DNA from: Prevotella sp.
Lineage (GTDB): Bacteria; Bacteroidota; Bacteroidia; Bacteroidales; Bacteroidaceae
Direction: 5' to 3'
DNA: 64,000 nt
NCBI GenBank assembly: GCA_017554145.1
Contig: JAFZIZ010000015.1
Span: 248,001-312,000 of the forward strand
Part shown: piece by piece, positions 1-64,000 of the stretch
Position numbering within the stretch: the stretch's first letter is position 1
Layout: every line of letters starts with the position of its first letter
The notes under the pieces: generated by a model
The model's database searches: none
Told to the model about the DNA's origin: nothing
The model's input: the letters and a program-made list of their open reading frames with translations, nothing else
Made by a program: the position numbers and the translations under genes

Positions 1-2308
1 GAATCGTCAATGTATAGTTCTCACCTTGCTTGGTAAGTGTTCCTTCACCCATTTGGAACTGGGTGTAGTTCATACCATATCCGAAGGCATATAATGGGTC
101 ATCGAAATAACGATAGGTACGTCCCTTCATCGAGTAGTCTTCATAGTCGGGTAACTGTGAAGAGTTTTTATAGAAAGTAATAGGGAGTTTTCCACAAGGG
201 TTATAGTCGCCGAAAAGAACATCGGCAACGGCATATCCTCCTTCTTGTCCAGGATACCATGCCTGTACAATGGCATCACAGGACTCTGTTTCTGGAGTCA
301 GTGCAATGGCAGAACCCGAACAATTGACATAGATAATAGTCTTACCAGCTTCCTTGAGTGCCTTTAGGAAGTTGCGCTGTACCTTCGGCAATTCGATATG
401 TGTGCGGTCTCCGCCTTTGAAACCGTCAATATCCACGGGCATCTCCTCACCTTCAAGAGCAGGTGAGATGCCACCACAGAAGATAACCTTGTCAATGCCT
501 TTCAATTGGGCAATAGTTTCTTGATAATTAATGGGTAGTTCCTTAGCCACATTGATCTTCAAATCAGCGTTATAGGTGTGGATGTGGGCGTAGCGCACTT
601 CGATGTTATAACTCTTTCCGGCCTCTGCTTGAATGGGTACACGGTTAGGTGTCGTACGCCAGATATGGTGCATGAACTTGCGCTCTCCATTGATGTAGAG
701 TTCGAAATGTCCTGTACCCTCTACGTTTACTACATATTCACCAGCTTCCTTGGGAGTGAAGACGGTCTCGTATTTGGCAGAAAAATCCTCAATTTGTATA
801 CCAGGGGCGAAGTTGTGCATACCCGCAGTGGTTACAGCCAAAGGAGTCGTGTAATACTGTGTAGTCACGGGCTTACCCTCCATCCTGCGGTTGTTCCAGA
901 AGGTACCCTTCATACCTTTCTTACCCTCGAAGCTGCATTGTGTAGCCAATTGGCAATCCATCACCTGATCGTAGGTCAGGTCACAACCTTTGGTATAGTA
1001 GAGATTCTTCTGCTTAGTCTTGATACCGTCGAGAATTGTAATCGTGTGGTTAGGCATACCGTTATAGTTACCCCACATCATCGGGGCATTGTCGGCATTG
1101 GGACCAATGACAGCAATCTTCTCTGCATTCTTCTTAAGGGGTAGAATATTGTTGTTGTTTTGAAGCAGAACGATGCTTTGACGTGCCATGTCAAGGGATA
1201 TCTGTGCATGTTCCTTTGACGACATGGCAGAGTAGGGAATCTTAGACCACTCTACCAATGAGGAATCGTCCATCTCACCAAGGTCGAAACGGCCTTCCAA
1301 CAGTCGGATGACATGCTTATCCACCTCTGTCTCCGTGATAAAACCACGACGCACGGCATCGGGAATGCCTTTATAGGCATAGGCAAAGCCGCATTCCACA
1401 TCAGTACCAGCCAGTGTTGCCTTGGCTGAGGCGTGTATGGAGTCGGTAGAACTCTTGTGCGAAGTATAGAAATCTGATACGGCGCCACAGTCACTGACTA
1501 CCAGATATTGGAATCCCCACTCGTCACGAAGGATGGTCTGCATCAAACGGTTACTGCCACAACAGGGGTCATCGTCCAAACGCTGATAGGCACACATCAC
1601 CTCACGGACTTTGGCATCTTGTACCAATGTCTTGAAGGCAGGCATGTAAGTCTCCCAGAAATCACGGGGCGACACATTGGTCAGATTGGCAGAATGACGT
1701 GTATATTCTGGGCCGCTATGTACGGCATAGTGTTTGGCACAAGCCCACAACTTACGGTATTTGGATGTCTCTGGTCCTTGCAATCCACGAACGACAGCAC
1801 ATCCCATCACACTTGTCAGATAGGGATCTTCGCCATACGTCTCTTGTCCGCGTCCCCAACGAGGGTCACGGAAGATATTCACATTTGGAGTCCAAACAGA
1901 GAGACTATGGAATTTCTCATCCTCGCCGGAGCCACGATACATTCGTTCATTATACTGGGCACGGAACTCTGTACTGGCAGCATCAAACACCTTATATAAT
2001 AATGCGTCATTGAAAGACGATGCCATAGCGATAGGTTCCGGGAATACCGTTACATTTCCCATGTTGGCGGCTCCGTGGAGTGCTTCGCTCCACCAGAAGA
2101 ACTTCTTGATACCCAGACGAGGAATAGCCGGTGACTCGTCTAACATCAACGAGGCTTTCTCTTCCAGTGTCAGACGTGAGCACAGGTCAACGGCTCGTTC
2201 ATGAGCCGACAGACTGGGGTCTTGGTATGGATACTTGTTGGCTCCAGACTGTTGCGCTGAAGCAGTGAGTGCCATGAGGCACAGACAGACGGTAGTAATC
2301 AGTTTCAT
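1..2308 (-). CDS. GH3 beta-xylosidase/beta-glucosidase with PA14 insert (3' end outside window)
   Basis: A secreted exo-glycosidase that removes terminal beta-linked xylose or glucose from oligosaccharides, most likely in the periplasm. About 769 codons are visible; the C-terminus lies beyond position 1. The ATG at 2308 is followed by a signal peptide ending near ALTASAQ. The GH3 nucleophile is the Asp of VSDCGA (about residue 273); the Cys after it is common in beta-xylosidases. A PA14-like beta domain (around residues 460-600, starting near KGTFWNN) is inserted in the second GH3 domain, as in many Prevotella GH3 enzymes. The gene starts 6 nt after the propeller lipoprotein stop and has no promoter of its own, so it is the third gene of the 5006-to-1 operon. 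The xylan-rich context favours beta-xylosidase; beta-glucosidase is not excluded. Confidence 0.9.
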   Translation of the reverse strand, partial: MKLITTVCLCLMALTASAQQSGANKYPYQDPSLSAHERAVDLCSRLTLEEKASLMLDESPAIPRLGIKKFFWWSEALHGAANMGNVTVFPEPIAMASSFNDALLYKVFDAASTEFRAQYNERMYRGSGEDEKFHSLSVWTPNVNIFRDPRWGRGQETYGEDPYLTSVMGCAVVRGLQGPETSKYRKLWACAKHYAVHSGPEYTRHSANLTNVSPRDFWETYMPAFKTLVQDAKVREVMCAYQRLDDDPCCGSNRLMQTILRDEWGFQYLVVSDCGAVSDFYTSHKSSTDSIHASAKATLAGTDVECGFAYAYKGIPDAVRRGFITETEVDKHVIRLLEGRFDLGEMDDSSLVEWSKIPYSAMSSKEHAQISLDMARQSIVLLQNNNNILPLKKNAEKIAVIGPNADNAPMMWGNYNGMPNHTITILDGIKTKQKNLYYTKGCDLTYDQVMDCQLATQCSFEGKKGMKGTFWNNRRMEGKPVTTQYYTTPLAVTTAGMHNFAPGIQIEDFSAKYETVFTPKEAGEYVVNVEGTGHFELYINGERKFMHHIWRTTPNRVPIQAEAGKSYNIEVRYAHIHTYNADLKINVAKELPINYQETIAQLKGIDKVIFCGGISPALEGEEMPVDIDGFKGGDRTHIELPKVQRNFLKALKEAGKTIIYVNCSGSAIALTPETESCDAIVQAWYPGQEGGYAVADVLFGDYNPCGKLPITFYKNSSQLPDYEDYSMKGRTYRYFDDPLYAFGYGMNYTQFQMGEGTLTKQGENYTLTI

Positions 2309-2314
2309 ATTTGT

Positions 2315-3787
2315 TTATTTGACAGTTGTTGTTATGCGTTGGTCACTCTCAATTTGAATACCCATTTCCCTGGCATTTGTTTGGATGCGACGGTTCGAGA
2401 AGTCGGGCGTGTTGAATGAATACAACAATCGGCGGTAGTAATTTTTCGGGTCTCGTTGCGGTAAAAGGAAAGGCTTGGTTGCCTTGCCGTTCTCAAAAGA
2501 CGCGAAATAAACTTGGGAGTAGAGTCCGTTATCCCGTCGGCTGGTGAATAGGAACCAGTGATTGTTAGTGTTCCAATTGTGCAGACTCTCCATACGTTTA
2601 CTATTAACCTCAGTCATGGGTCTGGTTTCTCCTGTTTGCAAATCAAGTAACCAGAGGTCTGCCTCAGGATGCCATACGGAGAAATACCCGTAGTCGGTCT
2701 GTGTGTACATAATATATCGACCATCATAGGAAGGACGAGGCCATGTTACACTCTTTCCGATACGGTCGGTAGCAATCAGTGTGTCTACCTGTTGACCAAT
2801 CTTCCCAGTGTTAACATCAAAGGCAACTCGACAAAGACTATACTTTTCTTTGTCATAGTCGGTAGGGTAGAGCTGTCGCTTTGCCGTGATAAAATAGAGC
2901 CATTTCCCGTCGGGTGAGAATGCTGGGCAATTCTCAGCCCAGAGTTCCTTCATAACAAGGGTGTCTTTCAGAATGGTATGGGTCTCGGTGTCATATACAA
3001 AGACGTCTGACTTGGTATCATATACTTCGATGCGCTTGTTCTTTGCCAAATGGAACATCTGCGTAGTGTTGTTAGTGGAGAAGGTGCAATAACGTCCATT
3101 AGGATGCCAGTAAGGATAAACCATAGCACCGCCTAAACTATCATTCTTCGCTTTTAGCAGTTCGTCTTTTCCTTGTCGGTGGATAACGGTAGCACCATGT
3201 GCTCCGCGAATATGAAATACATATTGGTCAGGATTGGTGCGGTTTGCCGTATGGCAATTGATACACATACCAGGTGACTGAGTATTGATTAGTAGGGCAG
3301 TTTCTTCGAAATTAGACAAGTCTCGCTGATAGAGTCCCATTTTACTATAAATCTCATAACTGGGAGGAATACGGCGATATGTGATGCCCCATTCGTCAAG
3401 GGGATATTTGCTGATATGGATTGGAAATTCCCGATACTGTGTCCAGTTTCCGTTTTTCTCAGCACATACTGTCACCAAGAGGTCTCCGCCTTGGTTGTTT
3501 TCCAACAACTGATGCCATTCATCAATATCAAAATCCGCATAATCTCCATTGGTATGAAGCGTTCCACTCTTTGTTCCTTTAATAGTTACATCCATCGTAG
3601 TGAAATCATCATCTGACATGGAAAAATTCAAAGGAGCAATGCCGACAGGTATCGTGACATCTGTATAATCAGGATAGATATCAGGTAACTGGTTGACCTG
3701 CACAACATCCTCTGGTTGTGAATGGCATCCCGTAAAGAGGATGACAAGGAGGAGACTATATAAAGAACAAATCTTCCGTATTCGCAT
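2315..3787 (-). CDS. CxxCH-containing TolB-like beta-propeller lipoprotein (copy A)
   Basis: A 490-residue predicted lipoprotein of unknown function. The signal peptide ends in the lipobox LFTGC (Cys21). An N-terminal beta-rich part of about 130 residues precedes a single c-type haem motif, C175-I-N-C178-H179. The C-terminal half contains PD40/TolB-type blades such as FSPDGKWLYF. Homologues are usually annotated as TolB-like proteins; haem attachment is inferred from CxxCH only. It overlaps the upstream membrane-protein gene by 32 bp and precedes GH3, so the three look translationally linked. A paralogue with the same architecture lies at 12894-14360 beside a paralogue of the same membrane protein. 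A role in assembling or energising a surface complex is conceivable but not shown. Confidence 0.8.
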   Translation of the reverse strand: MRIRKICSLYSLLLVILFTGCHSQPEDVVQVNQLPDIYPDYTDVTIPVGIAPLNFSMSDDDFTTMDVTIKGTKSGTLHTNGDYADFDIDEWHQLLENNQGGDLLVTVCAEKNGNWTQYREFPIHISKYPLDEWGITYRRIPPSYEIYSKMGLYQRDLSNFEETALLINTQSPGMCINCHTANRTNPDQYVFHIRGAHGATVIHRQGKDELLKAKNDSLGGAMVYPYWHPNGRYCTFSTNNTTQMFHLAKNKRIEVYDTKSDVFVYDTETHTILKDTLVMKELWAENCPAFSPDGKWLYFITAKRQLYPTDYDKEKYSLCRVAFDVNTGKIGQQVDTLIATDRIGKSVTWPRPSYDGRYIMYTQTDYGYFSVWHPEADLWLLDLQTGETRPMTEVNSKRMESLHNWNTNNHWFLFTSRRDNGLYSQVYFASFENGKATKPFLLPQRDPKNYYRRLLYSFNTPDFSNRRIQTNAREMGIQIESDQRITTTVK

Positions 3788-5006
3788 AAGACTCTTGTGA
3801 TTTTTGATAGAAAGGTGAACTCTTGATATTTTCAGGATGTTCCACTATAGGACGCATTGACTCTGCCCATCTTCGATAGAAGAAGGTTTCTTCCAGAATG
3901 GAAAGGTATTTCTTTGCAAGATCGTATTGCCCCGTAATGATACAGGTCTCCACCAATCGTTTCAGTGCTCTTCCACTTTTATTATAGTTGGGGACGTATT
4001 CCATCGCTTCAAAAGCTGCACGTTGAGATACATTCGGCATATTGGTTTGAAGGGCAATATCACTTACCATGAAAGCAGATACCAAACTTCCAAAGTTGAT
4101 AATCAGGTGCATGCCCCCCAAATTAAAGACTGAAGGCTCATATCCTGGTATGTTACTTGGAACAATCATTCTGCGGAACAACTCCTCTTGACCGATTTGT
4201 CCTGTCTGATAGGTGGCAAGCAGGATAGCACTTTGTACAGCTGGTGACATCGGATTATGGAACTTTCGGAGAATCTGGTTCCATTCTTTCATACGCAATA
4301 GCATGTCACATTCCATTTCCTCATAGGTTCCCATCTGTTTCTCTCCGCTCCAGTCGTAGTCAATACCTTTAATGATGTTCATTAAAGGATAGGGCGTTAG
4401 CCATGAACTACCTATCATACAGGCGGCAAATAAGGTGGCAGTCAGGGGTATCCAACGAATACAACAAAGTAACAGCAAAACAGCCGCAGGACCTGTCAGC
4501 CAATATATAACGGGTATAAGCAGACAAGTGCTTATCAGTTTCATTTTCTTTTTACATATCATGATGAGATACCCTGCTCCCATGACCAGTATGATTGCAA
4601 TGGTTGGGGTCATGGGGATATAGGAGATCATGGCGATTTTCCACAAGACAACAGGAAGAACCAAGGAAAGCGCAAAGCGGTAGACGCTCTTTAAATTTGG
4701 GAAAAAACAATGAAGCCATAGGGATGCTACTTTTTGTTCTAACAAGAATAGAACGGCATAGGCGAAGGCTCCGTTGATAGGATTCTGAAAGAACTGTACG
4801 ATGAATTCTCCAATATATTGAGCGAATCCTCCAGGTAATACGATGCGTTCCATGAAATAGTCGCTGTTCCATAAAAACAAAACAGCCATTTCCCTCATCA
4901 CCAATACAAATGGATAAAGGAAAAGCCAGAAACAGAACACAGCAACAGCACATAGTGCTAATACTAACTGCTGCCAGTAGGTAGAGATAAAGGTTTTCAC
5001 TTTCAT
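3756..5006 (-). CDS. Polytopic membrane protein, DUF6057-like (copy A)
   Basis: A 416-residue inner-membrane protein that resembles the Bacteroidales family annotated DUF6057. The N-terminal 210 or so residues hold several hydrophobic helices, including FCFWLFLYPF near residue 25 and a conserved segment FLWNSDYF...PGGFAQYIGE. The C-terminal 200 residues are soluble and helical, TPR-like in appearance. The function is unknown. It is the first gene of a minus-strand operon, with a good promoter 20-50 nt upstream, and overlaps the propeller lipoprotein gene. The copy at 11280-12884 shares the FWLF-YP, FLW-x-DYF and PGGFA motifs but is about 120 residues longer. The constant pairing with the propeller lipoprotein suggests the two act together. 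Confidence 0.75.
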   Translation of the reverse strand: MKVKTFISTYWQQLVLALCAVAVFCFWLFLYPFVLVMREMAVLFLWNSDYFMERIVLPGGFAQYIGEFIVQFFQNPINGAFAYAVLFLLEQKVASLWLHCFFPNLKSVYRFALSLVLPVVLWKIAMISYIPMTPTIAIILVMGAGYLIMICKKKMKLISTCLLIPVIYWLTGPAAVLLLLCCIRWIPLTATLFAACMIGSSWLTPYPLMNIIKGIDYDWSGEKQMGTYEEMECDMLLRMKEWNQILRKFHNPMSPAVQSAILLATYQTGQIGQEELFRRMIVPSNIPGYEPSVFNLGGMHLIINFGSLVSAFMVSDIALQTNMPNVSQRAAFEAMEYVPNYNKSGRALKRLVETCIITGQYDLAKKYLSILEETFFYRRWAESMRPIVEHPENIKSSPFYQKSQESYANTEDLFFI

Positions 5007-5025
5007 GTCATTTCGATTCAGTCAG

Positions 5026-5057
5026 CAAAGGTAAGCAATCTTTTTCATCTTTCCAAA
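5026..5057 (-). promoter_or_regulatory. Promoter of the DUF6057-propeller-GH3 operon
   Basis: On the minus strand there is TTTG at 5057-5054, 20 nt, then TACCTTTG at 5033-5026. This matches the Bacteroidetes -33/-7 consensus. The start codon at 5006 is only about 20 nt downstream, giving a very short leader. No TGTWACA box is found at the xylan-regulon distance. Confidence 0.75.
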
Positions 5058-5269
5058 TCTTTGGAAGGAAAACAATATAATATAAACTATGGTACGCGCG
5101 AAAAAGACGTATTTGAACTATAATTAGAAGGGAGAAAGCAATATTGTATTTTTTACACTTATTCGAAGGAAAACACGCGAAATGTTAAAAAATGGGGGTA
5201 AAAGGAAGAAAATAGCAAGAAAGTTTAAAAAAATATCAAGAAAAATGAATGCAGTTTGATAAAAAGTGT

Positions 5270-5277
5270 TATCTTTG
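5270..5277 (+). promoter_or_regulatory. -7 element of the susC1 promoter
   Basis: TATCTTTG followed by C is a perfect -7 element. No TTTG is present at the right distance; the one at 5255-5258 is too close, so the promoter may need an activator. The intergenic region 5007-5513 (507 bp) holds this promoter, the divergent one at 5026-5057, and a leader of about 230 nt with a tiny open frame and a hairpin. The stretch 5058-5254 is A-rich and shows nothing else recognisable. Confidence 0.65.
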
Positions 5278-5353
5278 CATGGTGAATTTTTGCGTTCATC
5301 TATTGAATAGTCTAACATCTGTTAACAACAATATAAAATAAAAAACTAAGACT

Positions 5354-5377
5354 ATGCCATTAAAGAAAAAGAAATGA
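5354..5377 (+). CDS. Putative leader peptide MPLKKKK
   Basis: ATG at 5354 opens a seven-codon frame (MPLKKKK, then TGA) about 70 nt after the predicted transcription start. The stop codon abuts the 5' foot of the hairpin at 5378-5414. Four consecutive Lys codons could slow ribosomes. A similar arrangement precedes GH5 (50735-50758). It is too short to call by coding statistics; the position is the only argument. Confidence 0.35.
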   Translation: MPLKKKK

Positions 5378-5420
5378 CTCACCATTGCGGGTCCCAGGGA
5401 CTTGGCGTGGAGGGATTTTT
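5378..5420 (+). terminator. Terminator-like hairpin in the susC1 leader (possible attenuator)
   Basis: The stem runs from CTCACC at 5378 to GTGGAGGG at 5414, with loop CAG at about 5394-5396. 14 of 17 positions can pair, counting G-U pairs. ATTTTT follows at 5415-5420. A weaker alternative pairs GGGAT (5412-5416) with ATCCC (5423-5427) and would break the base of the first stem. The hairpin sits about 95 nt before the susC1 start, so it would act as an attenuator rather than an end-of-operon terminator. Confidence 0.5.
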
Positions 5421-5513
5421 ATATCCCGTCAATTGCAACTTAACGTTGAATATTTTACTAATCAAAAAAATACTTAAGTTTTAACTATATTTATATTTAT
5501 TAATCACTAAGGT

Positions 5514-8500
5514 ATGAATCGAAAAATCAAATCACTTCAAAAGCCATTAGTTTTTCTGTTCCTGCTTTGTTTGTTCCCCCTGGGAGCTATGGCTCAAAGC
5601 ATCGTAAAAGGAACCGTAAATGACGAAGCTGGCGAACCGATTATCGGTGCCACCGTCAAAGTACAGGGTAGCAATGAAGGTACGATTACCGATTTCGACG
5701 GTAACTTCAGCATCAATGCTGCTTCTAACGCCACACTGAGCATTTCCTATGTAGGTTATATTCCTCAGCAGGTAAATGTGGCTGGTAAGAGTAACATTAC
5801 CGTTGTCCTGAAAGAGGACACCCAGATGTTGAACGACGTTATCGTTGTGGGTTATGGTACGATGAAGAAGAGTGACATCTCCGGATCTGTTGCTACCGTT
5901 GATCAGGAAGCAGTTATGAAGCGTATGCCTACCAATATCGGTCAGGCTCTGCAGGGTGCTGCTGCTGGTGTGATGGTTTCTCAGCAGGACGGTTCTCCTG
6001 ACGGTCGTGCAGCTATCCGCATTCGTGGTGTCGGAACTATCAATGGTGACGCCTCTCCTCTGTATGTTGTAGACGGTGTACAGGTTGGTACAAATGCTGA
6101 CTTCGTGAACCCTGCCGACATTGAGCGTATCGAGGTATTGAAGGATGCTTCCGCTACGGCCATCTACGGTTCTCAAGGCGCCAATGGTGTTATCATGATT
6201 ACCACCAAACACGGTGCTAAGGGAAAGACTAACATCACCATCACTGCTGACTTCGGTTTGCAGACTCTGCCTATGACTCTTGATGTTTTAGGTCTGAACA
6301 CCTTTGCAAGTGCTATCCGTGAGGCAAAAGCTAATCAGGGTGGTAACTTCATCAATAACCTGTGGAACCTGGATGACTTCAGTCAGGTTAATGAAATTGA
6401 CTGGCAGAAGGAGATGACACGTGCCGCTCTTCGTCAGCAGTACGGTGCTTCTTTGAATGGAGGTAACGAAAAGACCCAATACAACTTCTCTCTGGGTTGG
6501 CTCGACGTTGACGGTTTGGTTGTCAATACAAACTACAAGCGTTTCACAGTCCGCGCCAACGTAACCACCAAGATTAATAAGTACTTGGAGATTGGTGGTG
6601 ACATCAACTACACTCATAGTGAGAGTAAGGGCTCTAACATGTCTTTAGGTAACAACCAGAACATGTCTTCTCTGCGTGACTTCGCTTCTTTGACTCCGAC
6701 TCTGGACTATCTTGAAAACAATAGCGCTGGTGGTAACCTGATCAATGTAAACTTGGTAAATCCTGATGGATCATTCGGTACTGGTTATCAAGCAACTACT
6801 AACGGTTGGGAAGGTAACACCAATATTGGTGCTAACCCCTATGCTTCTCAGATGGAGAATGGTGACCGTTCTCGCAATGGTTACGACCGTATCCAGACCA
6901 CTGCTTACATCGACCTGACACTTCTTGATATCAATCATCATAAGTTGGATGTCAAGACACAAGGCACCTACACCTACTGGGGAAACAACAGTTCTGATTT
7001 CACAGGCGGACGTCATCGTTACAACTACATCAACGATGTGCTGACTGAGATTCCTTTGCAGGCTGACCAGACTTATGCTTTCTCAATGAGTAATAGCAAC
7101 GGTTACAGCCTTGGTATCCAGACCTACCTGACCTATAACCTGAATTATGACATCCACAACCTGACCATCATGTTGGGTAATGAGGTTGGAAAGTCTTGGG
7201 GACAATGGTTGAACGGTAGTTCCAGAAGCTTCCCTTCTGTATATAACCGTAGTATCAACCAGACAATGGATATTAGCTCTAAGGGCGTTAGCGGTGCTTA
7301 CAATGCAGACACCCACACCATCTCTTACTTCGCTCGTGCATCTTACTCTCTGATGGACCGTTATATCTTGACTGCCACTATCCGTAAGGATGGTAGCTCT
7401 AACTTCTCTCAGGGTAACCGCTGGGGTACCTTCCCCTCTGTAGCTGGTGCATGGCGTATTAGCGAGGAGCCGTTCATGAAGAAAGTATCATGGGTTAACA
7501 ACTTGAAACTCCGTGTTGGTTGGGGTCAGACTGGTAACGCTGGTTCTATTGCAGGTAAAGCAGTTGTAGCTCAGAGCACAGACGCTGCTTACAAGACATA
7601 TCCCGCTGAAGGTGCAACATCTGGTGCTTGGGGTAATGGTGCACGTGATATCGGTTTCTTCATGCCGTTGGTTGACCCAGATTTGAAGTGGGAGACCACC
7701 GAGATGACCAACTTCGGTATCGATTTCGCATTCCTTAATGACTGGGATGTCACTTTGGATTACTTCATTAAGAATACCAAGGATCTGCTGATTGAGCGTC
7801 AGATGCGTGCATCTGCAGGTTATACCAGTGTTTACACCAACTATGGTGAGATTCAGAACAAGGGATTTGAGTTTGCTATCGGTTATCACAAGCAGCTTAA
7901 TAAGGACTGGGGTATCAATGCCCGTCTGACAGGTTCTACTATTAAGAACAAAGTAAAGTCTATGGGTGATCCTCTGTATAGCACTTGCTCTGGAAACTCT
8001 GGTACGATTGACGGTTCTCAGGTAGGTGCTATCGACGGTAGCGGTTACTGGAACAACCACTCTATCTGTATCGAGGGTGAGGCTGTAGGTTCATTCTACG
8101 GTTATATCGCAGACGGTATCATCAAGGATGAAGCTGACCTTGCTGACTATCAGAGCAGAATCAAGTCTGACGCTGAGTCAAAGTGTGACGCTGAGCACCC
8201 ACTGGCAGTTGGTGACATGAAGTTCAAGGATATAAATGGTGATGGTAAGATTGACCAGGACGACCGTCAGATTTTGGGCAACGGATTCCCCTCTCTGAAC
8301 TATGGTTTGAATATTGGTGCTACTTATAAGGACTGGGATTTCAACCTCTATATGTATGGTGTATTCGGACAGGACATTCTGTCTTATTCAGCCATGAAGA
8401 TGAGCAACATGGGCCAGCTCGACGACCAGACTGTTCCTAACATTTTGGTTGAGTCTTACGATGCAGCCTTCCGCAATGGAAGCGGTTCACTGCCACGTCT

Positions 8501-8798
8501 GACCATTCTGGACTCTAACCGTAACTTCCGTGTCAGCGACATGTGGGTGAAGAACGGTAACTTCCTCCGTCTCGCTAACCTGCAGGTAGGTTACAACTTG
8601 CCCAGCAATATCTGCCGCAAGATTTCTGTTCAGAAGGCTCGTATCTATGTTGGTGTTAACAACTTGTTCACCATCTCTCCATACAACAAGTACGGAGATC
8701 CTGAGTGCGGTAGCGGTTCTGTCCTCTACCAGGGTCTTGACACTGGTCGTTATCCACAGCCACGTACATGGATGGCAGGTGTGAACGTAACATTCTAA
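5514..8798 (+). CDS. SusC-like TonB-dependent outer-membrane transporter (SusC1)
   Basis: A 1094-residue outer-membrane transporter that imports oligosaccharides with its SusD lid, driven by TonB. It has a signal peptide (cleavage after AMA, residue 27), a CarboxypepD_reg-like domain (about 30-115, GTITDFDGNF), a TonB-box-like DVIVVGYG, a plug domain (about 115-230, LKDASATAIYGSQGANGV), then the beta-barrel ending in Phe. There is no STN domain, so sigma/anti-sigma signalling is not expected. SusD1 follows after 58 nt. The leader carries the attenuator-like element above. The promoter lacks the TGTWACA box shared by the xylan promoters, so this pair may answer to another signal. Its substrate cannot be read from the sequence; flanking GH3 and xylan genes suggest a hemicellulose. 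Confidence 0.95.
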   Translation: MNRKIKSLQKPLVFLFLLCLFPLGAMAQSIVKGTVNDEAGEPIIGATVKVQGSNEGTITDFDGNFSINAASNATLSISYVGYIPQQVNVAGKSNITVVLKEDTQMLNDVIVVGYGTMKKSDISGSVATVDQEAVMKRMPTNIGQALQGAAAGVMVSQQDGSPDGRAAIRIRGVGTINGDASPLYVVDGVQVGTNADFVNPADIERIEVLKDASATAIYGSQGANGVIMITTKHGAKGKTNITITADFGLQTLPMTLDVLGLNTFASAIREAKANQGGNFINNLWNLDDFSQVNEIDWQKEMTRAALRQQYGASLNGGNEKTQYNFSLGWLDVDGLVVNTNYKRFTVRANVTTKINKYLEIGGDINYTHSESKGSNMSLGNNQNMSSLRDFASLTPTLDYLENNSAGGNLINVNLVNPDGSFGTGYQATTNGWEGNTNIGANPYASQMENGDRSRNGYDRIQTTAYIDLTLLDINHHKLDVKTQGTYTYWGNNSSDFTGGRHRYNYINDVLTEIPLQADQTYAFSMSNSNGYSLGIQTYLTYNLNYDIHNLTIMLGNEVGKSWGQWLNGSSRSFPSVYNRSINQTMDISSKGVSGAYNADTHTISYFARASYSLMDRYILTATIRKDGSSNFSQGNRWGTFPSVAGAWRISEEPFMKKVSWVNNLKLRVGWGQTGNAGSIAGKAVVAQSTDAAYKTYPAEGATSGAWGNGARDIGFFMPLVDPDLKWETTEMTNFGIDFAFLNDWDVTLDYFIKNTKDLLIERQMRASAGYTSVYTNYGEIQNKGFEFAIGYHKQLNKDWGINARLTGSTIKNKVKSMGDPLYSTCSGNSGTIDGSQVGAIDGSGYWNNHSICIEGEAVGSFYGYIADGIIKDEADLADYQSRIKSDAESKCDAEHPLAVGDMKFKDINGDGKIDQDDRQILGNGFPSLNYGLNIGATYKDWDFNLYMYGVFGQDILSYSAMKMSNMGQLDDQTVPNILVESYDAAFRNGSGSLPRLTILDSNRNFRVSDMWVKNGNFLRLANLQVGYNLPSNICRKISVQKARIYVGVNNLFTISPYNKYGDPECGSGSVLYQGLDTGRYPQPRTWMAGVNVTF

Positions 8799-8810
8799 TC
8801 AAGTAGTTAA

Positions 8811-8831
8811 GAAGTTAAGTCTTTAAAACGT
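8811..8831 (+). repeat. Short direct repeat AGTTAAGA/AGTTAAGT
   Basis: Two near-identical octamers lie side by side in the 58-nt gap between susC1 and susD1. Similar AGTTAAG runs are common in Bacteroidales spacers. No function can be assigned. Confidence 0.4.
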
Positions 8832-8856
8832 TTAAAACTAAAAAGTAAATACAAAT

Positions 8857-11115
8857 ATGAAAAATAGATATTTGATTTTTGGAACTGCTCTCTGCGGAAT
8901 GTTATCCTTGGGTTTGACATCCTGCAACAACGAGGAGTTTCTTGATGTAACACAATACGATGTTGTCGACCAGGCTGCATCTTACGAAAGCCGAGAGAAT
9001 GCCAAGAGAGCACTGAATGGTGTCTATGACATGGTGTTCCCCAACGACTCTTATGACGGTGACTGGGGTTTCAAGCCCAACCTGTTCACAGGTTGCCACC
9101 CGACCATTGATACCCAGGCTACGGGTTGGGATAAGAACTGGAACGTACAGGAATGGAACGCTGGTTCTACTGAGTTGCTGAGTGGTTGGAAGCATGTATA
9201 TGCTGCCATCTGCCGTGCCAACGACTTCTTGGATAAGTTACCGACCTATCCTGAGGATGTAGTTGACGCTGATCTGAAGAAGGCTCTTGAAGGTGAAGGC
9301 CGTGCATTGCGTGGTTTCTTCTACCACTGGCTGGCTACTACCTTCGGTCGTGTACCTATGCTGGCTACAGGTGAGACTTTCTTGAACACTCCTGAAAAGC
9401 CACGTGCAGCTACCTACACTGAGATGTGGGACTTCATCATCGAAGACTTCAAGGCTGCTGCTGACCTGCTTGACTGGACTCCTCTGGATAAGGAATATGG
9501 TCGTTGTACCAAAGGTATGGCTTTGGCTTACCTCGGTGATGCCTATATGTGGAAAGCTTATCGTATGACTGATGGTGCCAATGGACTGAAGCCTCATGAG
9601 GGCAACAAGGAAACTGCAAAGCAGTGCTATGAACTGGCTAGAGACTGCTTCAAGAAGATTCTTGATAGCAACACTTACAAACTCAATGAGTCATTTGCCA
9701 CATTGTGGGACCCCGCTTCTGCATGGGGACCTGAGACTATTTGGTGTGAGCAGCTTGACGAAGGCAGCAACTGGGGTAAGTGGGATAACCTGACTTCTAA
9801 GCTGATGTTGAAGTGGTACACCGCATGTCCTGAGAATGGCGGTTGGGGTTCACTTTACCTCTCTTGGGAGTGGTACTCTTGCTATGAGAAGGGTGACAAG
9901 CGTCGTGACGGATCTTGCTACACAGGTGCCGTTCTGGAAGAGGCTGAAGCAAAAGCTCTGTATGATGAGTATGCTAAATTGTATACCGTTGGTAATGAAA
10001 ACGAGAGTGATGAGGAAAAGAAGGAAAATTCCAAGTCTCCTATTTATTACAAAAATAATCCTTACTACTATGCCAAGCATTTTGACGCAAATGCCAAACC
10101 TTTCAACATTGTAGACAAGACTTCTCCCGTATACGGTTATAATCCTTATCTTCAGGAGCGCTTAGGTCGTAATGGTACAACGATTTGGACAGCAGCTGAG
10201 TTGGAGGCATATACGAAGAAAGTTGAGGATATGAAAAAGAATGCAAAGACTGCAGAAGACAAGAAAGCTGTTGCTGAAGCAGAAAAGTATGATCCCAACC
10301 AGTGGTTTAAGGATGGTGATATCAAGTCGATGTCTTCCAGAACTATTCAATATCACTTCAACAATGGTGAGTATGCTCCCGCTATCTGGAGTTCTAAGAT
10401 GTGGCGTACCGCTTCTGCAGACTACAAGTCTTGGGGTGATGGTCACTGGAGCCCGACTCCTATCTACTGGAAGCGTCTGCCAAACGTTATGCTTGACTAT
10501 GCTGAGTGCCTGTTCCGCATCAATGGTGAGAACGATGCTACTGCATGGAAAATGATTAACGACTTGCGTAATCGTGCTTGGGGTAATCTCGAAGCAGGCA
10601 AGGAGGATGAGTTGAGTGCAAAGTACATTGCTTACTACAATAGTTTCGCAGGATGGATTGAGCGTGAGGATAAATACTCAACGACATGTAATGATCCTAT
10701 CATCAAGTCACGTACAGAGTATCCTCTTCCTTTAGGAAGCAATGGTACAGCTGAGGATGCCAAGACATACTACACCAAGTATGCTGCTGAAAAGGGCTTC
10801 AAGTCTCCTGTATGGAAAGTTGCTGTTAACACAGAGCGTCGTAAGGAGTTCAACTGTGAGTGGAGCTTGCGTCCGGATATGCAGAAGTCTGGCTTCATGG
10901 CAGACCATGTAGCTACTAACTATCCGAAACGTAATATTGCAGCAAAAGATGAGGAAGTCGCAGTTGGCAAGATAAAGGATGTTAAATATGCGCCTCTTGC
11001 CAATACTCCTTGGACTAACCGTGATTACGAATACAACGATCAGAAGATGGATATGCCTATCCCACAGGATGAGTTGCTGAAGAATCCTGCTTGTGATCAG
11101 AATCCTGGATACTAA
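8857..11115 (+). CDS. SusD-like glycan-binding lipoprotein (SusD1), unusually long
   Basis: A cell-surface glycan-binding lipoprotein that caps SusC1. The signal peptide ends in LTSC (Cys at about residue 23), followed by NNEEFLDV. The SusD helical N-terminal part covers about residues 30-330. The C-terminal part carries the typical 'ML.YAE..FRIN' motif and ends with PQDELLKNPACDQNPGY, the canonical SusD tail. At 752 residues it exceeds the usual 500-670. The excess includes a charged stretch around residues 360-490 (NESDEEKKENSK and later KKVEDMKKNAKTAEDKK), probably a surface insertion. An intrinsic terminator follows at 11140-11174, ending the susC1-susD1 transcript. Confidence 0.93.
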   Translation: MKNRYLIFGTALCGMLSLGLTSCNNEEFLDVTQYDVVDQAASYESRENAKRALNGVYDMVFPNDSYDGDWGFKPNLFTGCHPTIDTQATGWDKNWNVQEWNAGSTELLSGWKHVYAAICRANDFLDKLPTYPEDVVDADLKKALEGEGRALRGFFYHWLATTFGRVPMLATGETFLNTPEKPRAATYTEMWDFIIEDFKAAADLLDWTPLDKEYGRCTKGMALAYLGDAYMWKAYRMTDGANGLKPHEGNKETAKQCYELARDCFKKILDSNTYKLNESFATLWDPASAWGPETIWCEQLDEGSNWGKWDNLTSKLMLKWYTACPENGGWGSLYLSWEWYSCYEKGDKRRDGSCYTGAVLEEAEAKALYDEYAKLYTVGNENESDEEKKENSKSPIYYKNNPYYYAKHFDANAKPFNIVDKTSPVYGYNPYLQERLGRNGTTIWTAAELEAYTKKVEDMKKNAKTAEDKKAVAEAEKYDPNQWFKDGDIKSMSSRTIQYHFNNGEYAPAIWSSKMWRTASADYKSWGDGHWSPTPIYWKRLPNVMLDYAECLFRINGENDATAWKMINDLRNRAWGNLEAGKEDELSAKYIAYYNSFAGWIEREDKYSTTCNDPIIKSRTEYPLPLGSNGTAEDAKTYYTKYAAEKGFKSPVWKVAVNTERRKEFNCEWSLRPDMQKSGFMADHVATNYPKRNIAAKDEEVAVGKIKDVKYAPLANTPWTNRDYEYNDQKMDMPIPQDELLKNPACDQNPGY

Positions 11116-11139
11116 TATATTTTGGATAATCAATAAAAG

Positions 11140-11174
11140 AAGATGCCGCGCCTTAAAAGCGTGGCATCTTTTTT
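11140..11174 (+). terminator. Intrinsic terminator after susD1
   Basis: AAGATGCCGCGC pairs with GCGTGGCATCTT (11 of 12 Watson-Crick pairs) around a 7-nt loop, followed by a T run. The sequence is nearly the same as the terminator at 14361-14396. Confidence 0.85.
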
Positions 11175-11219
11175 GTTGATAATTTTCGAGTCTTTCAAAG
11201 AATTAAAGGCTTCATAATG

Positions 11220-11251
11220 TTTGGGAAATTGGGGGGAAAGTATTACCTTTG
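11220..11251 (+). promoter_or_regulatory. Promoter of the second DUF6057-propeller operon
   Basis: TTTG at 11220-11223, 20 nt, then TACCTTTG at 11244-11251. The start codon at 11280 is about 22 nt after the expected transcription start. The -7 variant TACCTTTG and the short leader are the same as for copy A. No TGTWACA box is present. Confidence 0.75.
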
Positions 11252-11279
11252 TGACATTCTTTTAGATTGAAAGCTTGAT

Positions 11280-12884
11280 ATGAGTAATTTTGTAATAAAG
11301 TATAGAGAGTTTCTGGTCTCAATGCTGTTGGGCATTGTGGTGTTTCTGTTTTGGCTTTTTGTATATCCGCATGCGTTATCATATCAGGAGCAATATCAAT
11401 TGTTTCTTTGGACAGGTGATTATTTTGCCAATAGCATGAGTATACCTGGAGGCTTTGCTTGTTGGTTGGGCGAACTGGTGATGCAGTTCTATTATGTGCC
11501 GTGGCTTGGCGCCTTGTTGTTGGCAGTGGTGTTTGTGGTTTTTGCTTGGATTGTGGGATGGATTCCTGCCATGCTACTCTTTGGTTTGTTGGGTGATCCG
11601 GCAGTGACGTTGGGTTATGTGATGGCAGTGATACTTTCCCAAGGAACCTTCCGACTCAACAAGACGGAGGGGAAGAAAGGATTGCTTGTCGATATCGGGG
11701 TTATTCCGTTGTTGTTCTGGTTGACGGGACCGATAGCGTTGCTCTATGTGCTGTTACGCATTACGAAACTGGGTATATGGGGCAGTATACATATTGTTTA
11801 TCTGTTGGCGGTGGCATTGATGTCATATCGCTTTTTGCTTGACCAGCGACCCTTGGAGATAGTGCTGACTCCCACATTGTATTACCGCATATCTCTTGAG
11901 ACGAATAGTCTTATGTGGGTGATTCCGTTGGTGGCATTGATGGAATATGTGATTATTCATTTAAAGTTTGTGAGCGTACGGAAAGGTAAAATATTTTTTA
12001 TTGCCTATAGTACCGTGTGTCTGCTGATAGCATGGATTAGCATTAGCAATAGCTATAACAAAGAATTGTATGAACTGATTCGTCAGGACTACTTGGTGAG
12101 GAACGAGTGTTGGGATGAGATTGTTCAGCGTGCCGAGAAATATCAGGTGAATACGGCGTTTAGTTCTGTATGCGTGAATCTTGCCTTGGCAAAAAAACGA
12201 CAATTAGCAGAGCGCATGTTTGAATTCTACCAAAATGGAGAGGATGCGCTTATCATGCCCTATTATAGAGATAACACGACGATGTTGCCTACAGCTGAGA
12301 CTTTCTGGCATTTAGGAATGGTGAACTCTGCGCAGCGCTATATGTTTGATACACAAGAGACGATTCTGAATGGTAAACTGAGTGGACGCTGTACAAAGCG
12401 TATAGCGGAGTGTATGTTGGTAAATGGTCATTACCAGACAGCCGTTAAGCAAATTCGTATCCTGAAGAAGACACTATTCTACAGATCTTGGGCAGAGGAA
12501 GCTGAGACAATGCTGGGCAACGAGGAAATGATTGATGCACATCCAGTGTATGGAAAACTTCGCAAACTGCGTTTCCATCAAGAGCATCTCTATAGTTATC
12601 GCGAGATTGACGAGTTGTTGAGGGCGCTCTTTATGGAGAACAAGAACAATAAGATGGCTCTCGATTATTATATGGGGCAATTGTTGCTAAAGAGTAAGAT
12701 AGGTCAGTTCCGTAGAAACATACCGATGGTACAGCAATATGGTGGTTATGAACAGATGCCTAATGGATATGTAGATGCACTCAATGCGATAGCGAACGGA
12801 GGACGTGTCATGGGTTCGGCGTATGTAGAATATGTGAACAGAGTGTTGCAAACCAAGGCGCAATACATAGACACAACGAATTAA
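11280..12884 (+). CDS. Polytopic membrane protein, DUF6057-like (copy B)
   Basis: A 534-residue inner-membrane protein paralogous to 3756-5006. Shared signatures include FLFWLFVYP, FLWTGDYFA and PGGFACWLGE. About eight hydrophobic helices fill residues 1-260, including WLVGWIPAMLL-like and PLLFWLTGPIALLYVLL segments. A helical soluble domain follows (around 270-530) with TPR-like spacing. It is about 120 residues longer than copy A, mostly at the C-terminus. The propeller lipoprotein follows 9 nt after its stop. The function is unknown; the conserved two-gene unit beside SusC/SusD genes suggests a role in polysaccharide utilisation. Confidence 0.75.
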   Translation: MSNFVIKYREFLVSMLLGIVVFLFWLFVYPHALSYQEQYQLFLWTGDYFANSMSIPGGFACWLGELVMQFYYVPWLGALLLAVVFVVFAWIVGWIPAMLLFGLLGDPAVTLGYVMAVILSQGTFRLNKTEGKKGLLVDIGVIPLLFWLTGPIALLYVLLRITKLGIWGSIHIVYLLAVALMSYRFLLDQRPLEIVLTPTLYYRISLETNSLMWVIPLVALMEYVIIHLKFVSVRKGKIFFIAYSTVCLLIAWISISNSYNKELYELIRQDYLVRNECWDEIVQRAEKYQVNTAFSSVCVNLALAKKRQLAERMFEFYQNGEDALIMPYYRDNTTMLPTAETFWHLGMVNSAQRYMFDTQETILNGKLSGRCTKRIAECMLVNGHYQTAVKQIRILKKTLFYRSWAEEAETMLGNEEMIDAHPVYGKLRKLRFHQEHLYSYREIDELLRALFMENKNNKMALDYYMGQLLLKSKIGQFRRNIPMVQQYGGYEQMPNGYVDALNAIANGGRVMGSAYVEYVNRVLQTKAQYIDTTN

Positions 12885-12893
12885 TAAATTAAA

Positions 12894-14360
12894 ATGAAGC
12901 TGATGATGAAAAAGAATATCCTATACCTATTGCTGCTTCTCACGTCGTGTAGCCATCTGCCGACGGATGTGACAAAAGTTGACGAACAGCCAACTATCTA
13001 TCCCGACTATATCGGAGTGACGATACCTGTTGATATTGCTCCGTTGAATTTCAACTTTGCCGATGAGGACATTGACTGTATGGATGTGGTAGTAAAGGGA
13101 AGCAGGGGAGGAGAGATCCACACGAATGGCGAGTGGGCAGACTTTGATATTGACGAATGGCATGCATTGACTCAGCAAAATAAAGGCGGAAAGATTTCGT
13201 TCACAGTGTGTGTTGAAAAAGAAGGTCGCTGGACACAATATCAGGATTTTGATATCTTTGTGAGCAATGATGCGTTGGAAGAATGGGGACTGACCTATAG
13301 ACGCATCAAACCTGGCTATGAGAATGGTGGTGACATTGGTATGTATCAGCGCGACATCAGCACGTTCGACGAATATGCTATGGTGACGGAGACTTTGGTG
13401 CCTGGCTATTGTATGAACTGTCATACTGCTAATCGTACTAATCCAGATCGTGCTACCATGCAGGTTCGTGGAGAGGGCGGTGGCACTATACTACTGAAAG
13501 ACGACAAACAGGAATGGTTGGACACTAAGACTGCGGAGACGAAGGCTGCAGGTTCGTATAGCTATTGGCATCCCGAGGGCAACTACTGTGTCATGTCTGC
13601 CAATAGTGTCCATCAGGCTTTCTTCACGGGCAAAGGACAGCGTATTGAGGTGTTCCATACTTTTAGTGATGTTGTAGTCTTGGATATACGTAATAACCAG
13701 TTGATTCTCTCGCCATTGCTCCGGACAGACGACCTCGAGATATTCCCTGCTTTCTCGCATGATGGGAAATGGATTTATTATAGTACGTCGAAACCCTGTA
13801 ACGTGCCCTACGAATATGAAAAGGTCAAATGCTCCATGTGCCGTATCGCTTTTGATGCCAAAACAGGACTGTGTGGTGAGCAGGTTGATACGTTACTCAA
13901 TGGACCTGCTACTGGCATGAGTTATACCCTTGTGCGTCCCAGTTACGATGGTCGTTGGTTGATGTACACTGTGTCAAGTCGTGGTAACTTCCCCGTCTGT
14001 CAGAACGATGCCGACCTGTGGTTGATGGACTTGCAGACTGGTGAGTGCCGAGAATTGAAAAAGCTAAACAGCCAGTGGGCTGAGAGTTTCCATAATTGGA
14101 GCGACAATAGCCGTTGGTTTGTCTATTCAAGCAAGCGTGAAGATGGCATGTATGCCCAGCTATATCTTGCCAGCATTGATAGTCAAGGCAACGTTACCAA
14201 GCCTTTCCTTCTGCCCCAACGCAATCCGCGCACCTTCTATCGGGAAATGATGCACTCTTACAATGTTCCAGACTTTACTAAGACCAAGGTAGAAATGGAT
14301 GCTCATGAGTTCAGGGACAAGTTATTAAGTAATAAGCGTTTGAATGTTCTCATCAAATAA
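12894..14360 (+). CDS. CxxCH-containing TolB-like beta-propeller lipoprotein (copy B)
   Basis: A 488-residue paralogue of 2315-3787, collinear over its length. The lipobox is LLTSC (Cys19). The haem-type motif is C173-M-N-C176-H177, followed in both copies by TANRTNPD. Propeller blades include FSHDGKWIYY and PSYDGRWLMYT. ATG at 12894 is used here; the Met at 12906 is an equally good start. The N-terminal 130 residues are well conserved with copy A (IYPDY, VTIPV, IAPLNF, HTNGxxADFDIDEWH), so they are probably functional rather than a spacer. The gene is co-transcribed with the membrane protein upstream and ends at the terminator 14361-14396. The function is unknown. Confidence 0.8.
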   Translation: MKLMMKKNILYLLLLLTSCSHLPTDVTKVDEQPTIYPDYIGVTIPVDIAPLNFNFADEDIDCMDVVVKGSRGGEIHTNGEWADFDIDEWHALTQQNKGGKISFTVCVEKEGRWTQYQDFDIFVSNDALEEWGLTYRRIKPGYENGGDIGMYQRDISTFDEYAMVTETLVPGYCMNCHTANRTNPDRATMQVRGEGGGTILLKDDKQEWLDTKTAETKAAGSYSYWHPEGNYCVMSANSVHQAFFTGKGQRIEVFHTFSDVVVLDIRNNQLILSPLLRTDDLEIFPAFSHDGKWIYYSTSKPCNVPYEYEKVKCSMCRIAFDAKTGLCGEQVDTLLNGPATGMSYTLVRPSYDGRWLMYTVSSRGNFPVCQNDADLWLMDLQTGECRELKKLNSQWAESFHNWSDNSRWFVYSSKREDGMYAQLYLASIDSQGNVTKPFLLPQRNPRTFYREMMHSYNVPDFTKTKVEMDAHEFRDKLLSNKRLNVLIK

Positions 14361-14396
14361 GAAGATGCCACACTTCAAAGCGTGGCATCTTCTTTT
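14361..14396 (+). terminator. Intrinsic terminator between convergent genes
   Basis: GAAGATGCCAC pairs perfectly with GTGGCATCTTC around an internal ACTTCAAAGC segment, followed by TTTT. It ends the copy B operon and may also serve the convergent GH8-CE15 gene, which stops at 14448. Confidence 0.85.
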
Positions 14397-14447
14397 GTAT
14401 GATTTGTCCCATGGGGTGAGACAATTTGAAAATATATTGTTAAATCA

Positions 14448-16964
14448 TCATTGCTTGAATACCGCTATCTGTATGTCTCGGGTATCTGTATTTTTTCCTA
14501 ACAGAAACTTGTCGATGAAGGCAATAACCTCGGGGTATTGCTTCTCGGGAAGCATGCAATGAGGATGACCTCCGATGATGGAATAACCCATACGGTCTTC
14601 AATGCCGAACAGTTGCCAAACTTTACGGGCTGCTTTCGCAGAGGCAAGCATGGCAGGGTCAGAGAGCCATGGATAGTCAGGATTACCGATGAGCAGCAGG
14701 GCGCGTGGACAAACCATCGCACAGAGTTCATGCTGGTCGTAGGGCAGGCGATAGACGGAATCACCGCGGAACGTATCATACTGGCTTTGCAGGAACCAAT
14801 GATAGTCCGTCTTGTCAATATCCTCTACCTTCTCTGTTGACTCATGTGACTTACGCCAGGCAGCAGCACCGCCGCCACCAGGCTCTTGGGCAATCGTCAA
14901 GGCGATACGCTCATCGAAGGCACCACAGTAGAGTGCCATCTTACCAGCATAAGAGCATCCTGTGACACCGATATGCTGCATGTCAATCTTCGTCTGTTCC
15001 TCGCCTAAGAGTTGCAGACCGTCAAGCAGGCGGCTCAATCCCCATGCCCATTCGCTATAGGCTCCGTTGTCCTTCAGTTCGGGATAGAGACGGTCAAAGT
15101 TATGTTCACCTCTTTCGTGATGCTTGCCCCACTGTCCGTAGTCATTGACTTGCTTCTCATGGAACACCATACGGGCGATAGGACGGTCTTCAAAGAGTTG
15201 TTTGGGAAGTGAAATACCACTGGTGCCAATCATTAGGGCATAGGGCGCCTTTCCCGTCTTAGGGTATTGTATCTCAGAGCGCAGTGTCAGCGTCTGTCCA
15301 TTTACCGTCACATCAACGATAAGGGTGTCACCCACCATCTGTGCTTGGATGTTTTTCTTGTCGACAGCAGGTTTCGTGCCGATGCCATAATGCTGAATCT
15401 CAGCGGCAATCTCACTGCGGCGGCGCTCCCATTCCCCGAAGTTGCTGACCTTACCTTTTCCGTTGCTCCATGCAAGGGGATCGGGTAACTCGCGACTCTC
15501 GGGCAATTGGTCATACCCCGGCATAGCGGGGGCTGCGAAATTTCTGCCTGTATGCTCCTCTTGGTAAACAAGAGGAACCTGACTTTGAGAAGTCTGGCCT
15601 TGTGGGAAGATGACACGATAGTTGCCACTTAGGTGCATAAAAGCGAAGAGCCGAAGCAGACCGTCATAGTAGGCATCAAAGTAACCGTCCTCGAAAGGCT
15701 CGTGCTTTGCATTCCACAGACCGTCTACAAACTCCTTGCTCTTAGCATGGGAGCACATGATGGAAGCGGCAGCGGAAGTAGCCACTAAACCGATAGAATG
15801 GCGCAGTTTGCGGAAGCCGCCGGCAGGGAGGATTTCATTGTCTTCAGGAAGTGTTCCATCTACACGATATTGGTCGACAAACGTATTGACACCTTGTTTG
15901 TAGAGGAAGTTCTGGATAGTCTCACCATATTGCTGTTGCCATTTCTGGTCGGCACAACTCCATTCATAGTCAAGGGCAATGTTCATCGGCACACGCCAAG
16001 AGTCATAACGGAAGTTATCGTTACCCCAACGGCGAGGGGCAGTCTGTTGTTGCTGTGGTGCGCCTGGACGTTGTGGGAAGCGAGGCATCTGCATCTGTGA
16101 ACCGTCATACTGACACATATCGGGGTTCAGACCTGTCTCAGGATTGATAGCTTTATGCAGGAACTCACGAGACTTCTTCGCACATTCGTTCCAGTAGGCA
16201 GAACGTCCGTCATCCGCCCATCGTGCCCATACCTCATAAAAGGCAGGGATATGATAGGAAGGATCCGTATAGCGTTGTCCGAAGCCGTCAGGGGTAAAGG
16301 TGATGAGTTGGGTCTCAGGGTCAATCAGGTACATCTTCTGTGGACCTTGTTGCTGGGAGCCTCCGAAACCACCGAAGCCTCCGAAACCACTTGGTCGTGC
16401 CTCTGGCTCATATTCCTTAGGTTGGATGCAGTTCAGGATATGCTGTGCCTCTGCCTTGTAGTTGATACCTGTGTTGTCGCCCCAACGGTTGGAGGCGAAG
16501 ATCAGGGCGGTGATAAAATACAACTCACCATCGCTGGCAGCACCCTCGGCATTGCGAGTACCATCAGTCTTACAACTCCATGCAAAATAACCCTTGCGGA
16601 TACCGTCCTGATGCTGCATGTATTTCTTACTCCATCGCCAGAGACGGTCGAAGATGTCTTTCTTGCCGAACTGTACGGCAATCATCATACCGTATGACAT
16701 ACCCTCGGTGCGGGCATCGTGGTTCTTGATGTCAGAGATATAGCCCATCGAGTCGCCTACCTCAAAGTAGACTTTGTTGGGACCATAGAAGACATCGTTG
16801 AATACCTCTTGCAGTTTTGTCTCGACAGCCTGGGGTGAGTAACCCATCTCGACGAAAAGGTTACGATATTGGCGAGTCTCAAAACCTCCTTTCTGCCAAG
16901 GTCCTGCAGCCTGTACGACTGTCATGACAGAAAGGAGGATTGTGGTTATAATCGTTTTCTTCAT
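14448..16964 (-). CDS. GH8 oligoxylanase fused to CE15 glucuronoyl esterase
   Basis: A secreted bifunctional enzyme. Residues 1-20 are a signal peptide. Residues 25-455 form a GH8 (alpha/alpha)6 domain with acid E87 in TEGMSYG, ASDGELYF around D145, and the probable base D321 in NFRYDSWRVP; GH8 in xylan loci is usually a reducing-end xylose-releasing exo-oligoxylanase or xylanase. Residues 485-825 form a CE15 domain with S671 in GCSYAGK, E694 in AQEPGGGG and H802 in GGHPHC; CE15 cleaves lignin-glucuronoxylan esters. Two low-complexity inserts lie inside the GH8 fold (about 191-209, Gly-Phe repeats, and 292-312, Pro/Gln-rich). It is the last gene of an operon, 8 nt after GH10-CE1. Confidence 0.92.
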   Translation of the reverse strand: MKKTIITTILLSVMTVVQAAGPWQKGGFETRQYRNLFVEMGYSPQAVETKLQEVFNDVFYGPNKVYFEVGDSMGYISDIKNHDARTEGMSYGMMIAVQFGKKDIFDRLWRWSKKYMQHQDGIRKGYFAWSCKTDGTRNAEGAASDGELYFITALIFASNRWGDNTGINYKAEAQHILNCIQPKEYEPEARPSGFGGFGGFGGSQQQGPQKMYLIDPETQLITFTPDGFGQRYTDPSYHIPAFYEVWARWADDGRSAYWNECAKKSREFLHKAINPETGLNPDMCQYDGSQMQMPRFPQRPGAPQQQQTAPRRWGNDNFRYDSWRVPMNIALDYEWSCADQKWQQQYGETIQNFLYKQGVNTFVDQYRVDGTLPEDNEILPAGGFRKLRHSIGLVATSAAASIMCSHAKSKEFVDGLWNAKHEPFEDGYFDAYYDGLLRLFAFMHLSGNYRVIFPQGQTSQSQVPLVYQEEHTGRNFAAPAMPGYDQLPESRELPDPLAWSNGKGKVSNFGEWERRRSEIAAEIQHYGIGTKPAVDKKNIQAQMVGDTLIVDVTVNGQTLTLRSEIQYPKTGKAPYALMIGTSGISLPKQLFEDRPIARMVFHEKQVNDYGQWGKHHERGEHNFDRLYPELKDNGAYSEWAWGLSRLLDGLQLLGEEQTKIDMQHIGVTGCSYAGKMALYCGAFDERIALTIAQEPGGGGAAAWRKSHESTEKVEDIDKTDYHWFLQSQYDTFRGDSVYRLPYDQHELCAMVCPRALLLIGNPDYPWLSDPAMLASAKAARKVWQLFGIEDRMGYSIIGGHPHCMLPEKQYPEVIAFIDKFLLGKNTDTRDIQIAVFKQ

Positions 16965-16972
16965 AGAAACGT

Positions 16973-19189
16973 TTACTTAAACAGAAGTTGAGCCATGTGA
17001 TAAAGGCTTCTTCTCCAGGTGAGGAACTCATGGGCTGTGCCCTCAGAGATGAAACCATGGGCATTGTAGCCAGCGGCTTTCAGGTCTGCTACAGACTTGT
17101 TGATGCCGTCAGGACGCTCTTTACTACCGCAACTTTCGAAAATAACCTTTACGACATTCGGATCCTTGATCTCCTCAGGAGCATACTGCCCACCGCTGAG
17201 CAAGCCCCAGTAACCGAATACTTCAGGACGGCGCAGAGTGATGAGTTTCGTCTCCATGCCACCCATTGACAGACCAGCCATCGCACGGTTCCACTTGTCG
17301 GTCTTGGTCAGGAAGTTAGCATCGATATAAGGAATCAGTTCGTCAATGAGAACGGTCTCAAACTCCTTAGCAGTGAATTGTCCGATAGTACCAAACTTGA
17401 AGTCGTTGGTCAGACCATACGCCATCACAATGATGAAAGGCTTAATCTTTCCGTCGGCAATCAGGTTGTCCATGATGAGTCCAGCGTGACCTTGCTTCGA
17501 CCAACTGGTCTCATTCTCACCCCAACCGTGTTGCAGATAGAGCACGGGGAAGCGCTCTTGAACGCCCTTTTCGCCTGCTTTGACAGGTGCACCCTTCTTG
17601 TCAACCAATTGACCGTACGTAGGTGGCAGGTAAACCATAGCGGTCTGCATCTTACCAAGACTCTTAGAGTAGAAAAGTACCTCTTGGATGTTTCCATGGG
17701 CGATATTCTCGCGGCAGGCATAGATATCCTGATCCTTGGCAGGAATCTCGATACCACTTTCCCAACGGCAAGAGCCAAAGTAGTTATGGGTACCGGGATC
17801 GTTGAACGTACCACCGTCAACAGTCAAGTGATAGTAGTGGAAGCCTTCGTCCATCGGACCTTCGGTCTGTCCAATCCATGAGCCGTCGAAGAAGCGATGT
17901 AACTTGGTACCGCCACTGCCGCCCAATCCCAGACTAACAGTGATTGCCTTGGCATCGGGAGCCTCGATACGGAAGCGGACATAACCCTGAGAGTTCACCT
18001 GAGGATAATCCTGTCCGGGTTGGTTCATGACAGAAGGCTTGAAGTCGTCTGCCACGCCATCAATCTTACGGAATGCCATAGCAGGATTGAACGGTGGGCG
18101 CTGCATCTGCTGACGTGGTCTGGGTGCTGGAGCCTTGGGGAGTTCCCACTTGGCAGGCAACATATTCTTAATCACGTCGTAAGCGAGTTTAGGCTTGTAC
18201 TCGGTATCGAAAGGCAGCGGATAGTTGGCTGCACCGAGCCAAGAGTCTTTATCACCCAGATTCCAGAATGTCACGCAGTCGATAACATCCTTATGCTTGC
18301 GGAATACGTTGAAGACGCGGGCATATTGGTCAGCAAGATGCTGTTTCACAGAATCGCTGATATTCACACCGCCCTGACTGAAACGAAGTTGTCCACCCAT
18401 TTCGGTATTGACACGGATGTCCAGTTCGGTCACGTGGATGTGCTTTACAATCTTCTTGTAGAGGTTGAGGGCATCGTCAACTTCCTTTTCTGTAGGACCA
18501 TAGATATTGTAGTGTCCCTGCATACCAATACCGTCGATGGGTACACCTGCCTGTTTCATGGCTTTTACCATGTTGAAGATGCGCTGGCTCTTCACAGGGT
18601 CGCACTCGTTATAGTCGTTGTAGAACAGCAGTGCTTTCGGGTCAGCCTCATGGGCAAACTGGAAAGCCTTTGCAATAAACTCATCACCACAGAGTTTGTA
18701 CATTGGACTCTGACGATAGGGGTCAACAGCATTCTTGTCGTCGGTCATTGCCTCGTTGACAACATCCCAACAATAAACGACATCCTTATAACGGCTTACT
18801 ATTGCGTTAATATGGTTTTTCATGCGCTGGTAGAAGACCTCCTTGGTAGGACTGTCTGTCATCCATTTACCAATCTGCGAGTGCCACATCAGACAGTGTC
18901 CACGCATCTTGATACCATTGGCACGACAGAAATTGGCAATCTTGTCGGCATTCTCCCAGTTGAACTCTCCTTCTTTGGGCTCAGTAGGTTCTGGCTTCAT
19001 GTCGTTCTCAGCAGTAACGCTATTGAACTCCTTCTTAATCAGATCCATTTGTTCGGGAGTGGTTACATTACGAAGATTGACGGCAACGCCAATCTTAAAA
19101 TAGTTCTTGTAGGCATCTTTCAGCCCCTGTGCTTTGGCGATGCTACATACCATGACGAGCATCATTGCCAGTTGGATAGTTTTTCTCAT
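16973..19189 (-). CDS. GH10 endo-xylanase fused to CE1 feruloyl/acetyl esterase
   Basis: A 738-residue bifunctional enzyme that cuts the xylan backbone and removes ester-linked ferulate (or acetate). Signal peptide 1-20. GH10 domain 21-350 with acid/base E146 (WDVVNEA) and nucleophile E255 (HVTELDIRV). A Pro-rich linker (352-372) is followed by a CBM48-like beta domain (about 385-490) and a CE1 domain (500-738) with nucleophile S641 (GLSMGGM) and His720 (GTAHEF). Length and order match Xyn10D-Fae1A characterised in P. ruminicola, so orthology is likely. It is preceded by GH97 with a 33-nt gap (after its stop at 19223) and followed by GH8-CE15 after 8 nt. Expression would come from the boxed promoter at 21119-21184. 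Confidence 0.95.
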   Translation of the reverse strand: MRKTIQLAMMLVMVCSIAKAQGLKDAYKNYFKIGVAVNLRNVTTPEQMDLIKKEFNSVTAENDMKPEPTEPKEGEFNWENADKIANFCRANGIKMRGHCLMWHSQIGKWMTDSPTKEVFYQRMKNHINAIVSRYKDVVYCWDVVNEAMTDDKNAVDPYRQSPMYKLCGDEFIAKAFQFAHEADPKALLFYNDYNECDPVKSQRIFNMVKAMKQAGVPIDGIGMQGHYNIYGPTEKEVDDALNLYKKIVKHIHVTELDIRVNTEMGGQLRFSQGGVNISDSVKQHLADQYARVFNVFRKHKDVIDCVTFWNLGDKDSWLGAANYPLPFDTEYKPKLAYDVIKNMLPAKWELPKAPAPRPRQQMQRPPFNPAMAFRKIDGVADDFKPSVMNQPGQDYPQVNSQGYVRFRIEAPDAKAITVSLGLGGSGGTKLHRFFDGSWIGQTEGPMDEGFHYYHLTVDGGTFNDPGTHNYFGSCRWESGIEIPAKDQDIYACRENIAHGNIQEVLFYSKSLGKMQTAMVYLPPTYGQLVDKKGAPVKAGEKGVQERFPVLYLQHGWGENETSWSKQGHAGLIMDNLIADGKIKPFIIVMAYGLTNDFKFGTIGQFTAKEFETVLIDELIPYIDANFLTKTDKWNRAMAGLSMGGMETKLITLRRPEVFGYWGLLSGGQYAPEEIKDPNVVKVIFESCGSKERPDGINKSVADLKAAGYNAHGFISEGTAHEFLTWRRSLYHMAQLLFK

Positions 19190-19222
19190 AGTTTTACAAT
19201 ATAGTTTGTTAGTTGTTTTGTG

Positions 19223-21091
19223 TTAACGAATGATGTAGACAAAGCCGTCACGTGGATGGCAGGTAATAGCTGCCGGTGTGTCACTGAGTGAACGGATGTC
19301 CCATGGGGTGTCCTGATTACCGCTATAGGTAAAGGCGGTAATGGCATGCTTTCCTTTGACAATGTCTTTGAGGGGAAGGGTTATCACTTTCATCTGGTCT
19401 GATCCGTTGATGCCTGCCACGTACCATGTTTTTCCACTACGACGGGCAATAACGGCATATTCACTGGGATAGCCACCGACAAGACGTGTCTCATCCCATA
19501 CGTTAGGAAGGGATGAAAGGAACTGTTGTACTTCCTTCGGTTGTACCAGATAACTCTCTGGCTTATCTGCCAGATGCTGCAAACCAGACTCAAAAAGCAC
19601 AGTCAGTGCCAGTTCATGAGCACATGTTGTGATATGCGGATGCTGCGAGTCACTGAAAGTGCAAGGGGTATAGTCCATCGGACCAATGACATTACGGGTA
19701 AAGGGCAGGGTGGCATTGTGGCTGGCAGCCTTCTTCGTAAAATGAGGCACATTGTTGTACCACTCGGCACCATAGACGCCCTCTGTGGTGAGCAGGTTGG
19801 GATAGGTACGCTGCCATCCGCGTGGTATGGGTGCACCATGGAAGTTCACCAGTAGATGATGACGGGCGGCACTCTCTAGCAGGTCCTGACAATAGTCCAT
19901 GTTTGCCTGATTGTCGCCACTGAAGAAATCAATCTTCACACCTGCCACACCGATTTTCTCGCACCAAGCGAACTCCTTCTCACGATCCTCGGGCTTGTTG
20001 AGGCGATACTTAGGACCAGGGGCACCATTCACCCAACCTATTGAGGAATTATACCAAATCAGGGGTTTCACGCCCTTGGAGATAGCATATTTCACCGCAT
20101 CCTCAATGGTCTTGCCCTCATTGTTGGCAACCTTGTCCATCTCGTCCCATTCGGCATCAATCAGTACGTAGGGTAGTTTGAGTGTGACTGCCATATCCAC
20201 GTATTTCTTAATGATGTTGTAGTCGTTGGAACCATGATTGTAAGCCCAATAAATCCATGATACTACACCAGGCTTAATCCAACTGGTGTCAGTAAGTTTT
20301 GAGGGTTCACTGACATCCGTTACCAGCGTAGACTGTACGATGTCAGCCAATGTGCCGATGATGACGACGCGCCAAGGTGTATGCCAGTCACCTGATAACA
20401 ACAGGTCGTTTTGGTCTTGCACTACATGGAACTCCTCACCTTTGTTGAAGAGGCTTGAAGCACTCTGCCGACGCTCAATATTGGCTTCGGTAATCAAGGC
20501 AAACACGCCATCGGCGGACTCCATCAACAAAGGATAGCCCCAATGGGTATTGATGTCTTTTAGAACCATTGAACCACCGAAGCCACCTAAAGTATTCACG
20601 TTGGCAGTGGTTGTCATCGGGAAGAATCCCTCGTAACCATCACTCCATTGCTGCATCCAGCGCTTCGTGCCCTCAGGGATGATGTAGGCAGTCTGTTCAG
20701 AGGGTGCTTTGCTATTTTGCAGGTTCATGTATTCATAACGGAAGGCAATACCGTCGTTATAGAGTCGAAGTACCAGACGGGCATTCTCGCCCAATGAAGC
20801 CTGATATTCGTTGGCAGCGTTGGTACAATGCAATTGTTTACCTGCCAGCATCTGGTAGTCGTCTTTCACCGATTGGGTGAATGATAATGTCGGTACAGTA
20901 GTGTTGTTGCTAAAAGGAATGTCTGTCAGTTCTAACACCTTTTGTTGCTCAAAACAGATGACTAATCCCTGCTGTTTCGTTTCTACCGATAATTTCCCGT
21001 TGGGTGAAACGAACGACTGTGCTATCAATGTCATATTGATTGCACACAAAGAAAGAATGGCCATTAACGGTCTTTTCCTATTAGATAACAT
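19223..21091 (-). CDS. GH97 alpha-glycosidase, retaining type (probable alpha-galactosidase)
   Basis: A 622-residue secreted enzyme. The start is taken as ATG at 21091 (MLSNRKRP...), because a longer TTG-start reading at 21121 would fall inside the -7 element. The signal peptide ends near LIAQS. An N-terminal beta-sandwich is followed by a (beta/alpha)8 barrel. The barrel shows GVKIDFF, with the Asp at the retaining nucleophile position, and TTEGVYGAEW with the acid/base Glu; inverting GH97 (SusB-type) enzymes use a different Glu arrangement. A retaining GH97 is typically an alpha-galactosidase, fitting terminal alpha-galactose on complex glucuronoarabinoxylan. First gene of an operon with GH10-CE1 and GH8-CE15. 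Confidence 0.88.
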   Translation of the reverse strand: MLSNRKRPLMAILSLCAINMTLIAQSFVSPNGKLSVETKQQGLVICFEQQKVLELTDIPFSNNTTVPTLSFTQSVKDDYQMLAGKQLHCTNAANEYQASLGENARLVLRLYNDGIAFRYEYMNLQNSKAPSEQTAYIIPEGTKRWMQQWSDGYEGFFPMTTTANVNTLGGFGGSMVLKDINTHWGYPLLMESADGVFALITEANIERRQSASSLFNKGEEFHVVQDQNDLLLSGDWHTPWRVVIIGTLADIVQSTLVTDVSEPSKLTDTSWIKPGVVSWIYWAYNHGSNDYNIIKKYVDMAVTLKLPYVLIDAEWDEMDKVANNEGKTIEDAVKYAISKGVKPLIWYNSSIGWVNGAPGPKYRLNKPEDREKEFAWCEKIGVAGVKIDFFSGDNQANMDYCQDLLESAARHHLLVNFHGAPIPRGWQRTYPNLLTTEGVYGAEWYNNVPHFTKKAASHNATLPFTRNVIGPMDYTPCTFSDSQHPHITTCAHELALTVLFESGLQHLADKPESYLVQPKEVQQFLSSLPNVWDETRLVGGYPSEYAVIARRSGKTWYVAGINGSDQMKVITLPLKDIVKGKHAITAFTYSGNQDTPWDIRSLSDTPAAITCHPRDGFVYIIR

Positions 21092-21118
21092 CAATTGGAT
21101 ATTTGGTGATTTTGGATG

Positions 21119-21184
21119 CAAAGATACGAAATAAAAAGAGAGAAAATCCCTTTTATTGTATCATTTTCTATTGGAAATGTAACC
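21119..21184 (-). promoter_or_regulatory. Boxed promoter of the GH97-GH10/CE1-GH8/CE15 operon
   Basis: The -7 element TATCTTTG is at 21126-21119 (minus). GGTTACA at 21184-21178 ends 52 bp upstream of it. TGATACA at 21163-21157 ends 31 bp upstream. The two copies are separated by 14 bp. The distal copy lies inside the last codons of GH31, showing that a separate transcription unit begins here. No TTTG is seen at -33. Confidence 0.6.
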
Positions 21185-23651
21185 AAAGTGCTGCACCTTG
21201 GTAGTCAATGGTCTTGGATTGCCCGTCATTCATGACGATGGTGAGGCGGTATGTTTGAGGTATATTGGGATAGGAACCTTGTCTATTACCAATGGTCAGC
21301 GTATGCTTTTTCTCATCCCAATGCAAGGGAATCGTAGCATGATGTCCTTGTTCGTAGTCATTGCTTTTGCCGTCATCCTCATAGAGTGTGAAGTCGGCAT
21401 CTGCTCCAGGATAAACCTTGATGGTAAGAGACTGGTTAGAACTGTCGATTGTAGATTGACAGTCGTTGCCGATAGGTAAGATACTGCCTGCCTTGACGAA
21501 GACGGGGATATAGCTCTTATCAACAGCAGTCTCCACAGTCTGTCCACCTTGTAGGAACTTTCCGGTATGATAATCATACCAGCCAGCCTTGTGTTGGGGC
21601 AGGTAGGTTTTCCATTTGGTAACAGCGGGCTCTGTAACGGGATTGATGAGCAGGGCTTTGCCAAACATAAATTCGGTTTTCTGTTGCAATGCTTTTGCAT
21701 CATGGGCAAAGTCGAATACCAATGGACGCATGAGTGTAGCCCCATCAAAAGAGACAGCGGCAGCATGACTATAGATATAGGGTAACAGACAGTAGCGCTC
21801 TTTGAGACTACGGGCAATGATGTCCTGTGCCTCTTTTCCATAGTTCCAAGGTTCCGTATTACTCATATAACCATGAACGCGCATCAATGGCAGGTAGACG
21901 CTGGTCTCAATCCAACGGAGCATCCGTTCGATATAAGCACTGTCTGTATATTGGTTGGCAGGACGGAAGAAACCGCCAGCGTCGTAGGTCCACCAAGGGA
22001 TGCCTGCTGCCTGCATACCGATACCTGCGACAATCTGGCGTCGGAAAGTCTCCCAGTCATTGCCAACATCTCCACTCCACATCGCAGAGCCATAGCGTTG
22101 TATGCCTGGGAAACCGCAACGGGTGAGAATCATCGGACGCTGGGCAGGAAGATCCTTACGCAGTCCTTCATAGACGGTTTTGTTTACCAACAGCGGATAG
22201 ATATTGCGGACTTGTTCGCCTGCCCATTTCCCGTTATTGACGCGACGCCCTACAAGGTCGTCGTTCTCAGGCTCTGTTGCATCTTGCCACCAAGCATCAA
22301 TACCTAAAGGAACGAGGCGAGTGGAAAAGTTCTTCCAATAAGCGGTGGCAGCATCAGGTTGGAAGAAGTCAATCCAATCCGTGTTAGGGATATAACGTCC
22401 GTCATGCTCCATCTGTTTACCGACTTCCGAATTCTTATCGATTTTTGACCAGACACTGACCATCAGGCGCATATTCATCTGATGTAAACTATCTGTCAGT
22501 GCTTTGGGGTCAGGATAGTATTCTTCATCGAACGTCATCGAGTTCCAACCGTACTTTCCCCAATACTGCCAGTCTTGTACGATGACATCTACTGGTAACT
22601 GCTCTTCACGGAAGCGTCGGGCGGTCTGTAGGATCTCATCAGAAGAATGGAAACGTTCACGGCAGTGGATGTAACCGAGTGCCCAACGGGGCATTAGGGG
22701 AGCCTTGCCCGTCAGTTCCCGATAGGTGGCAATGATTTCATCGGCAGAACCGACGAATACCGTATAATCGACGCAAGAGGCGACAGGTGAACGGAACACC
22801 GTCTCATCCTTTACTTGATGATAATATAAGGTAGGGACGTCGTCTTTGGTCAACTCTGCTGTCAGGGTATGACGACCTGCTGTCAGTTGGACGATGGTGG
22901 AAGCAGTCGGCGGTAACCAGAGGTTCTGCATCTCGATAACCGTGTTACCGTCAATGCAGAGGTTATGACGACGTGCCATCTTCTGTCCGACATCCAAAAG
23001 CAGGGCATAGTTGCCAGTTTCTTTGACATCAATAGTCGCTTCGAAGATGTGACGTTCGCGAATCTCTTTCTTGCCTCCTTCTGTCGAGGTGACGTTCACT
23101 TCCTCACGTTCACCGTTTCCTTCACGTTTGACGAGTCTGACAGATTGGTCGGCAAGGTTGAAGTCCGTCAGTCCATAGTTGTTCCAAAGAAAGCCATAGC
23201 CCTTGCTCGAAACCATCATTGGGATGGATATCTGGGTATTGACTTGTGTCAGGCGACGAGGCAGTTGACGGATATTGGCATAGCCGTCTTGAAACTGTCC
23301 TAATCCGAAGAGATATTCATCTTTGGGAGATGCAATAGCAAGGGTAGCCTCTTGGTGTTGTAACTGATGTTGGGTAGCAGTGAAGACTGTTTGTCCGTTC
23401 TTGTTTTTGATAGTCACCACCTGACGCTTGGCATCCACCTCCACCTTGATGTCTTTGCTTACTACCTCATCGTGCTTGACATACAACCAGTCAGGTAAAA
23501 CATCATCAGTCTTATCTTCTGTATATTGTATCCTCACCGCATTCTTTGCTACGGTTTTAATAACCAGTTGTCCCTTACCAAAAGGAACGGTCTTTGCTGT
23601 GATAGACAGACAGGCACACAGCAGGAATAAGACTAATGACTTCTTCATCAT
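21168..23651 (-). CDS. GH31 alpha-xylosidase/alpha-glucosidase with PA14 insert
   Basis: A secreted enzyme of 827 residues, starting at ATG 23651 (MMKKSLVLFLLC), 4 nt after the upstream GH97 stop; longer readings would run into that gene. The signal peptide ends near SITAK. An N-terminal beta-sandwich contains an inserted PA14-like domain (around residues 200-310). The barrel has the GH31 nucleophile motif WWQDATEP and the acid/base region SGDVGNDWETF. PA14-bearing GH31 enzymes of gut Bacteroides include alpha-xylosidases, and alpha-xylose occurs as a side group in complex cereal xylans; that is the favoured substrate. Second and third genes of the 26.9-kb operon (GH97, GH31) are nearly contiguous. 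Confidence 0.9.
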   Translation of the reverse strand: MMKKSLVLFLLCACLSITAKTVPFGKGQLVIKTVAKNAVRIQYTEDKTDDVLPDWLYVKHDEVVSKDIKVEVDAKRQVVTIKNKNGQTVFTATQHQLQHQEATLAIASPKDEYLFGLGQFQDGYANIRQLPRRLTQVNTQISIPMMVSSKGYGFLWNNYGLTDFNLADQSVRLVKREGNGEREEVNVTSTEGGKKEIRERHIFEATIDVKETGNYALLLDVGQKMARRHNLCIDGNTVIEMQNLWLPPTASTIVQLTAGRHTLTAELTKDDVPTLYYHQVKDETVFRSPVASCVDYTVFVGSADEIIATYRELTGKAPLMPRWALGYIHCRERFHSSDEILQTARRFREEQLPVDVIVQDWQYWGKYGWNSMTFDEEYYPDPKALTDSLHQMNMRLMVSVWSKIDKNSEVGKQMEHDGRYIPNTDWIDFFQPDAATAYWKNFSTRLVPLGIDAWWQDATEPENDDLVGRRVNNGKWAGEQVRNIYPLLVNKTVYEGLRKDLPAQRPMILTRCGFPGIQRYGSAMWSGDVGNDWETFRRQIVAGIGMQAAGIPWWTYDAGGFFRPANQYTDSAYIERMLRWIETSVYLPLMRVHGYMSNTEPWNYGKEAQDIIARSLKERYCLLPYIYSHAAAVSFDGATLMRPLVFDFAHDAKALQQKTEFMFGKALLINPVTEPAVTKWKTYLPQHKAGWYDYHTGKFLQGGQTVETAVDKSYIPVFVKAGSILPIGNDCQSTIDSSNQSLTIKVYPGADADFTLYEDDGKSNDYEQGHHATIPLHWDEKKHTLTIGNRQGSYPNIPQTYRLTIVMNDGQSKTIDYQGAALWLHFQ

Positions 23652-23655
23652 AAGA

Positions 23656-25590
23656 TTATAAGATGACGACACCGCCATTCTGGGGAATCGTGATGGTGAT
23701 TTGTTGTTTCTTGTTTTGCTTAACCGATTTGATACTACCGTTGAGGGATGCGTCATCACTATAGATAGTCAGCATTTTGTTCTGTTCGAACATCGGCAGA
23801 GTAACCGTCGTCTTCAATGGTTGTGCCTCCGCGTTAATGCCTGCTACATACCATTGGTCGCCACTACGACGGGCAAGGATGATATATTTCCCGGGATAAC
23901 CGTCAATGAAACGAACCTCATCCCATAGGGTGGGCACTTTCTTCATGAAGTCAATTGCCCAATCTGGTGCGTCCGTCAGATTGTTAGGTGCGAGGGCAAA
24001 ATGCTGCACACTGCTTTGGAAGAGCACAGCAGTGGCAAGAGCATAAACATCGCTCGTCTTACGGACGGTGCCGTGCTGGTTGTCTGCACTATACCGCTTA
24101 TTGAGTGCTGATCCGCCAAAGTCCATAGAACCCACTGTGTTACGTATAAATGGATGCGTACAACCGTTACGTGCCTCTGCATCACAGGCTCCTTGTCCAA
24201 AATGCAGGTTTTCACTGGCGAGTACTGCTTCAGAGGCTACGTAGTTGGGATACATACGTTCCCACCCACGGGGTAGAGTACATCCATGGAAGATGACTTG
24301 TAGTCCAAAGTCGTTGGCATCAGCAAGGATATCTTCATAGAGTTGCATCGTTGCTTGTTTGTCTCCCGCAAAGAAATCAACTTTGATGCCAAGAATACCA
24401 GTTTGCTGCATCCAGCGCATTTCCTCACGACGGATACGGGCATTGTTCATCTTTCCGATGGGCGATTGAGGAGCATCGTTCCAAGAACCGTTAGAGTTGT
24501 ACCAAAGGAAGAGCCCTACACCTTTCTGTTTTCCGTAGCGTGCCAGTTCGGCAATCTTGTCGTAGCCAATCTGTACATCCCACAGGGCATCAACGAGTAC
24601 GGAGCGATAGCCCATAGCAGCAGAGAAGTCAATATAGTTCTTCTGCTCATCAAAGTTACAACTCGGATCCATCTTGATAATCCATGACCAAGAACCCTTA
24701 CCGTAGGTGTAGTCCTTGCTGGTAGCGTATTTGGGTTGTACGACATCCCAAGGGACGGTAGTCTCTACGATTTCTTTCAGTGTTGTGCCTATCGTGATGG
24801 TACGCCAAGGAGTAGCGGCAGGGAGTGCTATTGCAGGAGTGGTAGAGCCGATACCGTTCATTTCCCCTTGTTGAGGGAAGCCAATCTTGTAAAGTCCACC
24901 TTGCTCATTCAGCAGTCGACAACCTACATAACTACCGTCTGTACCGGTTTCGCTGATAAGAACCCAACCTTGGTTACCCGTTTTGAACAGGCAGGGGAAG
25001 GTATAACCCTCACCCCAACCATTCTTTCCTACGGGTTCATCGAGTGTGTAAGGTGTCTCATAACTGGGTGAAGTCCTTGCAAAACCACCCATTGGCTTAG
25101 ACTGAGGACAAAGGAAGGTAGTAGTACCCTCAGGCAGTGAAAAACCTGAGGCTTCTTTTTCTACGACCGCTACGCGGGTGTCTTTTTTCGGATAGACAAC
25201 ATAGCGGAAAGCCACATCCCGATTACTGATACGGAAAACGATGTCCATGGCGCGTCGTCCGTCCTTTTCAAACTGACAAACAGCTTCCGTTGCCTCATAG
25301 ACAACGTGGCGTTGTTTGATGGTGTTCAGCGTATAGTCATCCGTGATACGCTTTTCTTCGCATGTTTTCATGCTCAGTCCCTCTGTCAGGTCATCGAAGT
25401 TCAACTTTAATCCTAATGGTGAGGCATTGAGGACGGTGACACCTTCATGAGTAATCTGGTAAGTTACTTTACCACCATGGTCATTGACGACAATGTCGAT
25501 TTTACCGTCAGGACTGTTAAAATGCTTCTCTGTTGCATTCAGGGCGAGGAAACTACCAGCCAGCAGACAAGTTATGAGAACCTTTTTCAT
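23656..25590 (-). CDS. GH97 alpha-glycosidase, retaining type (second)
   Basis: A 644-residue secreted enzyme (signal peptide ending ALNATEK). GH97 features: an N-terminal beta domain, then a barrel with LGIKVDFFAGDKQ, whose Asp is at the retaining nucleophile position, and VASEAVLASEN with the candidate acid/base Glu. WYNSNGSWNDAPQ and FHGCTLPRGWERMYPN match the same positions in the GH97 at 19223-21091, but overall the two are clearly diverged and are not a recent duplication. Likely alpha-galactosidase, possibly on a different linkage. Starts 2 nt after the esterase stop and ends 4 nt before GH31, so all three are translated from one transcript. Confidence 0.88.
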   Translation of the reverse strand: MKKVLITCLLAGSFLALNATEKHFNSPDGKIDIVVNDHGGKVTYQITHEGVTVLNASPLGLKLNFDDLTEGLSMKTCEEKRITDDYTLNTIKQRHVVYEATEAVCQFEKDGRRAMDIVFRISNRDVAFRYVVYPKKDTRVAVVEKEASGFSLPEGTTTFLCPQSKPMGGFARTSPSYETPYTLDEPVGKNGWGEGYTFPCLFKTGNQGWVLISETGTDGSYVGCRLLNEQGGLYKIGFPQQGEMNGIGSTTPAIALPAATPWRTITIGTTLKEIVETTVPWDVVQPKYATSKDYTYGKGSWSWIIKMDPSCNFDEQKNYIDFSAAMGYRSVLVDALWDVQIGYDKIAELARYGKQKGVGLFLWYNSNGSWNDAPQSPIGKMNNARIRREEMRWMQQTGILGIKVDFFAGDKQATMQLYEDILADANDFGLQVIFHGCTLPRGWERMYPNYVASEAVLASENLHFGQGACDAEARNGCTHPFIRNTVGSMDFGGSALNKRYSADNQHGTVRKTSDVYALATAVLFQSSVQHFALAPNNLTDAPDWAIDFMKKVPTLWDEVRFIDGYPGKYIILARRSGDQWYVAGINAEAQPLKTTVTLPMFEQNKMLTIYSDDASLNGSIKSVKQNKKQQITITIPQNGGVVIL

Positions 25591-25592
25591 AT

Positions 25593-26897
<1,305 letters not shown>

Positions 26898-26916
26898 TTA
26901 GTTAGTAATTTGGATG

Positions 26917-26982
26917 CAAAGGTACACATTTTTTCCATAATCCGTCCTTTATTTACATCATAAAATGTTATAGAGTGTTACA
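26917..26982 (-). promoter_or_regulatory. Boxed promoter of the esterase-GH97-GH31 operon
   Basis: The -7 element TACCTTTG is at 26924-26917 (minus). TGTAACA at 26982-26976 ends exactly 52 bp upstream of it. The expected second copy (26961-26955) is not recognisable. A looser TGTAAAT lies at 26957-26951, 4 bp off the usual position. The same box reads TGTTACA toward the divergent GH9 gene. Confidence 0.5.
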
Positions 26983-27009
26983 TCTACAATAAAAAGTCTC
27001 TCAAACGCA

Positions 27010-27038
27010 TTGAGGTAGCGATTAATTTGCTATCTTTG
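27010..27038 (+). promoter_or_regulatory. Promoter of the GH9 gene
   Basis: TTG at 27010-27012, 18 nt, then TATCTTTG at 27031-27038 followed by C. The shared TGTTACA box (26976-26982) ends 49 bp upstream of this -7, 3 bp short of the distance used at the other promoters, so control by the same factor is uncertain. Confidence 0.65.
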
Positions 27039-27075
27039 CGACAATAACACAAATAAAAACCAACAAATACGATTT

Positions 27076-29595
27076 ATGTTTTTAAGAAAACTATTAACAG
27101 GCTTAACCGTGTTAGCAGTACAGATACTGTCAGCACAAACTTTTCAATTATTGCCAGATGGCTATTTCAATCAGAGTGGTGTCGATGTAATGGCATTCAG
27201 TGATTTCTATCCTGAAGGACATCAGGGCGGAGTCTGTGTGATCATGAACGGTCAGCGCATTGCTACCAATGGCGATATCCGTTTGGAGGCGACGCCGGGA
27301 CAATGGCAACCCGTTCCCAAGCAGTTGAGTCGCAAAGTAGAGGGGAATCGCATTGTGACTACATTGTGCTATCCTGATTCATCGCGCCATCTGACGGGTT
27401 TTAATCCGATGGTCTATCCCGACTACCAGTTTACCTATGTGGTGTCGGTAGAGAGTCAGGGAAAGAGTATCGTCGTTACTGTAGACTTAGACAAGCCCGT
27501 GCCCGATTTCCTGTTGGGTAAGGCTGGCTTTAACTTGGAATTCTATCCAGGCTGGTTGTTTGGAAAACCTTGGGTGATGGACAATCAGACGGGTATCTAT
27601 CCACAACAGCCCAACTCACCGATGCTGACCACCACGCCCAACAATCAGCATATAGGTGATTTCTATGCAGGTAAAGGACAGAAAGCCGATATCGACCATC
27701 TGAATGCCACTGGCTATAGCCCCTATACTGCCGACCAACTCATTGCCGCACCTTATGCGGTGGGTCAGAAATTCACGTCTCGTCCTGACGATTCTTATAG
27801 TAAGTTGACTATTGAGTCGCTGACGGAACCCTTGAAACTCTATGACGGACGCATGAATCATAACAACGGATGGTTTGTATTGCGCAGTGAGATCAAGGCG
27901 GGAGCAACAAAGGGTGCTGTGAAGTGGGTGATTACACCTAACGTGGTGAGCGACTGGTATTATCAGCCCGTGATACAGACTTCGCAGATAGGTTATCATC
28001 CTGCCCAAGAGAAGCAGGCAATCATCGAGACCGATGCCCGTGAGAACAGTCTCCAGCAAGCACAACTGATTCGTGTCGGTGCCGATGGCGAGACGGTAGC
28101 GAAGACCATCCAGCCTACCGTTTGGGGTAAGTTCCTACGCTATCGCTACCTGAAGGCAGACTTCAGCGATATCAACCAGTCGGGACTCTATAAGATACGC
28201 TATGGTAAGTCTGAGTCGTCTGTGTTCCGTATTGCTACGGATGTCTATGATCGTGGTGTATGGCAACCGGTGATTGAGTACTTCCTTCCTGTTCAGATGT
28301 GTCACATGCGAGTCAGCGAGAAATACCGTGTCTGGCATGATGCTTGTCACATGGATGATGCCCGCATGGCTGCCGTCGGCAACCATATCGATGGTTATGC
28401 CCAGCAGCCGGGCTTGTCGAAATACGAGGAAGGTGCCATTGTACCTGGTGTGAATGTCGGTGGATGGCATGATGCTGGTGACTTCGACCTGCGTATTGAG
28501 TCACAGGCAGGTGAGGCTTATATCCTGGCGCTTGCCTATGAGGCATTCCATCCGGATATCGATGTCACAGCTATCGACCAGCAGCGTCATCGGGTGGAGA
28601 TCCATGAGCCCGACGGCAAGAACGATATTTTGCAACAAGTGGAGAATGGCGCCTTGACGGTGGTACGCACCTATCAGGCATTGGGCCGCCTCTATCGCGG
28701 TATTATCTGTAATAATCTCCGTCAGTATGTATTGTTGGGTGATGCCTCGGCGATGACCGACGGACAGATTGGCAATGACGATGACCGTTGGATCTATACG
28801 GAGGACAATCCCTTCCGTGCTTTGTCGTCGGCCGCCCAGTTGGCGGGTGCCGCCCGTGTGCTCAAGGGGTACAACGATGCGCTGAGCAAGGAATGCTTGG
28901 ATATTGCCATTGCGGTTTACGATCAGACTCAGGTGAGTGGTATGATGGAAGGCATGAAGATGCAGGCTGCCGTTGAGTTGTATTTGACTACGGGTGAACA
29001 GCGTTATCTCGATTTCGTACTGGATCATCAGGAACTCGCCGTCAGAGGCATCAGTCGCTCCGGCTGGTATATGACACGTCTGGTGAAGAAGATGGAGCAA
29101 ATGAGCGACCCAAGTGCCAAGAAATTTGCCGAAGCTTTTCGTGCAGCATTGCCGGGGTACCGCACCCAACTGGAGAAACAGGCGGCAGAGACACCTTATG
29201 GAGTGCCTTATCGCCCATCTATTTGGGGAGCAGGCTGGGATATCCAGCGCTTTGGTTTTGAGTATTATTTCCTGACCAGTGCTTATCCTGAAATTTTTCC
29301 TAAAGAAACCGTACTTCATGCACTGAACTTTGTACTCGGTTGTCATCCTGGTAGCAATACGGCATCGTTTGCCTCTGGTGTGGGTGCAAAATCAGCTACA
29401 GTAGCTTATGGTCTGAATCGTGCTGACTGGTCATATATTCCTGGTGGTGTTGTATCGGGTACAGCGTTGATACGTCCCGACTTCCCCGAACTGTTGGAAT
29501 TCCCGTTCCTCTGGCAACAAGTGGAATATGTCTTAGGCGGCGGTTCGTCGCATTACATGTTCTTGGTGCTTGCCGCCCAGCAGTTACTGAAATAA
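27076..29595 (+). CDS. GH9 beta-glycanase with N-terminal Ig-like domain
   Basis: An 839-residue secreted protein. The signal peptide (about 1-20) is followed by about 270 residues of beta-rich sequence I do not recognise. A CelD_N-type Ig-like domain comes next (about 300-385, starting QTSQIGYHP and ending SSVFRIA). The GH9 (alpha/alpha)6 domain spans about 390-835, with the Asp pair in GGWHDAGDFD and the proton donor Glu in WQQVEYVLGGG near the C-terminus. GH9 enzymes hydrolyse beta-1,4-glucans, mixed-linkage glucan or glucomannan, so here the target may be glucan associated with xylan. It is a single-gene unit, divergent from the esterase operon and closed by the hairpin 29598-29622. Confidence 0.9.
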   Translation: MFLRKLLTGLTVLAVQILSAQTFQLLPDGYFNQSGVDVMAFSDFYPEGHQGGVCVIMNGQRIATNGDIRLEATPGQWQPVPKQLSRKVEGNRIVTTLCYPDSSRHLTGFNPMVYPDYQFTYVVSVESQGKSIVVTVDLDKPVPDFLLGKAGFNLEFYPGWLFGKPWVMDNQTGIYPQQPNSPMLTTTPNNQHIGDFYAGKGQKADIDHLNATGYSPYTADQLIAAPYAVGQKFTSRPDDSYSKLTIESLTEPLKLYDGRMNHNNGWFVLRSEIKAGATKGAVKWVITPNVVSDWYYQPVIQTSQIGYHPAQEKQAIIETDARENSLQQAQLIRVGADGETVAKTIQPTVWGKFLRYRYLKADFSDINQSGLYKIRYGKSESSVFRIATDVYDRGVWQPVIEYFLPVQMCHMRVSEKYRVWHDACHMDDARMAAVGNHIDGYAQQPGLSKYEEGAIVPGVNVGGWHDAGDFDLRIESQAGEAYILALAYEAFHPDIDVTAIDQQRHRVEIHEPDGKNDILQQVENGALTVVRTYQALGRLYRGIICNNLRQYVLLGDASAMTDGQIGNDDDRWIYTEDNPFRALSSAAQLAGAARVLKGYNDALSKECLDIAIAVYDQTQVSGMMEGMKMQAAVELYLTTGEQRYLDFVLDHQELAVRGISRSGWYMTRLVKKMEQMSDPSAKKFAEAFRAALPGYRTQLEKQAAETPYGVPYRPSIWGAGWDIQRFGFEYYFLTSAYPEIFPKETVLHALNFVLGCHPGSNTASFASGVGAKSATVAYGLNRADWSYIPGGVVSGTALIRPDFPELLEFPFLWQQVEYVLGGGSSHYMFLVLAAQQLLK

Positions 29596-29597
29596 AG

Positions 29598-29622
29598 AAA
29601 GGAGCCCAAGCGGCTCCTTTTT
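29598..29622 (+). terminator. Bidirectional terminator after GH9
   Basis: AAAGGAGCC and GGCTCCTTT pair perfectly around CAAGC, with T-rich tracts on both strands. It lies between the convergent GH9 and outer-membrane protein genes, which are only 28 nt apart. Confidence 0.9.
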
Positions 29623-29623
29623 C

Positions 29624-32524
29624 TTATTGCTTCTTTGGTGTTAGACTGAAGCGATAAGCAAGAGAGAGTAATATGTATCGTCGCATGTTGTTTGTCCACG
29701 TCTCCGTGCGACCTTGTGCATTCACGTAGTATTGCCATTGCGATACCCGTCCTAAGATATCGTAGCCCTTCAGCTTGGCTATCCAGCGTCCTTGTTTCCA
29801 CGATTTCGTGAGTGTGGCATCCCAATAGAGGCGGTTGTCGTTCATCTGACTGTCGGCATAGCCACGGCGCGAGTGCATCTGCAAGTCGGTGTCGATGGTG
29901 AAGTTCCACGGCAGTTTGTAGTTGGCATTGAAACCGTAACTGAAGTCATAGACATCGGTGGGCATCTCGGTGACCTCGATACTGCGATGGATATGCTGCC
30001 AAGAGACATTGCCCAGCAGTGTAAAACTGAGTTTCTCTTTCTGGTAGCGGACGTTAGGAGAGTAGGAGAGACGCGTGGTGGTGACGCGGTTGCGCTGAGG
30101 CTCCGTGGTTTGTTGCTGTGCTACAGCAACAGACTGGACGGATGACATGTCGGTACTCTGTCCGATGCCGAAGTTGAGGTTGTTGCTGATGTGCCAGAAC
30201 TTCTTCTTGCCCAAGGCGCGGGTGAAGTCCAGATTCGTGGAGGCGTTCCAGTTGCCGTTCACGTTCTCCGACCAGGTAGTACGGATACCCGTTGTCGGGT
30301 CGTAGGTATAGGCAGTGGTGATGGCATTATGCGACAGGTTACCGTTGAGCGAGATACTGAAATTCTGGTCGAGGCTGTCCACGCGGGCAGAGTAGCGGGT
30401 GTTGAAATACCAGTAGGTCTGCGGCTTCAGGTCGGGATTACCCTTGCGTACATACAGCGGGTTACTGGTTGTCGTGATGTCCACCAGTTGCGAGATGTTG
30501 GGCATCGAGAGGCTGTTCTGCGCATAGATGGAGAAATTCTTCCTGTTCTTAGCGAAACTGGTATAGTATTGCGTATAGAACTTCCAGTAGTTGTAGTCAC
30601 GGTCCATGCTGCTGTTCAGCACGTCGCTATAGTAGTTCATGTGCTTGCGGTTGAAATTGCGGTCGAACATGAGATAGAAGTACTTATAGCCCTCCTGTGA
30701 TGATTTGTTGTAACTGAAGATACCGCCGACACCGTATCTGTTGATGCGATGGCTCTGCTCCGACGAGTTGGGAGCATCAAGAGCGAGTGCCAACGAGTCG
30801 GCAGTTGATGGCAGCATGCCCATCTCGTTTGGACCGCCCACTGCCCAGTTGGGACCGAGCCAGTCGAGACGATAGTTGTTGTTGTCGTAGTTGTAGTATT
30901 GGTAACCGATATTGAACCTCGGACTGATGCTCAGGTTTTCCGTCAGTTGCAGGCTATAGCGGAACTCACCGTTGAGGTCGTAGTTCTTCGACGGACCGAT
31001 ACCGTACTGGTTGCGCTGGTCGACGGTCCCCGTATTATATAAGGTATAGCGATTCTGCGAGAAACTGCCGTTGTTCCATTGCCTGCTCAGGTAGCCGGTC
31101 ATCTGGAACTCCAGCATGTCGCCCCACGGTAGTTTCACGTCGATGAGGTTGGTCATGTTCAGGCTCAGGCGGTTCTCCCTCTGCATGTTGCGGCTCCATG
31201 TATGGTTGATGCTGTCCTTCATCAACTGGTCGTTGGCAGTCAGCGACCATCCCTCGCCGTTGCCTTGGCTGTGCGCATAGTCGAGGTCTATCCACGAATA
31301 GATGTAGACGGGTTTGCGGACGTAGAACGTGTTGCGGAGGTTCAGGTCGAAGATGCGGTTGTTGTTGATAGACTGCGACTGCCCGAAGGTACTGGCGCCT
31401 GCCAGATAGTTCTCGCTTTGACCCTTGCTCTCCGAGTGGATGTCCTGCCATTGCAGTTTGAACTCCATATCATTGGTGATGCGCTCCTCGGGAGCATGCC
31501 ACGAGAACATACCGCCGATGCTCTCCACGTCGCGGTCGCCCGAGGCCTGGGTACGGTCGCGCTCGTTGCCCTCTCGGTCGTAGTCGATATATTCGTTCAG
31601 GTTGTTGGCACCGCCGAAGAGCACGGCGCGTGTGCGGTCGGTGAATCGCATGCCGAAGCCCCTCACCTTATAACGGTCGTCGGTGCCATAGCCTGCTTCG
31701 AGGTTTACGGAGCCGCCAACGGTATATTCCTTCTTCAATTGCACATCCATCGTGAACACCTTCTCCTCCTCGTCTCTGCCCAGGAACTCGCTCTTCGGTG
31801 TCCGTTTGTTGAACACCTGCACGTTCTTCACCGTATAGTAGGGCAGGTTCTCAAGCATCATCTTGTTCTTGCCCTTGAAAAAGTCCGCTCCGTTCAGCGT
31901 CAGGTTCTCCACCTTCTTGCCGTTGACGTATATCTCACCGTTATCCTTCAGTTCCACGCCCGGCAACTGCTTGATGAGTCCGTCGAGCATTGAGCCCTCG
32001 GGAATGTTGAAAGCATCGGCGTTGAAGACGATCGTGTCGCCCTTATACACCATCTTCACCTTCGTTGCCTTCACTACCACCTCGCCCAGTTCACCGCCGT
32101 CCTTGTCGTAGTCCGTACGCTGGATGCGGCGCATGTGGATGGCAGGCACCTCAAACTGGCGGTTGCGCGCCACATATTTTATCTCGTAGTTCTTGTAGGT
32201 TGTCTCGTAGTCGGGAGCCGTAGCCTTGATGATAAACTTGGCAGGTTTGGCAGGCACCTGTAGATACCATTCCGACGACTTAATACCATGCCAGCCGCCA
32301 TTATCCACATGGGCAGAGTCCACCAGCGTGGAGTCGGGTCTGAGCAGCACGACCTTCACGTCGGGGATGTGCGAACGCGTAAATGCATCCGACAGATAGC
32401 CGTATAGATAAAGTTTCTTCTCTTTCTTTTCGTTTTTCACCCCCGCCGTATCCTGTTGCTCGGTTTGTGCATAGCCTGACAACAGGACAGTGGCGAGAAG
32501 CATGGTTGAAAAAAGTTTTTTCAT
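29624..32524 (-). CDS. TonB-dependent-receptor-like outer-membrane beta-barrel protein
   Basis: A 966-residue outer-membrane protein with a signal peptide ending SGYAQ. A CarboxypepD_reg-like domain (about 38-125) is followed by a plug-like domain containing NIPEGSMLDGLIKQLPGVEL and VYVNGKK-type residues (about 160-270), then a large barrel rich in Tyr/Asn/Arg, as in the OMP_b-brl_3 group. It has no SusD partner and no enzymes of its own, so it is unlikely to be a glycan transporter; its ligand is unknown. Its codons are visibly more G+C-rich than those of the SusC genes. It is preceded by its own promoter and lies downstream of, but not in, the sigma-factor operon. Confidence 0.85.
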   Translation of the reverse strand: MKKLFSTMLLATVLLSGYAQTEQQDTAGVKNEKKEKKLYLYGYLSDAFTRSHIPDVKVVLLRPDSTLVDSAHVDNGGWHGIKSSEWYLQVPAKPAKFIIKATAPDYETTYKNYEIKYVARNRQFEVPAIHMRRIQRTDYDKDGGELGEVVVKATKVKMVYKGDTIVFNADAFNIPEGSMLDGLIKQLPGVELKDNGEIYVNGKKVENLTLNGADFFKGKNKMMLENLPYYTVKNVQVFNKRTPKSEFLGRDEEEKVFTMDVQLKKEYTVGGSVNLEAGYGTDDRYKVRGFGMRFTDRTRAVLFGGANNLNEYIDYDREGNERDRTQASGDRDVESIGGMFSWHAPEERITNDMEFKLQWQDIHSESKGQSENYLAGASTFGQSQSINNNRIFDLNLRNTFYVRKPVYIYSWIDLDYAHSQGNGEGWSLTANDQLMKDSINHTWSRNMQRENRLSLNMTNLIDVKLPWGDMLEFQMTGYLSRQWNNGSFSQNRYTLYNTGTVDQRNQYGIGPSKNYDLNGEFRYSLQLTENLSISPRFNIGYQYYNYDNNNYRLDWLGPNWAVGGPNEMGMLPSTADSLALALDAPNSSEQSHRINRYGVGGIFSYNKSSQEGYKYFYLMFDRNFNRKHMNYYSDVLNSSMDRDYNYWKFYTQYYTSFAKNRKNFSIYAQNSLSMPNISQLVDITTTSNPLYVRKGNPDLKPQTYWYFNTRYSARVDSLDQNFSISLNGNLSHNAITTAYTYDPTTGIRTTWSENVNGNWNASTNLDFTRALGKKKFWHISNNLNFGIGQSTDMSSVQSVAVAQQQTTEPQRNRVTTTRLSYSPNVRYQKEKLSFTLLGNVSWQHIHRSIEVTEMPTDVYDFSYGFNANYKLPWNFTIDTDLQMHSRRGYADSQMNDNRLYWDATLTKSWKQGRWIAKLKGYDILGRVSQWQYYVNAQGRTETWTNNMRRYILLSLAYRFSLTPKKQ

Positions 32525-32576
32525 AAATAATTTTTGATGTTAGCGAGTCAACAATCTGTTTACCTTAAAGGCATCG

Positions 32577-32608
32577 CAAAGGTAATGAAAATCCCGTTTT
32601 CTCTCAAG
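32577..32608 (-). promoter_or_regulatory. Promoter of the outer-membrane barrel gene
   Basis: Minus strand: CTTG at 32608-32605 as a near -33, 20 nt, then TACCTTTG at 32584-32577. No TGTWACA box is present. Confidence 0.6.
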
Positions 32609-32713
32609 AAATCCATTACATAAAATTACACGAAGTCTCTTTTTAATACCTTTTAGCATCTTTTTTCCCGTTTTCTATCTTCGTTTCACCCTCCTTTAAC
32701 CTTTGATTAAATT

Positions 32714-33634
32714 CTAATGGTCATCTTTCTGATAATGCTCACTCTTTTGATAGAGCGTGTAGCAGGTGATTCCGAACATTTCCTTATGCTTTTGGTCTGC
32801 CGTTGTCTCAGCATATGGAGAAAGGATGCCGATGAGGGTGTTGTACTGCTCTTGCGTCAGTTTGTTAGGATAGCCGTCGCACATTTTGTGGAGTACTACG
32901 ACGGCTGCTGTCTTACCACCTGATGTCTCGCGATCATAGATTTGGCAGGTTTGTTTGACCTTAGCCAGTAGTTCGTCGTAGGTCTGAGGTGCTGTGGGGT
33001 CTGTGTCGTATTTGAGTGTTGCCGTCATTTCTGGCTGTTCGGAATAAAGCTGTATGAAACGCATGTTGTCGAGCTTCTTTGACACAATCTCAAAAATGGT
33101 ACCATTCATCATCCAAATATTTCCAATTTGCTGATCATGTTTAATCTGTTGTTCCCATACCAACAAGACGGCATAATGATAGTCATTGGGCTCATCGAAG
33201 GAAAGCAGGCAGATATTCTGTTGACTGCCAAATACATATTTACCGCTGACGAAGCCCTTGTAACTTCCCAAGAACCATTGTATACCAGACAATAGTGGAG
33301 CACCTTCTGAGGCATCGTGGATCATCACTTCCTTGGCATTCACAGCCTCTGTGCGCAGGGTTCCCTCTAAATCCTTCATGTGAGGAAACAGCATGGTGGA
33401 ATCGTTGCTGTTCTCAACACCGAACACCTGACTGAAATCGTAAGTTGTAGTTTTACTACCAGTCTCAACAACGTTGTTGAGAATACGACCATCACTTACA
33501 TGATACTCGCCAGAGGCTACGAAAGCCTGTAACGCTTCGTGGACGCGACGAGCGGCGTCGCTTGTTTGGGCACTTATTGACATCGCCCATATCAGGCACA
33601 TTGCTAATAAAAAGTTCCTATTCTTCATCTTCAT
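32714..33634 (-). CDS. Secreted protein of unknown function in sigma-factor operon
   Basis: A 306-residue protein with a signal peptide (MKMKNRNFLLAMCLIWAMS..SAQ). I do not recognise the family. The mature part has no Cys-rich, membrane or catalytic motif that stands out. It begins with a helix (AARRVHEALQAFVASG), has a beta-rich middle, and ends in a helical segment rich in Gln/Lys. Its start overlaps the end of the anti-sigma gene by 17 bp, so it is the third gene of the sigma/anti-sigma operon. It may be the periplasmic sensor or effector of that system, an inference from position only. Confidence 0.7.
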   Translation of the reverse strand: MKMKNRNFLLAMCLIWAMSISAQTSDAARRVHEALQAFVASGEYHVSDGRILNNVVETGSKTTTYDFSQVFGVENSNDSTMLFPHMKDLEGTLRTEAVNAKEVMIHDASEGAPLLSGIQWFLGSYKGFVSGKYVFGSQQNICLLSFDEPNDYHYAVLLVWEQQIKHDQQIGNIWMMNGTIFEIVSKKLDNMRFIQLYSEQPEMTATLKYDTDPTAPQTYDELLAKVKQTCQIYDRETSGGKTAAVVVLHKMCDGYPNKLTQEQYNTLIGILSPYAETTADQKHKEMFGITCYTLYQKSEHYQKDDH

Positions 33635-34223
33635 CAGTTTTTACGTTGTTATTAATAATGATGGCCTGATGGGGGCGGACATCTTTGTGCAACTCATTCA
33701 GGATGTAGTTGTTGACGATACGCTGCAGTCGTTCGTCAGCATGTATCACCCGATGAATTCGTTCGATATAGAGGCTGTCGTCCACTTGGGCCAGTTCGTG
33801 TTCTATCTTGTTGATATAGTAGTCGAGACTGTCGGTAGCTGATGTTTGGACAGAGATTTGCAGTGGTGCCTGTCTATTGACATGGTGTCTCATGATAGCC
33901 TGTTTAGGACTGGCTACAAGTTCTACTTTGGCGGACTGTCCGTCCGTAAGCGACGGACTGGGAGTCCGCGCCTTACGGACTATGAGTTCGTTCCCTACGG
34001 ACTTTTGCATATCCTCTTTGGGCAAAATCATCAACAGGGCAAAGGCTACCGATGCTGCTACGGCAAAGGCTGCATACCATGCATATCTCGGTCGGCGTGC
34101 AGGCTTGGGAGCAATCTCCTGCATGATATTGTCGCAGAAGTCGGCTGGCACTTCGGGCTTCGTCCGTCGGGCTTCCCTTCTGTTTAGGGCTTCGCGCAGG
34201 TATTTATCTTTAAACTCGTTCAT
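33618..34223 (-). CDS. Probable anti-sigma factor, single-pass membrane protein
   Basis: A 201-residue protein. The cytoplasmic N-terminus (1-45, charged, with PEVPADFCDNIMQEI) is followed by one transmembrane helix (about 48-66, YAWYAAFAVAASVAFALLMIL) and a periplasmic part of about 135 residues with a helical end. No zinc-binding HxxxCxxC motif is visible. It overlaps the sigma-factor gene by 14 bp and the secreted-protein gene by 17 bp. Such an overlap is typical of a sigma factor and its regulator. Residues about 78-93 (VRKARTPSPSLTDGQS) are encoded by a palindromic element (33942-33980) that looks inserted in frame. Confidence 0.75.
   Translation of the reverse strand: MNEFKDKYLREALNRREARRTKPEVPADFCDNIMQEIAPKPARRPRYAWYAAFAVAASVAFALLMILPKEDMQKSVGNELIVRKARTPSPSLTDGQSAKVELVASPKQAIMRHHVNRQAPLQISVQTSATDSLDYYINKIEHELAQVDDSLYIERIHRVIHADERLQRIVNNYILNELHKDVRPHQAIIINNNVKTDEDEE
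33942..33980. repeat. REP-like palindrome inside the anti-sigma gene
   Basis: Two 18-nt arms, beginning GTCCGTAAG and ending CTTACGGAC, flank GGG. Only the few bases in the middle of each arm (CGA against GCG) fail to match. Further GTCCGT and TACGGAC fragments lie just outside, at 33938-33944 and 33995-34002. The element is read through in frame. Confidence 0.6.
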
Positions 34224-34761
34224 TTTCTTTTTGTTTAATCATTCGTAGTAGCTTCTTTCTGATACGATGGAGTCGGGTGGTAAGTGTTTTCGGCTCCGCA
34301 TCCATGATGTAGGCGATGTCTCGCAGCGGTCGGTCCTTATAATAATAAAGGTGTAGCAGCAGGCGTTCGTCAGGCGACAGGTTGTCAATGGCCTCTTCCA
34401 TCAGTAGAATGCGCTCTTCGAGCCCTGTCGACAGTTCTTCGTCTTCAATAGCAGGTAAGTTGTCAATGCCGATATAGTAAGGTTGCTGGCGTCTCAGGTG
34501 GTTCAGCGATTCATGATAGGCGATGCGGCATACCCATGTGTAGAATGACGATTGGTATTTGAACGTTGATAGTGAGCGGAACGCCTTGACAAAGACATCC
34601 TGCGCCAGTTCTCTGGCATCCTCGGCATCGGGCACCATTCGCGACGTGAAGTCGAGAACCTGCTGCGAATAGGTATTCACAAACCAGGCATACTCTTCGT
34701 GCTTGCCGTCAAGTATCCGCTCGATGCGCTGCCGTTCACTCATGCTAATCAACTCGCTCAT
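34210..34761 (-). CDS. ECF-type RNA polymerase sigma factor
   Basis: A 183-residue sigma-70 family factor of ECF size. Region 2 (about 20-90) shows AEDARELAQDVFVKAFRSLSTF and SSFYTWVCRIAYHESLNHLRR. Region 4 (about 125-178) shows DNLSPDERLLLHLYYYKDRPLRDIAYIM and then a helix-turn-helix, TLTTRLHRIRKKL. It would direct transcription of an unknown regulon when released from the anti-sigma factor encoded next. It is not linked to an STN-type SusC, so control of the xylan genes by it is unlikely. It is transcribed from a strong -33/-7 promoter with a leader of about 145 nt holding two hairpins. Confidence 0.9.
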   Translation of the reverse strand: MSELISMSERQRIERILDGKHEEYAWFVNTYSQQVLDFTSRMVPDAEDARELAQDVFVKAFRSLSTFKYQSSFYTWVCRIAYHESLNHLRRQQPYYIGIDNLPAIEDEELSTGLEERILLMEEAIDNLSPDERLLLHLYYYKDRPLRDIAYIMDAEPKTLTTRLHRIRKKLLRMIKQKENERV

Positions 34762-34844
34762 TCTACTTAATGGACAAGTGGTTTTCTAAATAATTACAGT
34801 TTCTAATGTTAAAGAAACAAAAACGACTTATAAAACAAAATACC

Positions 34845-34864
34845 ACCCACTTTCACAAGTGGGT
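34845..34864. other. Perfect hairpin in the sigma-factor leader
   Basis: ACCCACTT, loop TCAC, AAGTGGGT. It lies about 85-105 nt upstream of the sigma-factor start, inside its predicted leader, with moderately T-rich sequence after it on the minus strand. A second, smaller repeat, CAGTTA-ATCA-TAACTG, is at 34891-34906 near the transcription start. Confidence 0.5.
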
Positions 34865-34914
34865 AGTGAATGATTCGGTTAATAAGTCAACAGTTAATCA
34901 TAACTGTTTGCTTG

Positions 34915-34945
34915 CAAAGATAGTGATAAAAATCGAGTAAGCAAA
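34915..34945 (-). promoter_or_regulatory. Promoter of the sigma-factor operon
   Basis: Minus strand: TTTG at 34945-34942, 19 nt, then TATCTTTG at 34922-34915. A perfect match to the -33/-7 consensus; divergent from the guaA promoter about 50 bp away. Confidence 0.8.
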
Positions 34946-34971
34946 GAGAATGCAAATAAATTGAGTTTTAT

Positions 34972-35002
34972 TTTGCTTTTCGCTCAATATATATTATCTT
35001 TG
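34972..35002 (+). promoter_or_regulatory. Promoter of the GMP synthase gene
   Basis: TTTG at 34972-34975, 19 nt, then TATCTTTG at 34995-35002 followed by C. The leader is about 28 nt. Confidence 0.8.
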
Positions 35003-35035
35003 CAAACACTATTAACTTTTAAATAATAAATAATT

Positions 35036-36019
35036 ATGAGTACAGGTAATGTGAGGCCGGCTGATATGGAGCGAATAACGACTCCGGCATTGGCCCAGAA
35101 ATACATTGACGAAAAGATTAAGGAGCTACGTGCTCAAATTGGTGACAAAAAAGTGCTGTTGGCTTTGTCGGGTGGTGTGGACTCTTCTGTGGTGGCTGCA
35201 CTATTGATTAAGGCTGTAGGTAAGCAACTGGTGTCAGTACATGTGAATCACGGATTGCTGCGTAAAGGAGAGCCTGAACAGGTGGTACGTGTGTTCCGTG
35301 ATGAGTTGAATGCAAATTTGGTGTACGTGGATGCTACTGACCGTTTTTTGGATAAGCTGGCAGGCGTGGCTGATCCTGAGCAGAAGCGCAAGATTATTGG
35401 CGCTGAGTTTATCCGTGTGTTTGAGGAAGAGGCTCGTAAACTGGAGGGTATCAGTTTCCTGGCTCAGGGCACTATCTATCCCGACATCGTGGAATCGGGT
35501 CCTGTAAAATCACACCACAATGTGGGCGGTCTTCCCGAGGATATGCAGTTTGAGTTGGTGGAGCCTATCAAGTTGTTGTTTAAGGACGAGGTACGCGTAG
35601 TAGGTAAGGAGCTCGGTCTGCCTGATAATATGGTATATCGCCAGCCCTTCCCTGGTCCAGGTCTGGGTGTACGTTGTACAGGTGCCATCACGCGTGATCG
35701 TCTGGAGGCATTGCGTGAAAGTGATGCTATCCTACGTGAGGAGTTTGCGAAGAATGGTCTTGAGGGCAAGGTATGGCAGTATTTCACCGTCGTTCCTGAT
35801 TATAAATCAACAGGTGTGAAAGACAACAAACGTAGCTGGGATTGGCCCGTCATCATCCGTGCCGTGAACACACGAGATGCTATGACTGCGACTATTGAAG
35901 AAATTCCTTATGAGTTGTTGCATCATATCACTAAGAGAATCGTTACTGAGGTACCAGGAGTCAACCGTGTGTTGTATGACCTAACTCCAAAACCTACTGG
36001 TACGATTGAGTGGGAATGA
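35036..36019 (+). CDS. guaA: GMP synthase ATP-pyrophosphatase/dimerisation part, no glutaminase domain
   Basis: Converts XMP to GMP with ATP and ammonia. The protein is 327 residues against about 510 for a usual bacterial GuaA. The N-terminal class I amidotransferase domain is absent. The ATP-PPase P-loop SGGVDSS is near residue 46, and the GuaA C-terminal dimerisation domain is complete, including RQPFPGPGLGVR and ending in TGTIEWE. The promoter immediately upstream and the start at MSTGNVRPA show that nothing has been cut off by rearrangement here. It corresponds to the archaeal-type B subunit, so it would need ammonia from a separate glutaminase or free ammonia. A full-length GuaA may exist elsewhere. 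Confidence 0.9.
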   Translation: MSTGNVRPADMERITTPALAQKYIDEKIKELRAQIGDKKVLLALSGGVDSSVVAALLIKAVGKQLVSVHVNHGLLRKGEPEQVVRVFRDELNANLVYVDATDRFLDKLAGVADPEQKRKIIGAEFIRVFEEEARKLEGISFLAQGTIYPDIVESGPVKSHHNVGGLPEDMQFELVEPIKLLFKDEVRVVGKELGLPDNMVYRQPFPGPGLGVRCTGAITRDRLEALRESDAILREEFAKNGLEGKVWQYFTVVPDYKSTGVKDNKRSWDWPVIIRAVNTRDAMTATIEEIPYELLHHITKRIVTEVPGVNRVLYDLTPKPTGTIEWE

Positions 36020-36043
36020 TAGGATGTTTGATGTAAGAAGCAT

Positions 36044-36071
36044 AAATCCCTGCAAAATCTTGCAGGGATTT
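36044..36071. terminator. Bidirectional terminator between guaA and the histidine kinase
   Basis: A perfect 12-bp stem, AAATCCCTGCAA with TTGCAGGGATTT, and loop AATC, followed by TATATAT on the plus strand. It overlaps the stop codon of the kinase gene and ends both convergent units. Confidence 0.85.
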
Positions 36072-37992
36072 ATATATTAGGAACCGATAGGATAAAGCGG
36101 GAACCGCTGGTGTAGGTGTGGTCGAGGAAGATGTCGCCGTCCAGAAGGCGGGCAAACTGGCGGGCAATAGACAGACCGAGACCAAGGCCTTCGGAGAAAT
36201 CATCGAGTTTGGTGAAGGTCTTGAAGATACGGTCGCGGTCGGCTTCGGCAATGCCGGGACCGTTGTCCTCGACGGCGAACCATACGAGGTCGTTGTCGCA
36301 TTCCACTCGGAGGACGACGCGGGCATCCTGCTCACCGCTCTGCGAGGCGGCAAACTTCTTGGCGTTGAAGAGCAGTTCGTGGAGGGCCTTCGTGAGATAG
36401 TCCTTGTTGGTGTGGATGCGCAGCGAGTCGGGCACGTTGATTTCGGTAATCAGGTCGGGTGTCTTCGGGGCGCGCTGGTTGTAGATGTTGGCAGCGTCAC
36501 GAACCATCTGGCTGCAGCTTACCACATCGGTCTTCTCGACGGTGGTGCCGTTCTCCAGGGCGGAGGCGGCTATCAGCATGTTCACCATCCGGACGACGGA
36601 GGTGGCGTTCTGCTGCATGGTGTTGGTAATCTCTTCCAACTCGGCGGCGGGCAGCATCTTGTAGCCGTCTCTGAGCACTTGGATGAATCCCATGATGATG
36701 TTTAGCGGCGTGCGTATCTGGTGGGACATGTCCTGAAGGAAGATGTTCTTTCTGTTGGTTGACTCCTGTGCCAGCACATTGGCGTTTTCCAGTTCCTCAT
36801 TACGCTGCACCGTCTCTTCGCTGACGTGATGGAGCTCGCTGACGTGCTGGTTGATGGTGTTCTGCATCGACGCGAAATTGTTTTGCAGTCGGCCGATGAT
36901 GTCTGTGCGCTTGCTGGTAGGCATGTGGTCCTCGAAATGTCCGTCGGCAATATGGCGTGCCTCCCGTGCTAGCTGATTGAGCGGCTCGACATGGTGGGAG
37001 ATAATCCTCTTACACAGAAGGAGTATCACCAGCAGACCGATGACCAGCAGCGGACCGACGATGTAGGTGAAGCGGTTGTACGAATGGAAGACATCCCGCT
37101 GAGGACATACAAGGGCGATGCTCCATTCCGTCTTCGGCACGGGCTGGTAGAATACGAAGCAGTCCTGTCCGTTGACGTTGACCTCAAGCAGTCCCTTCTT
37201 GCCTGTGGTCATCTCGTGGCCCAGAGTGATGATGTCGGGATGCAGGTCGGGCTCGACGTTCGAGAAGATGGTCTGGTTGATGAGTTTTGTCGAGTCGGGA
37301 TGCACATAGTACTGCCCGCTCTTGCCAATCATGAAGCAGTAGGAGTTCTTGTAGGGCCTGTCGTGCGTGATGGTGGCAGAGAGCCAGGGCAGCGACAGGT
37401 CGGTGGAGATGACGCCGATGAAACGGCGGTCGGCGGTATAGAGAGGCATGCAATAGGAGACGATGATCTCCTCAGAATAGAGCGTGCCGGCATTGAAGTC
37501 GTCGTAGGGGTCGGTCCATACGGGCTTGCCTTGAACCTTAGGCGTCTTATACCATACCTTCTCAAAGTACTCGTATTCGCTTTCCCTGACGGTGCTGATG
37601 GAGTCGCCCTTCCTGACGGAGTAGGCAGAGAAATAGCGTCCGTATTGCGGGAAGAAATTGGGCTCCATCGTGATGGAACAGCCGTTGAAGTGGCGGTTGA
37701 GCTCCACGATGCGATGCGAGAAGTTCAGCAGCGAGTCGGGCTGCTGGTTCTGGAGGATGAGCCACTCCATGTTGTGTGTGGCCGTCTCGACCTCATTGAG
37801 ATAAGACGTGACACGGAGGGCATTGATCTTCAGAATACGGTCGCCTCGCTCTATCGCTTCCTGTCTGACGATGCTGCGTGACCTCTGGAACAGGTATCCG
37901 AGGGCCAAGAAGAACCCGATGACGACAAGGGCGAGGATGCCGGCACTGAGTTTCGTCGATAGCGACTTGCGGATATTGTACAGAAGAATCAT
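36070..37992 (-). CDS. Cache-domain sensor histidine kinase
   Basis: A 640-residue inner-membrane kinase. TM1 (about 17-36), a periplasmic dCache-type sensor (about 40-300, with KPVWTDPYDD and FIGVISTDLSLPWL), TM2 (about 305-325), HAMP, a coiled segment, HisKA with the phospho-accepting His in DMSHQIRTPLN (about residue 424), and HATPase_c with NAKKFA, VEDNGPGI and GLGLGLSIAR. There is no receiver or DNA-binding domain, and no response regulator gene is in the window, so its partner is elsewhere. It overlaps the preceding degenerate sensor by 4 bp and is the last gene of the GH43 operon, which suggests it is made only when xylan genes are on. Confidence 0.9.
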   Translation of the reverse strand: MILLYNIRKSLSTKLSAGILALVVIGFFLALGYLFQRSRSIVRQEAIERGDRILKINALRVTSYLNEVETATHNMEWLILQNQQPDSLLNFSHRIVELNRHFNGCSITMEPNFFPQYGRYFSAYSVRKGDSISTVRESEYEYFEKVWYKTPKVQGKPVWTDPYDDFNAGTLYSEEIIVSYCMPLYTADRRFIGVISTDLSLPWLSATITHDRPYKNSYCFMIGKSGQYYVHPDSTKLINQTIFSNVEPDLHPDIITLGHEMTTGKKGLLEVNVNGQDCFVFYQPVPKTEWSIALVCPQRDVFHSYNRFTYIVGPLLVIGLLVILLLCKRIISHHVEPLNQLAREARHIADGHFEDHMPTSKRTDIIGRLQNNFASMQNTINQHVSELHHVSEETVQRNEELENANVLAQESTNRKNIFLQDMSHQIRTPLNIIMGFIQVLRDGYKMLPAAELEEITNTMQQNATSVVRMVNMLIAASALENGTTVEKTDVVSCSQMVRDAANIYNQRAPKTPDLITEINVPDSLRIHTNKDYLTKALHELLFNAKKFAASQSGEQDARVVLRVECDNDLVWFAVEDNGPGIAEADRDRIFKTFTKLDDFSEGLGLGLSIARQFARLLDGDIFLDHTYTSGSRFILSVPNI

Positions 37993-39464
37993 AGGCTCGA
38001 AGGGGATTGAGGGTCAGACAATGGCGATTTGTCGGCTTTCTTCTCCGATAGCTCAAGAATATGATCCAGCAAGAAAGCCAGTCTCTTGCTGTGGTTGTTC
38101 ATCTTGTCTGTCATATCCGACATCTCCTGGGGCTCCAGTTGCTCATGATCCTTGGGGATAGAGGCAACCAGCGTACTGATGGCATTCGCAGGTGGCGCCA
38201 TCTGCTCCGTCATATTCTGGAGGAAGGCCGCCTTGACGCGGTCGGCCTCCTGTGCCTGCTCATAGGCAACCTGCAAAGCCTCGTTGCGCTCGTTGAGGGT
38301 GGCATTGCGCTGACTGAGTTCCTCGATATGGGATACCAGCGAGCGCTGCATTTTTTGGAAGGTACGTTGTAGGTGGCCAATCTCATCCAGTCGGCGACTG
38401 TTGGGGATATGCTCCTCGAAATATCCTCCTGCCAGATGCTGAACAGATTCGTCCAACTTCTCGAGCGGCTTGAACTGCTTTTTGATGAAAGTCACGCAGA
38501 ATGTCAACAATAACACCAGACCCACAACGGCAATCACAATCATGTAGAACTGCAACCGATGATAGGAGGCGAAGATCTCGTATTCCGGGCAGACGATGTC
38601 GATGCTCCAGCCGGTATACTTGAACGGCTTGTAGAAGACATAGACTGGCGTCCCGTAGAATTTGAAGTTCATCCTTCCGCTGGAACCTGCCAGCATCGCC
38701 TCAGACAGTTTCTTCAGATTCTCGTCGGGATTCTCCTTCAACTGACGGAAGAGGGCACCGGGAGCTAACATGGTGCTGTCGGGGTGGATGATGAAAGCAC
38801 CGCTCTGGCTCATCATCGCACAGTTGGTGTTGGGGAACGGGCGAAGATTCTCAATGGTATGAGAGAGCCAGTTCAGCGAGATATCTACGGCAAGCACACC
38901 GACGGCCTCACCCGTCGCGTCGTGGATAGGAACACTATACGACGTGACAGGATGATGGACATCGTGGTTTATGGCGGGATCGGTCCATATCGGATGATTC
39001 TTTTTTATGGGAAGGGCGAACCATTCCTGTGTGGTATAATGAGTCGTTCCGAAATGGTCGGAGAAGACCAGCGAGTCGTTGTCCCTATAGTAATAGACCA
39101 TGAAATCGTCTCTCCCCTTGATGAATCCCGGGGTGAAGGCGATAGCAGCGCCCTCGATGGTCGGATTGTTCTTGAGCAACTTCTGACAGTAGACATCCAT
39201 CTTCTCAGGGCTGTCAAGATGGTGCTCAACATTCCATAGCATATTATCCGTTGCCACCTCTGCCACCTGTAACATGTTGTCGATGTTGAAGACGGCGGCG
39301 TCTAACGTCTTTTCTGCCTTTGCCAGTGCCTCATGCATGATGGACTTGCGGGCAAAGTAGAACATGACAAACGCTGCCGCCAGGAAGAGCAGGGCGACAA
39401 ATAACACAATCCACAGGCTAAGCCTGACAGAAAGCTTTCTACGGATATATGCTACTGGATTCAT
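37989..39464 (-). CDS. Cache-HAMP sensor with degenerate HisKA and no ATPase (pseudokinase)
   Basis: A 491-residue membrane protein with the same N-terminal plan as the kinase downstream: TM1 (about 15-37), dCache sensor (HPIWTDPAINHD and AVGVLAVDISLNWL), TM2 (about 308-330), HAMP (DEIGHLQRTFQKM) and coiled coil. The HisKA position reads NMTEQMAPPANAI where the kinase has DMSHQIRTPLNII, so the phospho-accepting His is replaced by Glu and the RTP is lost. The protein ends about 70 residues later with no HATPase_c domain. It therefore cannot be a kinase on its own. It starts 3 nt after the esterase stop and overlaps the true kinase by 4 bp, so a heterodimer or a decoy sensor is plausible. Confidence 0.8.
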   Translation of the reverse strand: MNPVAYIRRKLSVRLSLWIVLFVALLFLAAAFVMFYFARKSIMHEALAKAEKTLDAAVFNIDNMLQVAEVATDNMLWNVEHHLDSPEKMDVYCQKLLKNNPTIEGAAIAFTPGFIKGRDDFMVYYYRDNDSLVFSDHFGTTHYTTQEWFALPIKKNHPIWTDPAINHDVHHPVTSYSVPIHDATGEAVGVLAVDISLNWLSHTIENLRPFPNTNCAMMSQSGAFIIHPDSTMLAPGALFRQLKENPDENLKKLSEAMLAGSSGRMNFKFYGTPVYVFYKPFKYTGWSIDIVCPEYEIFASYHRLQFYMIVIAVVGLVLLLTFCVTFIKKQFKPLEKLDESVQHLAGGYFEEHIPNSRRLDEIGHLQRTFQKMQRSLVSHIEELSQRNATLNERNEALQVAYEQAQEADRVKAAFLQNMTEQMAPPANAISTLVASIPKDHEQLEPQEMSDMTDKMNNHSKRLAFLLDHILELSEKKADKSPLSDPQSPSSL

Positions 39465-39467
39465 TCT

Positions 39468-40394
39468 TTATTTCGCAGCTTCCTTGAGGAAGAAGTCTGT
39501 CATCTGTTTGAAGGTGTTCTCATTGAATGTCACAGGACCATGCTGTCCCTCAGGAACACTGACGAATGCCTCTAAGCGGCCGCATTTCTTCAGCTCGTCA
39601 GAGAAATAGACTCCCTGGCAGTGAGGAACCACCGTGTCGGCTTCACCGTGGAAGACGAGGAAGCGGGGACCTAAGGTCGTGACATACGTGATAGGGCTGA
39701 TGAGGCTGACCATGTCGGGAAGGTCAGCAGGAGCACCGCCGATGAGGGCTGCCTCAGGTGAGTTTCCGTCGTTGACGGTCTCGCACTTGTTCATGCGTGA
39801 CATGTCAACAGGTCCAAACCAGTCGACAACAGCATCTACACGGCTGGAGAAATCGAGGCAGTTGCCTACATTGCCCTCGATTTCGACAGTAGTATTGCCA
39901 ACGGTGCGCTCCTTCATGTCGTTGGTGACACCAGCCATCGAAGCCAGATGACCACCGGACGAGAAGCCTGTGATACCGATGAAGGAAGTGTCAAGCTTGT
40001 ATTCTGCAGCATGAGCACGGATGAAGCGGATGGCTGCCTTCACGTCGTTGATCTGAGCGGGGAACTTGGCGTCGCCGCTGGAACGGTGGTTGATGCAGAC
40101 TACAGCAAAGCCGGCATCTGTCAGGGGCTTACCCAAAGACATGTAGGTCATCACCTTCATATTATTAGAGAACCAGGCACTGCCGTAGATGGCCACAATG
40201 ACCTTGTACTTGTCCTGTGCCTTCTCAGGGAGATAGATGTCCATACGGTGGGCCTCCAAATCGTCACCTGCATAGTTGATGTCTTTGAACGTGGCATTGT
40301 TTTCCGGCATCTTGAAACCGCCAAAACCTCCAGGCTGTGCGTTACTCATCAGCGTGCAGCCGAGTAACAGCAAAAATAAAAATGACTTTTTCAT
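39468..40394 (-). CDS. Alpha/beta-hydrolase carbohydrate esterase, BD-FAE-like
   Basis: A 308-residue secreted esterase. The signal peptide (1-19) precedes a short GGFGGF stretch. The alpha/beta-hydrolase core starts at about residue 45 with DIYLPEKA, oxyanion region IYGSAWFSN, nucleophile S145 in GFSSGGH, Asp in HGEADTVVPH and His in PEGQHGP near the C-terminus. It resembles Bacteroidetes feruloyl/acetyl esterases of the BD-FAE type, which act on small xylan fragments. The gene follows GH43 after 20 nt and precedes the degenerate sensor after 3 nt, so it belongs to the long GH43 operon. The exact ester specificity cannot be read from sequence. Confidence 0.82.
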   Translation of the reverse strand: MKKSFLFLLLLGCTLMSNAQPGGFGGFKMPENNATFKDINYAGDDLEAHRMDIYLPEKAQDKYKVIVAIYGSAWFSNNMKVMTYMSLGKPLTDAGFAVVCINHRSSGDAKFPAQINDVKAAIRFIRAHAAEYKLDTSFIGITGFSSGGHLASMAGVTNDMKERTVGNTTVEIEGNVGNCLDFSSRVDAVVDWFGPVDMSRMNKCETVNDGNSPEAALIGGAPADLPDMVSLISPITYVTTLGPRFLVFHGEADTVVPHCQGVYFSDELKKCGRLEAFVSVPEGQHGPVTFNENTFKQMTDFFLKEAAK

Positions 40395-40414
40395 TGTTAT
40401 ATATTCTTTTGATG

Positions 40415-42034
40415 TTAGTTGATTTTCTTTTCAATAAACTCGTCAACGTCTACATAGCCGCCTGCCTTCTTGGTGGCATAGCAGAAGATGGCGAACTTGG
40501 AACCCATAAAGAAGCGGCGCCAGTCGAAGCGCATCCTGTAGTCGGAACCAATCTTCGTCCAGTTAGTGCCGTCGAGACTATAATAGAAGGTAGCGAGGTC
40601 GCGTCCTGCCATGAAGCCGCCGGCTTGGCCAGAACGGAAATCACCATCGATACGCAGCCAGATGTTCTGCTGCTTCAGGTCGATGCTCTCGATGACTTTC
40701 TCGTCTACTTTCGTCACTTCTTTGTTTTTATCAGTCAGTTGGACGGACTGCTCACTCATCTCAAGCGTCAGCTTCTTTCCGTTCTTCTTGACAGTCAGCA
40801 CACCGGAATCGCTGTTGAAAGCAGAGAAACCTGCACAGTCACCGTCTTTCATGTGAGAGAGGTCGAGGGCAACGATACCGCTGCACTGTGGACCTTCCAT
40901 ACGCTGTGTGATGGTGTTGGGAGCCAGGAAGAGACTTTCTACCACACGATTGGTCTTCAGGCGCAGGAATCCCGGGCGCTCTGTCAATGACCATGCAGCA
41001 TCGATAGGATTGTGGTTCCACTGCCAGTGAAGTCCTAACTTCGTACTGGAGAAATCGTCACTCTTAATGATGCCCGTCTTGGGTTGTCCACTGGTGTAGG
41101 GTCGCATCTGAACAGGAATCTTACCTTCCTCGTCACCCAACAGAGGCCATCCGTCAATCCAACGGCAGGGCATTACGGTGAGCACACGGCCAACACCGCC
41201 ACGATCTTGGAAGATGATGCCATACCAGTCGCCGTCCTTACTGTCGACAATAGTACCTTGTCCGACATAGGGGAAGCCACCGAAGTCGGCTTCCAGAATC
41301 ACATTCTTCTCGTAGGGACCACGGATATTATCGGAACGATAGCATACCTCACGGCGATGTCTTCCTGCTGCATAGACTTGAGAGATCATCAGCAGGTAGT
41401 ATCTGCCGTTGTGCTTGATCATACGGCTTCCCTCCAACAGACCTGTCTCATCGGCCTCGCGCTGGAAGATATGCATGTGAGTACCTTCAATGACATCCGA
41501 CAAGTCGGGCTTCAGTTCCATCAACTCGCCTGTACCATAGATGACATATACACGGTTGTCGTCATCGAAGAAGAGTGAGCAATCGTGGAAATGACGCATA
41601 CGTGACACTAACGTCCAAGGCCCTTCAGCGCGGTCGGCACTGTAAATATACGTGTCGCCCATAGCTCCTGCCTCATTGGGGGCGAAGAGAACGTAGAACT
41701 TCCCGTTGTGATATTTCAGTGAGGTTGCCCATTGTCCGCGACCATAGACAGTTCCTTCCTGCATATCGTATTTGGGAGAGTCTGTCAGACGGTCGTAGAC
41801 ATAGCTGACCGTCTCCCAGTTCTTCAGGTCTTTGGAACGCATGATAGGTGCACCAGGCATGAGATGCATGGTGGTGGATACTAAATAGAAATATCCGTCA
41901 ACCTGAATGATATCAGGATCGGGTACGTCAGCCCACAACATGGGGTTGTCTATCTTTTCGTCGTTGTCTGCTGATACTGTATTTGTTGTGAACAGCAGAA
42001 TGGAAAGGAGGAAGATACTGAATAGTTGTTTCAT
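40415..42034 (-). CDS. GH43 beta-xylosidase/arabinofuranosidase with C-terminal beta-sandwich (subfamily 12-like)
   Basis: A 539-residue secreted enzyme, started at ATG 42034 (MKQLFSIFLL), 17 nt after the upstream stop; an earlier in-frame ATG at 42067 would overlap that gene. The five-bladed propeller (about 30-325) has Asp in DPDIIQVDG, Asp in CSLFFDDDN and Glu in LLEGSRM. A concanavalin-like C-terminal domain (about 340-535) is typical of GH43 subfamily 12 and its relatives. The family removes arabinofuranose or xylose from arabinoxylan oligosaccharides. No lipobox is visible, so the product is probably periplasmic. Confidence 0.88.
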   Translation of the reverse strand: MKQLFSIFLLSILLFTTNTVSADNDEKIDNPMLWADVPDPDIIQVDGYFYLVSTTMHLMPGAPIMRSKDLKNWETVSYVYDRLTDSPKYDMQEGTVYGRGQWATSLKYHNGKFYVLFAPNEAGAMGDTYIYSADRAEGPWTLVSRMRHFHDCSLFFDDDNRVYVIYGTGELMELKPDLSDVIEGTHMHIFQREADETGLLEGSRMIKHNGRYYLLMISQVYAAGRHRREVCYRSDNIRGPYEKNVILEADFGGFPYVGQGTIVDSKDGDWYGIIFQDRGGVGRVLTVMPCRWIDGWPLLGDEEGKIPVQMRPYTSGQPKTGIIKSDDFSSTKLGLHWQWNHNPIDAAWSLTERPGFLRLKTNRVVESLFLAPNTITQRMEGPQCSGIVALDLSHMKDGDCAGFSAFNSDSGVLTVKKNGKKLTLEMSEQSVQLTDKNKEVTKVDEKVIESIDLKQQNIWLRIDGDFRSGQAGGFMAGRDLATFYYSLDGTNWTKIGSDYRMRFDWRRFFMGSKFAIFCYATKKAGGYVDVDEFIEKKIN

Positions 42035-42051
42035 ATCGATTTTTAGATTGA

Positions 42052-44757
42052 TTAGTTGAATTGCCACCAGTCAAGGTGTATATCGCCATTAGCATCGCCA
42101 AAACAGAGATAGAGGTCGTGAACGCCTGCGGCATTCTTTACCTTCGTACTGAAGGAACGGTATTTCTCTAAAGACTTGGTGTCTTTGACCTGGACAGTAC
42201 CGATGACGGGACCGTCGATAGCGTCAAGGCGCAGGGTGATGGTACAACTGCCCATCGCTGCTGCCGTAATATTGAACTGTTTGGCACCTCCGGCAAAATC
42301 AACACCACGCAGACGGATGTATTCGCCATTGTTGATGTCGTAGATATACAGATTCTTCTTGCCAGTAGAGGTGGGCATATTGGCAATGATACCAGTATTG
42401 GGAATACCCATCTTTGCTGATTTCAGTCCGAAGCCCCATGCCATCGTCTCTGCTTCTACGCGTTTGTAGGGATTGAGCCAGTGTAATTGTTTCATCGGTT
42501 GTTGGTCGAGCCAATAGGGAACCTCCTGGATAGTACCATCGGCATTGTAGGTAATCTCTGTGGCAGATACGCTACGACGCTCATGATGAACAAATGTCTC
42601 CAGGTGCATCAGGTCGTAGTTCTGACCAAACACATAACTGTGTCCTTTGTAATCGACAATGCCGGGATGGTTACCACGGTCACGTTCGGTGGGGCGCATA
42701 ATATAACCTTTCCATTCCCATGGACCTGTTGGTGAGTCGCTCATAGCATAACCAAGAGCCTCAGGACAGCAGGTGGAGGCAAAACCGAGGTAATAATGAC
42801 CATTACGTTTATAGAACCAAGGTCCTTCCTGATAGTTGGGAATATGTGGTAACTTTGTTACCTCGCTGGTGAGGGAAATCATATCATTGCCGAGCTTTGC
42901 CCAGAAAGTATGGGGATTACCCCAATACATATAGGCCTGACCATCGTCATCCGTATAGACAGAAGGGTCGATATCGAACCAGTTACTCTGATCCCATACC
43001 AATGGTTTGCCTAAAGGATCCTTAAAAGGACCATAGGGAGAGTCGGCCACCAAGACACCGATACCATGTCCGTGAAGTGGAGCATAGAGGTAGAATTTGC
43101 CGTTGCGCTCTACTGTCTGAATAGCCCAAGCTCCGTTCTCACGACTACGCCATGGGAATTCCTTCAGTGATGCGACAGCACCGTGTTCTGTCCAGTTGAC
43201 CATATCAGTAGTCGACCACAGCAACCAGTCGTACATAAAGAATCCTGCTGAGCCCTTCTCGTTTTCATCAGGAATATCCTCAGGGGAAGCATCGTGAGAG
43301 GTATACAGAAACAGCGTATCACCCACTACCAATGGCGATGGGTCAGCGGTAAACTTGGTTTGGAAGAGCGGCATATTAACCTGTTCCAATCCCCGCATCT
43401 CCCACCAGTCGAAATTGAAGAGCTTCGGACCTTTACGTCCTGTGAAGACAAAATAAAGGTCGTGGTGTCCCTTGATAACGGATGTAAGGTCGGTAGTCAA
43501 TGTCTGCCATTCTTCCCAACCGCCTGTTGCCGGTACTTCCAAACGACCTAACAATTGTCCTCCTAAACTGTCAATACGAATCTCAATAGCACCACCACGC
43601 AAACCACTGGCAACACGTGCCGTAAAGGTACGCGGTGTCTTCTTGCAGAAGTGAACACCTTGCAGTTTGATATAGTCACCATTATGGATATCCGTCACGT
43701 AAACACCGACTTTATCGTTCTGCTCTGTCTTGATTCCTTTAGAGAATGCCATTGTTTCAGCCTCTACCTTGCGATAGGGATCAAACTTGTCAATAGGGTT
43801 GACACCTTTGTCTGTCGGCATAATCGTTGGAAAACTGCCGTCAGCATTATATTTGAACTCTTCTACGGCAACACTACGTCCGAAACCACCGCCATTGGGA
43901 AGTTTTCCTGTGTGATAGAAAAAATAGCTGTGTCCTTTGTAGTCGGCAACACCACAATGATTGGTAAATGACTTTGTATCACAAAGCGGCATAATCTCAC
44001 CTGCATAGGTCCAAGGACCTAAAGGTGAAGGAGCTGTACTGTAACTGATATGCTCGGGAACACCACCAGCCGCATAGAGCAACTGGTAAGTGCCATTACG
44101 TTTGGTCAGCCAAGGGCCTTCTACATAACTGTCTTTATATTTCTTATCCTTGACACGTTCATTCATGGGGGGAGCACCAAAGGCTTCCTCTGTCATCGGC
44201 AACATACCGAGTTCTCCTGAATAGGAAATCATGTCACGATTAAGTTTCAGATAGTAGACGCGTGGATTTCCCCACATGAGCCAAGCCTGACCGTCGTCGT
44301 CAATGAATACTGTAGGGTCGATATGATCCCAAGAACCATTCTCAAACAAAGGCTTGCCTAATGCATCACGAAACGGGCCTGTAGGAGAATCGCCTACAGC
44401 TACACCAATTGCCATTCCTTTGGAAATCTTGGAATGGGCGCAAATATACCAATAGAACTTTCCGTCTCGCTCAACACATTGGCTTGCCCAGGCACGGTCA
44501 TCAGCCCAAGAGAAACTTTCCAGAGCAAGGGGTGAACCGTGATCCGTCCAGTTGACCATATCTTGGGTGGAATAAACACGCCATTCTTGCATCCAGAAGA
44601 AATCGGCTCCATCCTCATCGTGTCCCGTATAGACATACATGGTCCCATCATAAACCATTGGAGCGGGATCAGAAGTACACCACGTTTGTACAAAAGGATT
44701 TTGTGCCGTAGCATTCAGGCATATACCTATCAACAAGGCTGTTGCAAAGCGTTTCAT
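42052..44757 (-). CDS. Tandem GH43-CBM6-GH43-CBM6 protein
   Basis: A 901-residue secreted protein with an internal duplication; start at ATG 44757 (MKRFATALLIG), 8 nt after the upstream stop. Unit 1 (about 20-455): GH43 with DPAPMVYDG, IDPTVFIDDDG and YVEGPWLTKRNG, then a CBM6-like domain beginning KVEAETMAFSKG and ending FDWWEM. Unit 2 (about 460-900): GH43 with DPSPLVVGD, IDPSVYTDDDG and YQEGPWFYKRNG, then CBM6 beginning RVEAETMAWGFG and ending LDWWQFN. All three catalytic carboxylates are kept in both units, so both may be active, perhaps on different linkages. CBM6 usually binds xylan. Confidence 0.9.
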   Translation of the reverse strand: MKRFATALLIGICLNATAQNPFVQTWCTSDPAPMVYDGTMYVYTGHDEDGADFFWMQEWRVYSTQDMVNWTDHGSPLALESFSWADDRAWASQCVERDGKFYWYICAHSKISKGMAIGVAVGDSPTGPFRDALGKPLFENGSWDHIDPTVFIDDDGQAWLMWGNPRVYYLKLNRDMISYSGELGMLPMTEEAFGAPPMNERVKDKKYKDSYVEGPWLTKRNGTYQLLYAAGGVPEHISYSTAPSPLGPWTYAGEIMPLCDTKSFTNHCGVADYKGHSYFFYHTGKLPNGGGFGRSVAVEEFKYNADGSFPTIMPTDKGVNPIDKFDPYRKVEAETMAFSKGIKTEQNDKVGVYVTDIHNGDYIKLQGVHFCKKTPRTFTARVASGLRGGAIEIRIDSLGGQLLGRLEVPATGGWEEWQTLTTDLTSVIKGHHDLYFVFTGRKGPKLFNFDWWEMRGLEQVNMPLFQTKFTADPSPLVVGDTLFLYTSHDASPEDIPDENEKGSAGFFMYDWLLWSTTDMVNWTEHGAVASLKEFPWRSRENGAWAIQTVERNGKFYLYAPLHGHGIGVLVADSPYGPFKDPLGKPLVWDQSNWFDIDPSVYTDDDGQAYMYWGNPHTFWAKLGNDMISLTSEVTKLPHIPNYQEGPWFYKRNGHYYLGFASTCCPEALGYAMSDSPTGPWEWKGYIMRPTERDRGNHPGIVDYKGHSYVFGQNYDLMHLETFVHHERRSVSATEITYNADGTIQEVPYWLDQQPMKQLHWLNPYKRVEAETMAWGFGLKSAKMGIPNTGIIANMPTSTGKKNLYIYDINNGEYIRLRGVDFAGGAKQFNITAAAMGSCTITLRLDAIDGPVIGTVQVKDTKSLEKYRSFSTKVKNAAGVHDLYLCFGDANGDIHLDWWQFN

Positions 44758-44765
44758 GTCTCTTC

Positions 44766-46229
44766 TTAATGATTGCGGAAATTCCACTTAGAATTATCAC
44801 TATTGAAATCGTACTTGGCGAGGGTGGGGGTGCTGTCACCTGCAGAATAGAGACAGAACTCCTTGTTGATACCCTCAATGCCTGGGATGACTTTCGGCAT
44901 AATGCGGAAAGTACCATCGGTAAGTTGCTCGATGCGCCAAAGTTGGGCGTCATCGCCTGTATAAGCAGGAACAGTGGTTACCTCTTTGTCGGTTGTAGCA
45001 GTGAGTGCACGCTCTGTACCCTCAATAGTGATTTTAAAATATGTATTGCCCAGATAGCCACCCTTGCCTTCTACTGGGGTGATAGTCCAACGCTGCCAAG
45101 GACGGAACATGTAATCACCAATGCGAGCAGGAATGTCTCCCTTCGGCCATGTGCCGATGACATCTGCCAGTGTTTGGTTAGCCACGGGCTGAGGAGGAGC
45201 AGCATTCTGCTGTGGTCTGCCAAAGCCACCGAATCCCCCCTGACGGGGCACATTCATACGAACGAAGTCAACTGCCAACTCGAGAGCATAACCGCGACGC
45301 TCTGACTCAATCTCAAAGGTCCCGCCTTTGAACTGTTCGCCTGCCACGGGCCAGCCGTTCTTCCAAAGCAGAGGACGGATTGCCAATGTGGAGCGACCGC
45401 CCATATCAAAGTCGGCCTCCCAGTGGAATGATGTAATCTCAACACCCTCATCAATGATAGTACGTCCGAAATGTCCTGCACCCGTCTTACGGTCGCCAGC
45501 GGCAACTACCATCTTGCCTCCACCGTGATACATATCACGGCCTACATTGTCGAGATAAGGACCCTCAACACTCTTGCTACGACCTACCACGATATTATAA
45601 GTAGAATTTACACCATCACAGCAGGTACCATGGGTACCAAGCAGATAGTACCAACCATCGCGGTAGATGAGGTCAGTGGCCTCACAGTCGATAGCGATAT
45701 CTTTTTCCTTATTACCCTTTACGCGGAAACCTGTATTAGGATCAATCTCGATGAGACGGATGGCTCCAAAGTAGGTACCATAACTAGCCCAAAGACGACC
45801 TGTAGTGGGATCGAGTAACAAACCTGGGTCAATGGCATCCTGATCCTCCATACCGTCGGAGTAGCATACCTCAACGGCCTCTGTCCATTTGAAATCGGGG
45901 GATTTGGGATCGAGGGTCTTGTTCCACATGGTGAGGATACGACCAGCATGACCACCACCGAGCCCACCACCTGTAGCACCGTAGATACAAAGATAACGGT
46001 CGCCAATCTTCAAAACATCGGGAGCAGCACCGCCACCAGGACGTTCTGCACCGCTGTTCCAAGTCCAGCCGTCTTCAGAGATAAGACCTCCGCCTCCAGT
46101 ACCGAAAGTATAATATTTACCGTCGCATTCAGCAATCGTCGAGGGGTCGTGGATATAAGGTGCGCCAATCTGCGCATTAGCAGTTGTGGCTATAGCCAAA
46201 GCCGCTAAAATATGATATAGTTTTTTCAT
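44766..46229 (-). CDS. GH43 enzyme with C-terminal lectin-like domain
   Basis: A 487-residue secreted protein, started at ATG 46229 (MKKLYHILAALA), 1 nt after the upstream stop. GH43 propeller (about 20-330) with HDPSTIAECDG, DAIDPGLLLDP and DCEATDLIYRDG; the pattern is closest to arabinanase-type GH43 (subfamilies 4-6), although the site should act on arabinosyl links here. A Gly-Phe/Pro-Gln-rich insert (about 325-360, QGGFGGFGRPQQ) separates it from a C-terminal domain (about 365-487) with QRWTITP and AQLWRIEQLTDGTFRI, resembling a ricin-like fold. One of four consecutive GH43 genes in one operon. Confidence 0.83.
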   Translation of the reverse strand: MKKLYHILAALAIATTANAQIGAPYIHDPSTIAECDGKYYTFGTGGGGLISEDGWTWNSGAERPGGGAAPDVLKIGDRYLCIYGATGGGLGGGHAGRILTMWNKTLDPKSPDFKWTEAVEVCYSDGMEDQDAIDPGLLLDPTTGRLWASYGTYFGAIRLIEIDPNTGFRVKGNKEKDIAIDCEATDLIYRDGWYYLLGTHGTCCDGVNSTYNIVVGRSKSVEGPYLDNVGRDMYHGGGKMVVAAGDRKTGAGHFGRTIIDEGVEITSFHWEADFDMGGRSTLAIRPLLWKNGWPVAGEQFKGGTFEIESERRGYALELAVDFVRMNVPRQGGFGGFGRPQQNAAPPQPVANQTLADVIGTWPKGDIPARIGDYMFRPWQRWTITPVEGKGGYLGNTYFKITIEGTERALTATTDKEVTTVPAYTGDDAQLWRIEQLTDGTFRIMPKVIPGIEGINKEFCLYSAGDSTPTLAKYDFNSDNSKWNFRNH

Positions 46230-46230
46230 T

Positions 46231-48324
46231 TTATTGTGCATTAATTGAATAGTTAGTTACAGGGTTGCCTTTCTCGTCAAGGAAACGAACGCAGAAATCG
46301 CTCATGCCTGGACCGTTGATAATAGCACCACGGAGGATGTTACGTCCTTTCTTCAAGGTCAGTCTGGGTGACATGGCATCGTCTTTTACCATACGGCGGT
46401 CGCCAGAAAGTAACAAAGTCTCCTTGCCATTAAGCCACCACATGGAGGCAGAGTTCGAACCGACGGCTAAACGAACATTCTCGATATCCTCAGGGCAATC
46501 GATAATCGTTACAGCCCAAAAAAGGACGCCATAGACCTTTTCTCCCCATTTCTCAGCAAAACGGAACAATTTCACGTTGTAATTCTCACTATCGAGGGCA
46601 TGCCATGTAAGTGTTTGAGTAACAGTCTTCACCTCTGGCTGAGCAGGTGCTTGTTGCATACCACGACCAAAGCCTGCGGGAGCTTGTTCCTGTTTGAAGG
46701 TAGCCTTGATTTTCTGACCATCCTTTGGTATGATGGTCTGCTGGTCTTTGAAGTATTCTCTGTTGAAATGCTCACGCAAATAAGTGTCAGTGAAGACCGT
46801 ATTACCACTATTGGGCTTATCGATAGGTTCTAAGAGCAGCCAACGGCGGATGAAACCCTCGTTGTCTGGCTGTATGGCTTGTGCTGTAGCAGGCGTGAAG
46901 TACTTTGGTCGGTTCTTGAACAAAATCCAATCTACAGATACGGCTCCTTCGCCCTCACAAGTAATTACTAAATCTGTTACACCTTTGGGGACAAAGTTCA
47001 AAGCAGCGGTCAGTGTAAGCCACTGATTAGTCATGTCACGACGGAACATCGCTGGAGTTCCTGCTGGAACCTCAGGCTTTACAGTCATCGGTACCTTGGC
47101 GATAATCTTGCCTGTTGCGTTCTTTTCACGGATATAGAACTCAGTATTGGCATTAGCCTTGGCACTGACTATAAGGTAGCCGTCTTTGATGTTGCTGAAA
47201 TCAATATCATTGTAACGGAGCCAACTGCCCTTCTTTGGCAGGGTTGCCTGATAACTACGGAATGTGTTGATGGTATCGATGAGCTCAGAGGTTACATCTG
47301 CACTTGCTTCACTGTAACGATCGATTTCAATTTTCTCTGTAGCGTCGTTGATACCTACGCCACGCAGGGTGGGTTTTACCTCCTGAATGGTGCCATCAGC
47401 ATTAAAGAAAAGTTTCTCGATGCAAACTGAGCGGCGCTTATCATCGCGTGGAGAGAACCAGTTACGATGATAGAAGAGATACCACTGACCTTTGTAATTG
47501 ATAATGCTGTGATGGTTTGTCCAGCAACCATTGTCGTGTTCTGCCATAATCAGTCCCTTGTATTCGTAAGGTCCCATTGGGTTCTTACTCATGGCATATC
47601 CGAGGACTTCGGTATTCTCCCTCACGTAAGGATACGTCAGGTAATAGTTGCCGTTGTACTCGAAGGCAAATGGTCCTTCTGCCTGACGATTAGGCAGGTC
47701 TTTAAGACAGTTTACACCCTTCATCTCAAATTCGCGCTCACCCCACTTGACGGTCTCTGAAGGGGTGTCGTCGGCAAGTTCCTTCATATTGTCCTTGAGT
47801 TTGGCACAACGTCCAGCGCCCCAGAAAATGTAGGCATTGCCGTCGGATGCCAGAAGTACGCAAGGGTCTATACCATTGATGCCCTTGATAGGCTCTGGCT
47901 CAGGGATGAAGGGACCTTCAGGGTTGTCGGCAATGGCTACACCAACACCAAAACCCCTGCCTTCAGCAGCACCAGCGGGGAAATAGAAATAATACTTCCC
48001 GTTCCTGTAAACGCAGTCGGGTGCCCACATGGAATAGGAGTTTGGTCTTACCCATGGTACTTTGTTCTGGGTGACAATTACGCCGTGGTCTGTCCAATCG
48101 GTCAGATTTTTGGACGAGAACACGTGGTAGTCTTCCATGCAGAACCAGTCCTGTCTTTGTCCGACAGGAGGCTTGATGTCGTGCGATGGATAGAGGTACA
48201 CTTTGTCGTTGAATACTCGTGCAGTTGGGTCAGCCGAAAACTGATCACGCACGATAGGATTTTGTGCTATGGACATTGTTGTACTGCATAATACCACCAT
48301 AGCAGTTACCGCTAATTTTTTCAT
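46231..48324 (-). CDS. GH43-CBM6 protein with an extra C-terminal domain (subfamily 1-like)
   Basis: A 697-residue secreted protein, first gene of the 48.3-to-36.1-kb operon. Signal peptide ends SIAQN. GH43 propeller (about 20-320) with DPTARVFND, GIDPCVLLASDG and RQAEGPFAFEYNG. A CBM6-like module follows (about 330-470, ending AVSVDWILFK). The C-terminal 220 residues carry FIRRWLLLEPI and a jelly-roll-like region ending FCVRFLDEKGNPV; this type of domain precedes acetyl-xylan esterase modules in other proteins, but no esterase is attached here. A short GFGRGMQQAPAQ stretch lies inside it. Likely beta-xylosidase or arabinofuranosidase. Confidence 0.85.
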   Translation of the reverse strand: MKKLAVTAMVVLCSTTMSIAQNPIVRDQFSADPTARVFNDKVYLYPSHDIKPPVGQRQDWFCMEDYHVFSSKNLTDWTDHGVIVTQNKVPWVRPNSYSMWAPDCVYRNGKYYFYFPAGAAEGRGFGVGVAIADNPEGPFIPEPEPIKGINGIDPCVLLASDGNAYIFWGAGRCAKLKDNMKELADDTPSETVKWGEREFEMKGVNCLKDLPNRQAEGPFAFEYNGNYYLTYPYVRENTEVLGYAMSKNPMGPYEYKGLIMAEHDNGCWTNHHSIINYKGQWYLFYHRNWFSPRDDKRRSVCIEKLFFNADGTIQEVKPTLRGVGINDATEKIEIDRYSEASADVTSELIDTINTFRSYQATLPKKGSWLRYNDIDFSNIKDGYLIVSAKANANTEFYIREKNATGKIIAKVPMTVKPEVPAGTPAMFRRDMTNQWLTLTAALNFVPKGVTDLVITCEGEGAVSVDWILFKNRPKYFTPATAQAIQPDNEGFIRRWLLLEPIDKPNSGNTVFTDTYLREHFNREYFKDQQTIIPKDGQKIKATFKQEQAPAGFGRGMQQAPAQPEVKTVTQTLTWHALDSENYNVKLFRFAEKWGEKVYGVLFWAVTIIDCPEDIENVRLAVGSNSASMWWLNGKETLLLSGDRRMVKDDAMSPRLTLKKGRNILRGAIINGPGMSDFCVRFLDEKGNPVTNYSINAQ

Positions 48325-48386
48325 TTTGAAATATGTTTGTTTTAAGTATGTTGTGTTTAATTTGGGTTGGTTTTCAAATTTCTTTG

Positions 48387-48452
48387 CAAAGATAATTGTT
48401 TTCTATAGAAAAAAATTGATAGCACGCAACTAATATTTTGCGTGATGTAACA
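48387..48452 (-). promoter_or_regulatory. Boxed promoter of the GH43-esterase-sensor operon
   Basis: The -7 element TATCTTTG is at 48394-48387 (minus). TGTTACA at 48452-48446 ends exactly 52 bp upstream. The second copy is weak (AGTTGCG at 48431-48425). An inverted repeat CACGCAA-N8-TTGCGTG (48423-48444) overlaps that second position. No TTTG is seen at -33. Confidence 0.6.
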
Positions 48453-48462
48453 TCAATATTAT

Positions 48463-48493
48463 AAAAGCCGTCGATAAGAATCTTACCGACGGC
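48463..48493 (-). terminator. Intrinsic terminator of the SGNH-CE1 gene
   Basis: Minus strand: GCCGTCGGTAAG pairs with CTTATCGACGGC (11 of 12) around ATT, followed by TTTTATAAT. It separates this gene from the GH43 operon, which has its own promoter. Confidence 0.85.
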
Positions 48494-48517
48494 ATATAAT
48501 CAATGAATGTTAATGAA

Positions 48518-50589
<2,072 letters not shown>

Positions 50590-50611
50590 TTTTATAACAA
50601 TTTGAGGCGGT

Positions 50612-50677
50612 TGTTACATTTGGGAAAGTTTGTGTAACGCATATGTTTGCTCTAGTCTCTCTTTTAGTCTATCTTTG
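50612..50677 (+). promoter_or_regulatory. Boxed promoter of the GH5 gene
   Basis: TGTTACA (50612-50618), 14 bp, TGTAACG (50633-50639), then TTTG at 50646-50649, 20 nt, and TATCTTTG at 50670-50677. The distal and proximal copies end 52 and 31 bp before the -7. This is the most complete promoter of the set, with both boxes and both core elements. Confidence 0.7.
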
Positions 50678-50734
50678 CAAACAAAAATAAGAGCAAGCAA
50701 AGTTAGGTTAGAAATAATATTTAGATTAGTAGTT

Positions 50735-50758
50735 ATGCTAGTTATGGTTTTAGTATGA
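50735..50758 (+). CDS. Putative leader peptide MLVMVLV
   Basis: ATG at 50735 opens a seven-codon frame (MLVMVLV, then TGA at 50756-50758) about 50 nt after the predicted transcription start. Its stop codon overlaps the foot of the hairpin that follows. Composition is entirely Leu/Val/Met. It is too short for coding statistics; position and the parallel case before susC1 are the evidence. Confidence 0.35.
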   Translation: MLVMVLV

Positions 50759-50788
50759 GGGCTGACGTGAGTCACCCCTCTTTTTTTT
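50757..50788 (+). terminator. Terminator hairpin in the GH5 leader (possible attenuator)
   Basis: GAGGGCTGAC pairs with GTCACCCCTC (9 of 10) around loop GTGA, and eight T residues follow at 50781-50788. It has all marks of an intrinsic terminator yet lies 57 nt upstream of the GH5 start and downstream of its promoter. No other gene ends here, so attenuation of GH5 (and possibly xus read-through) is the simplest reading. Confidence 0.75.
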
Positions 50789-50844
50789 AATAATCTAGAA
50801 TTCTATAATATATAATAATGTGTAAAGACTAAAAATATAAATGT

Positions 50845-52221
50845 ATGAACAACATGAAATCAAAACTGTTTGTGTTATGGCTATTGCTTTGTAGTTTCGG
50901 AACTGTAGTAGCTCAGGGGCTACCTGCGCTTCACGTGGATGGACGCTTTTTTGTTGATGAAAACGGAAAGCGTGTGATCTTACATGGTTTTGCCCAGACA
51001 TTTAGTCCTTTTTTCAATGAGGAAGGTGCCTATTGGTCTAACTATGACGTTGAAGGATGTCTTAAATATAATAAAGGTATTATTGATGGAATTATTATAG
51101 CGGGTTGGAAGATGAACTTTGTTCGTCAGCATATGGATCCGTATTGGAGTAATACACCGGGTAAGGATGTTAAGGGTGAAAGTGATATTTCGGCATTCAG
51201 TTCTTATCGTTTTCAGCTTTACCTTGATGAAGTGTTTGTGCCAATGGCGGAGTATGCTATCAAGAGTGGACTTTATGTAGTAATGCGCCCGCCTGGAGTG
51301 TGCCCAGAGAAAATTCAGAAAGGTGATAAGTATTATAAATACTTGAAGAAAGTTTGGAGTATTGTGTCCCAGCACCCGAAACTGAAAAATAATGGTGCTG
51401 TTATATTTGAGTTGGCCAACGAGCCTGTTCAGATTTGCGATGCAAATGGCAATGCTATTAATAATTGGGATGGTGGTTCTTGGGATAAACGTGGTCAGTT
51501 GTTGACCGAGTTTTTTCAGGATGTAGTCAATACCATTCGCGAAAATGAGTGCAATAATATCATACTTGTGCCTGGTCTTCACTACCAGATGCTTTATAGT
51601 ACTTTTGAAAAGTATCCAATTCAGGGTGAAAACATTGGCTATGCCGTGCACTGTTATCCAGGCTGGTATAACAGTGGCTACGATAGCGAAGTTCAAGTTG
51701 TCTATAATGAGTTCAAAAGGGGGTGGAATAACGAGATTATGCCTATTGGAAGGAAGGCTCCTATTGTGGTTACGGAAATGGACTGGGCTCCTGAAAAATA
51801 CGAATCCTCTTGGGGGAAAGCCATTACAGGTACTGCTGGAGGTAATGGTTTCGGGGCAAACTTTATTCGTATTGCCGACGAGAGCTTAAATGTGAGTTGG
51901 TTACTTTTTACTGGAGGTCACTTGTTGGCAAAATATAATGATGCCGCCCCGGATGGGAAAACTTTCCTTACTGACCCTGAAGCTTGTCCGCGTCCTTGTT
52001 ATCGCAGGTTCCAATATTATGCAACGCAAGAATATAGTGACTTGATTAACTCTGAAGGCTATCTTCCTGTCTTTAGCGTTCGAGGGCAAAACGATGTGGT
52101 ACGCCGCGAATATTATACGCTTTCCGGTATAAAATTATCAAAGCCTTGCCGTGGAGTATGTGTGGTAAAGGAAACAAATAGTTCAGGAAAGACATCAATC
52201 TTTAAGATATGTTACAAATAA
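50845..52221 (+). CDS. GH5 endo-glycanase with C-terminal sorting-type tail
   Basis: A 458-residue secreted enzyme, probably an endo-xylanase. Start ATG 50845 (the Met at 50854 is an alternative); the signal peptide ends VVAQG. The GH5 barrel (about 25-375) shows GWKMNFVRQHMDPYW, acid/base Glu in FELANEPV, catalytic His region VHCYPGW and nucleophile Glu in VVTEMDWAPEKY. It resembles the xylan-associated Bacteroidetes subfamily GH5_21, but the subfamily assignment is tentative. The last 60 residues (REYYTLSGIKLSKPCRGVCVV) look like the C-terminal tails of other Prevotella secreted proteins. It precedes xusA by 139 bp and has its own boxed promoter and attenuator. Confidence 0.85.
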   Translation: MNNMKSKLFVLWLLLCSFGTVVAQGLPALHVDGRFFVDENGKRVILHGFAQTFSPFFNEEGAYWSNYDVEGCLKYNKGIIDGIIIAGWKMNFVRQHMDPYWSNTPGKDVKGESDISAFSSYRFQLYLDEVFVPMAEYAIKSGLYVVMRPPGVCPEKIQKGDKYYKYLKKVWSIVSQHPKLKNNGAVIFELANEPVQICDANGNAINNWDGGSWDKRGQLLTEFFQDVVNTIRENECNNIILVPGLHYQMLYSTFEKYPIQGENIGYAVHCYPGWYNSGYDSEVQVVYNEFKRGWNNEIMPIGRKAPIVVTEMDWAPEKYESSWGKAITGTAGGNGFGANFIRIADESLNVSWLLFTGGHLLAKYNDAAPDGKTFLTDPEACPRPCYRRFQYYATQEYSDLINSEGYLPVFSVRGQNDVVRREYYTLSGIKLSKPCRGVCVVKETNSSGKTSIFKICYK

Positions 52222-52275
52222 GAAAGACTATGTAACAACCAAACAATGTTAGTATATAAAAAATGTTTAATTTTG
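52210..52275 (+). promoter_or_regulatory. Boxed promoter of the xusABCDE operon
   Basis: TGTTACA (52210-52216), 14 bp, TGTAACA (52231-52237), and -7 element TAATTTTG at 52268-52275. The copies end 52 and 31 bp before the -7, as in the GH5 promoter. The -33 is poor (TTAG), so activation is probably required. The distal copy overlaps the end of GH5. Confidence 0.65.
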
Positions 52276-52360
52276 CAGGCGCAATGTTAAATGTTTTATA
52301 AATAAGTGCGAATTATTAGCAACTAACAAATAATAAACCGATGAATCAAATTTAGTAACA

Positions 52361-55300
52361 ATGAGAAATCTAAAGCAATTGATCAAAAGGACTGTTCCTG
52401 CGGTATTAATGCTCATGGTTTTTGTGCTTCAAGCACATGCTCAGGGCGGTATCACCGTTAAGGGTACAGTCGTTGACAGCAACTCAGAGCCTTTGATAGG
52501 TGCTTCTGTTGTTGTGAAGGGAAATTCTTCTCTTGGAACAGTGACTGATTTCGATGGAAACTTCACTTTGAAGGTTCCTTCTGAGGCAACGACGCTCGTC
52601 GTGTCTTATGTGGGAATGACTTCACGTGAGGTGAAAGTTGGAAAACAGCGTTCATTTAACATCACGTTGAATGAAGACACTCAACTTGAAGAAGTCGTAG
52701 TGGTTGGTTATGGACAGCAGAAGAAAGCTTCTGTTGTGGGTGCCATTACTCAGACTACTGGCGAAGTACTTGAACGTGCTGCTGGTATTACTGATATTGG
52801 TGCTGCTCTGACAGGTAACCTGCCTGGTGTTGTAACAATGGCTTCTTCTGGTATGCCAGGTGAAGAGGAACCACAGATTGTCATCCGTGGAACTTCTTCA
52901 TGGAACAACTCAGAGCCTCTGGTTCTGGTAGATGGTGTTGAGCGTTCAATGAATAGCGTTGACATTCAGTCTGTCGCTAGCATTTCTGTATTAAAGGACG
53001 CCTCTGCAACAGCTGTGTATGGTGTGAAAGGTGCTAATGGTGTAATTCTGATTACTACCAAGCGTGGTCAGGAAGGTAAGGCACAAATCAGTGTATCTGC
53101 CAATGCTGTTATGAAAATTCCTTCTAAGCTGCCAGACAAGTACGATTCTTATGATGCTTTGATGGCTCGTAATACAGTCGTAGAGCATGAGTTGAATCTC
53201 AATCCTGCAAGTTTTGCTTATGTTAGACCCGTTAGTTTCATTGAGAACTATCGCCAGTCAGATCCTACAGCAAAGGATGAGTTTGGAAACTTGTTGATTG
53301 AGCGCTATCCGAATGTAGATTGGCAGCGTACTTTGTTTGAGGATTTTTGTATGTCCTACAATGCTAACATGAATATTTCCGGTGGTACTCGTTTCGTGAA
53401 ATATTTTGCCAGTGTTGACTTTGCCTCAGAGGGTGACCTCTATAAAGATTTAGGTGGTGGACGTGGTTATCCAACTGGATATGGATATAACCGCGTCAAT
53501 GTCCGTTCAAACCTCGACTTCAATATTACAAAGTCTACCGTATTGAAAGTCAGTATCGCAGGTTCTAATGCCAAGAAAAAGGCTCCTTACCTTAATTTGA
53601 CATTTAACGACTGGCAGATTTCACAGGCTTGGAATGGTATATATAATATTTCCGGGGATGTATTCCTGCCGAAATATAGTGACGAATCATGGGGCTTCCT
53701 GCCTGGTTCTACCAACGTGGATAACGGTGCTATGAATATTGCTCTTGGTGGTCAGGCGACTGAAACAACTACTACGATTACTACAGACTTTGTTCTTGAG
53801 CAGAATCTTGACTTTATTACCAAAGGACTGAATTTCCGTGGTATGATTGCATGGGACAACCGTTTTACGGAGTCTGGACGTGGTATTAGTGACTTGTATA
53901 ACAATCCACAGCGAAAGTGGATTAACCCCGAGACAGGAGAGATTGTTTATAAGGAGACTTATGAGGGGTATGACCGTTTTGATTATTCACAGGGAATTAA
54001 CTGGAGTACACAAGCTGGATCCGTTACTGGTACAACTCGTAGTTTGAACTACCAGCTTCAACTTAGTTGGGCACGTAAGTTTGGAAAGCATGACATTTCT
54101 GCGATGGGCGTGTTTGCTCGTCAGGAGCAGGCATGGGGAACCATGATTCCTACCTATCGTGAGGATTGGGTATTCCGTGCTACTTATGGATATGACGGCA
54201 AGTATTTCTTTGAGTATAATGGTGCCTATAATGGTTCTGAGAAATTCTCGAAGGATAATCGTTTTGCATTCTTCCAGTCAGGTGCTCTTGGTTGGATGAT
54301 TAGTGAAGAGCCATTCATGAAGTACCTTCGCGAGAAGAAAATCATCGATATGTTAAAGCTCCGTTTCTCTTATGGTGAGATTGGTGACGATAATGTCGGC
54401 GGTCGCTTCCTTTATATGACACAATGGAGTTATGGCGGTAATAGCCATATGCTTATCTCGAACCCTGGTGGTAATTCACCTTATAAATGGTATCGTGAAT
54501 CGACGGTAGGTAACCCCAATGTGCACTGGGAGAAAGTTAAGAAGATGAACTTTGGTATCGACTACGGATTCCTTGGTGGACTGCTTGCAGGTTCTGTGGA
54601 GATTTTCCGCGACAAGCGTGTTGATATTCTGGTGGATGGTGGTCAGCGTGCCGTTCCTTCTTATTTTGGAGCAACTGCCCCGATCGCAAACTTGGGTAAG
54701 GTAACGACTCATGGTTATGAGATCGAACTTCGTGTTAATAAGGTATTTAAGAATAAGATGCGTGTTTGGGCTAACCTGAACATGACTCATGCCGAGAATG
54801 TTATTGATGTGAAGGACGATGCTCCATTGCTGCCTTCATATCGTAAAGAGCAGGGTTATGCAATTGACCAGGTTCATTCTTTTATCAGTAAAGACATGAT
54901 GCAGACCTACGATGCTGTCTATGGATCACCAAAATATGATTCAAAAGATAACCAGAAATTGGCAGGTGACTATTACATCGTAGACTTCAATGGTGATGGT
55001 GTGATTGACAATGTGAACGACTATGTGCCTTATGGTTATGCAGGTATTCCTCAGAATACATATAACGCTACAGTTGGTTTTGAGTGGAAGGGCTTTAGCT
55101 GCTTTGCACAGTTCTATGGTGTTACTAACGTGACTCGTGATGTGTCAATGATCAGTTTCGCAGACATCATGGTTGCCAATGTCTATGATCAGGGTACTTG
55201 GTGGAGCGACGACCATTACGGCGCAGCCAGTGTTACTCCACGTTTCAACGTGAAGCAAGAGACAGGTCTCTATTATGGTACACAGTATATGTGCGATGGT

Positions 55301-55528
55301 AGTTATATCCGTTTGAAGAACGTGGAGGTTGCTTATACCTTTACACAGCCTTGGATTCATAAGATCGGTCTGAAGAGTCTGAAGTTGTTCGTTAGCGGTA
55401 ATAACCTGTGGGTATGGACTCGTATGCCGGATGACCGTGAGTCGAACTTTGGTGGAAACCATAATGCCGGAAATGGAGCTTATCCTACTATGAAGCGTAT
55501 TAACTTTGGTATCAGGTTCAATCTTTAA
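52361..55528 (+). CDS. xusA: XusA-like SusC-type TonB-dependent transporter
   Basis: A 1055-residue outer-membrane transporter for xylo-oligosaccharides. Signal peptide (cleavage after AHA, residue 27), CarboxypepD_reg-like domain (about 30-118), TonB-box-like EVVVVGYG, plug domain (about 120-235 with LKDASATAVYGVKGANGV), then the barrel ending in FNL. First of five genes in the SusC-SusD-SusC-SusD-lipoprotein order that defines the xylan utilisation system (xusA-E) of P. bryantii and relatives. XusB follows after 15 nt. The symbol rests on gene order and the xylan context rather than on a sequence comparison. Confidence 0.9.
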   Translation: MRNLKQLIKRTVPAVLMLMVFVLQAHAQGGITVKGTVVDSNSEPLIGASVVVKGNSSLGTVTDFDGNFTLKVPSEATTLVVSYVGMTSREVKVGKQRSFNITLNEDTQLEEVVVVGYGQQKKASVVGAITQTTGEVLERAAGITDIGAALTGNLPGVVTMASSGMPGEEEPQIVIRGTSSWNNSEPLVLVDGVERSMNSVDIQSVASISVLKDASATAVYGVKGANGVILITTKRGQEGKAQISVSANAVMKIPSKLPDKYDSYDALMARNTVVEHELNLNPASFAYVRPVSFIENYRQSDPTAKDEFGNLLIERYPNVDWQRTLFEDFCMSYNANMNISGGTRFVKYFASVDFASEGDLYKDLGGGRGYPTGYGYNRVNVRSNLDFNITKSTVLKVSIAGSNAKKKAPYLNLTFNDWQISQAWNGIYNISGDVFLPKYSDESWGFLPGSTNVDNGAMNIALGGQATETTTTITTDFVLEQNLDFITKGLNFRGMIAWDNRFTESGRGISDLYNNPQRKWINPETGEIVYKETYEGYDRFDYSQGINWSTQAGSVTGTTRSLNYQLQLSWARKFGKHDISAMGVFARQEQAWGTMIPTYREDWVFRATYGYDGKYFFEYNGAYNGSEKFSKDNRFAFFQSGALGWMISEEPFMKYLREKKIIDMLKLRFSYGEIGDDNVGGRFLYMTQWSYGGNSHMLISNPGGNSPYKWYRESTVGNPNVHWEKVKKMNFGIDYGFLGGLLAGSVEIFRDKRVDILVDGGQRAVPSYFGATAPIANLGKVTTHGYEIELRVNKVFKNKMRVWANLNMTHAENVIDVKDDAPLLPSYRKEQGYAIDQVHSFISKDMMQTYDAVYGSPKYDSKDNQKLAGDYYIVDFNGDGVIDNVNDYVPYGYAGIPQNTYNATVGFEWKGFSCFAQFYGVTNVTRDVSMISFADIMVANVYDQGTWWSDDHYGAASVTPRFNVKQETGLYYGTQYMCDGSYIRLKNVEVAYTFTQPWIHKIGLKSLKLFVSGNNLWVWTRMPDDRESNFGGNHNAGNGAYPTMKRINFGIRFNL

Positions 55529-55543
55529 TTAGTAGAAGAAACA

Positions 55544-57547
55544 ATGAAAAAGTTTATTAATCAATATATTATAATAGGTATAGCAGCCTTGTCACTCTCT
55601 TTGGGAATGACGTCTTGTAAAGACTATCTGGACAAGGCTCCTGAATCTACGGTGGGAGAAGAAGAAGCTTTTAAGAACTTCACCAACTTCCAAGGATTTG
55701 TAGAGGAGGTCTATAACTGTATACCTAATAAGGAGTCCTGCTACTGGTGTGTCACTTTCAACTGGGGCGAGGATGAGATTTGTAATACAGGTATCGGCGA
55801 TACGCATTTGACTGCCCATTTCGATTTGGGTGACTATCGCTGGTGGTATAATAATGAAGATAAGGGAGGAAACCAGAGTTGGTTACACTGTGGTTCTGGC
55901 GACCGTACGTTAAGCCCAACAGCTACTGGTGGTGGAGTAGGTGGCGCTTACCAGCATTCTTTGGAGCATGCATGGTATTGCATCCGTAAGATGAACCTTG
56001 GTTTAGAGAATCTCGACAAGATGGTGGATGCAACACAGGAAGAGAAGAACTTGATTAAGGGGCAGATGCTCTTCTTCCGTGCCTGGTGGCACCATCAGTT
56101 GATAGAGTGGTATGGCGGCATGCCATACGTGGATTATGTATTGCCCTCTGACGAGGTTCTCGCATTGCCACGTCTTTCTTTTAAAGAATGTGCATTGAAG
56201 TGTGCTGAAGACTATCGTGCCGCTGCTGATTTGCTTCCTAATAACTGGGATGAGACGACGGCAGGTCAGAGAACTGCAGGTCAGAACGAGTTGCGTATTA
56301 CGAAAGTTTGTGCTTTAGGCTATATGGGTAAGGTGCTCCTTTGGGCAGCTTCTCCATTGAATGTACTTGGTGCACAGACAGGTGCCCTGAGGAATGGCAA
56401 TACCTATAAATATGATACAGACTTAGCTAAACGTGCTGCTGATGTCTTGGCAGAGGCAATCTCCTATGTTGAAAATGGTGAGACTCCGTACGCTTTGGCT
56501 GAGTTTAATTATTCCAATATTTATGACCATACTCCGGCTGACGGCGCAGAGACTTGTTTCTCTGAAATATTCTATACCACGGGACAAGGTTGGAAACAGC
56601 CTGGAACTGTTGAGGCAATCATGCGTGGTACACCCTCAGGTGCCAATTTGACTCCATGGAACTTTGCCAAGACATGGGGACCTAAGGTGAATGAGTTGGT
56701 ACCACATGACGCTTTCATTCACATGCCAACTGCCAACTATGTGAATTATGCCTATGGTATGGCTAATGGTGAGCCTATTGTGTTGGCTGATGGTTCTCTC
56801 AACCCGAAATCCGGTTTTGATCCAACCCATCCATACAAGAATCGTGACCCACGTTTCTATCATGACATCATGTTTGACGGATTTAAGTTCCTGAACGGAA
56901 CTCCAGCTGCTTCGGATGTGCAATATCAGTATCTGGAAATGTTCCACGGAGGAAATATGGTGCCGTCAGGTGTTACTGCCCGTGAGGCAGATGGTAGCCG
57001 TACAGGTTATTTCTGCCAGAAGCTCATTCCGCACCAGTGTAACAAGGTGGATCAGTTAATGGAGTATGGTAATGAGTTTGAAGGTTACTTACCCTATATG
57101 CGCTTAGCTGATATTTATCTGCTTTATGCAGAGTCTGCTGCGGCTTCTGGTAATTTGAGCAAAGCAGCAAATGCCATTAACGTGCTTCGTGATCGTGTAG
57201 GTGCAGGCCATGTCGCTTCAAGATTTGCCAGTGACCAGAAACTGCTTATTGACGAGATTCGTCGTGAGCGTGCCTGTGAACTTGCCTTTGAAGGTTTCCG
57301 TTGGCAGGACTTGCAGCGTTGGTTGCTGCTGACAGAGTATCCTTATAATATTAAGACTCGTCAGGATTTCTATCGTGCAGATCCTAACTATGATTATGCC
57401 AAGAAAGATCCACGTGATGCAGAGGTGACTGGTTGGAAAGAAGAACTCATTTTGACACGTCAGTTGGGTGTAAAACATTATCTTCTGCCACTGAAGGAGA
57501 GTGACATCTACCTCAACGACCAGTATCCGCAGAACCCAGGATGGTAA
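55544..57547 (+). CDS. xusB: XusB-like SusD-family glycan-binding lipoprotein
   Basis: A 667-residue surface lipoprotein that partners XusA. Lipobox MTSC (Cys at about residue 25), then KDYLDKAPES, a typical SusD start. Helical TPR-like N-terminal region; the RagB/SusD C-terminal part includes YLPYMRLADIYLLYAESAAASG and ERACELAFEGFRWQDLQRW. The end YPQNPGW is the usual SusD tail. Aromatic residues are abundant between residues 80 and 130 (DYRWWYNNEDKGGNQSW), a plausible glycan platform. The stop at 57547 is followed after 32 nt by the chosen xusC start. Confidence 0.9.
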   Translation: MKKFINQYIIIGIAALSLSLGMTSCKDYLDKAPESTVGEEEAFKNFTNFQGFVEEVYNCIPNKESCYWCVTFNWGEDEICNTGIGDTHLTAHFDLGDYRWWYNNEDKGGNQSWLHCGSGDRTLSPTATGGGVGGAYQHSLEHAWYCIRKMNLGLENLDKMVDATQEEKNLIKGQMLFFRAWWHHQLIEWYGGMPYVDYVLPSDEVLALPRLSFKECALKCAEDYRAAADLLPNNWDETTAGQRTAGQNELRITKVCALGYMGKVLLWAASPLNVLGAQTGALRNGNTYKYDTDLAKRAADVLAEAISYVENGETPYALAEFNYSNIYDHTPADGAETCFSEIFYTTGQGWKQPGTVEAIMRGTPSGANLTPWNFAKTWGPKVNELVPHDAFIHMPTANYVNYAYGMANGEPIVLADGSLNPKSGFDPTHPYKNRDPRFYHDIMFDGFKFLNGTPAASDVQYQYLEMFHGGNMVPSGVTAREADGSRTGYFCQKLIPHQCNKVDQLMEYGNEFEGYLPYMRLADIYLLYAESAAASGNLSKAANAINVLRDRVGAGHVASRFASDQKLLIDEIRRERACELAFEGFRWQDLQRWLLLTEYPYNIKTRQDFYRADPNYDYAKKDPRDAEVTGWKEELILTRQLGVKHYLLPLKESDIYLNDQYPQNPGW

Positions 57548-57579
57548 TTAATAGTATAATGTTAAATGTGAAAAGTTTT

Positions 57580-60471
57580 ATGAAACATAATAAATATATC
57601 ATACTGTCAGCTCTCTTGGCTTTGTCGGCAATTCCTGCAACAGCCCAGATTGATGCACCAGACTCTGCTGAGGTCAATGTGGCATTCCGTAAGGTCGCCA
57701 AGGAAGATATCATGGGCGGTGTCTCTTCTCTGAACTACAGGGAACTGATGGAAAAGAACTATAATACCTATAGTCTTGACAATATGCAGGGCTATGTCGC
57801 CGGTTACAACGGTGCAGGTATGTGGGGATATACTGATCAGTTGGTCTTGATTGATGGTGTTCCCCGTGAGGCAAATAACGTACTTCCTTCCGAAATAGAG
57901 GAGGTTACTTTCTTGAAGGGTGCACAAGCAGTGGTACTCTATGGTAGTCGTGCAGCAAAAGGTGCTATTCTGATTACCACAAAGCGTGGTAGGGTTTCTG
58001 ATGGCTTAAGTATCAATGTCCGTGCCAATACAGGTTGGAATGTACGTAAGTCTCTTCCAGAGTATCTCAACTCTGCGGATTATATGACACTGTATAATGA
58101 GGCTCGTCAGAACGACGGTCTTGCTCCTCAATATACTCCTGAGGAGATTGCGGATTATGCCAGTGGAGCCAACCCATATCGTTATCCGAATGTGGATTTC
58201 TATTCCTCTGATTATATTAAGAAGTCATACAATCGTTCAGACGTGACAGCAGAGATTGAAGGCGGTAATAATCGTACTCGTTTCTATGCGAATGTCAGCT
58301 ATTACCGTGAGGGAAGTTATCTGAATTTCGGTGAGGCCAAGGATAATTATACTGATCGATTTAATGTCCGTGGTAATGTAGACATGCAGTTGAATGATTT
58401 CCTTTCTGCTTACGTGAATGCCAATGCGACATACTATAATGCGAGATCCGCAAGATCGACGCAGTCTGGCGATTATTGGCAGGTAGCTGCCACATGGCGT
58501 CCTAACCGTATTGCTCCACTGATTCCGATATCAATGATTGATCCGACTGCGACGGATGCACTGAATGCTTTGACATCTTCTCGTCACATTATTGACGGAC
58601 AGTATTTCTTTGGTGCTAAGAATCCAGATTTGACTAACATCTTTGCTGACTATTATGCAGCAGGTAAGAGTACATGGACCAGTCGTCAATTCCAGTTCGA
58701 TGCTGGTGTAAACTTGGATCTGAACGGAATCTTAAAGGGATTGACCTTCCATACGATGATTGCGATTGATTATGCAACAACTTATTCAACCTCTTATGAG
58801 AACCAATATGCTACTTTCGAACCGACATGGGATGATGAGACAGGTTTGATTACAGCATTGGATAATCATGAGAGTGTAGACCAAAGTGACGGTAATCAGC
58901 GTTTTGGTAGCCAGACAGATAATCAGACCATTGCATTTAATGCTCATTTTGATTACAACCGTACTTTCGCAGATGTGCATCATGTGAGTGCCATGTTGGT
59001 TGCTAATGGCTATCAGCAGTCAAAGTCTGGACAGTATCATAGGACCAATAATGTCAACCTTGGTCTGAACCTGTCATATAACTACGATAAGAAATACTAT
59101 GCAGAGTTCTCTTTGGCTACTCCTTGGACAACAAAACTGGCAGAGGGTAAGCGTGCAGGATTCTCTCCCTCTGGAACAATTGGTTGGAATATTGCCAGGG
59201 AAAAGTTCATGGAAGGTAGTATTTTTGACAATCTGACGGTTAGTGTCAGTGCCAGCAACCTGAAGACAGATATGGATATTGAAAATTATTATATGTATCT
59301 GGGTACTTATCAGAGTGGTGGATGGTTTGACTGGAATGGTCTGACAGGCTTCTCACTCTATCAGTCTAAGCGTGGTGGCAATAATGATCTTGCTTATCTT
59401 AAGCGTAAGGAGTTCTCTGCCTCTATTCACGCAGAGTTGCTGAAGCGCTCTCTAAGTTTTGACGCTTCATTCTTCACTAGCCAAATGGATGGTGGTATTA
59501 TTTTGGCAACCAATCAGGTACCAAGTTATTTCAGAGTTGGCTATCCTGAGTCATCTTTCATTTCCTATATGAATTATAATAAGGATAACCGGACAGGATT
59601 TGACGTAGCTGTGAAATACAAGAAGCAGCTGGGTGAGTTCGGTATCGAGGCCGGTGCCAATCTGACTTATTATAAGACGAAAGCCGCTCAGCGTGATGAT
59701 AAGAATTACGCCGATGAATACCAGTATCGTGAGGGTCAGCCATTAGATGCTATTTGGGGTTATCAGTGTGCAGGATTCTTCGATAAAGGTGATTTCGACG
59801 AAAATGGAAATGTGATAGGTGGACCGAATGGTACTATGAGCTATCAGCTTGGCGGTACTCCAAAGATGGGTGACTTGAAATATGTCGACCAGAATAATGA
59901 TGGTATTATTGACACGAAAGACCAAGTGAACCTTGCTACTGGTGGCTGGTACGGTGCTCCTACTACTTTAGGTATCAACCTGACGCTGAAATACAAGAAC
60001 TTCACCCTCTTTATGTTAGGTGTTGGTGGCTTTGGTGGTCATGGCGTTAAAGGTCAGAAGAGTGATGGTAGCAGAGAACCTTATTGGTGGGTTCAGGGTA
60101 CTGATAAGTATTCTGCTGTGGTACTTGATCGTGTGCAATATACGTTCGATGAGGAAGGCAATGCCACAGGACTTGCTAATGCTGCAACAGCATCTTATCC
60201 TCGTCTGACTACAACTAATGGAGCAAACAACTATCAGGTATCTGATTTTTGGGTTTACTCTACTTCTCGTTTTGATCTTGCCAAGGTTCAGTTGACCTAT
60301 GACTTCCCGAAGTCTGTATTCAACAAGGTTAACTTCATTAAGGGTGTTTCTGTTTATGTAAGCGGTAACAGCCTGTTGACCTTTGCTAAGGAAAAGAAAC
60401 TGCTTGAGATGAATTTGGCTTCTGCTCCACAGTCTCGTTTCTACAACCTTGGTTTTAAAGTATTGTTCTAA
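57580..60471 (+). CDS. xusC: XusC-like SusC-type transporter without CarboxypepD_reg domain
   Basis: A 963-residue outer-membrane transporter. The start is placed at ATG 57580 (MKHNKYIILSALLAL) because it yields a clean signal peptide ending ATAQ; an upstream in-frame ATG (57541) would overlap the xusB stop. Unlike XusA it goes almost directly into a shortened plug (QLVLIDGVPREANNV, FLKGAQAVVLYGSRAAKGAILITTKRGR). The CarboxypepD_reg domain and a recognisable VVVGYG TonB box are missing. The barrel ends in FKVLF. This reduced form is known for second SusC proteins of tandem pairs. How it contacts TonB is not clear from the sequence. Confidence 0.88.
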   Translation: MKHNKYIILSALLALSAIPATAQIDAPDSAEVNVAFRKVAKEDIMGGVSSLNYRELMEKNYNTYSLDNMQGYVAGYNGAGMWGYTDQLVLIDGVPREANNVLPSEIEEVTFLKGAQAVVLYGSRAAKGAILITTKRGRVSDGLSINVRANTGWNVRKSLPEYLNSADYMTLYNEARQNDGLAPQYTPEEIADYASGANPYRYPNVDFYSSDYIKKSYNRSDVTAEIEGGNNRTRFYANVSYYREGSYLNFGEAKDNYTDRFNVRGNVDMQLNDFLSAYVNANATYYNARSARSTQSGDYWQVAATWRPNRIAPLIPISMIDPTATDALNALTSSRHIIDGQYFFGAKNPDLTNIFADYYAAGKSTWTSRQFQFDAGVNLDLNGILKGLTFHTMIAIDYATTYSTSYENQYATFEPTWDDETGLITALDNHESVDQSDGNQRFGSQTDNQTIAFNAHFDYNRTFADVHHVSAMLVANGYQQSKSGQYHRTNNVNLGLNLSYNYDKKYYAEFSLATPWTTKLAEGKRAGFSPSGTIGWNIAREKFMEGSIFDNLTVSVSASNLKTDMDIENYYMYLGTYQSGGWFDWNGLTGFSLYQSKRGGNNDLAYLKRKEFSASIHAELLKRSLSFDASFFTSQMDGGIILATNQVPSYFRVGYPESSFISYMNYNKDNRTGFDVAVKYKKQLGEFGIEAGANLTYYKTKAAQRDDKNYADEYQYREGQPLDAIWGYQCAGFFDKGDFDENGNVIGGPNGTMSYQLGGTPKMGDLKYVDQNNDGIIDTKDQVNLATGGWYGAPTTLGINLTLKYKNFTLFMLGVGGFGGHGVKGQKSDGSREPYWWVQGTDKYSAVVLDRVQYTFDEEGNATGLANAATASYPRLTTTNGANNYQVSDFWVYSTSRFDLAKVQLTYDFPKSVFNKVNFIKGVSVYVSGNSLLTFAKEKKLLEMNLASAPQSRFYNLGFKVLF

Positions 60472-60491
60472 TAGGATAAAGAATTATAGAC

Positions 60492-62309
60492 ATGAAACTT
60501 AAGAATATTCTTTTTCTCAGTGTGGTAGTCACGGCACTCACAGCATGTGAGGATATGTTTGACCCGGCTATTGAAAATAATCATGACATCACGCAGATGT
60601 ACACTGATCCACAATTTGCACGTGGAATTATGGATAATGCCAACTTGGTATTACCTTATGATGAGTATCCAACTACAGAAATGGCGACAGACAATGCAGT
60701 CTCTAACGAGTTATCCAATCGCTATAGTACTATGGCTAAAGGTGCTTGGAGCCCCTCTAATAACCCTGTTAATGAGTGGGATACTCGTTACCATGCCATT
60801 CAGTACCTGAACTTGTTCCTAGAGAATGCTGATCAGGTTGTTTGGGACCCCTCCAGTGAATCATTGAGTGCAATGCACGGAGATAACTATAAGGGTAATG
60901 CTTATGCCTTGCGTGGTTTGCATTTCTTCTATCTGCTCCGTGCTCATGCAGGTAAAGTGGATGGTGTACTTATGGGTGTTCCCATTCATTTAAGTTCTGA
61001 GGATGGTAGTTCGGATTTCAATCAGCCACGTGCCTCTTTCAAGGATTGTATCGACCAGATTATGTCGGACTTCGATGAAGCAAGTAAATTACTTCCTAGA
61101 GAGTATGGTGACGTTGAAGAGGATGATGTTCCTGCCAAATATAAGCAGATGGGTGGAAATAATAGTGAGTACAACCGCGCTTTTGGTAATTTGCAGCGTG
61201 GCAAGATTGATGGTCGTATGATTGACGCCTTCAGGGCTCAGGTAGCATTGTTTGCTGCTTCTCCCGCTTATGCTTCTGGTGGTGCCATGACCTACGAGCA
61301 GGCTGCTCAGTATGCTGCTACTTCTTTGGCAAACGCTGGTGGTCTTGACGGTATGGATCCTGAAGGATGGCGTTGGTATTGTGATACGAAGATGATCCAG
61401 AAGTTTAAATTTGATGGTCCAGATCCCGCCGAAATCTGTTGGCGTGGAGTCGTGCAGAATACTACTACCCCTGAAGATGACAACTATCCTCCTTCTCTCT
61501 ATGGTAAAGGTCGTGTAAACCCGACACAGAATCTGGTGGATGCTTTCCCCATGGCTAATGGATATCCTATTAGTGATCCAAAATCTGGATATGATGCTAA
61601 TAATCCTTATGAGAACCGTGATCCTCGTCTAAAGGAGTATATCCTTGTCAACGGTGGGGAGCAGGGACCAAAGAAGGCAAAGATTAATACGCAAGCGGAT
61701 AACGAGAGTGTTGATGGCTTGAATTATGAGGATGGACTTTCGACAAGAACAGGTTTTTACCTGAAGAAGTTGTTGCGTCCTGATGTTAACTTGAAGCCGA
61801 AAACGGAAAAGAGACACTTTGGTGCTCGTATCCGTTACACCGAAATCTTCCTTGCCTATGCAGAGGCTGCCAATGAAGCTGGTGGACCGCAGGCAAAGTT
61901 CGGAGGTGCTAGCTATTCGGCTTATGACGTCATCAAGGCTCTGCACAATCGTGCAGGTGTTGGCAATGAATATCTGGAGAGCATCAAGAACGACAAAGAT
62001 AAGATGCGTGAATTAATTCGCAATGAGCGTCGTCTTGAACTCTGTTTCGAGAATCATCGTTTCTGGGATCTCCGTCGTTGGAATCTCAAGATTGACGAGG
62101 CTGCCAAAGGTGTCAGCATTACGACAGATGCTGAAACAGGTAACGCAAAGTATCAATTTATTACTGTAGAGCCTCGTGACTTTAAGGATTATATGATTTA
62201 TGGACCTCTTCCTTATTCTGAAATCCTCAAGTACGATGCTCTTCGCCAGAATGATGGTTGGCCAACTGTTGTCCATGAAGATGCAACAGAGAATGTAGGT
62301 GAAGAATAA
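60492..62309 (+). CDS. xusD: XusD-like SusD-family glycan-binding lipoprotein
   Basis: A 605-residue surface lipoprotein. Lipobox LTAC (Cys19), followed by EDMFDPAIENN. SusD-type motifs include AYALRGLHFFYLLRAHAGKVDGV, ENRDPRLKEYIL, RYTEIFLAYAEAANEAG and NERRLELCFENHRFWDLRRWN. The C-terminus has an acidic extension (HEDATENVGEE) beyond the common SusD tail QNDGWP. It lies 20 nt after xusC and is the second half of the second transporter pair. Confidence 0.9.
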   Translation: MKLKNILFLSVVVTALTACEDMFDPAIENNHDITQMYTDPQFARGIMDNANLVLPYDEYPTTEMATDNAVSNELSNRYSTMAKGAWSPSNNPVNEWDTRYHAIQYLNLFLENADQVVWDPSSESLSAMHGDNYKGNAYALRGLHFFYLLRAHAGKVDGVLMGVPIHLSSEDGSSDFNQPRASFKDCIDQIMSDFDEASKLLPREYGDVEEDDVPAKYKQMGGNNSEYNRAFGNLQRGKIDGRMIDAFRAQVALFAASPAYASGGAMTYEQAAQYAATSLANAGGLDGMDPEGWRWYCDTKMIQKFKFDGPDPAEICWRGVVQNTTTPEDDNYPPSLYGKGRVNPTQNLVDAFPMANGYPISDPKSGYDANNPYENRDPRLKEYILVNGGEQGPKKAKINTQADNESVDGLNYEDGLSTRTGFYLKKLLRPDVNLKPKTEKRHFGARIRYTEIFLAYAEAANEAGGPQAKFGGASYSAYDVIKALHNRAGVGNEYLESIKNDKDKMRELIRNERRLELCFENHRFWDLRRWNLKIDEAAKGVSITTDAETGNAKYQFITVEPRDFKDYMIYGPLPYSEILKYDALRQNDGWPTVVHEDATENVGEE

Positions 62310-62336
62310 TCAAACAATGTAAAATTTAAAAGAAAA

Positions 62337-63332
62337 ATGATTATGAAACGTAAAATATTAATGTTCATCTCTGGAATGGGAATTCTTTGCAGTCTCTGGT
62401 CTTGCAAGAATGGTGACATCAGTTTCCCAGACTATGAGAATGGAACGACAGCATATTTTGCTTATCAGTATCCTGTTCGTACCATCGTACTTGGTACCGA
62501 TGAGTATGATACTACGCTTGACAAAGAGCATAAGTGTCAGATATATGCTACATTCGGTGGTTCTTACAATGGTTCTAACGGAACTTTAGAGATTGCCGTT
62601 GATGAGACATTGGTGAATAACCTGTATTTTGATGAGGAGTTTGAAAATCCCGTGAAGGCAATGCCTCGTAATTATTACGAACTGTCTTCCAACACGATGC
62701 CTTTCAATGGTACGATGAATGGTATTGTGACAGTTCAACTCACTGATGCATATTTCGCTGATCCCAATTCTGTGAAAGAGACTTATGTGATTCCTGTTGT
62801 TATCACAGGCCAGACAGGTTTTGGCTCTATTCTCACAGGTACACCTGTGGAAGGTCAGAATGGTCCCCGTACAGATGCGTCTGCATGGGAGGTGCAGCCT
62901 AAAGACTATGTTCTTTATTGTGTGAAGTATCAGAACAGATACGCTGGCTTTTGGCTGACCAATGGAAACATGTCAACGGAGAATATTGAGAAAGCCAATA
63001 TTGTGGAGATTAAGACTAAGTCTTTGAATCAGGCTGTTTATCATTTCTCTGATCAGGATGGTGCGACGCTTTATGATGCAGACTTACTCTTGGATTTCAG
63101 CGGTGACGACTGCAAAATCTCTTGCATGACAGATAATGCAACTGTTACAGGCTCTGGTTCTTTCGGCGAGAAATCTGAGAAGAAAGCATGGGGCAACAAG
63201 GATCGTGACGGTCTGGAGTTGAACTATACTATCAAGTTTGCTGACGGCTTTACAAAGTCTGTTCATGAGAAACTGGTTTGGCAGCGTAGTGGTGTTACCA
63301 TTGAGGAGTTTGCGCCAGTTTATAAGAAGTAA
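62337..63332 (+). CDS. xusE: XusE-like surface lipoprotein (DUF1735/DUF4361 type)
   Basis: A 331-residue lipoprotein with lipobox LWSC (Cys at about residue 23); start ATG 62337, or Met at 62343. An N-terminal DUF1735-like beta domain (about 40-165, with IDETLVNNLY-type residues and ELSSNTMPFNGTMNGIVTVQL) is followed by a DUF4361-like domain (about 190-325). Proteins at this position are thought to bind xylan at the cell surface, like SusE/F. It is the last gene of the xus operon. In P. bryantii xusE is followed by xyn10C, but here hairpins and a convergent gene follow. Confidence 0.85.
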   Translation: MIMKRKILMFISGMGILCSLWSCKNGDISFPDYENGTTAYFAYQYPVRTIVLGTDEYDTTLDKEHKCQIYATFGGSYNGSNGTLEIAVDETLVNNLYFDEEFENPVKAMPRNYYELSSNTMPFNGTMNGIVTVQLTDAYFADPNSVKETYVIPVVITGQTGFGSILTGTPVEGQNGPRTDASAWEVQPKDYVLYCVKYQNRYAGFWLTNGNMSTENIEKANIVEIKTKSLNQAVYHFSDQDGATLYDADLLLDFSGDDCKISCMTDNATVTGSGSFGEKSEKKAWGNKDRDGLELNYTIKFADGFTKSVHEKLVWQRSGVTIEEFAPVYKK

Positions 63333-63341
63333 GTAAAAACA

Positions 63342-63393
63342 CTGAGACGGGAAAGTTCTCTTCCCGCCTCGGTAAAGATATACCCAATGGGTA
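63342..63393 (+). other. Two hairpins downstream of xusE
   Basis: First: CTGAGACGGGAA with TTCCCGCCTCGG (63342-63372), 11 of 12 positions pairing. Second: TACCC-AAT-GGGTA (63381-63393), followed by ATTTTTA. They precede the main terminator and could protect the mRNA 3' end or act as an early terminator. Confidence 0.5.
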
Positions 63394-63417
63394 ATTTTTA
63401 GAACTTTACATTGTGGG

Positions 63418-63451
63418 GAGCCCGGGTCTGGGAAGATCCGGGCTCTTTTTT
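63418..63451 (+). terminator. Intrinsic terminator of the xus operon
   Basis: GAGCCCGGGTC pairs with GATCCGGGCTC (one G-U) around a 6-nt loop, followed by TTTTTTA. It touches the stop codon of the convergent glycosyltransferase gene. Confidence 0.9.
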
Positions 63452-64000
63452 ATTTGATGATGCTACGGATGACGAACCAGACATGCAGGAAGAAGGTTTG
63501 TATCCCACCATAATGATGGCACATCACTTGATAGCGTTCTTTCAGTGATGCCCAATGATTCTGTGTCGTGTTACCACCTTCCATGAAGTCGGCAAGGACA
63601 GCATAGGTGTTGACTATAGGCAGTTCCATTTGCTCTGCTTGTTTCATCACACGGATACACCAGTCGACATCTGCCGAATGGCGATATTGTAGATCGTATT
63701 CCTGTCCTTTAGCGATATCCGTACGTACATAGAAAGCCTGATGACAGACAAGCATACCTTGACGGAACGATTTCCAGTTAAGTTGTTGGGGTGGGCGTAG
63801 GCGGCGCAAATGAAGGAACTTGCCATTTTCATCTGTGACAGCTGTATCGCCGTACATGATGGCTGGCAGTTGGCTTTCAGCAGTTGGCTTTTGACTTTTG
63901 ACAATTATTTCAAGGGTGTTGTCGGCATGAAGGATGTCTCCTGCATTCAGAAACACCAGATAGTCACCCGTCGCTTTGCGTAGTCCTTTATTCATCGCGT
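63450..64000 (-). CDS. Family 2 glycosyltransferase (5' end outside window)
   Basis: The visible part is the C-terminal 183 residues or so of a GT2 enzyme; the frame is open up to position 64000. The start of the visible part, AMNKGLRKATGDYLVFLNAGD, is the canonical GT2 segment around the metal-binding motif, so the upstream nucleotide-binding half is beyond the edge. HSADVDWCIRVMK contains the likely catalytic-base region. GT2 enzymes of this kind transfer sugars in capsule, O-antigen or exopolysaccharide synthesis. It is unrelated to xylan use. A repeat-encoded stretch SQKPTAESQLP (63865-63906) interrupts the usual alignment after LEIIVK. Confidence 0.85.
   Translation of the reverse strand, partial: AMNKGLRKATGDYLVFLNAGDILHADNTLEIIVKSQKPTAESQLPAIMYGDTAVTDENGKFLHLRRLRPPQQLNWKSFRQGMLVCHQAFYVRTDIAKGQEYDLQYRHSADVDWCIRVMKQAEQMELPIVNTYAVLADFMEGGNTTQNHWASLKERYQVMCHHYGGIQTFFLHVWFVIRSIIK
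63865..63906. repeat. Short imperfect repeats inside the GT2 gene
   Basis: Minus strand: AAAGTCAAAAGCCAACTGC is followed by TGAAAGCCAACTGC, and each ends in the same GCCAACTGC. Runs of this composition are widespread in Bacteroidetes spacers; here one is translated in frame. Confidence 0.5.

Follow-up and report, generated by a model that had tools for sequence, protein, structure and literature searches.

Six promoters of a Prevotella xylan-digestion cluster, all located within the window (the whole 64,000-nucleotide stretch of DNA analyzed here), share one tandem DNA site ahead of the promoter element TAnnTTTG (Table 1). The consensus of this element is TGTWACA-N6-AAA-N5 occurring twice with a 21-bp period, followed by N30 and TAnnTTTG. 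We consider the two-part box a candidate operator, very probably that of an AraC-type, XynR-type xylan-sensing hybrid two-component sensor (HTCS) encoded by a 1339-aa open reading frame (ORF) on contig C18. At the level of sequence, the repeat, its spacing and polarity, its conservation, the neighboring genes, the co-occurrence with the HTCS gene and the adjacency to it are established.

Exactly 51 bases separate each of the six distal boxes from the first base of TAnnTTTG; for the two good proximal boxes the interval is 30. The first-pass annotation had described a shared box at a fixed distance in six promoters, with coordinates and letters that we reproduce; the fixed position stands, but its distances of 52 and 31 are coordinate differences, the intervening bases numbering 51 and 30. 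The proximal copies match TGTWACA at 7, 6, 6, 5, 4 and 1 of 7 positions as tallied by hand, the same counts as given earlier, and the esterase promoter is a weak member that has the distal box and lacks a proximal one. A conserved AAA, overlooked in the first reading, follows six bases past the box; four of the six promoters of the window have AAA itself, one has ATA and one has AAC.

Table 1. Positions in the window of the tandem sites, the -7 elements and the predicted target genes
Feature	Coordinates	Strand	Remark
xusA promoter, distal box TGTTACA	52210..52216	+	overlaps GH5 gene end
xusA promoter, distal half-site AAA	52223..52225	+	
xusA promoter, proximal box TGTAACA	52231..52237	+	
xusA promoter, -7 element TAATTTTG	52268..52275	+	start codon 85 bases downstream
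GH5 promoter, distal box TGTTACA	50612..50618	+	
GH5 promoter, distal half-site AAA	50625..50627	+	
GH5 promoter, proximal box TGTAACG	50633..50639	+	
GH5 promoter, -7 element TATCTTTG	50670..50677	+	
SGNH-CE1 promoter, tandem site TGTAACC-N6-AAA-N5-AGTATCA	50562..50589	-	
SGNH-CE1 promoter, -7 element TAATTTTG	50524..50531	-	
GH43 operon promoter, tandem site TGTTACA-N6-AAA-N5-AGTTGCG	48425..48452	-	
GH43 operon promoter, -7 element TATCTTTG	48387..48394	-	
GH97/GH10-CE1/GH8-CE15 operon promoter, tandem site GGTTACA-N6-ATA-N5-TGATACA	21157..21184	-	overlaps GH31 ORF end
GH97 operon promoter, -7 element TATCTTTG	21119..21126	-	
SASA esterase-GH97-GH31 operon promoter, single distal box TGTAACA	26976..26982	-	no proximal box
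Esterase operon promoter, -7 element TACCTTTG	26917..26924	-	
GH5 target gene	50845..52221	+	Pfam PF00150
xusA-xusE target operon: SusC, SusD, SusC, SusD, DUF5627 protein	52361..63332	+	operon inferred from spacing
Target operon: GH97, GH10-CE1, GH8-CE15	14448..21121	-	operon inferred from spacing
Target operon: SASA esterase, GH97, GH31	21168..26888	-	operon inferred from spacing
Target operon: four GH43 genes, BD-FAE esterase	39468..48324	-	operon inferred from spacing; may extend to 36070
SGNH-CE1 esterase target gene	48518..50479	-	

The TTG start assigned to the GH97 gene by the ORF finder (21121) overlaps the -7 element, so that the true start should lie farther on.

Conservation of the site and its downstream genes

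The element was detected in 157 of 299 genomes of the same genus at up to one mismatch, in a search that itself selects on the motif, and the refined element was present in 101 of 301 genomes of the family. Upstream regions of xusA orthologs were chosen blind to the motif. At up to two mismatches, the site is present in all 29 of them (the window genome's own xusA locus was excluded from this set); in 27 regions it is oriented forward, the -7 element following after exactly 30 bases, and in two (L254 and L255) it is a reversed-type site with no -7 element at 30. Among 72 further, more distant xusA upstream regions (after L273 and L323 were dropped as too short), 49 contain the site at up to three mismatches, compared to 0-2 in a Markov control, and 23 do not; the -7 element is at exactly 30 in 32 of the 49, and the reversed form fits better in four. 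The boxes are thus conserved in orthologous promoters, as expected of an HTCS operator and as anticipated by the first-pass annotation.

In 78 loci anchored on the HTCS gene (two of 80 were dropped as near-duplicates), the gap between the boxes is 14 bases 40 times, versus a mean of 0.9 at other gaps. Displacement of the -7 element left 12 matches at two bases nearer, 9 at one base farther, 4 at five bases nearer, 3 at one base nearer, and 0 and 0 at the remaining shifts; other box letters gave 0, 4, 0 and 0. In the xusA upstream regions, box variants (TGAGACA-like or TGCAACA-like) occur where the HTCS has diverged. xusA lies within the examined stretch in just 21 of these 78 loci.

The genes downstream of the site in relatives encode mostly xylan-type enzymes and transporters. 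For the wider family, 30 loci were inspected, drawn from the 101 genomes with a match; for the genus, thirteen unlabeled downstream genes were scanned (ten plus three), and one located 3.7 kb away (L100) was left out. A few downstream genes have no obvious xylan role: several without any Pfam match, and two, encoding a thioredoxin-like protein (L105) and a MoxR ATPase (L233), that may be chance matches. As with HTCS operators, the site precedes enzyme operons and susC/susD-type operons that serve a single glycan, and the regulator gene is close by.

The box might be common to several HTCS paralogs and mark a group of polysaccharide operons, not a single xylan regulon, as suggested by the presence of up to 11 sites in some wider-family genomes, the identity of just 33-39% between the HTCSs near those sites and that of C18, the box variants that accompany divergence of the HTCS, and the downstream genes that lack identification. 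This appears unlikely, however, given that all five refined matches in the present genome are promoters of the xylan locus and that most of the identified downstream genes in the genus are of the xylan type.

The regulator gene adjacent to the window

The first-pass annotation was correct in finding no regulator gene in the window, because no HTH_18 match occurs there; one such match lies outside, in the 1339-aa ORF located 421 bp to the left (genome G000, contig C18:243560-247579, minus strand). The product of this ORF contains Reg_prop, Y_Y_Y, HisKA, HATPase_c, Response_reg and HTH_AraC domains, with scores of 112 bits for Reg_prop, 83.6 bits for Response_reg and 87.8 bits for HTH_18; Y_Y_Y scored 29.5 bits in the genome search, over the cut-off, and 24.1 bits in another scan with a cut-off of 26.6. 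Residues 1087-1336 match the solved REC-HTH chain 12aw_A (E 3.1e-53). A Reg_prop/Y_Y_Y sensor, HisKA and HATPase_c on one chain, and a receiver with a C-terminal AraC-type helix-turn-helix (HTH), which define the class, are all present, and the protein is a complete AraC-type HTCS.

Orthologs of the C18 HTCS adjoin GH5-xusA in four relatives, and six orthologs with a full-length identity of 50-62% adjoin motif-bearing GH5, xusA or GH43 genes. In the last 108 residues, the orthologs in L096, L101, L102, L104 and L111 are 75-87% identical to the C18 protein. Other candidates were rejected: an HTCS-like protein of C37 (1252 aa) is 35% identical to the C18 HTCS in the last 108 residues and shows no HisKA or HATPase match, and two Y_Y_Y proteins of C14 appear to stop ahead of any REC/HTH region, with no HTH_18 match on that contig.

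Across the 299 genomes of the genus, an HTCS ortholog (E<=1e-95) is present in 125, of which 117 (94%) carry the site and eight lack it at up to one mismatch; the site is also found in 40 (23%) of the 174 genomes without an ortholog. The Fisher p-value for this co-occurrence, 1.7e-37, is inflated because the genomes are related. In addition, upstream stretches of the HTCS gene were compared in 61 loci, namely, the 78 minus 17 in which the expected ORF was missing or the upstream stretch was unusable. A reversed site occurs within 400 bp ahead of the gene in 40 of these 61 (0-3 in the control), and in 23 of them its distance of 26-29 bases fits the -7 element of the gene itself. In ten of the 40, the reversed site is found only more than 165 bp away from the HTCS gene, where it probably acts on a neighbor transcribed divergently. 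In G000, the HTCS gene is preceded by a half-site only, the 28-base distance having been counted by hand.

Binding of the site by another AraC-type regulator of the genome would agree with the 13 HTH_18 matches in G000, with the 40 site-bearing genomes that have no close HTCS ortholog, and with a perfect xusA site in a genome (G087) that has no HTCS match at E<=1e-60. Such exceptions may reflect genome incompleteness, or an HTCS that has diverged or been replaced, and the adjacency of the HTCS gene in relatives, the difference in co-occurrence and the reversed sites ahead of the HTCS gene itself make a different binder quite improbable. The co-occurrence and the reversed sites, together with the complete HTCS gene next to the window, the polarity of the repeat and the conservation in orthologous promoters, support the AraC-type, hybrid two-component assignment made in the first-pass annotation.

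Polarity and specificity of the site

The letters of the site were analyzed in 78 non-redundant sites, all from other genomes and chosen by the motif. The two half-sites form a direct repeat: outside the boxes, columns 7-20 correlate with columns 28-41 at 0.79 when in register, and no other shift exceeds 0.49. AAA, which was outside the search pattern that collected these sites, occupies columns 13-15 in 58 of the 78, versus none with the mirrored TTT. The self-inverted correlation is 0.11, and the dyad symmetry of the whole site that characterizes Crp/Fnr-type palindromic operators was looked for in the 78 sites and not found. The W letters of the two boxes are T/T in 36 sites, T/A in 19, A/A in 12 and A/T in 11. 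Thus, the tandem element is a polar direct repeat, not a palindrome, and its period of 21, in direct rather than inverted arrangement, is that of HTCS operators, in which two sites are repeated about 21 bp apart. Because TGTWACA is itself palindromic and the xusA and GH5 promoters carry TGTTACA...TGTAAC, the site could be read as a palindrome, TGTTACA-N14-TGTAACA, bound by a symmetric dimer such as a Crp/Fnr-type catabolite regulator. This reading is rejected as highly improbable because of the polarity of the site, the two halves of which match as a direct repeat; moreover, the downstream genes are mostly of the xylan type rather than a general catabolite set.

In a matrix built from the same 78 sites, the six promoters rank 1-6 among the 50 TAnnTTTG sites of the window (40.1, 28.0, 18.2, 11.1, 9.2 and -7.5, the next best site scoring -19.1), and the proposed absence of the box from other promoters holds for the remaining 44 sites. 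With shifts of 1-4 bases, each of the six falls to -22 or less. No site was found by this scoring at the susC1 and DUF6057 promoters of the window; homologs of these genes in another genus do carry it (G370, L357). Elsewhere in the genome, 97 TAnnTTTG sites were scored in seven stretches, and one of them, C37:99377 at 19.1, exceeds -13. An NCBIfam search gave no name for three proteins near this position, nor for GH5.

The 2.8-Mb genome (84% complete) contains five exact matches to TGTWACA-N51-TANNTTTG, four of them inside the window, and 15 matches at up to one mismatch, versus 6 for the reversed control; with the off-by-one spacing N52, one exact match was found, at none of the six promoters. 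Refinement of the pattern by adding AAA and the second box (up to three mismatches) yielded five matches, all in the window, and none in the control, so that the random scatter considered in the first-pass annotation is not observed. A search for the boxes alone, without the -7 element, at up to two mismatches is uninformative because it shows no enrichment in the genome (49 places versus 84 for the reversed control). Two places with both boxes at up to one mismatch, C14:63603 and C36:59196, were set aside, as neither has a fitting -7 element at up to one (single box) or three (two boxes) mismatches; C36:59196 sits near an AraC-type gene. The choice of box and offset after inspection and the lack of enrichment of the boxes alone might raise the suspicion of fortuitous matches, or of a core-promoter element that is simply A+T-rich. 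As a general account, this is already refuted by the matrix from other genomes that places exactly these six promoters first, the refined search with its control, the single site above -13 elsewhere and the conservation in motif-blind samples.

Predicted switch and comparison with known systems

The mechanism proposed for the C18 HTCS is as follows. The half-site TGTWACA-N6-AAA would be read by both helix-turn-helices of one AraC-type monomer, and the two half-sites, repeated directly 21 bp apart, would lie on one helix face, the near one 30 bases ahead of TAnnTTTG. Binding of a xylan oligosaccharide by the periplasmic sensor would cause the kinase to phosphorylate the receiver, upon which two DNA-binding domains would bind in tandem; at a promoter that would otherwise be weak, the proximal domain would contact RNA polymerase over the -33 region, and the xylan operons would be switched on together. 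The reversed copy ahead of many regulator genes would adjust the expression of those genes. HTCS binding, the ligand, phosphorylation, activation and autoregulation are the steps that we infer.

More tentatively, and with some doubt, we propose that a single polar operator governs the entire xylan regulon through a code of orientation and distance, in which a forward site 30 bases above TAnnTTTG would activate operons for enzymes and uptake and a reversed one about 28 above the HTCS -7 element would set the regulator level. Under this scheme, the box letters would drift together with the DNA-binding domain of the HTCS, so that regulators and their operators would evolve as pairs throughout the Bacteroidaceae-type family, and sequence by itself would suffice to assign regulons.

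A main route of plant-fiber digestion is the breakdown of xylan by rumen Prevotella, and an activator of the XynR type is known from genetics. XynR of Prevotella bryantii is reported to be a multidomain protein that regulates xylanase genes positively (Miyazaki et al. 2003), and the role predicted for the C18 HTCS in a rumen Prevotella resembles it in these features. In E. coli araI1-I2, bound by an AraC/XylS-type monomer with two helix-turn-helices, tandem half-sites are about 21 bp apart, with the near one by -35. Unlike in AraC/XylS sites, the DNA-binding domain here forms the C-terminal part of a membrane sensor kinase, and the promoter belongs to the Bacteroidota TAnnTTTG type.

The site ties the cluster's six promoters to a regulator gene immediately beyond the window and gives a sequence test for the xylan regulon in many genomes. 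The portions of the open-licence literature searched contain no description of this operator or of one for a XynR-type activator. In Bacteroides xylanisolvens, passages of one report describe the HTCS of a xylan PUL, BXY_29350, as needed for growth on xylan and as controlling two operons of its PUL, and its knock-out as lowering expression of genes of its own and of a distant PUL (PMC4855328). These passages give no operator, the main text using "motif" once and "binding site" not at all, and the distant control, of PUL 43 and rPUL 70, is left as "directly or indirectly" (PMC4855328). With the site found here, the reach of one HTCS to distant operons could be explained simply.

The switch type and the site architecture are already known for Bacteroides HTCSs. 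According to the sections of Ravcheev et al. 2013 consulted, HTCS motifs of Bacteroides thetaiotaomicron consist of two conserved sites in direct repeat, on average 21 bp apart, and the Prevotella site resembles these operators in the approximately 21-bp direct repeat, the AraC-type HTCSs and the susC/susD loci (PMC3878776). That set comprises 16 motifs from Bacteroides for other glycans, and its main text contains "xylan" once and "Prevotella" not at all (PMC3878776). Compared with the B. thetaiotaomicron operators, the Prevotella site is distinguished by a half-site that splits into TGTWACA and AAA and by its fixed distance to the -7 element.

Spacing, rarity and polarity of the element

In the source assembly (2.8 Mb, 84% complete; window, C18:248001-312000), the six promoters for which the first-pass annotation proposed a shared distal box all lie upstream of xylan-locus genes or operons identified with Pfam, namely, a GH97/GH10-CE1/GH8-CE15 operon, a SASA-esterase/GH97/GH31 operon, a GH43 operon, an SGNH-CE1 esterase gene, a GH5 gene and the SusC/SusD-type xus operon, with operon extents inferred from gene spacing. 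At all six, the distal box ends exactly 51 bases before the -7 element TAnnTTTG; for the two good proximal boxes this distance is 30 bases. The previously claimed constancy of the spacing thus stands, whereas its values of 52 and 31 bp were coordinate differences. The SASA-esterase promoter has one box only. The divergent GH9 gene has the same TGTTACA, 48 bases before its own TATCTTTG and three bases off the 51 rule; this is perhaps a shared or a non-functional box.

Genome-wide, TGTWACA-N51-TANNTTTG has five exact matches, of which only that at C37:99377 lies outside the window. With AAA and the second box added (up to 3 mismatches), the refined pattern matched only the xusA, GH5, GH97, GH43 and SGNH-CE1 promoters, all five in the window, with none for the reversed control, so that the genome scan suggested earlier yielded no scatter of matches. 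The boxes alone (up to 2 mismatches, whole genome) were not enriched (49 vs 84 for the control). Box and distance had been chosen after inspection, a bias removed by a scoring matrix built solely from 78 sites of other genomes. This matrix placed the six promoters at ranks 1 to 6 (scores 40.1 to -7.5; seventh site, -19.1) of the 50 TAnnTTTG occurrences in the window, and a one-base shift destroyed the score of each. Elsewhere in the genome, 97 TAnnTTTG sites from seven stretches were scored: C37:99377 reached 19.1 and all others -13.3 or less. This site lies ahead of two genes, one for a 400-aa protein to which neither Pfam nor NCBIfam gave a match and one that is GH5-like; the locus is a possible distant member of the regulon.

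Across 62 sites from other genomes and 78 non-redundant ones, the element consists of the unit TGTWACA-N6-AAA, repeated directly at a period of 21 bp. The first AAA occurs in 58 of the 78 sites, though absent from the search pattern; the second is weaker (25/78), yet has the highest count at any start in columns 28 to 55. A palindrome was rejected, given that the mirrored TTT was found in 0/78 sites and that the correlation between the two units over their non-box columns is 0.79 in register (at most 0.49 otherwise), compared with 0.11 for the self-inverted element. The halves are thus arranged in tandem, and the element has polarity. In the -33 region, TTTG exceeds 8/78 at no single position, as would be expected for activator-dependent promoters.

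Coordinates of the features discussed (window positions unless a contig or locus is named)
Feature	Position	Strand	Remarks
HTCS gene	C18:243560-247579	-	Reg_prop, Y_Y_Y, HisKA, HATPase, receiver, AraC-type HTH
Two DUF6057 + PD40 gene pairs	2315-5006; 11280-14360		Flank a SusC/SusD pair
GH9 gene	27076	+	Divergent from the SASA-esterase operon
Region between GH9 and esterase genes	26976-27038		Common TGTTACA
TATCTTTG of GH9	27031		
Cache-domain sensor histidine kinase and kinase-less dCache-HAMP partner	36070-39464		Immediately downstream of the GH43 operon, no gap
Matching site on another contig	C37:99312-99377 (L121:4312-4377)	-	
Three tandem-site promoters in a relative	L109:8579-9299		All inside some 720 bp ahead of a single GH43 gene

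Conservation in relatives

The two-box pattern with the -7 element (up to 1 mismatch) was detected in 157 of 299 genus genomes, at 413 places vs 8 for the reversed control, and the refined pattern (up to 2 mismatches) in 101 of 301 family genomes and 16 of 30 genera, with 0 control hits among those listed. In the genus loci examined, genes directly downstream include orthologs of GH5, xusA, SGNH-CE1, GH43, GH97 and SusC genes; ten unlabelled ones comprised, by Pfam, GH115 (1), GH95 (2), GH98 (1), GH43 (1), MFS_2 sugar transporters (4) and one without a match, and a further three gave a GH10, a thioredoxin-like protein and one with no match. In other genera, all 30 examined sites are intergenic, followed by xusA, GH8-CE15, GH5, esterase, SusC, GH43, GH3, SASA or arabinofuranosidase genes and one MoxR ATPase gene; some have no gene in reach, and eight tested proteins lacked a Pfam match or known label. 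Larger stretches have sites ahead of xus, GH10-CE1, GH43 and GH97 genes. Some downstream genes look unrelated or match nothing named, which, like the single box of the SASA-esterase promoter, counts against reading the element as the operator of a xylan regulator.

In one genome of another genus (G370, locus L357), DUF6057, PD40 and SusC-SusD homologs stand beside xus genes with operator-like sites; because of this adjacency, the DUF6057/PD40 genes may belong to xylan use.

Two samples were drawn without the motif. Upstream regions selected by xusA alone carried a site (up to 2 mismatches) in all 29 best orthologs outside the window genome (Markov controls, 0-1); in 27 the site is forward and exactly 30 bases from the -7 element, and in two it is reversed. 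Among 72 more distant xusA regions, 49 had a site (up to 3 mismatches; controls, 0-2), and 23 had none, which counts against the reading. A site was present in 40/51 regions with a close ortholog of the hybrid two-component sensor described below (HTCS) and in 9/21 without. The -7 element lies at exactly 30 bases in 32 of the 49, and the reversed form fits better in 4/49. Conservation in orthologous promoters, named as a test in the first-pass annotation, is thus borne out. With the HTCS protein alone as query, 80 loci were named (Prevotella, Prevotellaceae or Bacteroidales records) and 78 used. A 14-base gap between boxes occurred 40 times, compared with a mean of 0.9 at other gaps, and the distance from box to TAnnTTTG peaked at 51 and 30 (31 each) and 28 (22). 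The full pattern (up to 1 mismatch) was present in 30/78 loci, vs 0-2 when the box spacing was altered and 0-4 when the box letters were; a shift of the -7 element by -2 or +1 gave 12 and 9 matches, which look partly genuine. Genes lying within these stretches included xusA (21/78), GH10-CE1 (18) and a GH43 gene (15).

The HTCS as candidate reader

Y_Y_Y and HTH_18 profile searches of the genome led to an HTCS gene (product, 1339 aa) 421 bp left of the window, in agreement with the earlier statement that the window itself holds no such regulator. In four relatives (L101, L102, L104 and L111), an ortholog 54-61% identical is divergent from GH5-xusA; in two more (L096 and L106), the ortholog adjoins a GH43 gene. 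Among the 299 genus genomes, the site is present in 117/125 with a close ortholog (E<=1e-95) and 40/174 without (p = 1.7e-37, inflated by relatedness of the genomes); the exceptions, which go in both directions, speak against the reading.

In the 400 bp before the HTCS gene, a reversed site was found in 40 of 61 cases (Markov control, 0-3), 30 of them within 165 bp of the gene; the 10 found only farther off more likely serve a divergent neighbour. In 23/61, the distance from the reversed site to the HTCS gene's own TAnnTTTG is a fitting 26-29 bases (28 in 18 of these). In the window genome, the HTCS gene has before it a half-site, TGTAACA, 28 bases ahead of TATCTTTG (hand count).

Some genomes whose HTCS has diverged also have different xusA boxes (TGAGACA-like in G121 and G188, TGTTGCA/TGCAACA in G034); loci L340-L345 and the xusA upstream sets show TGAGACA, TGCAACA and TGATACA where the HTCS diverged. 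Box letters may thus co-vary, and possibly co-evolve, with the DNA-binding domain.

Homologs of the Cache kinase and dCache-HAMP partner (46% and 40%) lie next to GH5 in L096; the pair could conceivably form another sensory system, distinct from the HTCS, for xylan products.

Proposed mechanism and known systems

With its two helix-turn-helices, an AraC-type domain contacts DNA at two patches spaced by about ten bases. TGTWACA and AAA would be the patches read by one such monomer, and two monomers in tandem would match the 21-bp repeat. A xylan oligosaccharide would trigger phosphorylation and tandem binding of the HTCS, the proximal monomer activating from the -33 region. Binding of the element by the HTCS is predicted from sequence.

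The HTCS, its direct-repeat operator and its polysaccharide utilization locus (PUL) are already known as a kind. In the open-licence literature searched, we found no description of this operator, its two-patch half-site or fixed 30-base distance, nor of the reversed site before the regulator or the regulon list. With this element, the Prevotella xylan regulon becomes open to direct testing. According to PMC11253607, a conserved S/CHIP-DK interface keeps HTCS DNA-binding domains inactive prior to phosphorylation; its SHIP part is SHVP in the window genome's HTCS. Bacteroides HTCS motifs (PMC3878776) share the direct-repeat architecture of the present element. In Bacteroides xylanisolvens, an HTCS insertion mutant lost expression of its own xylan PUL and, in addition, of genes belonging to a distant PUL (PMC4855328), a functional parallel to the proposed Prevotella xylan HTCS.
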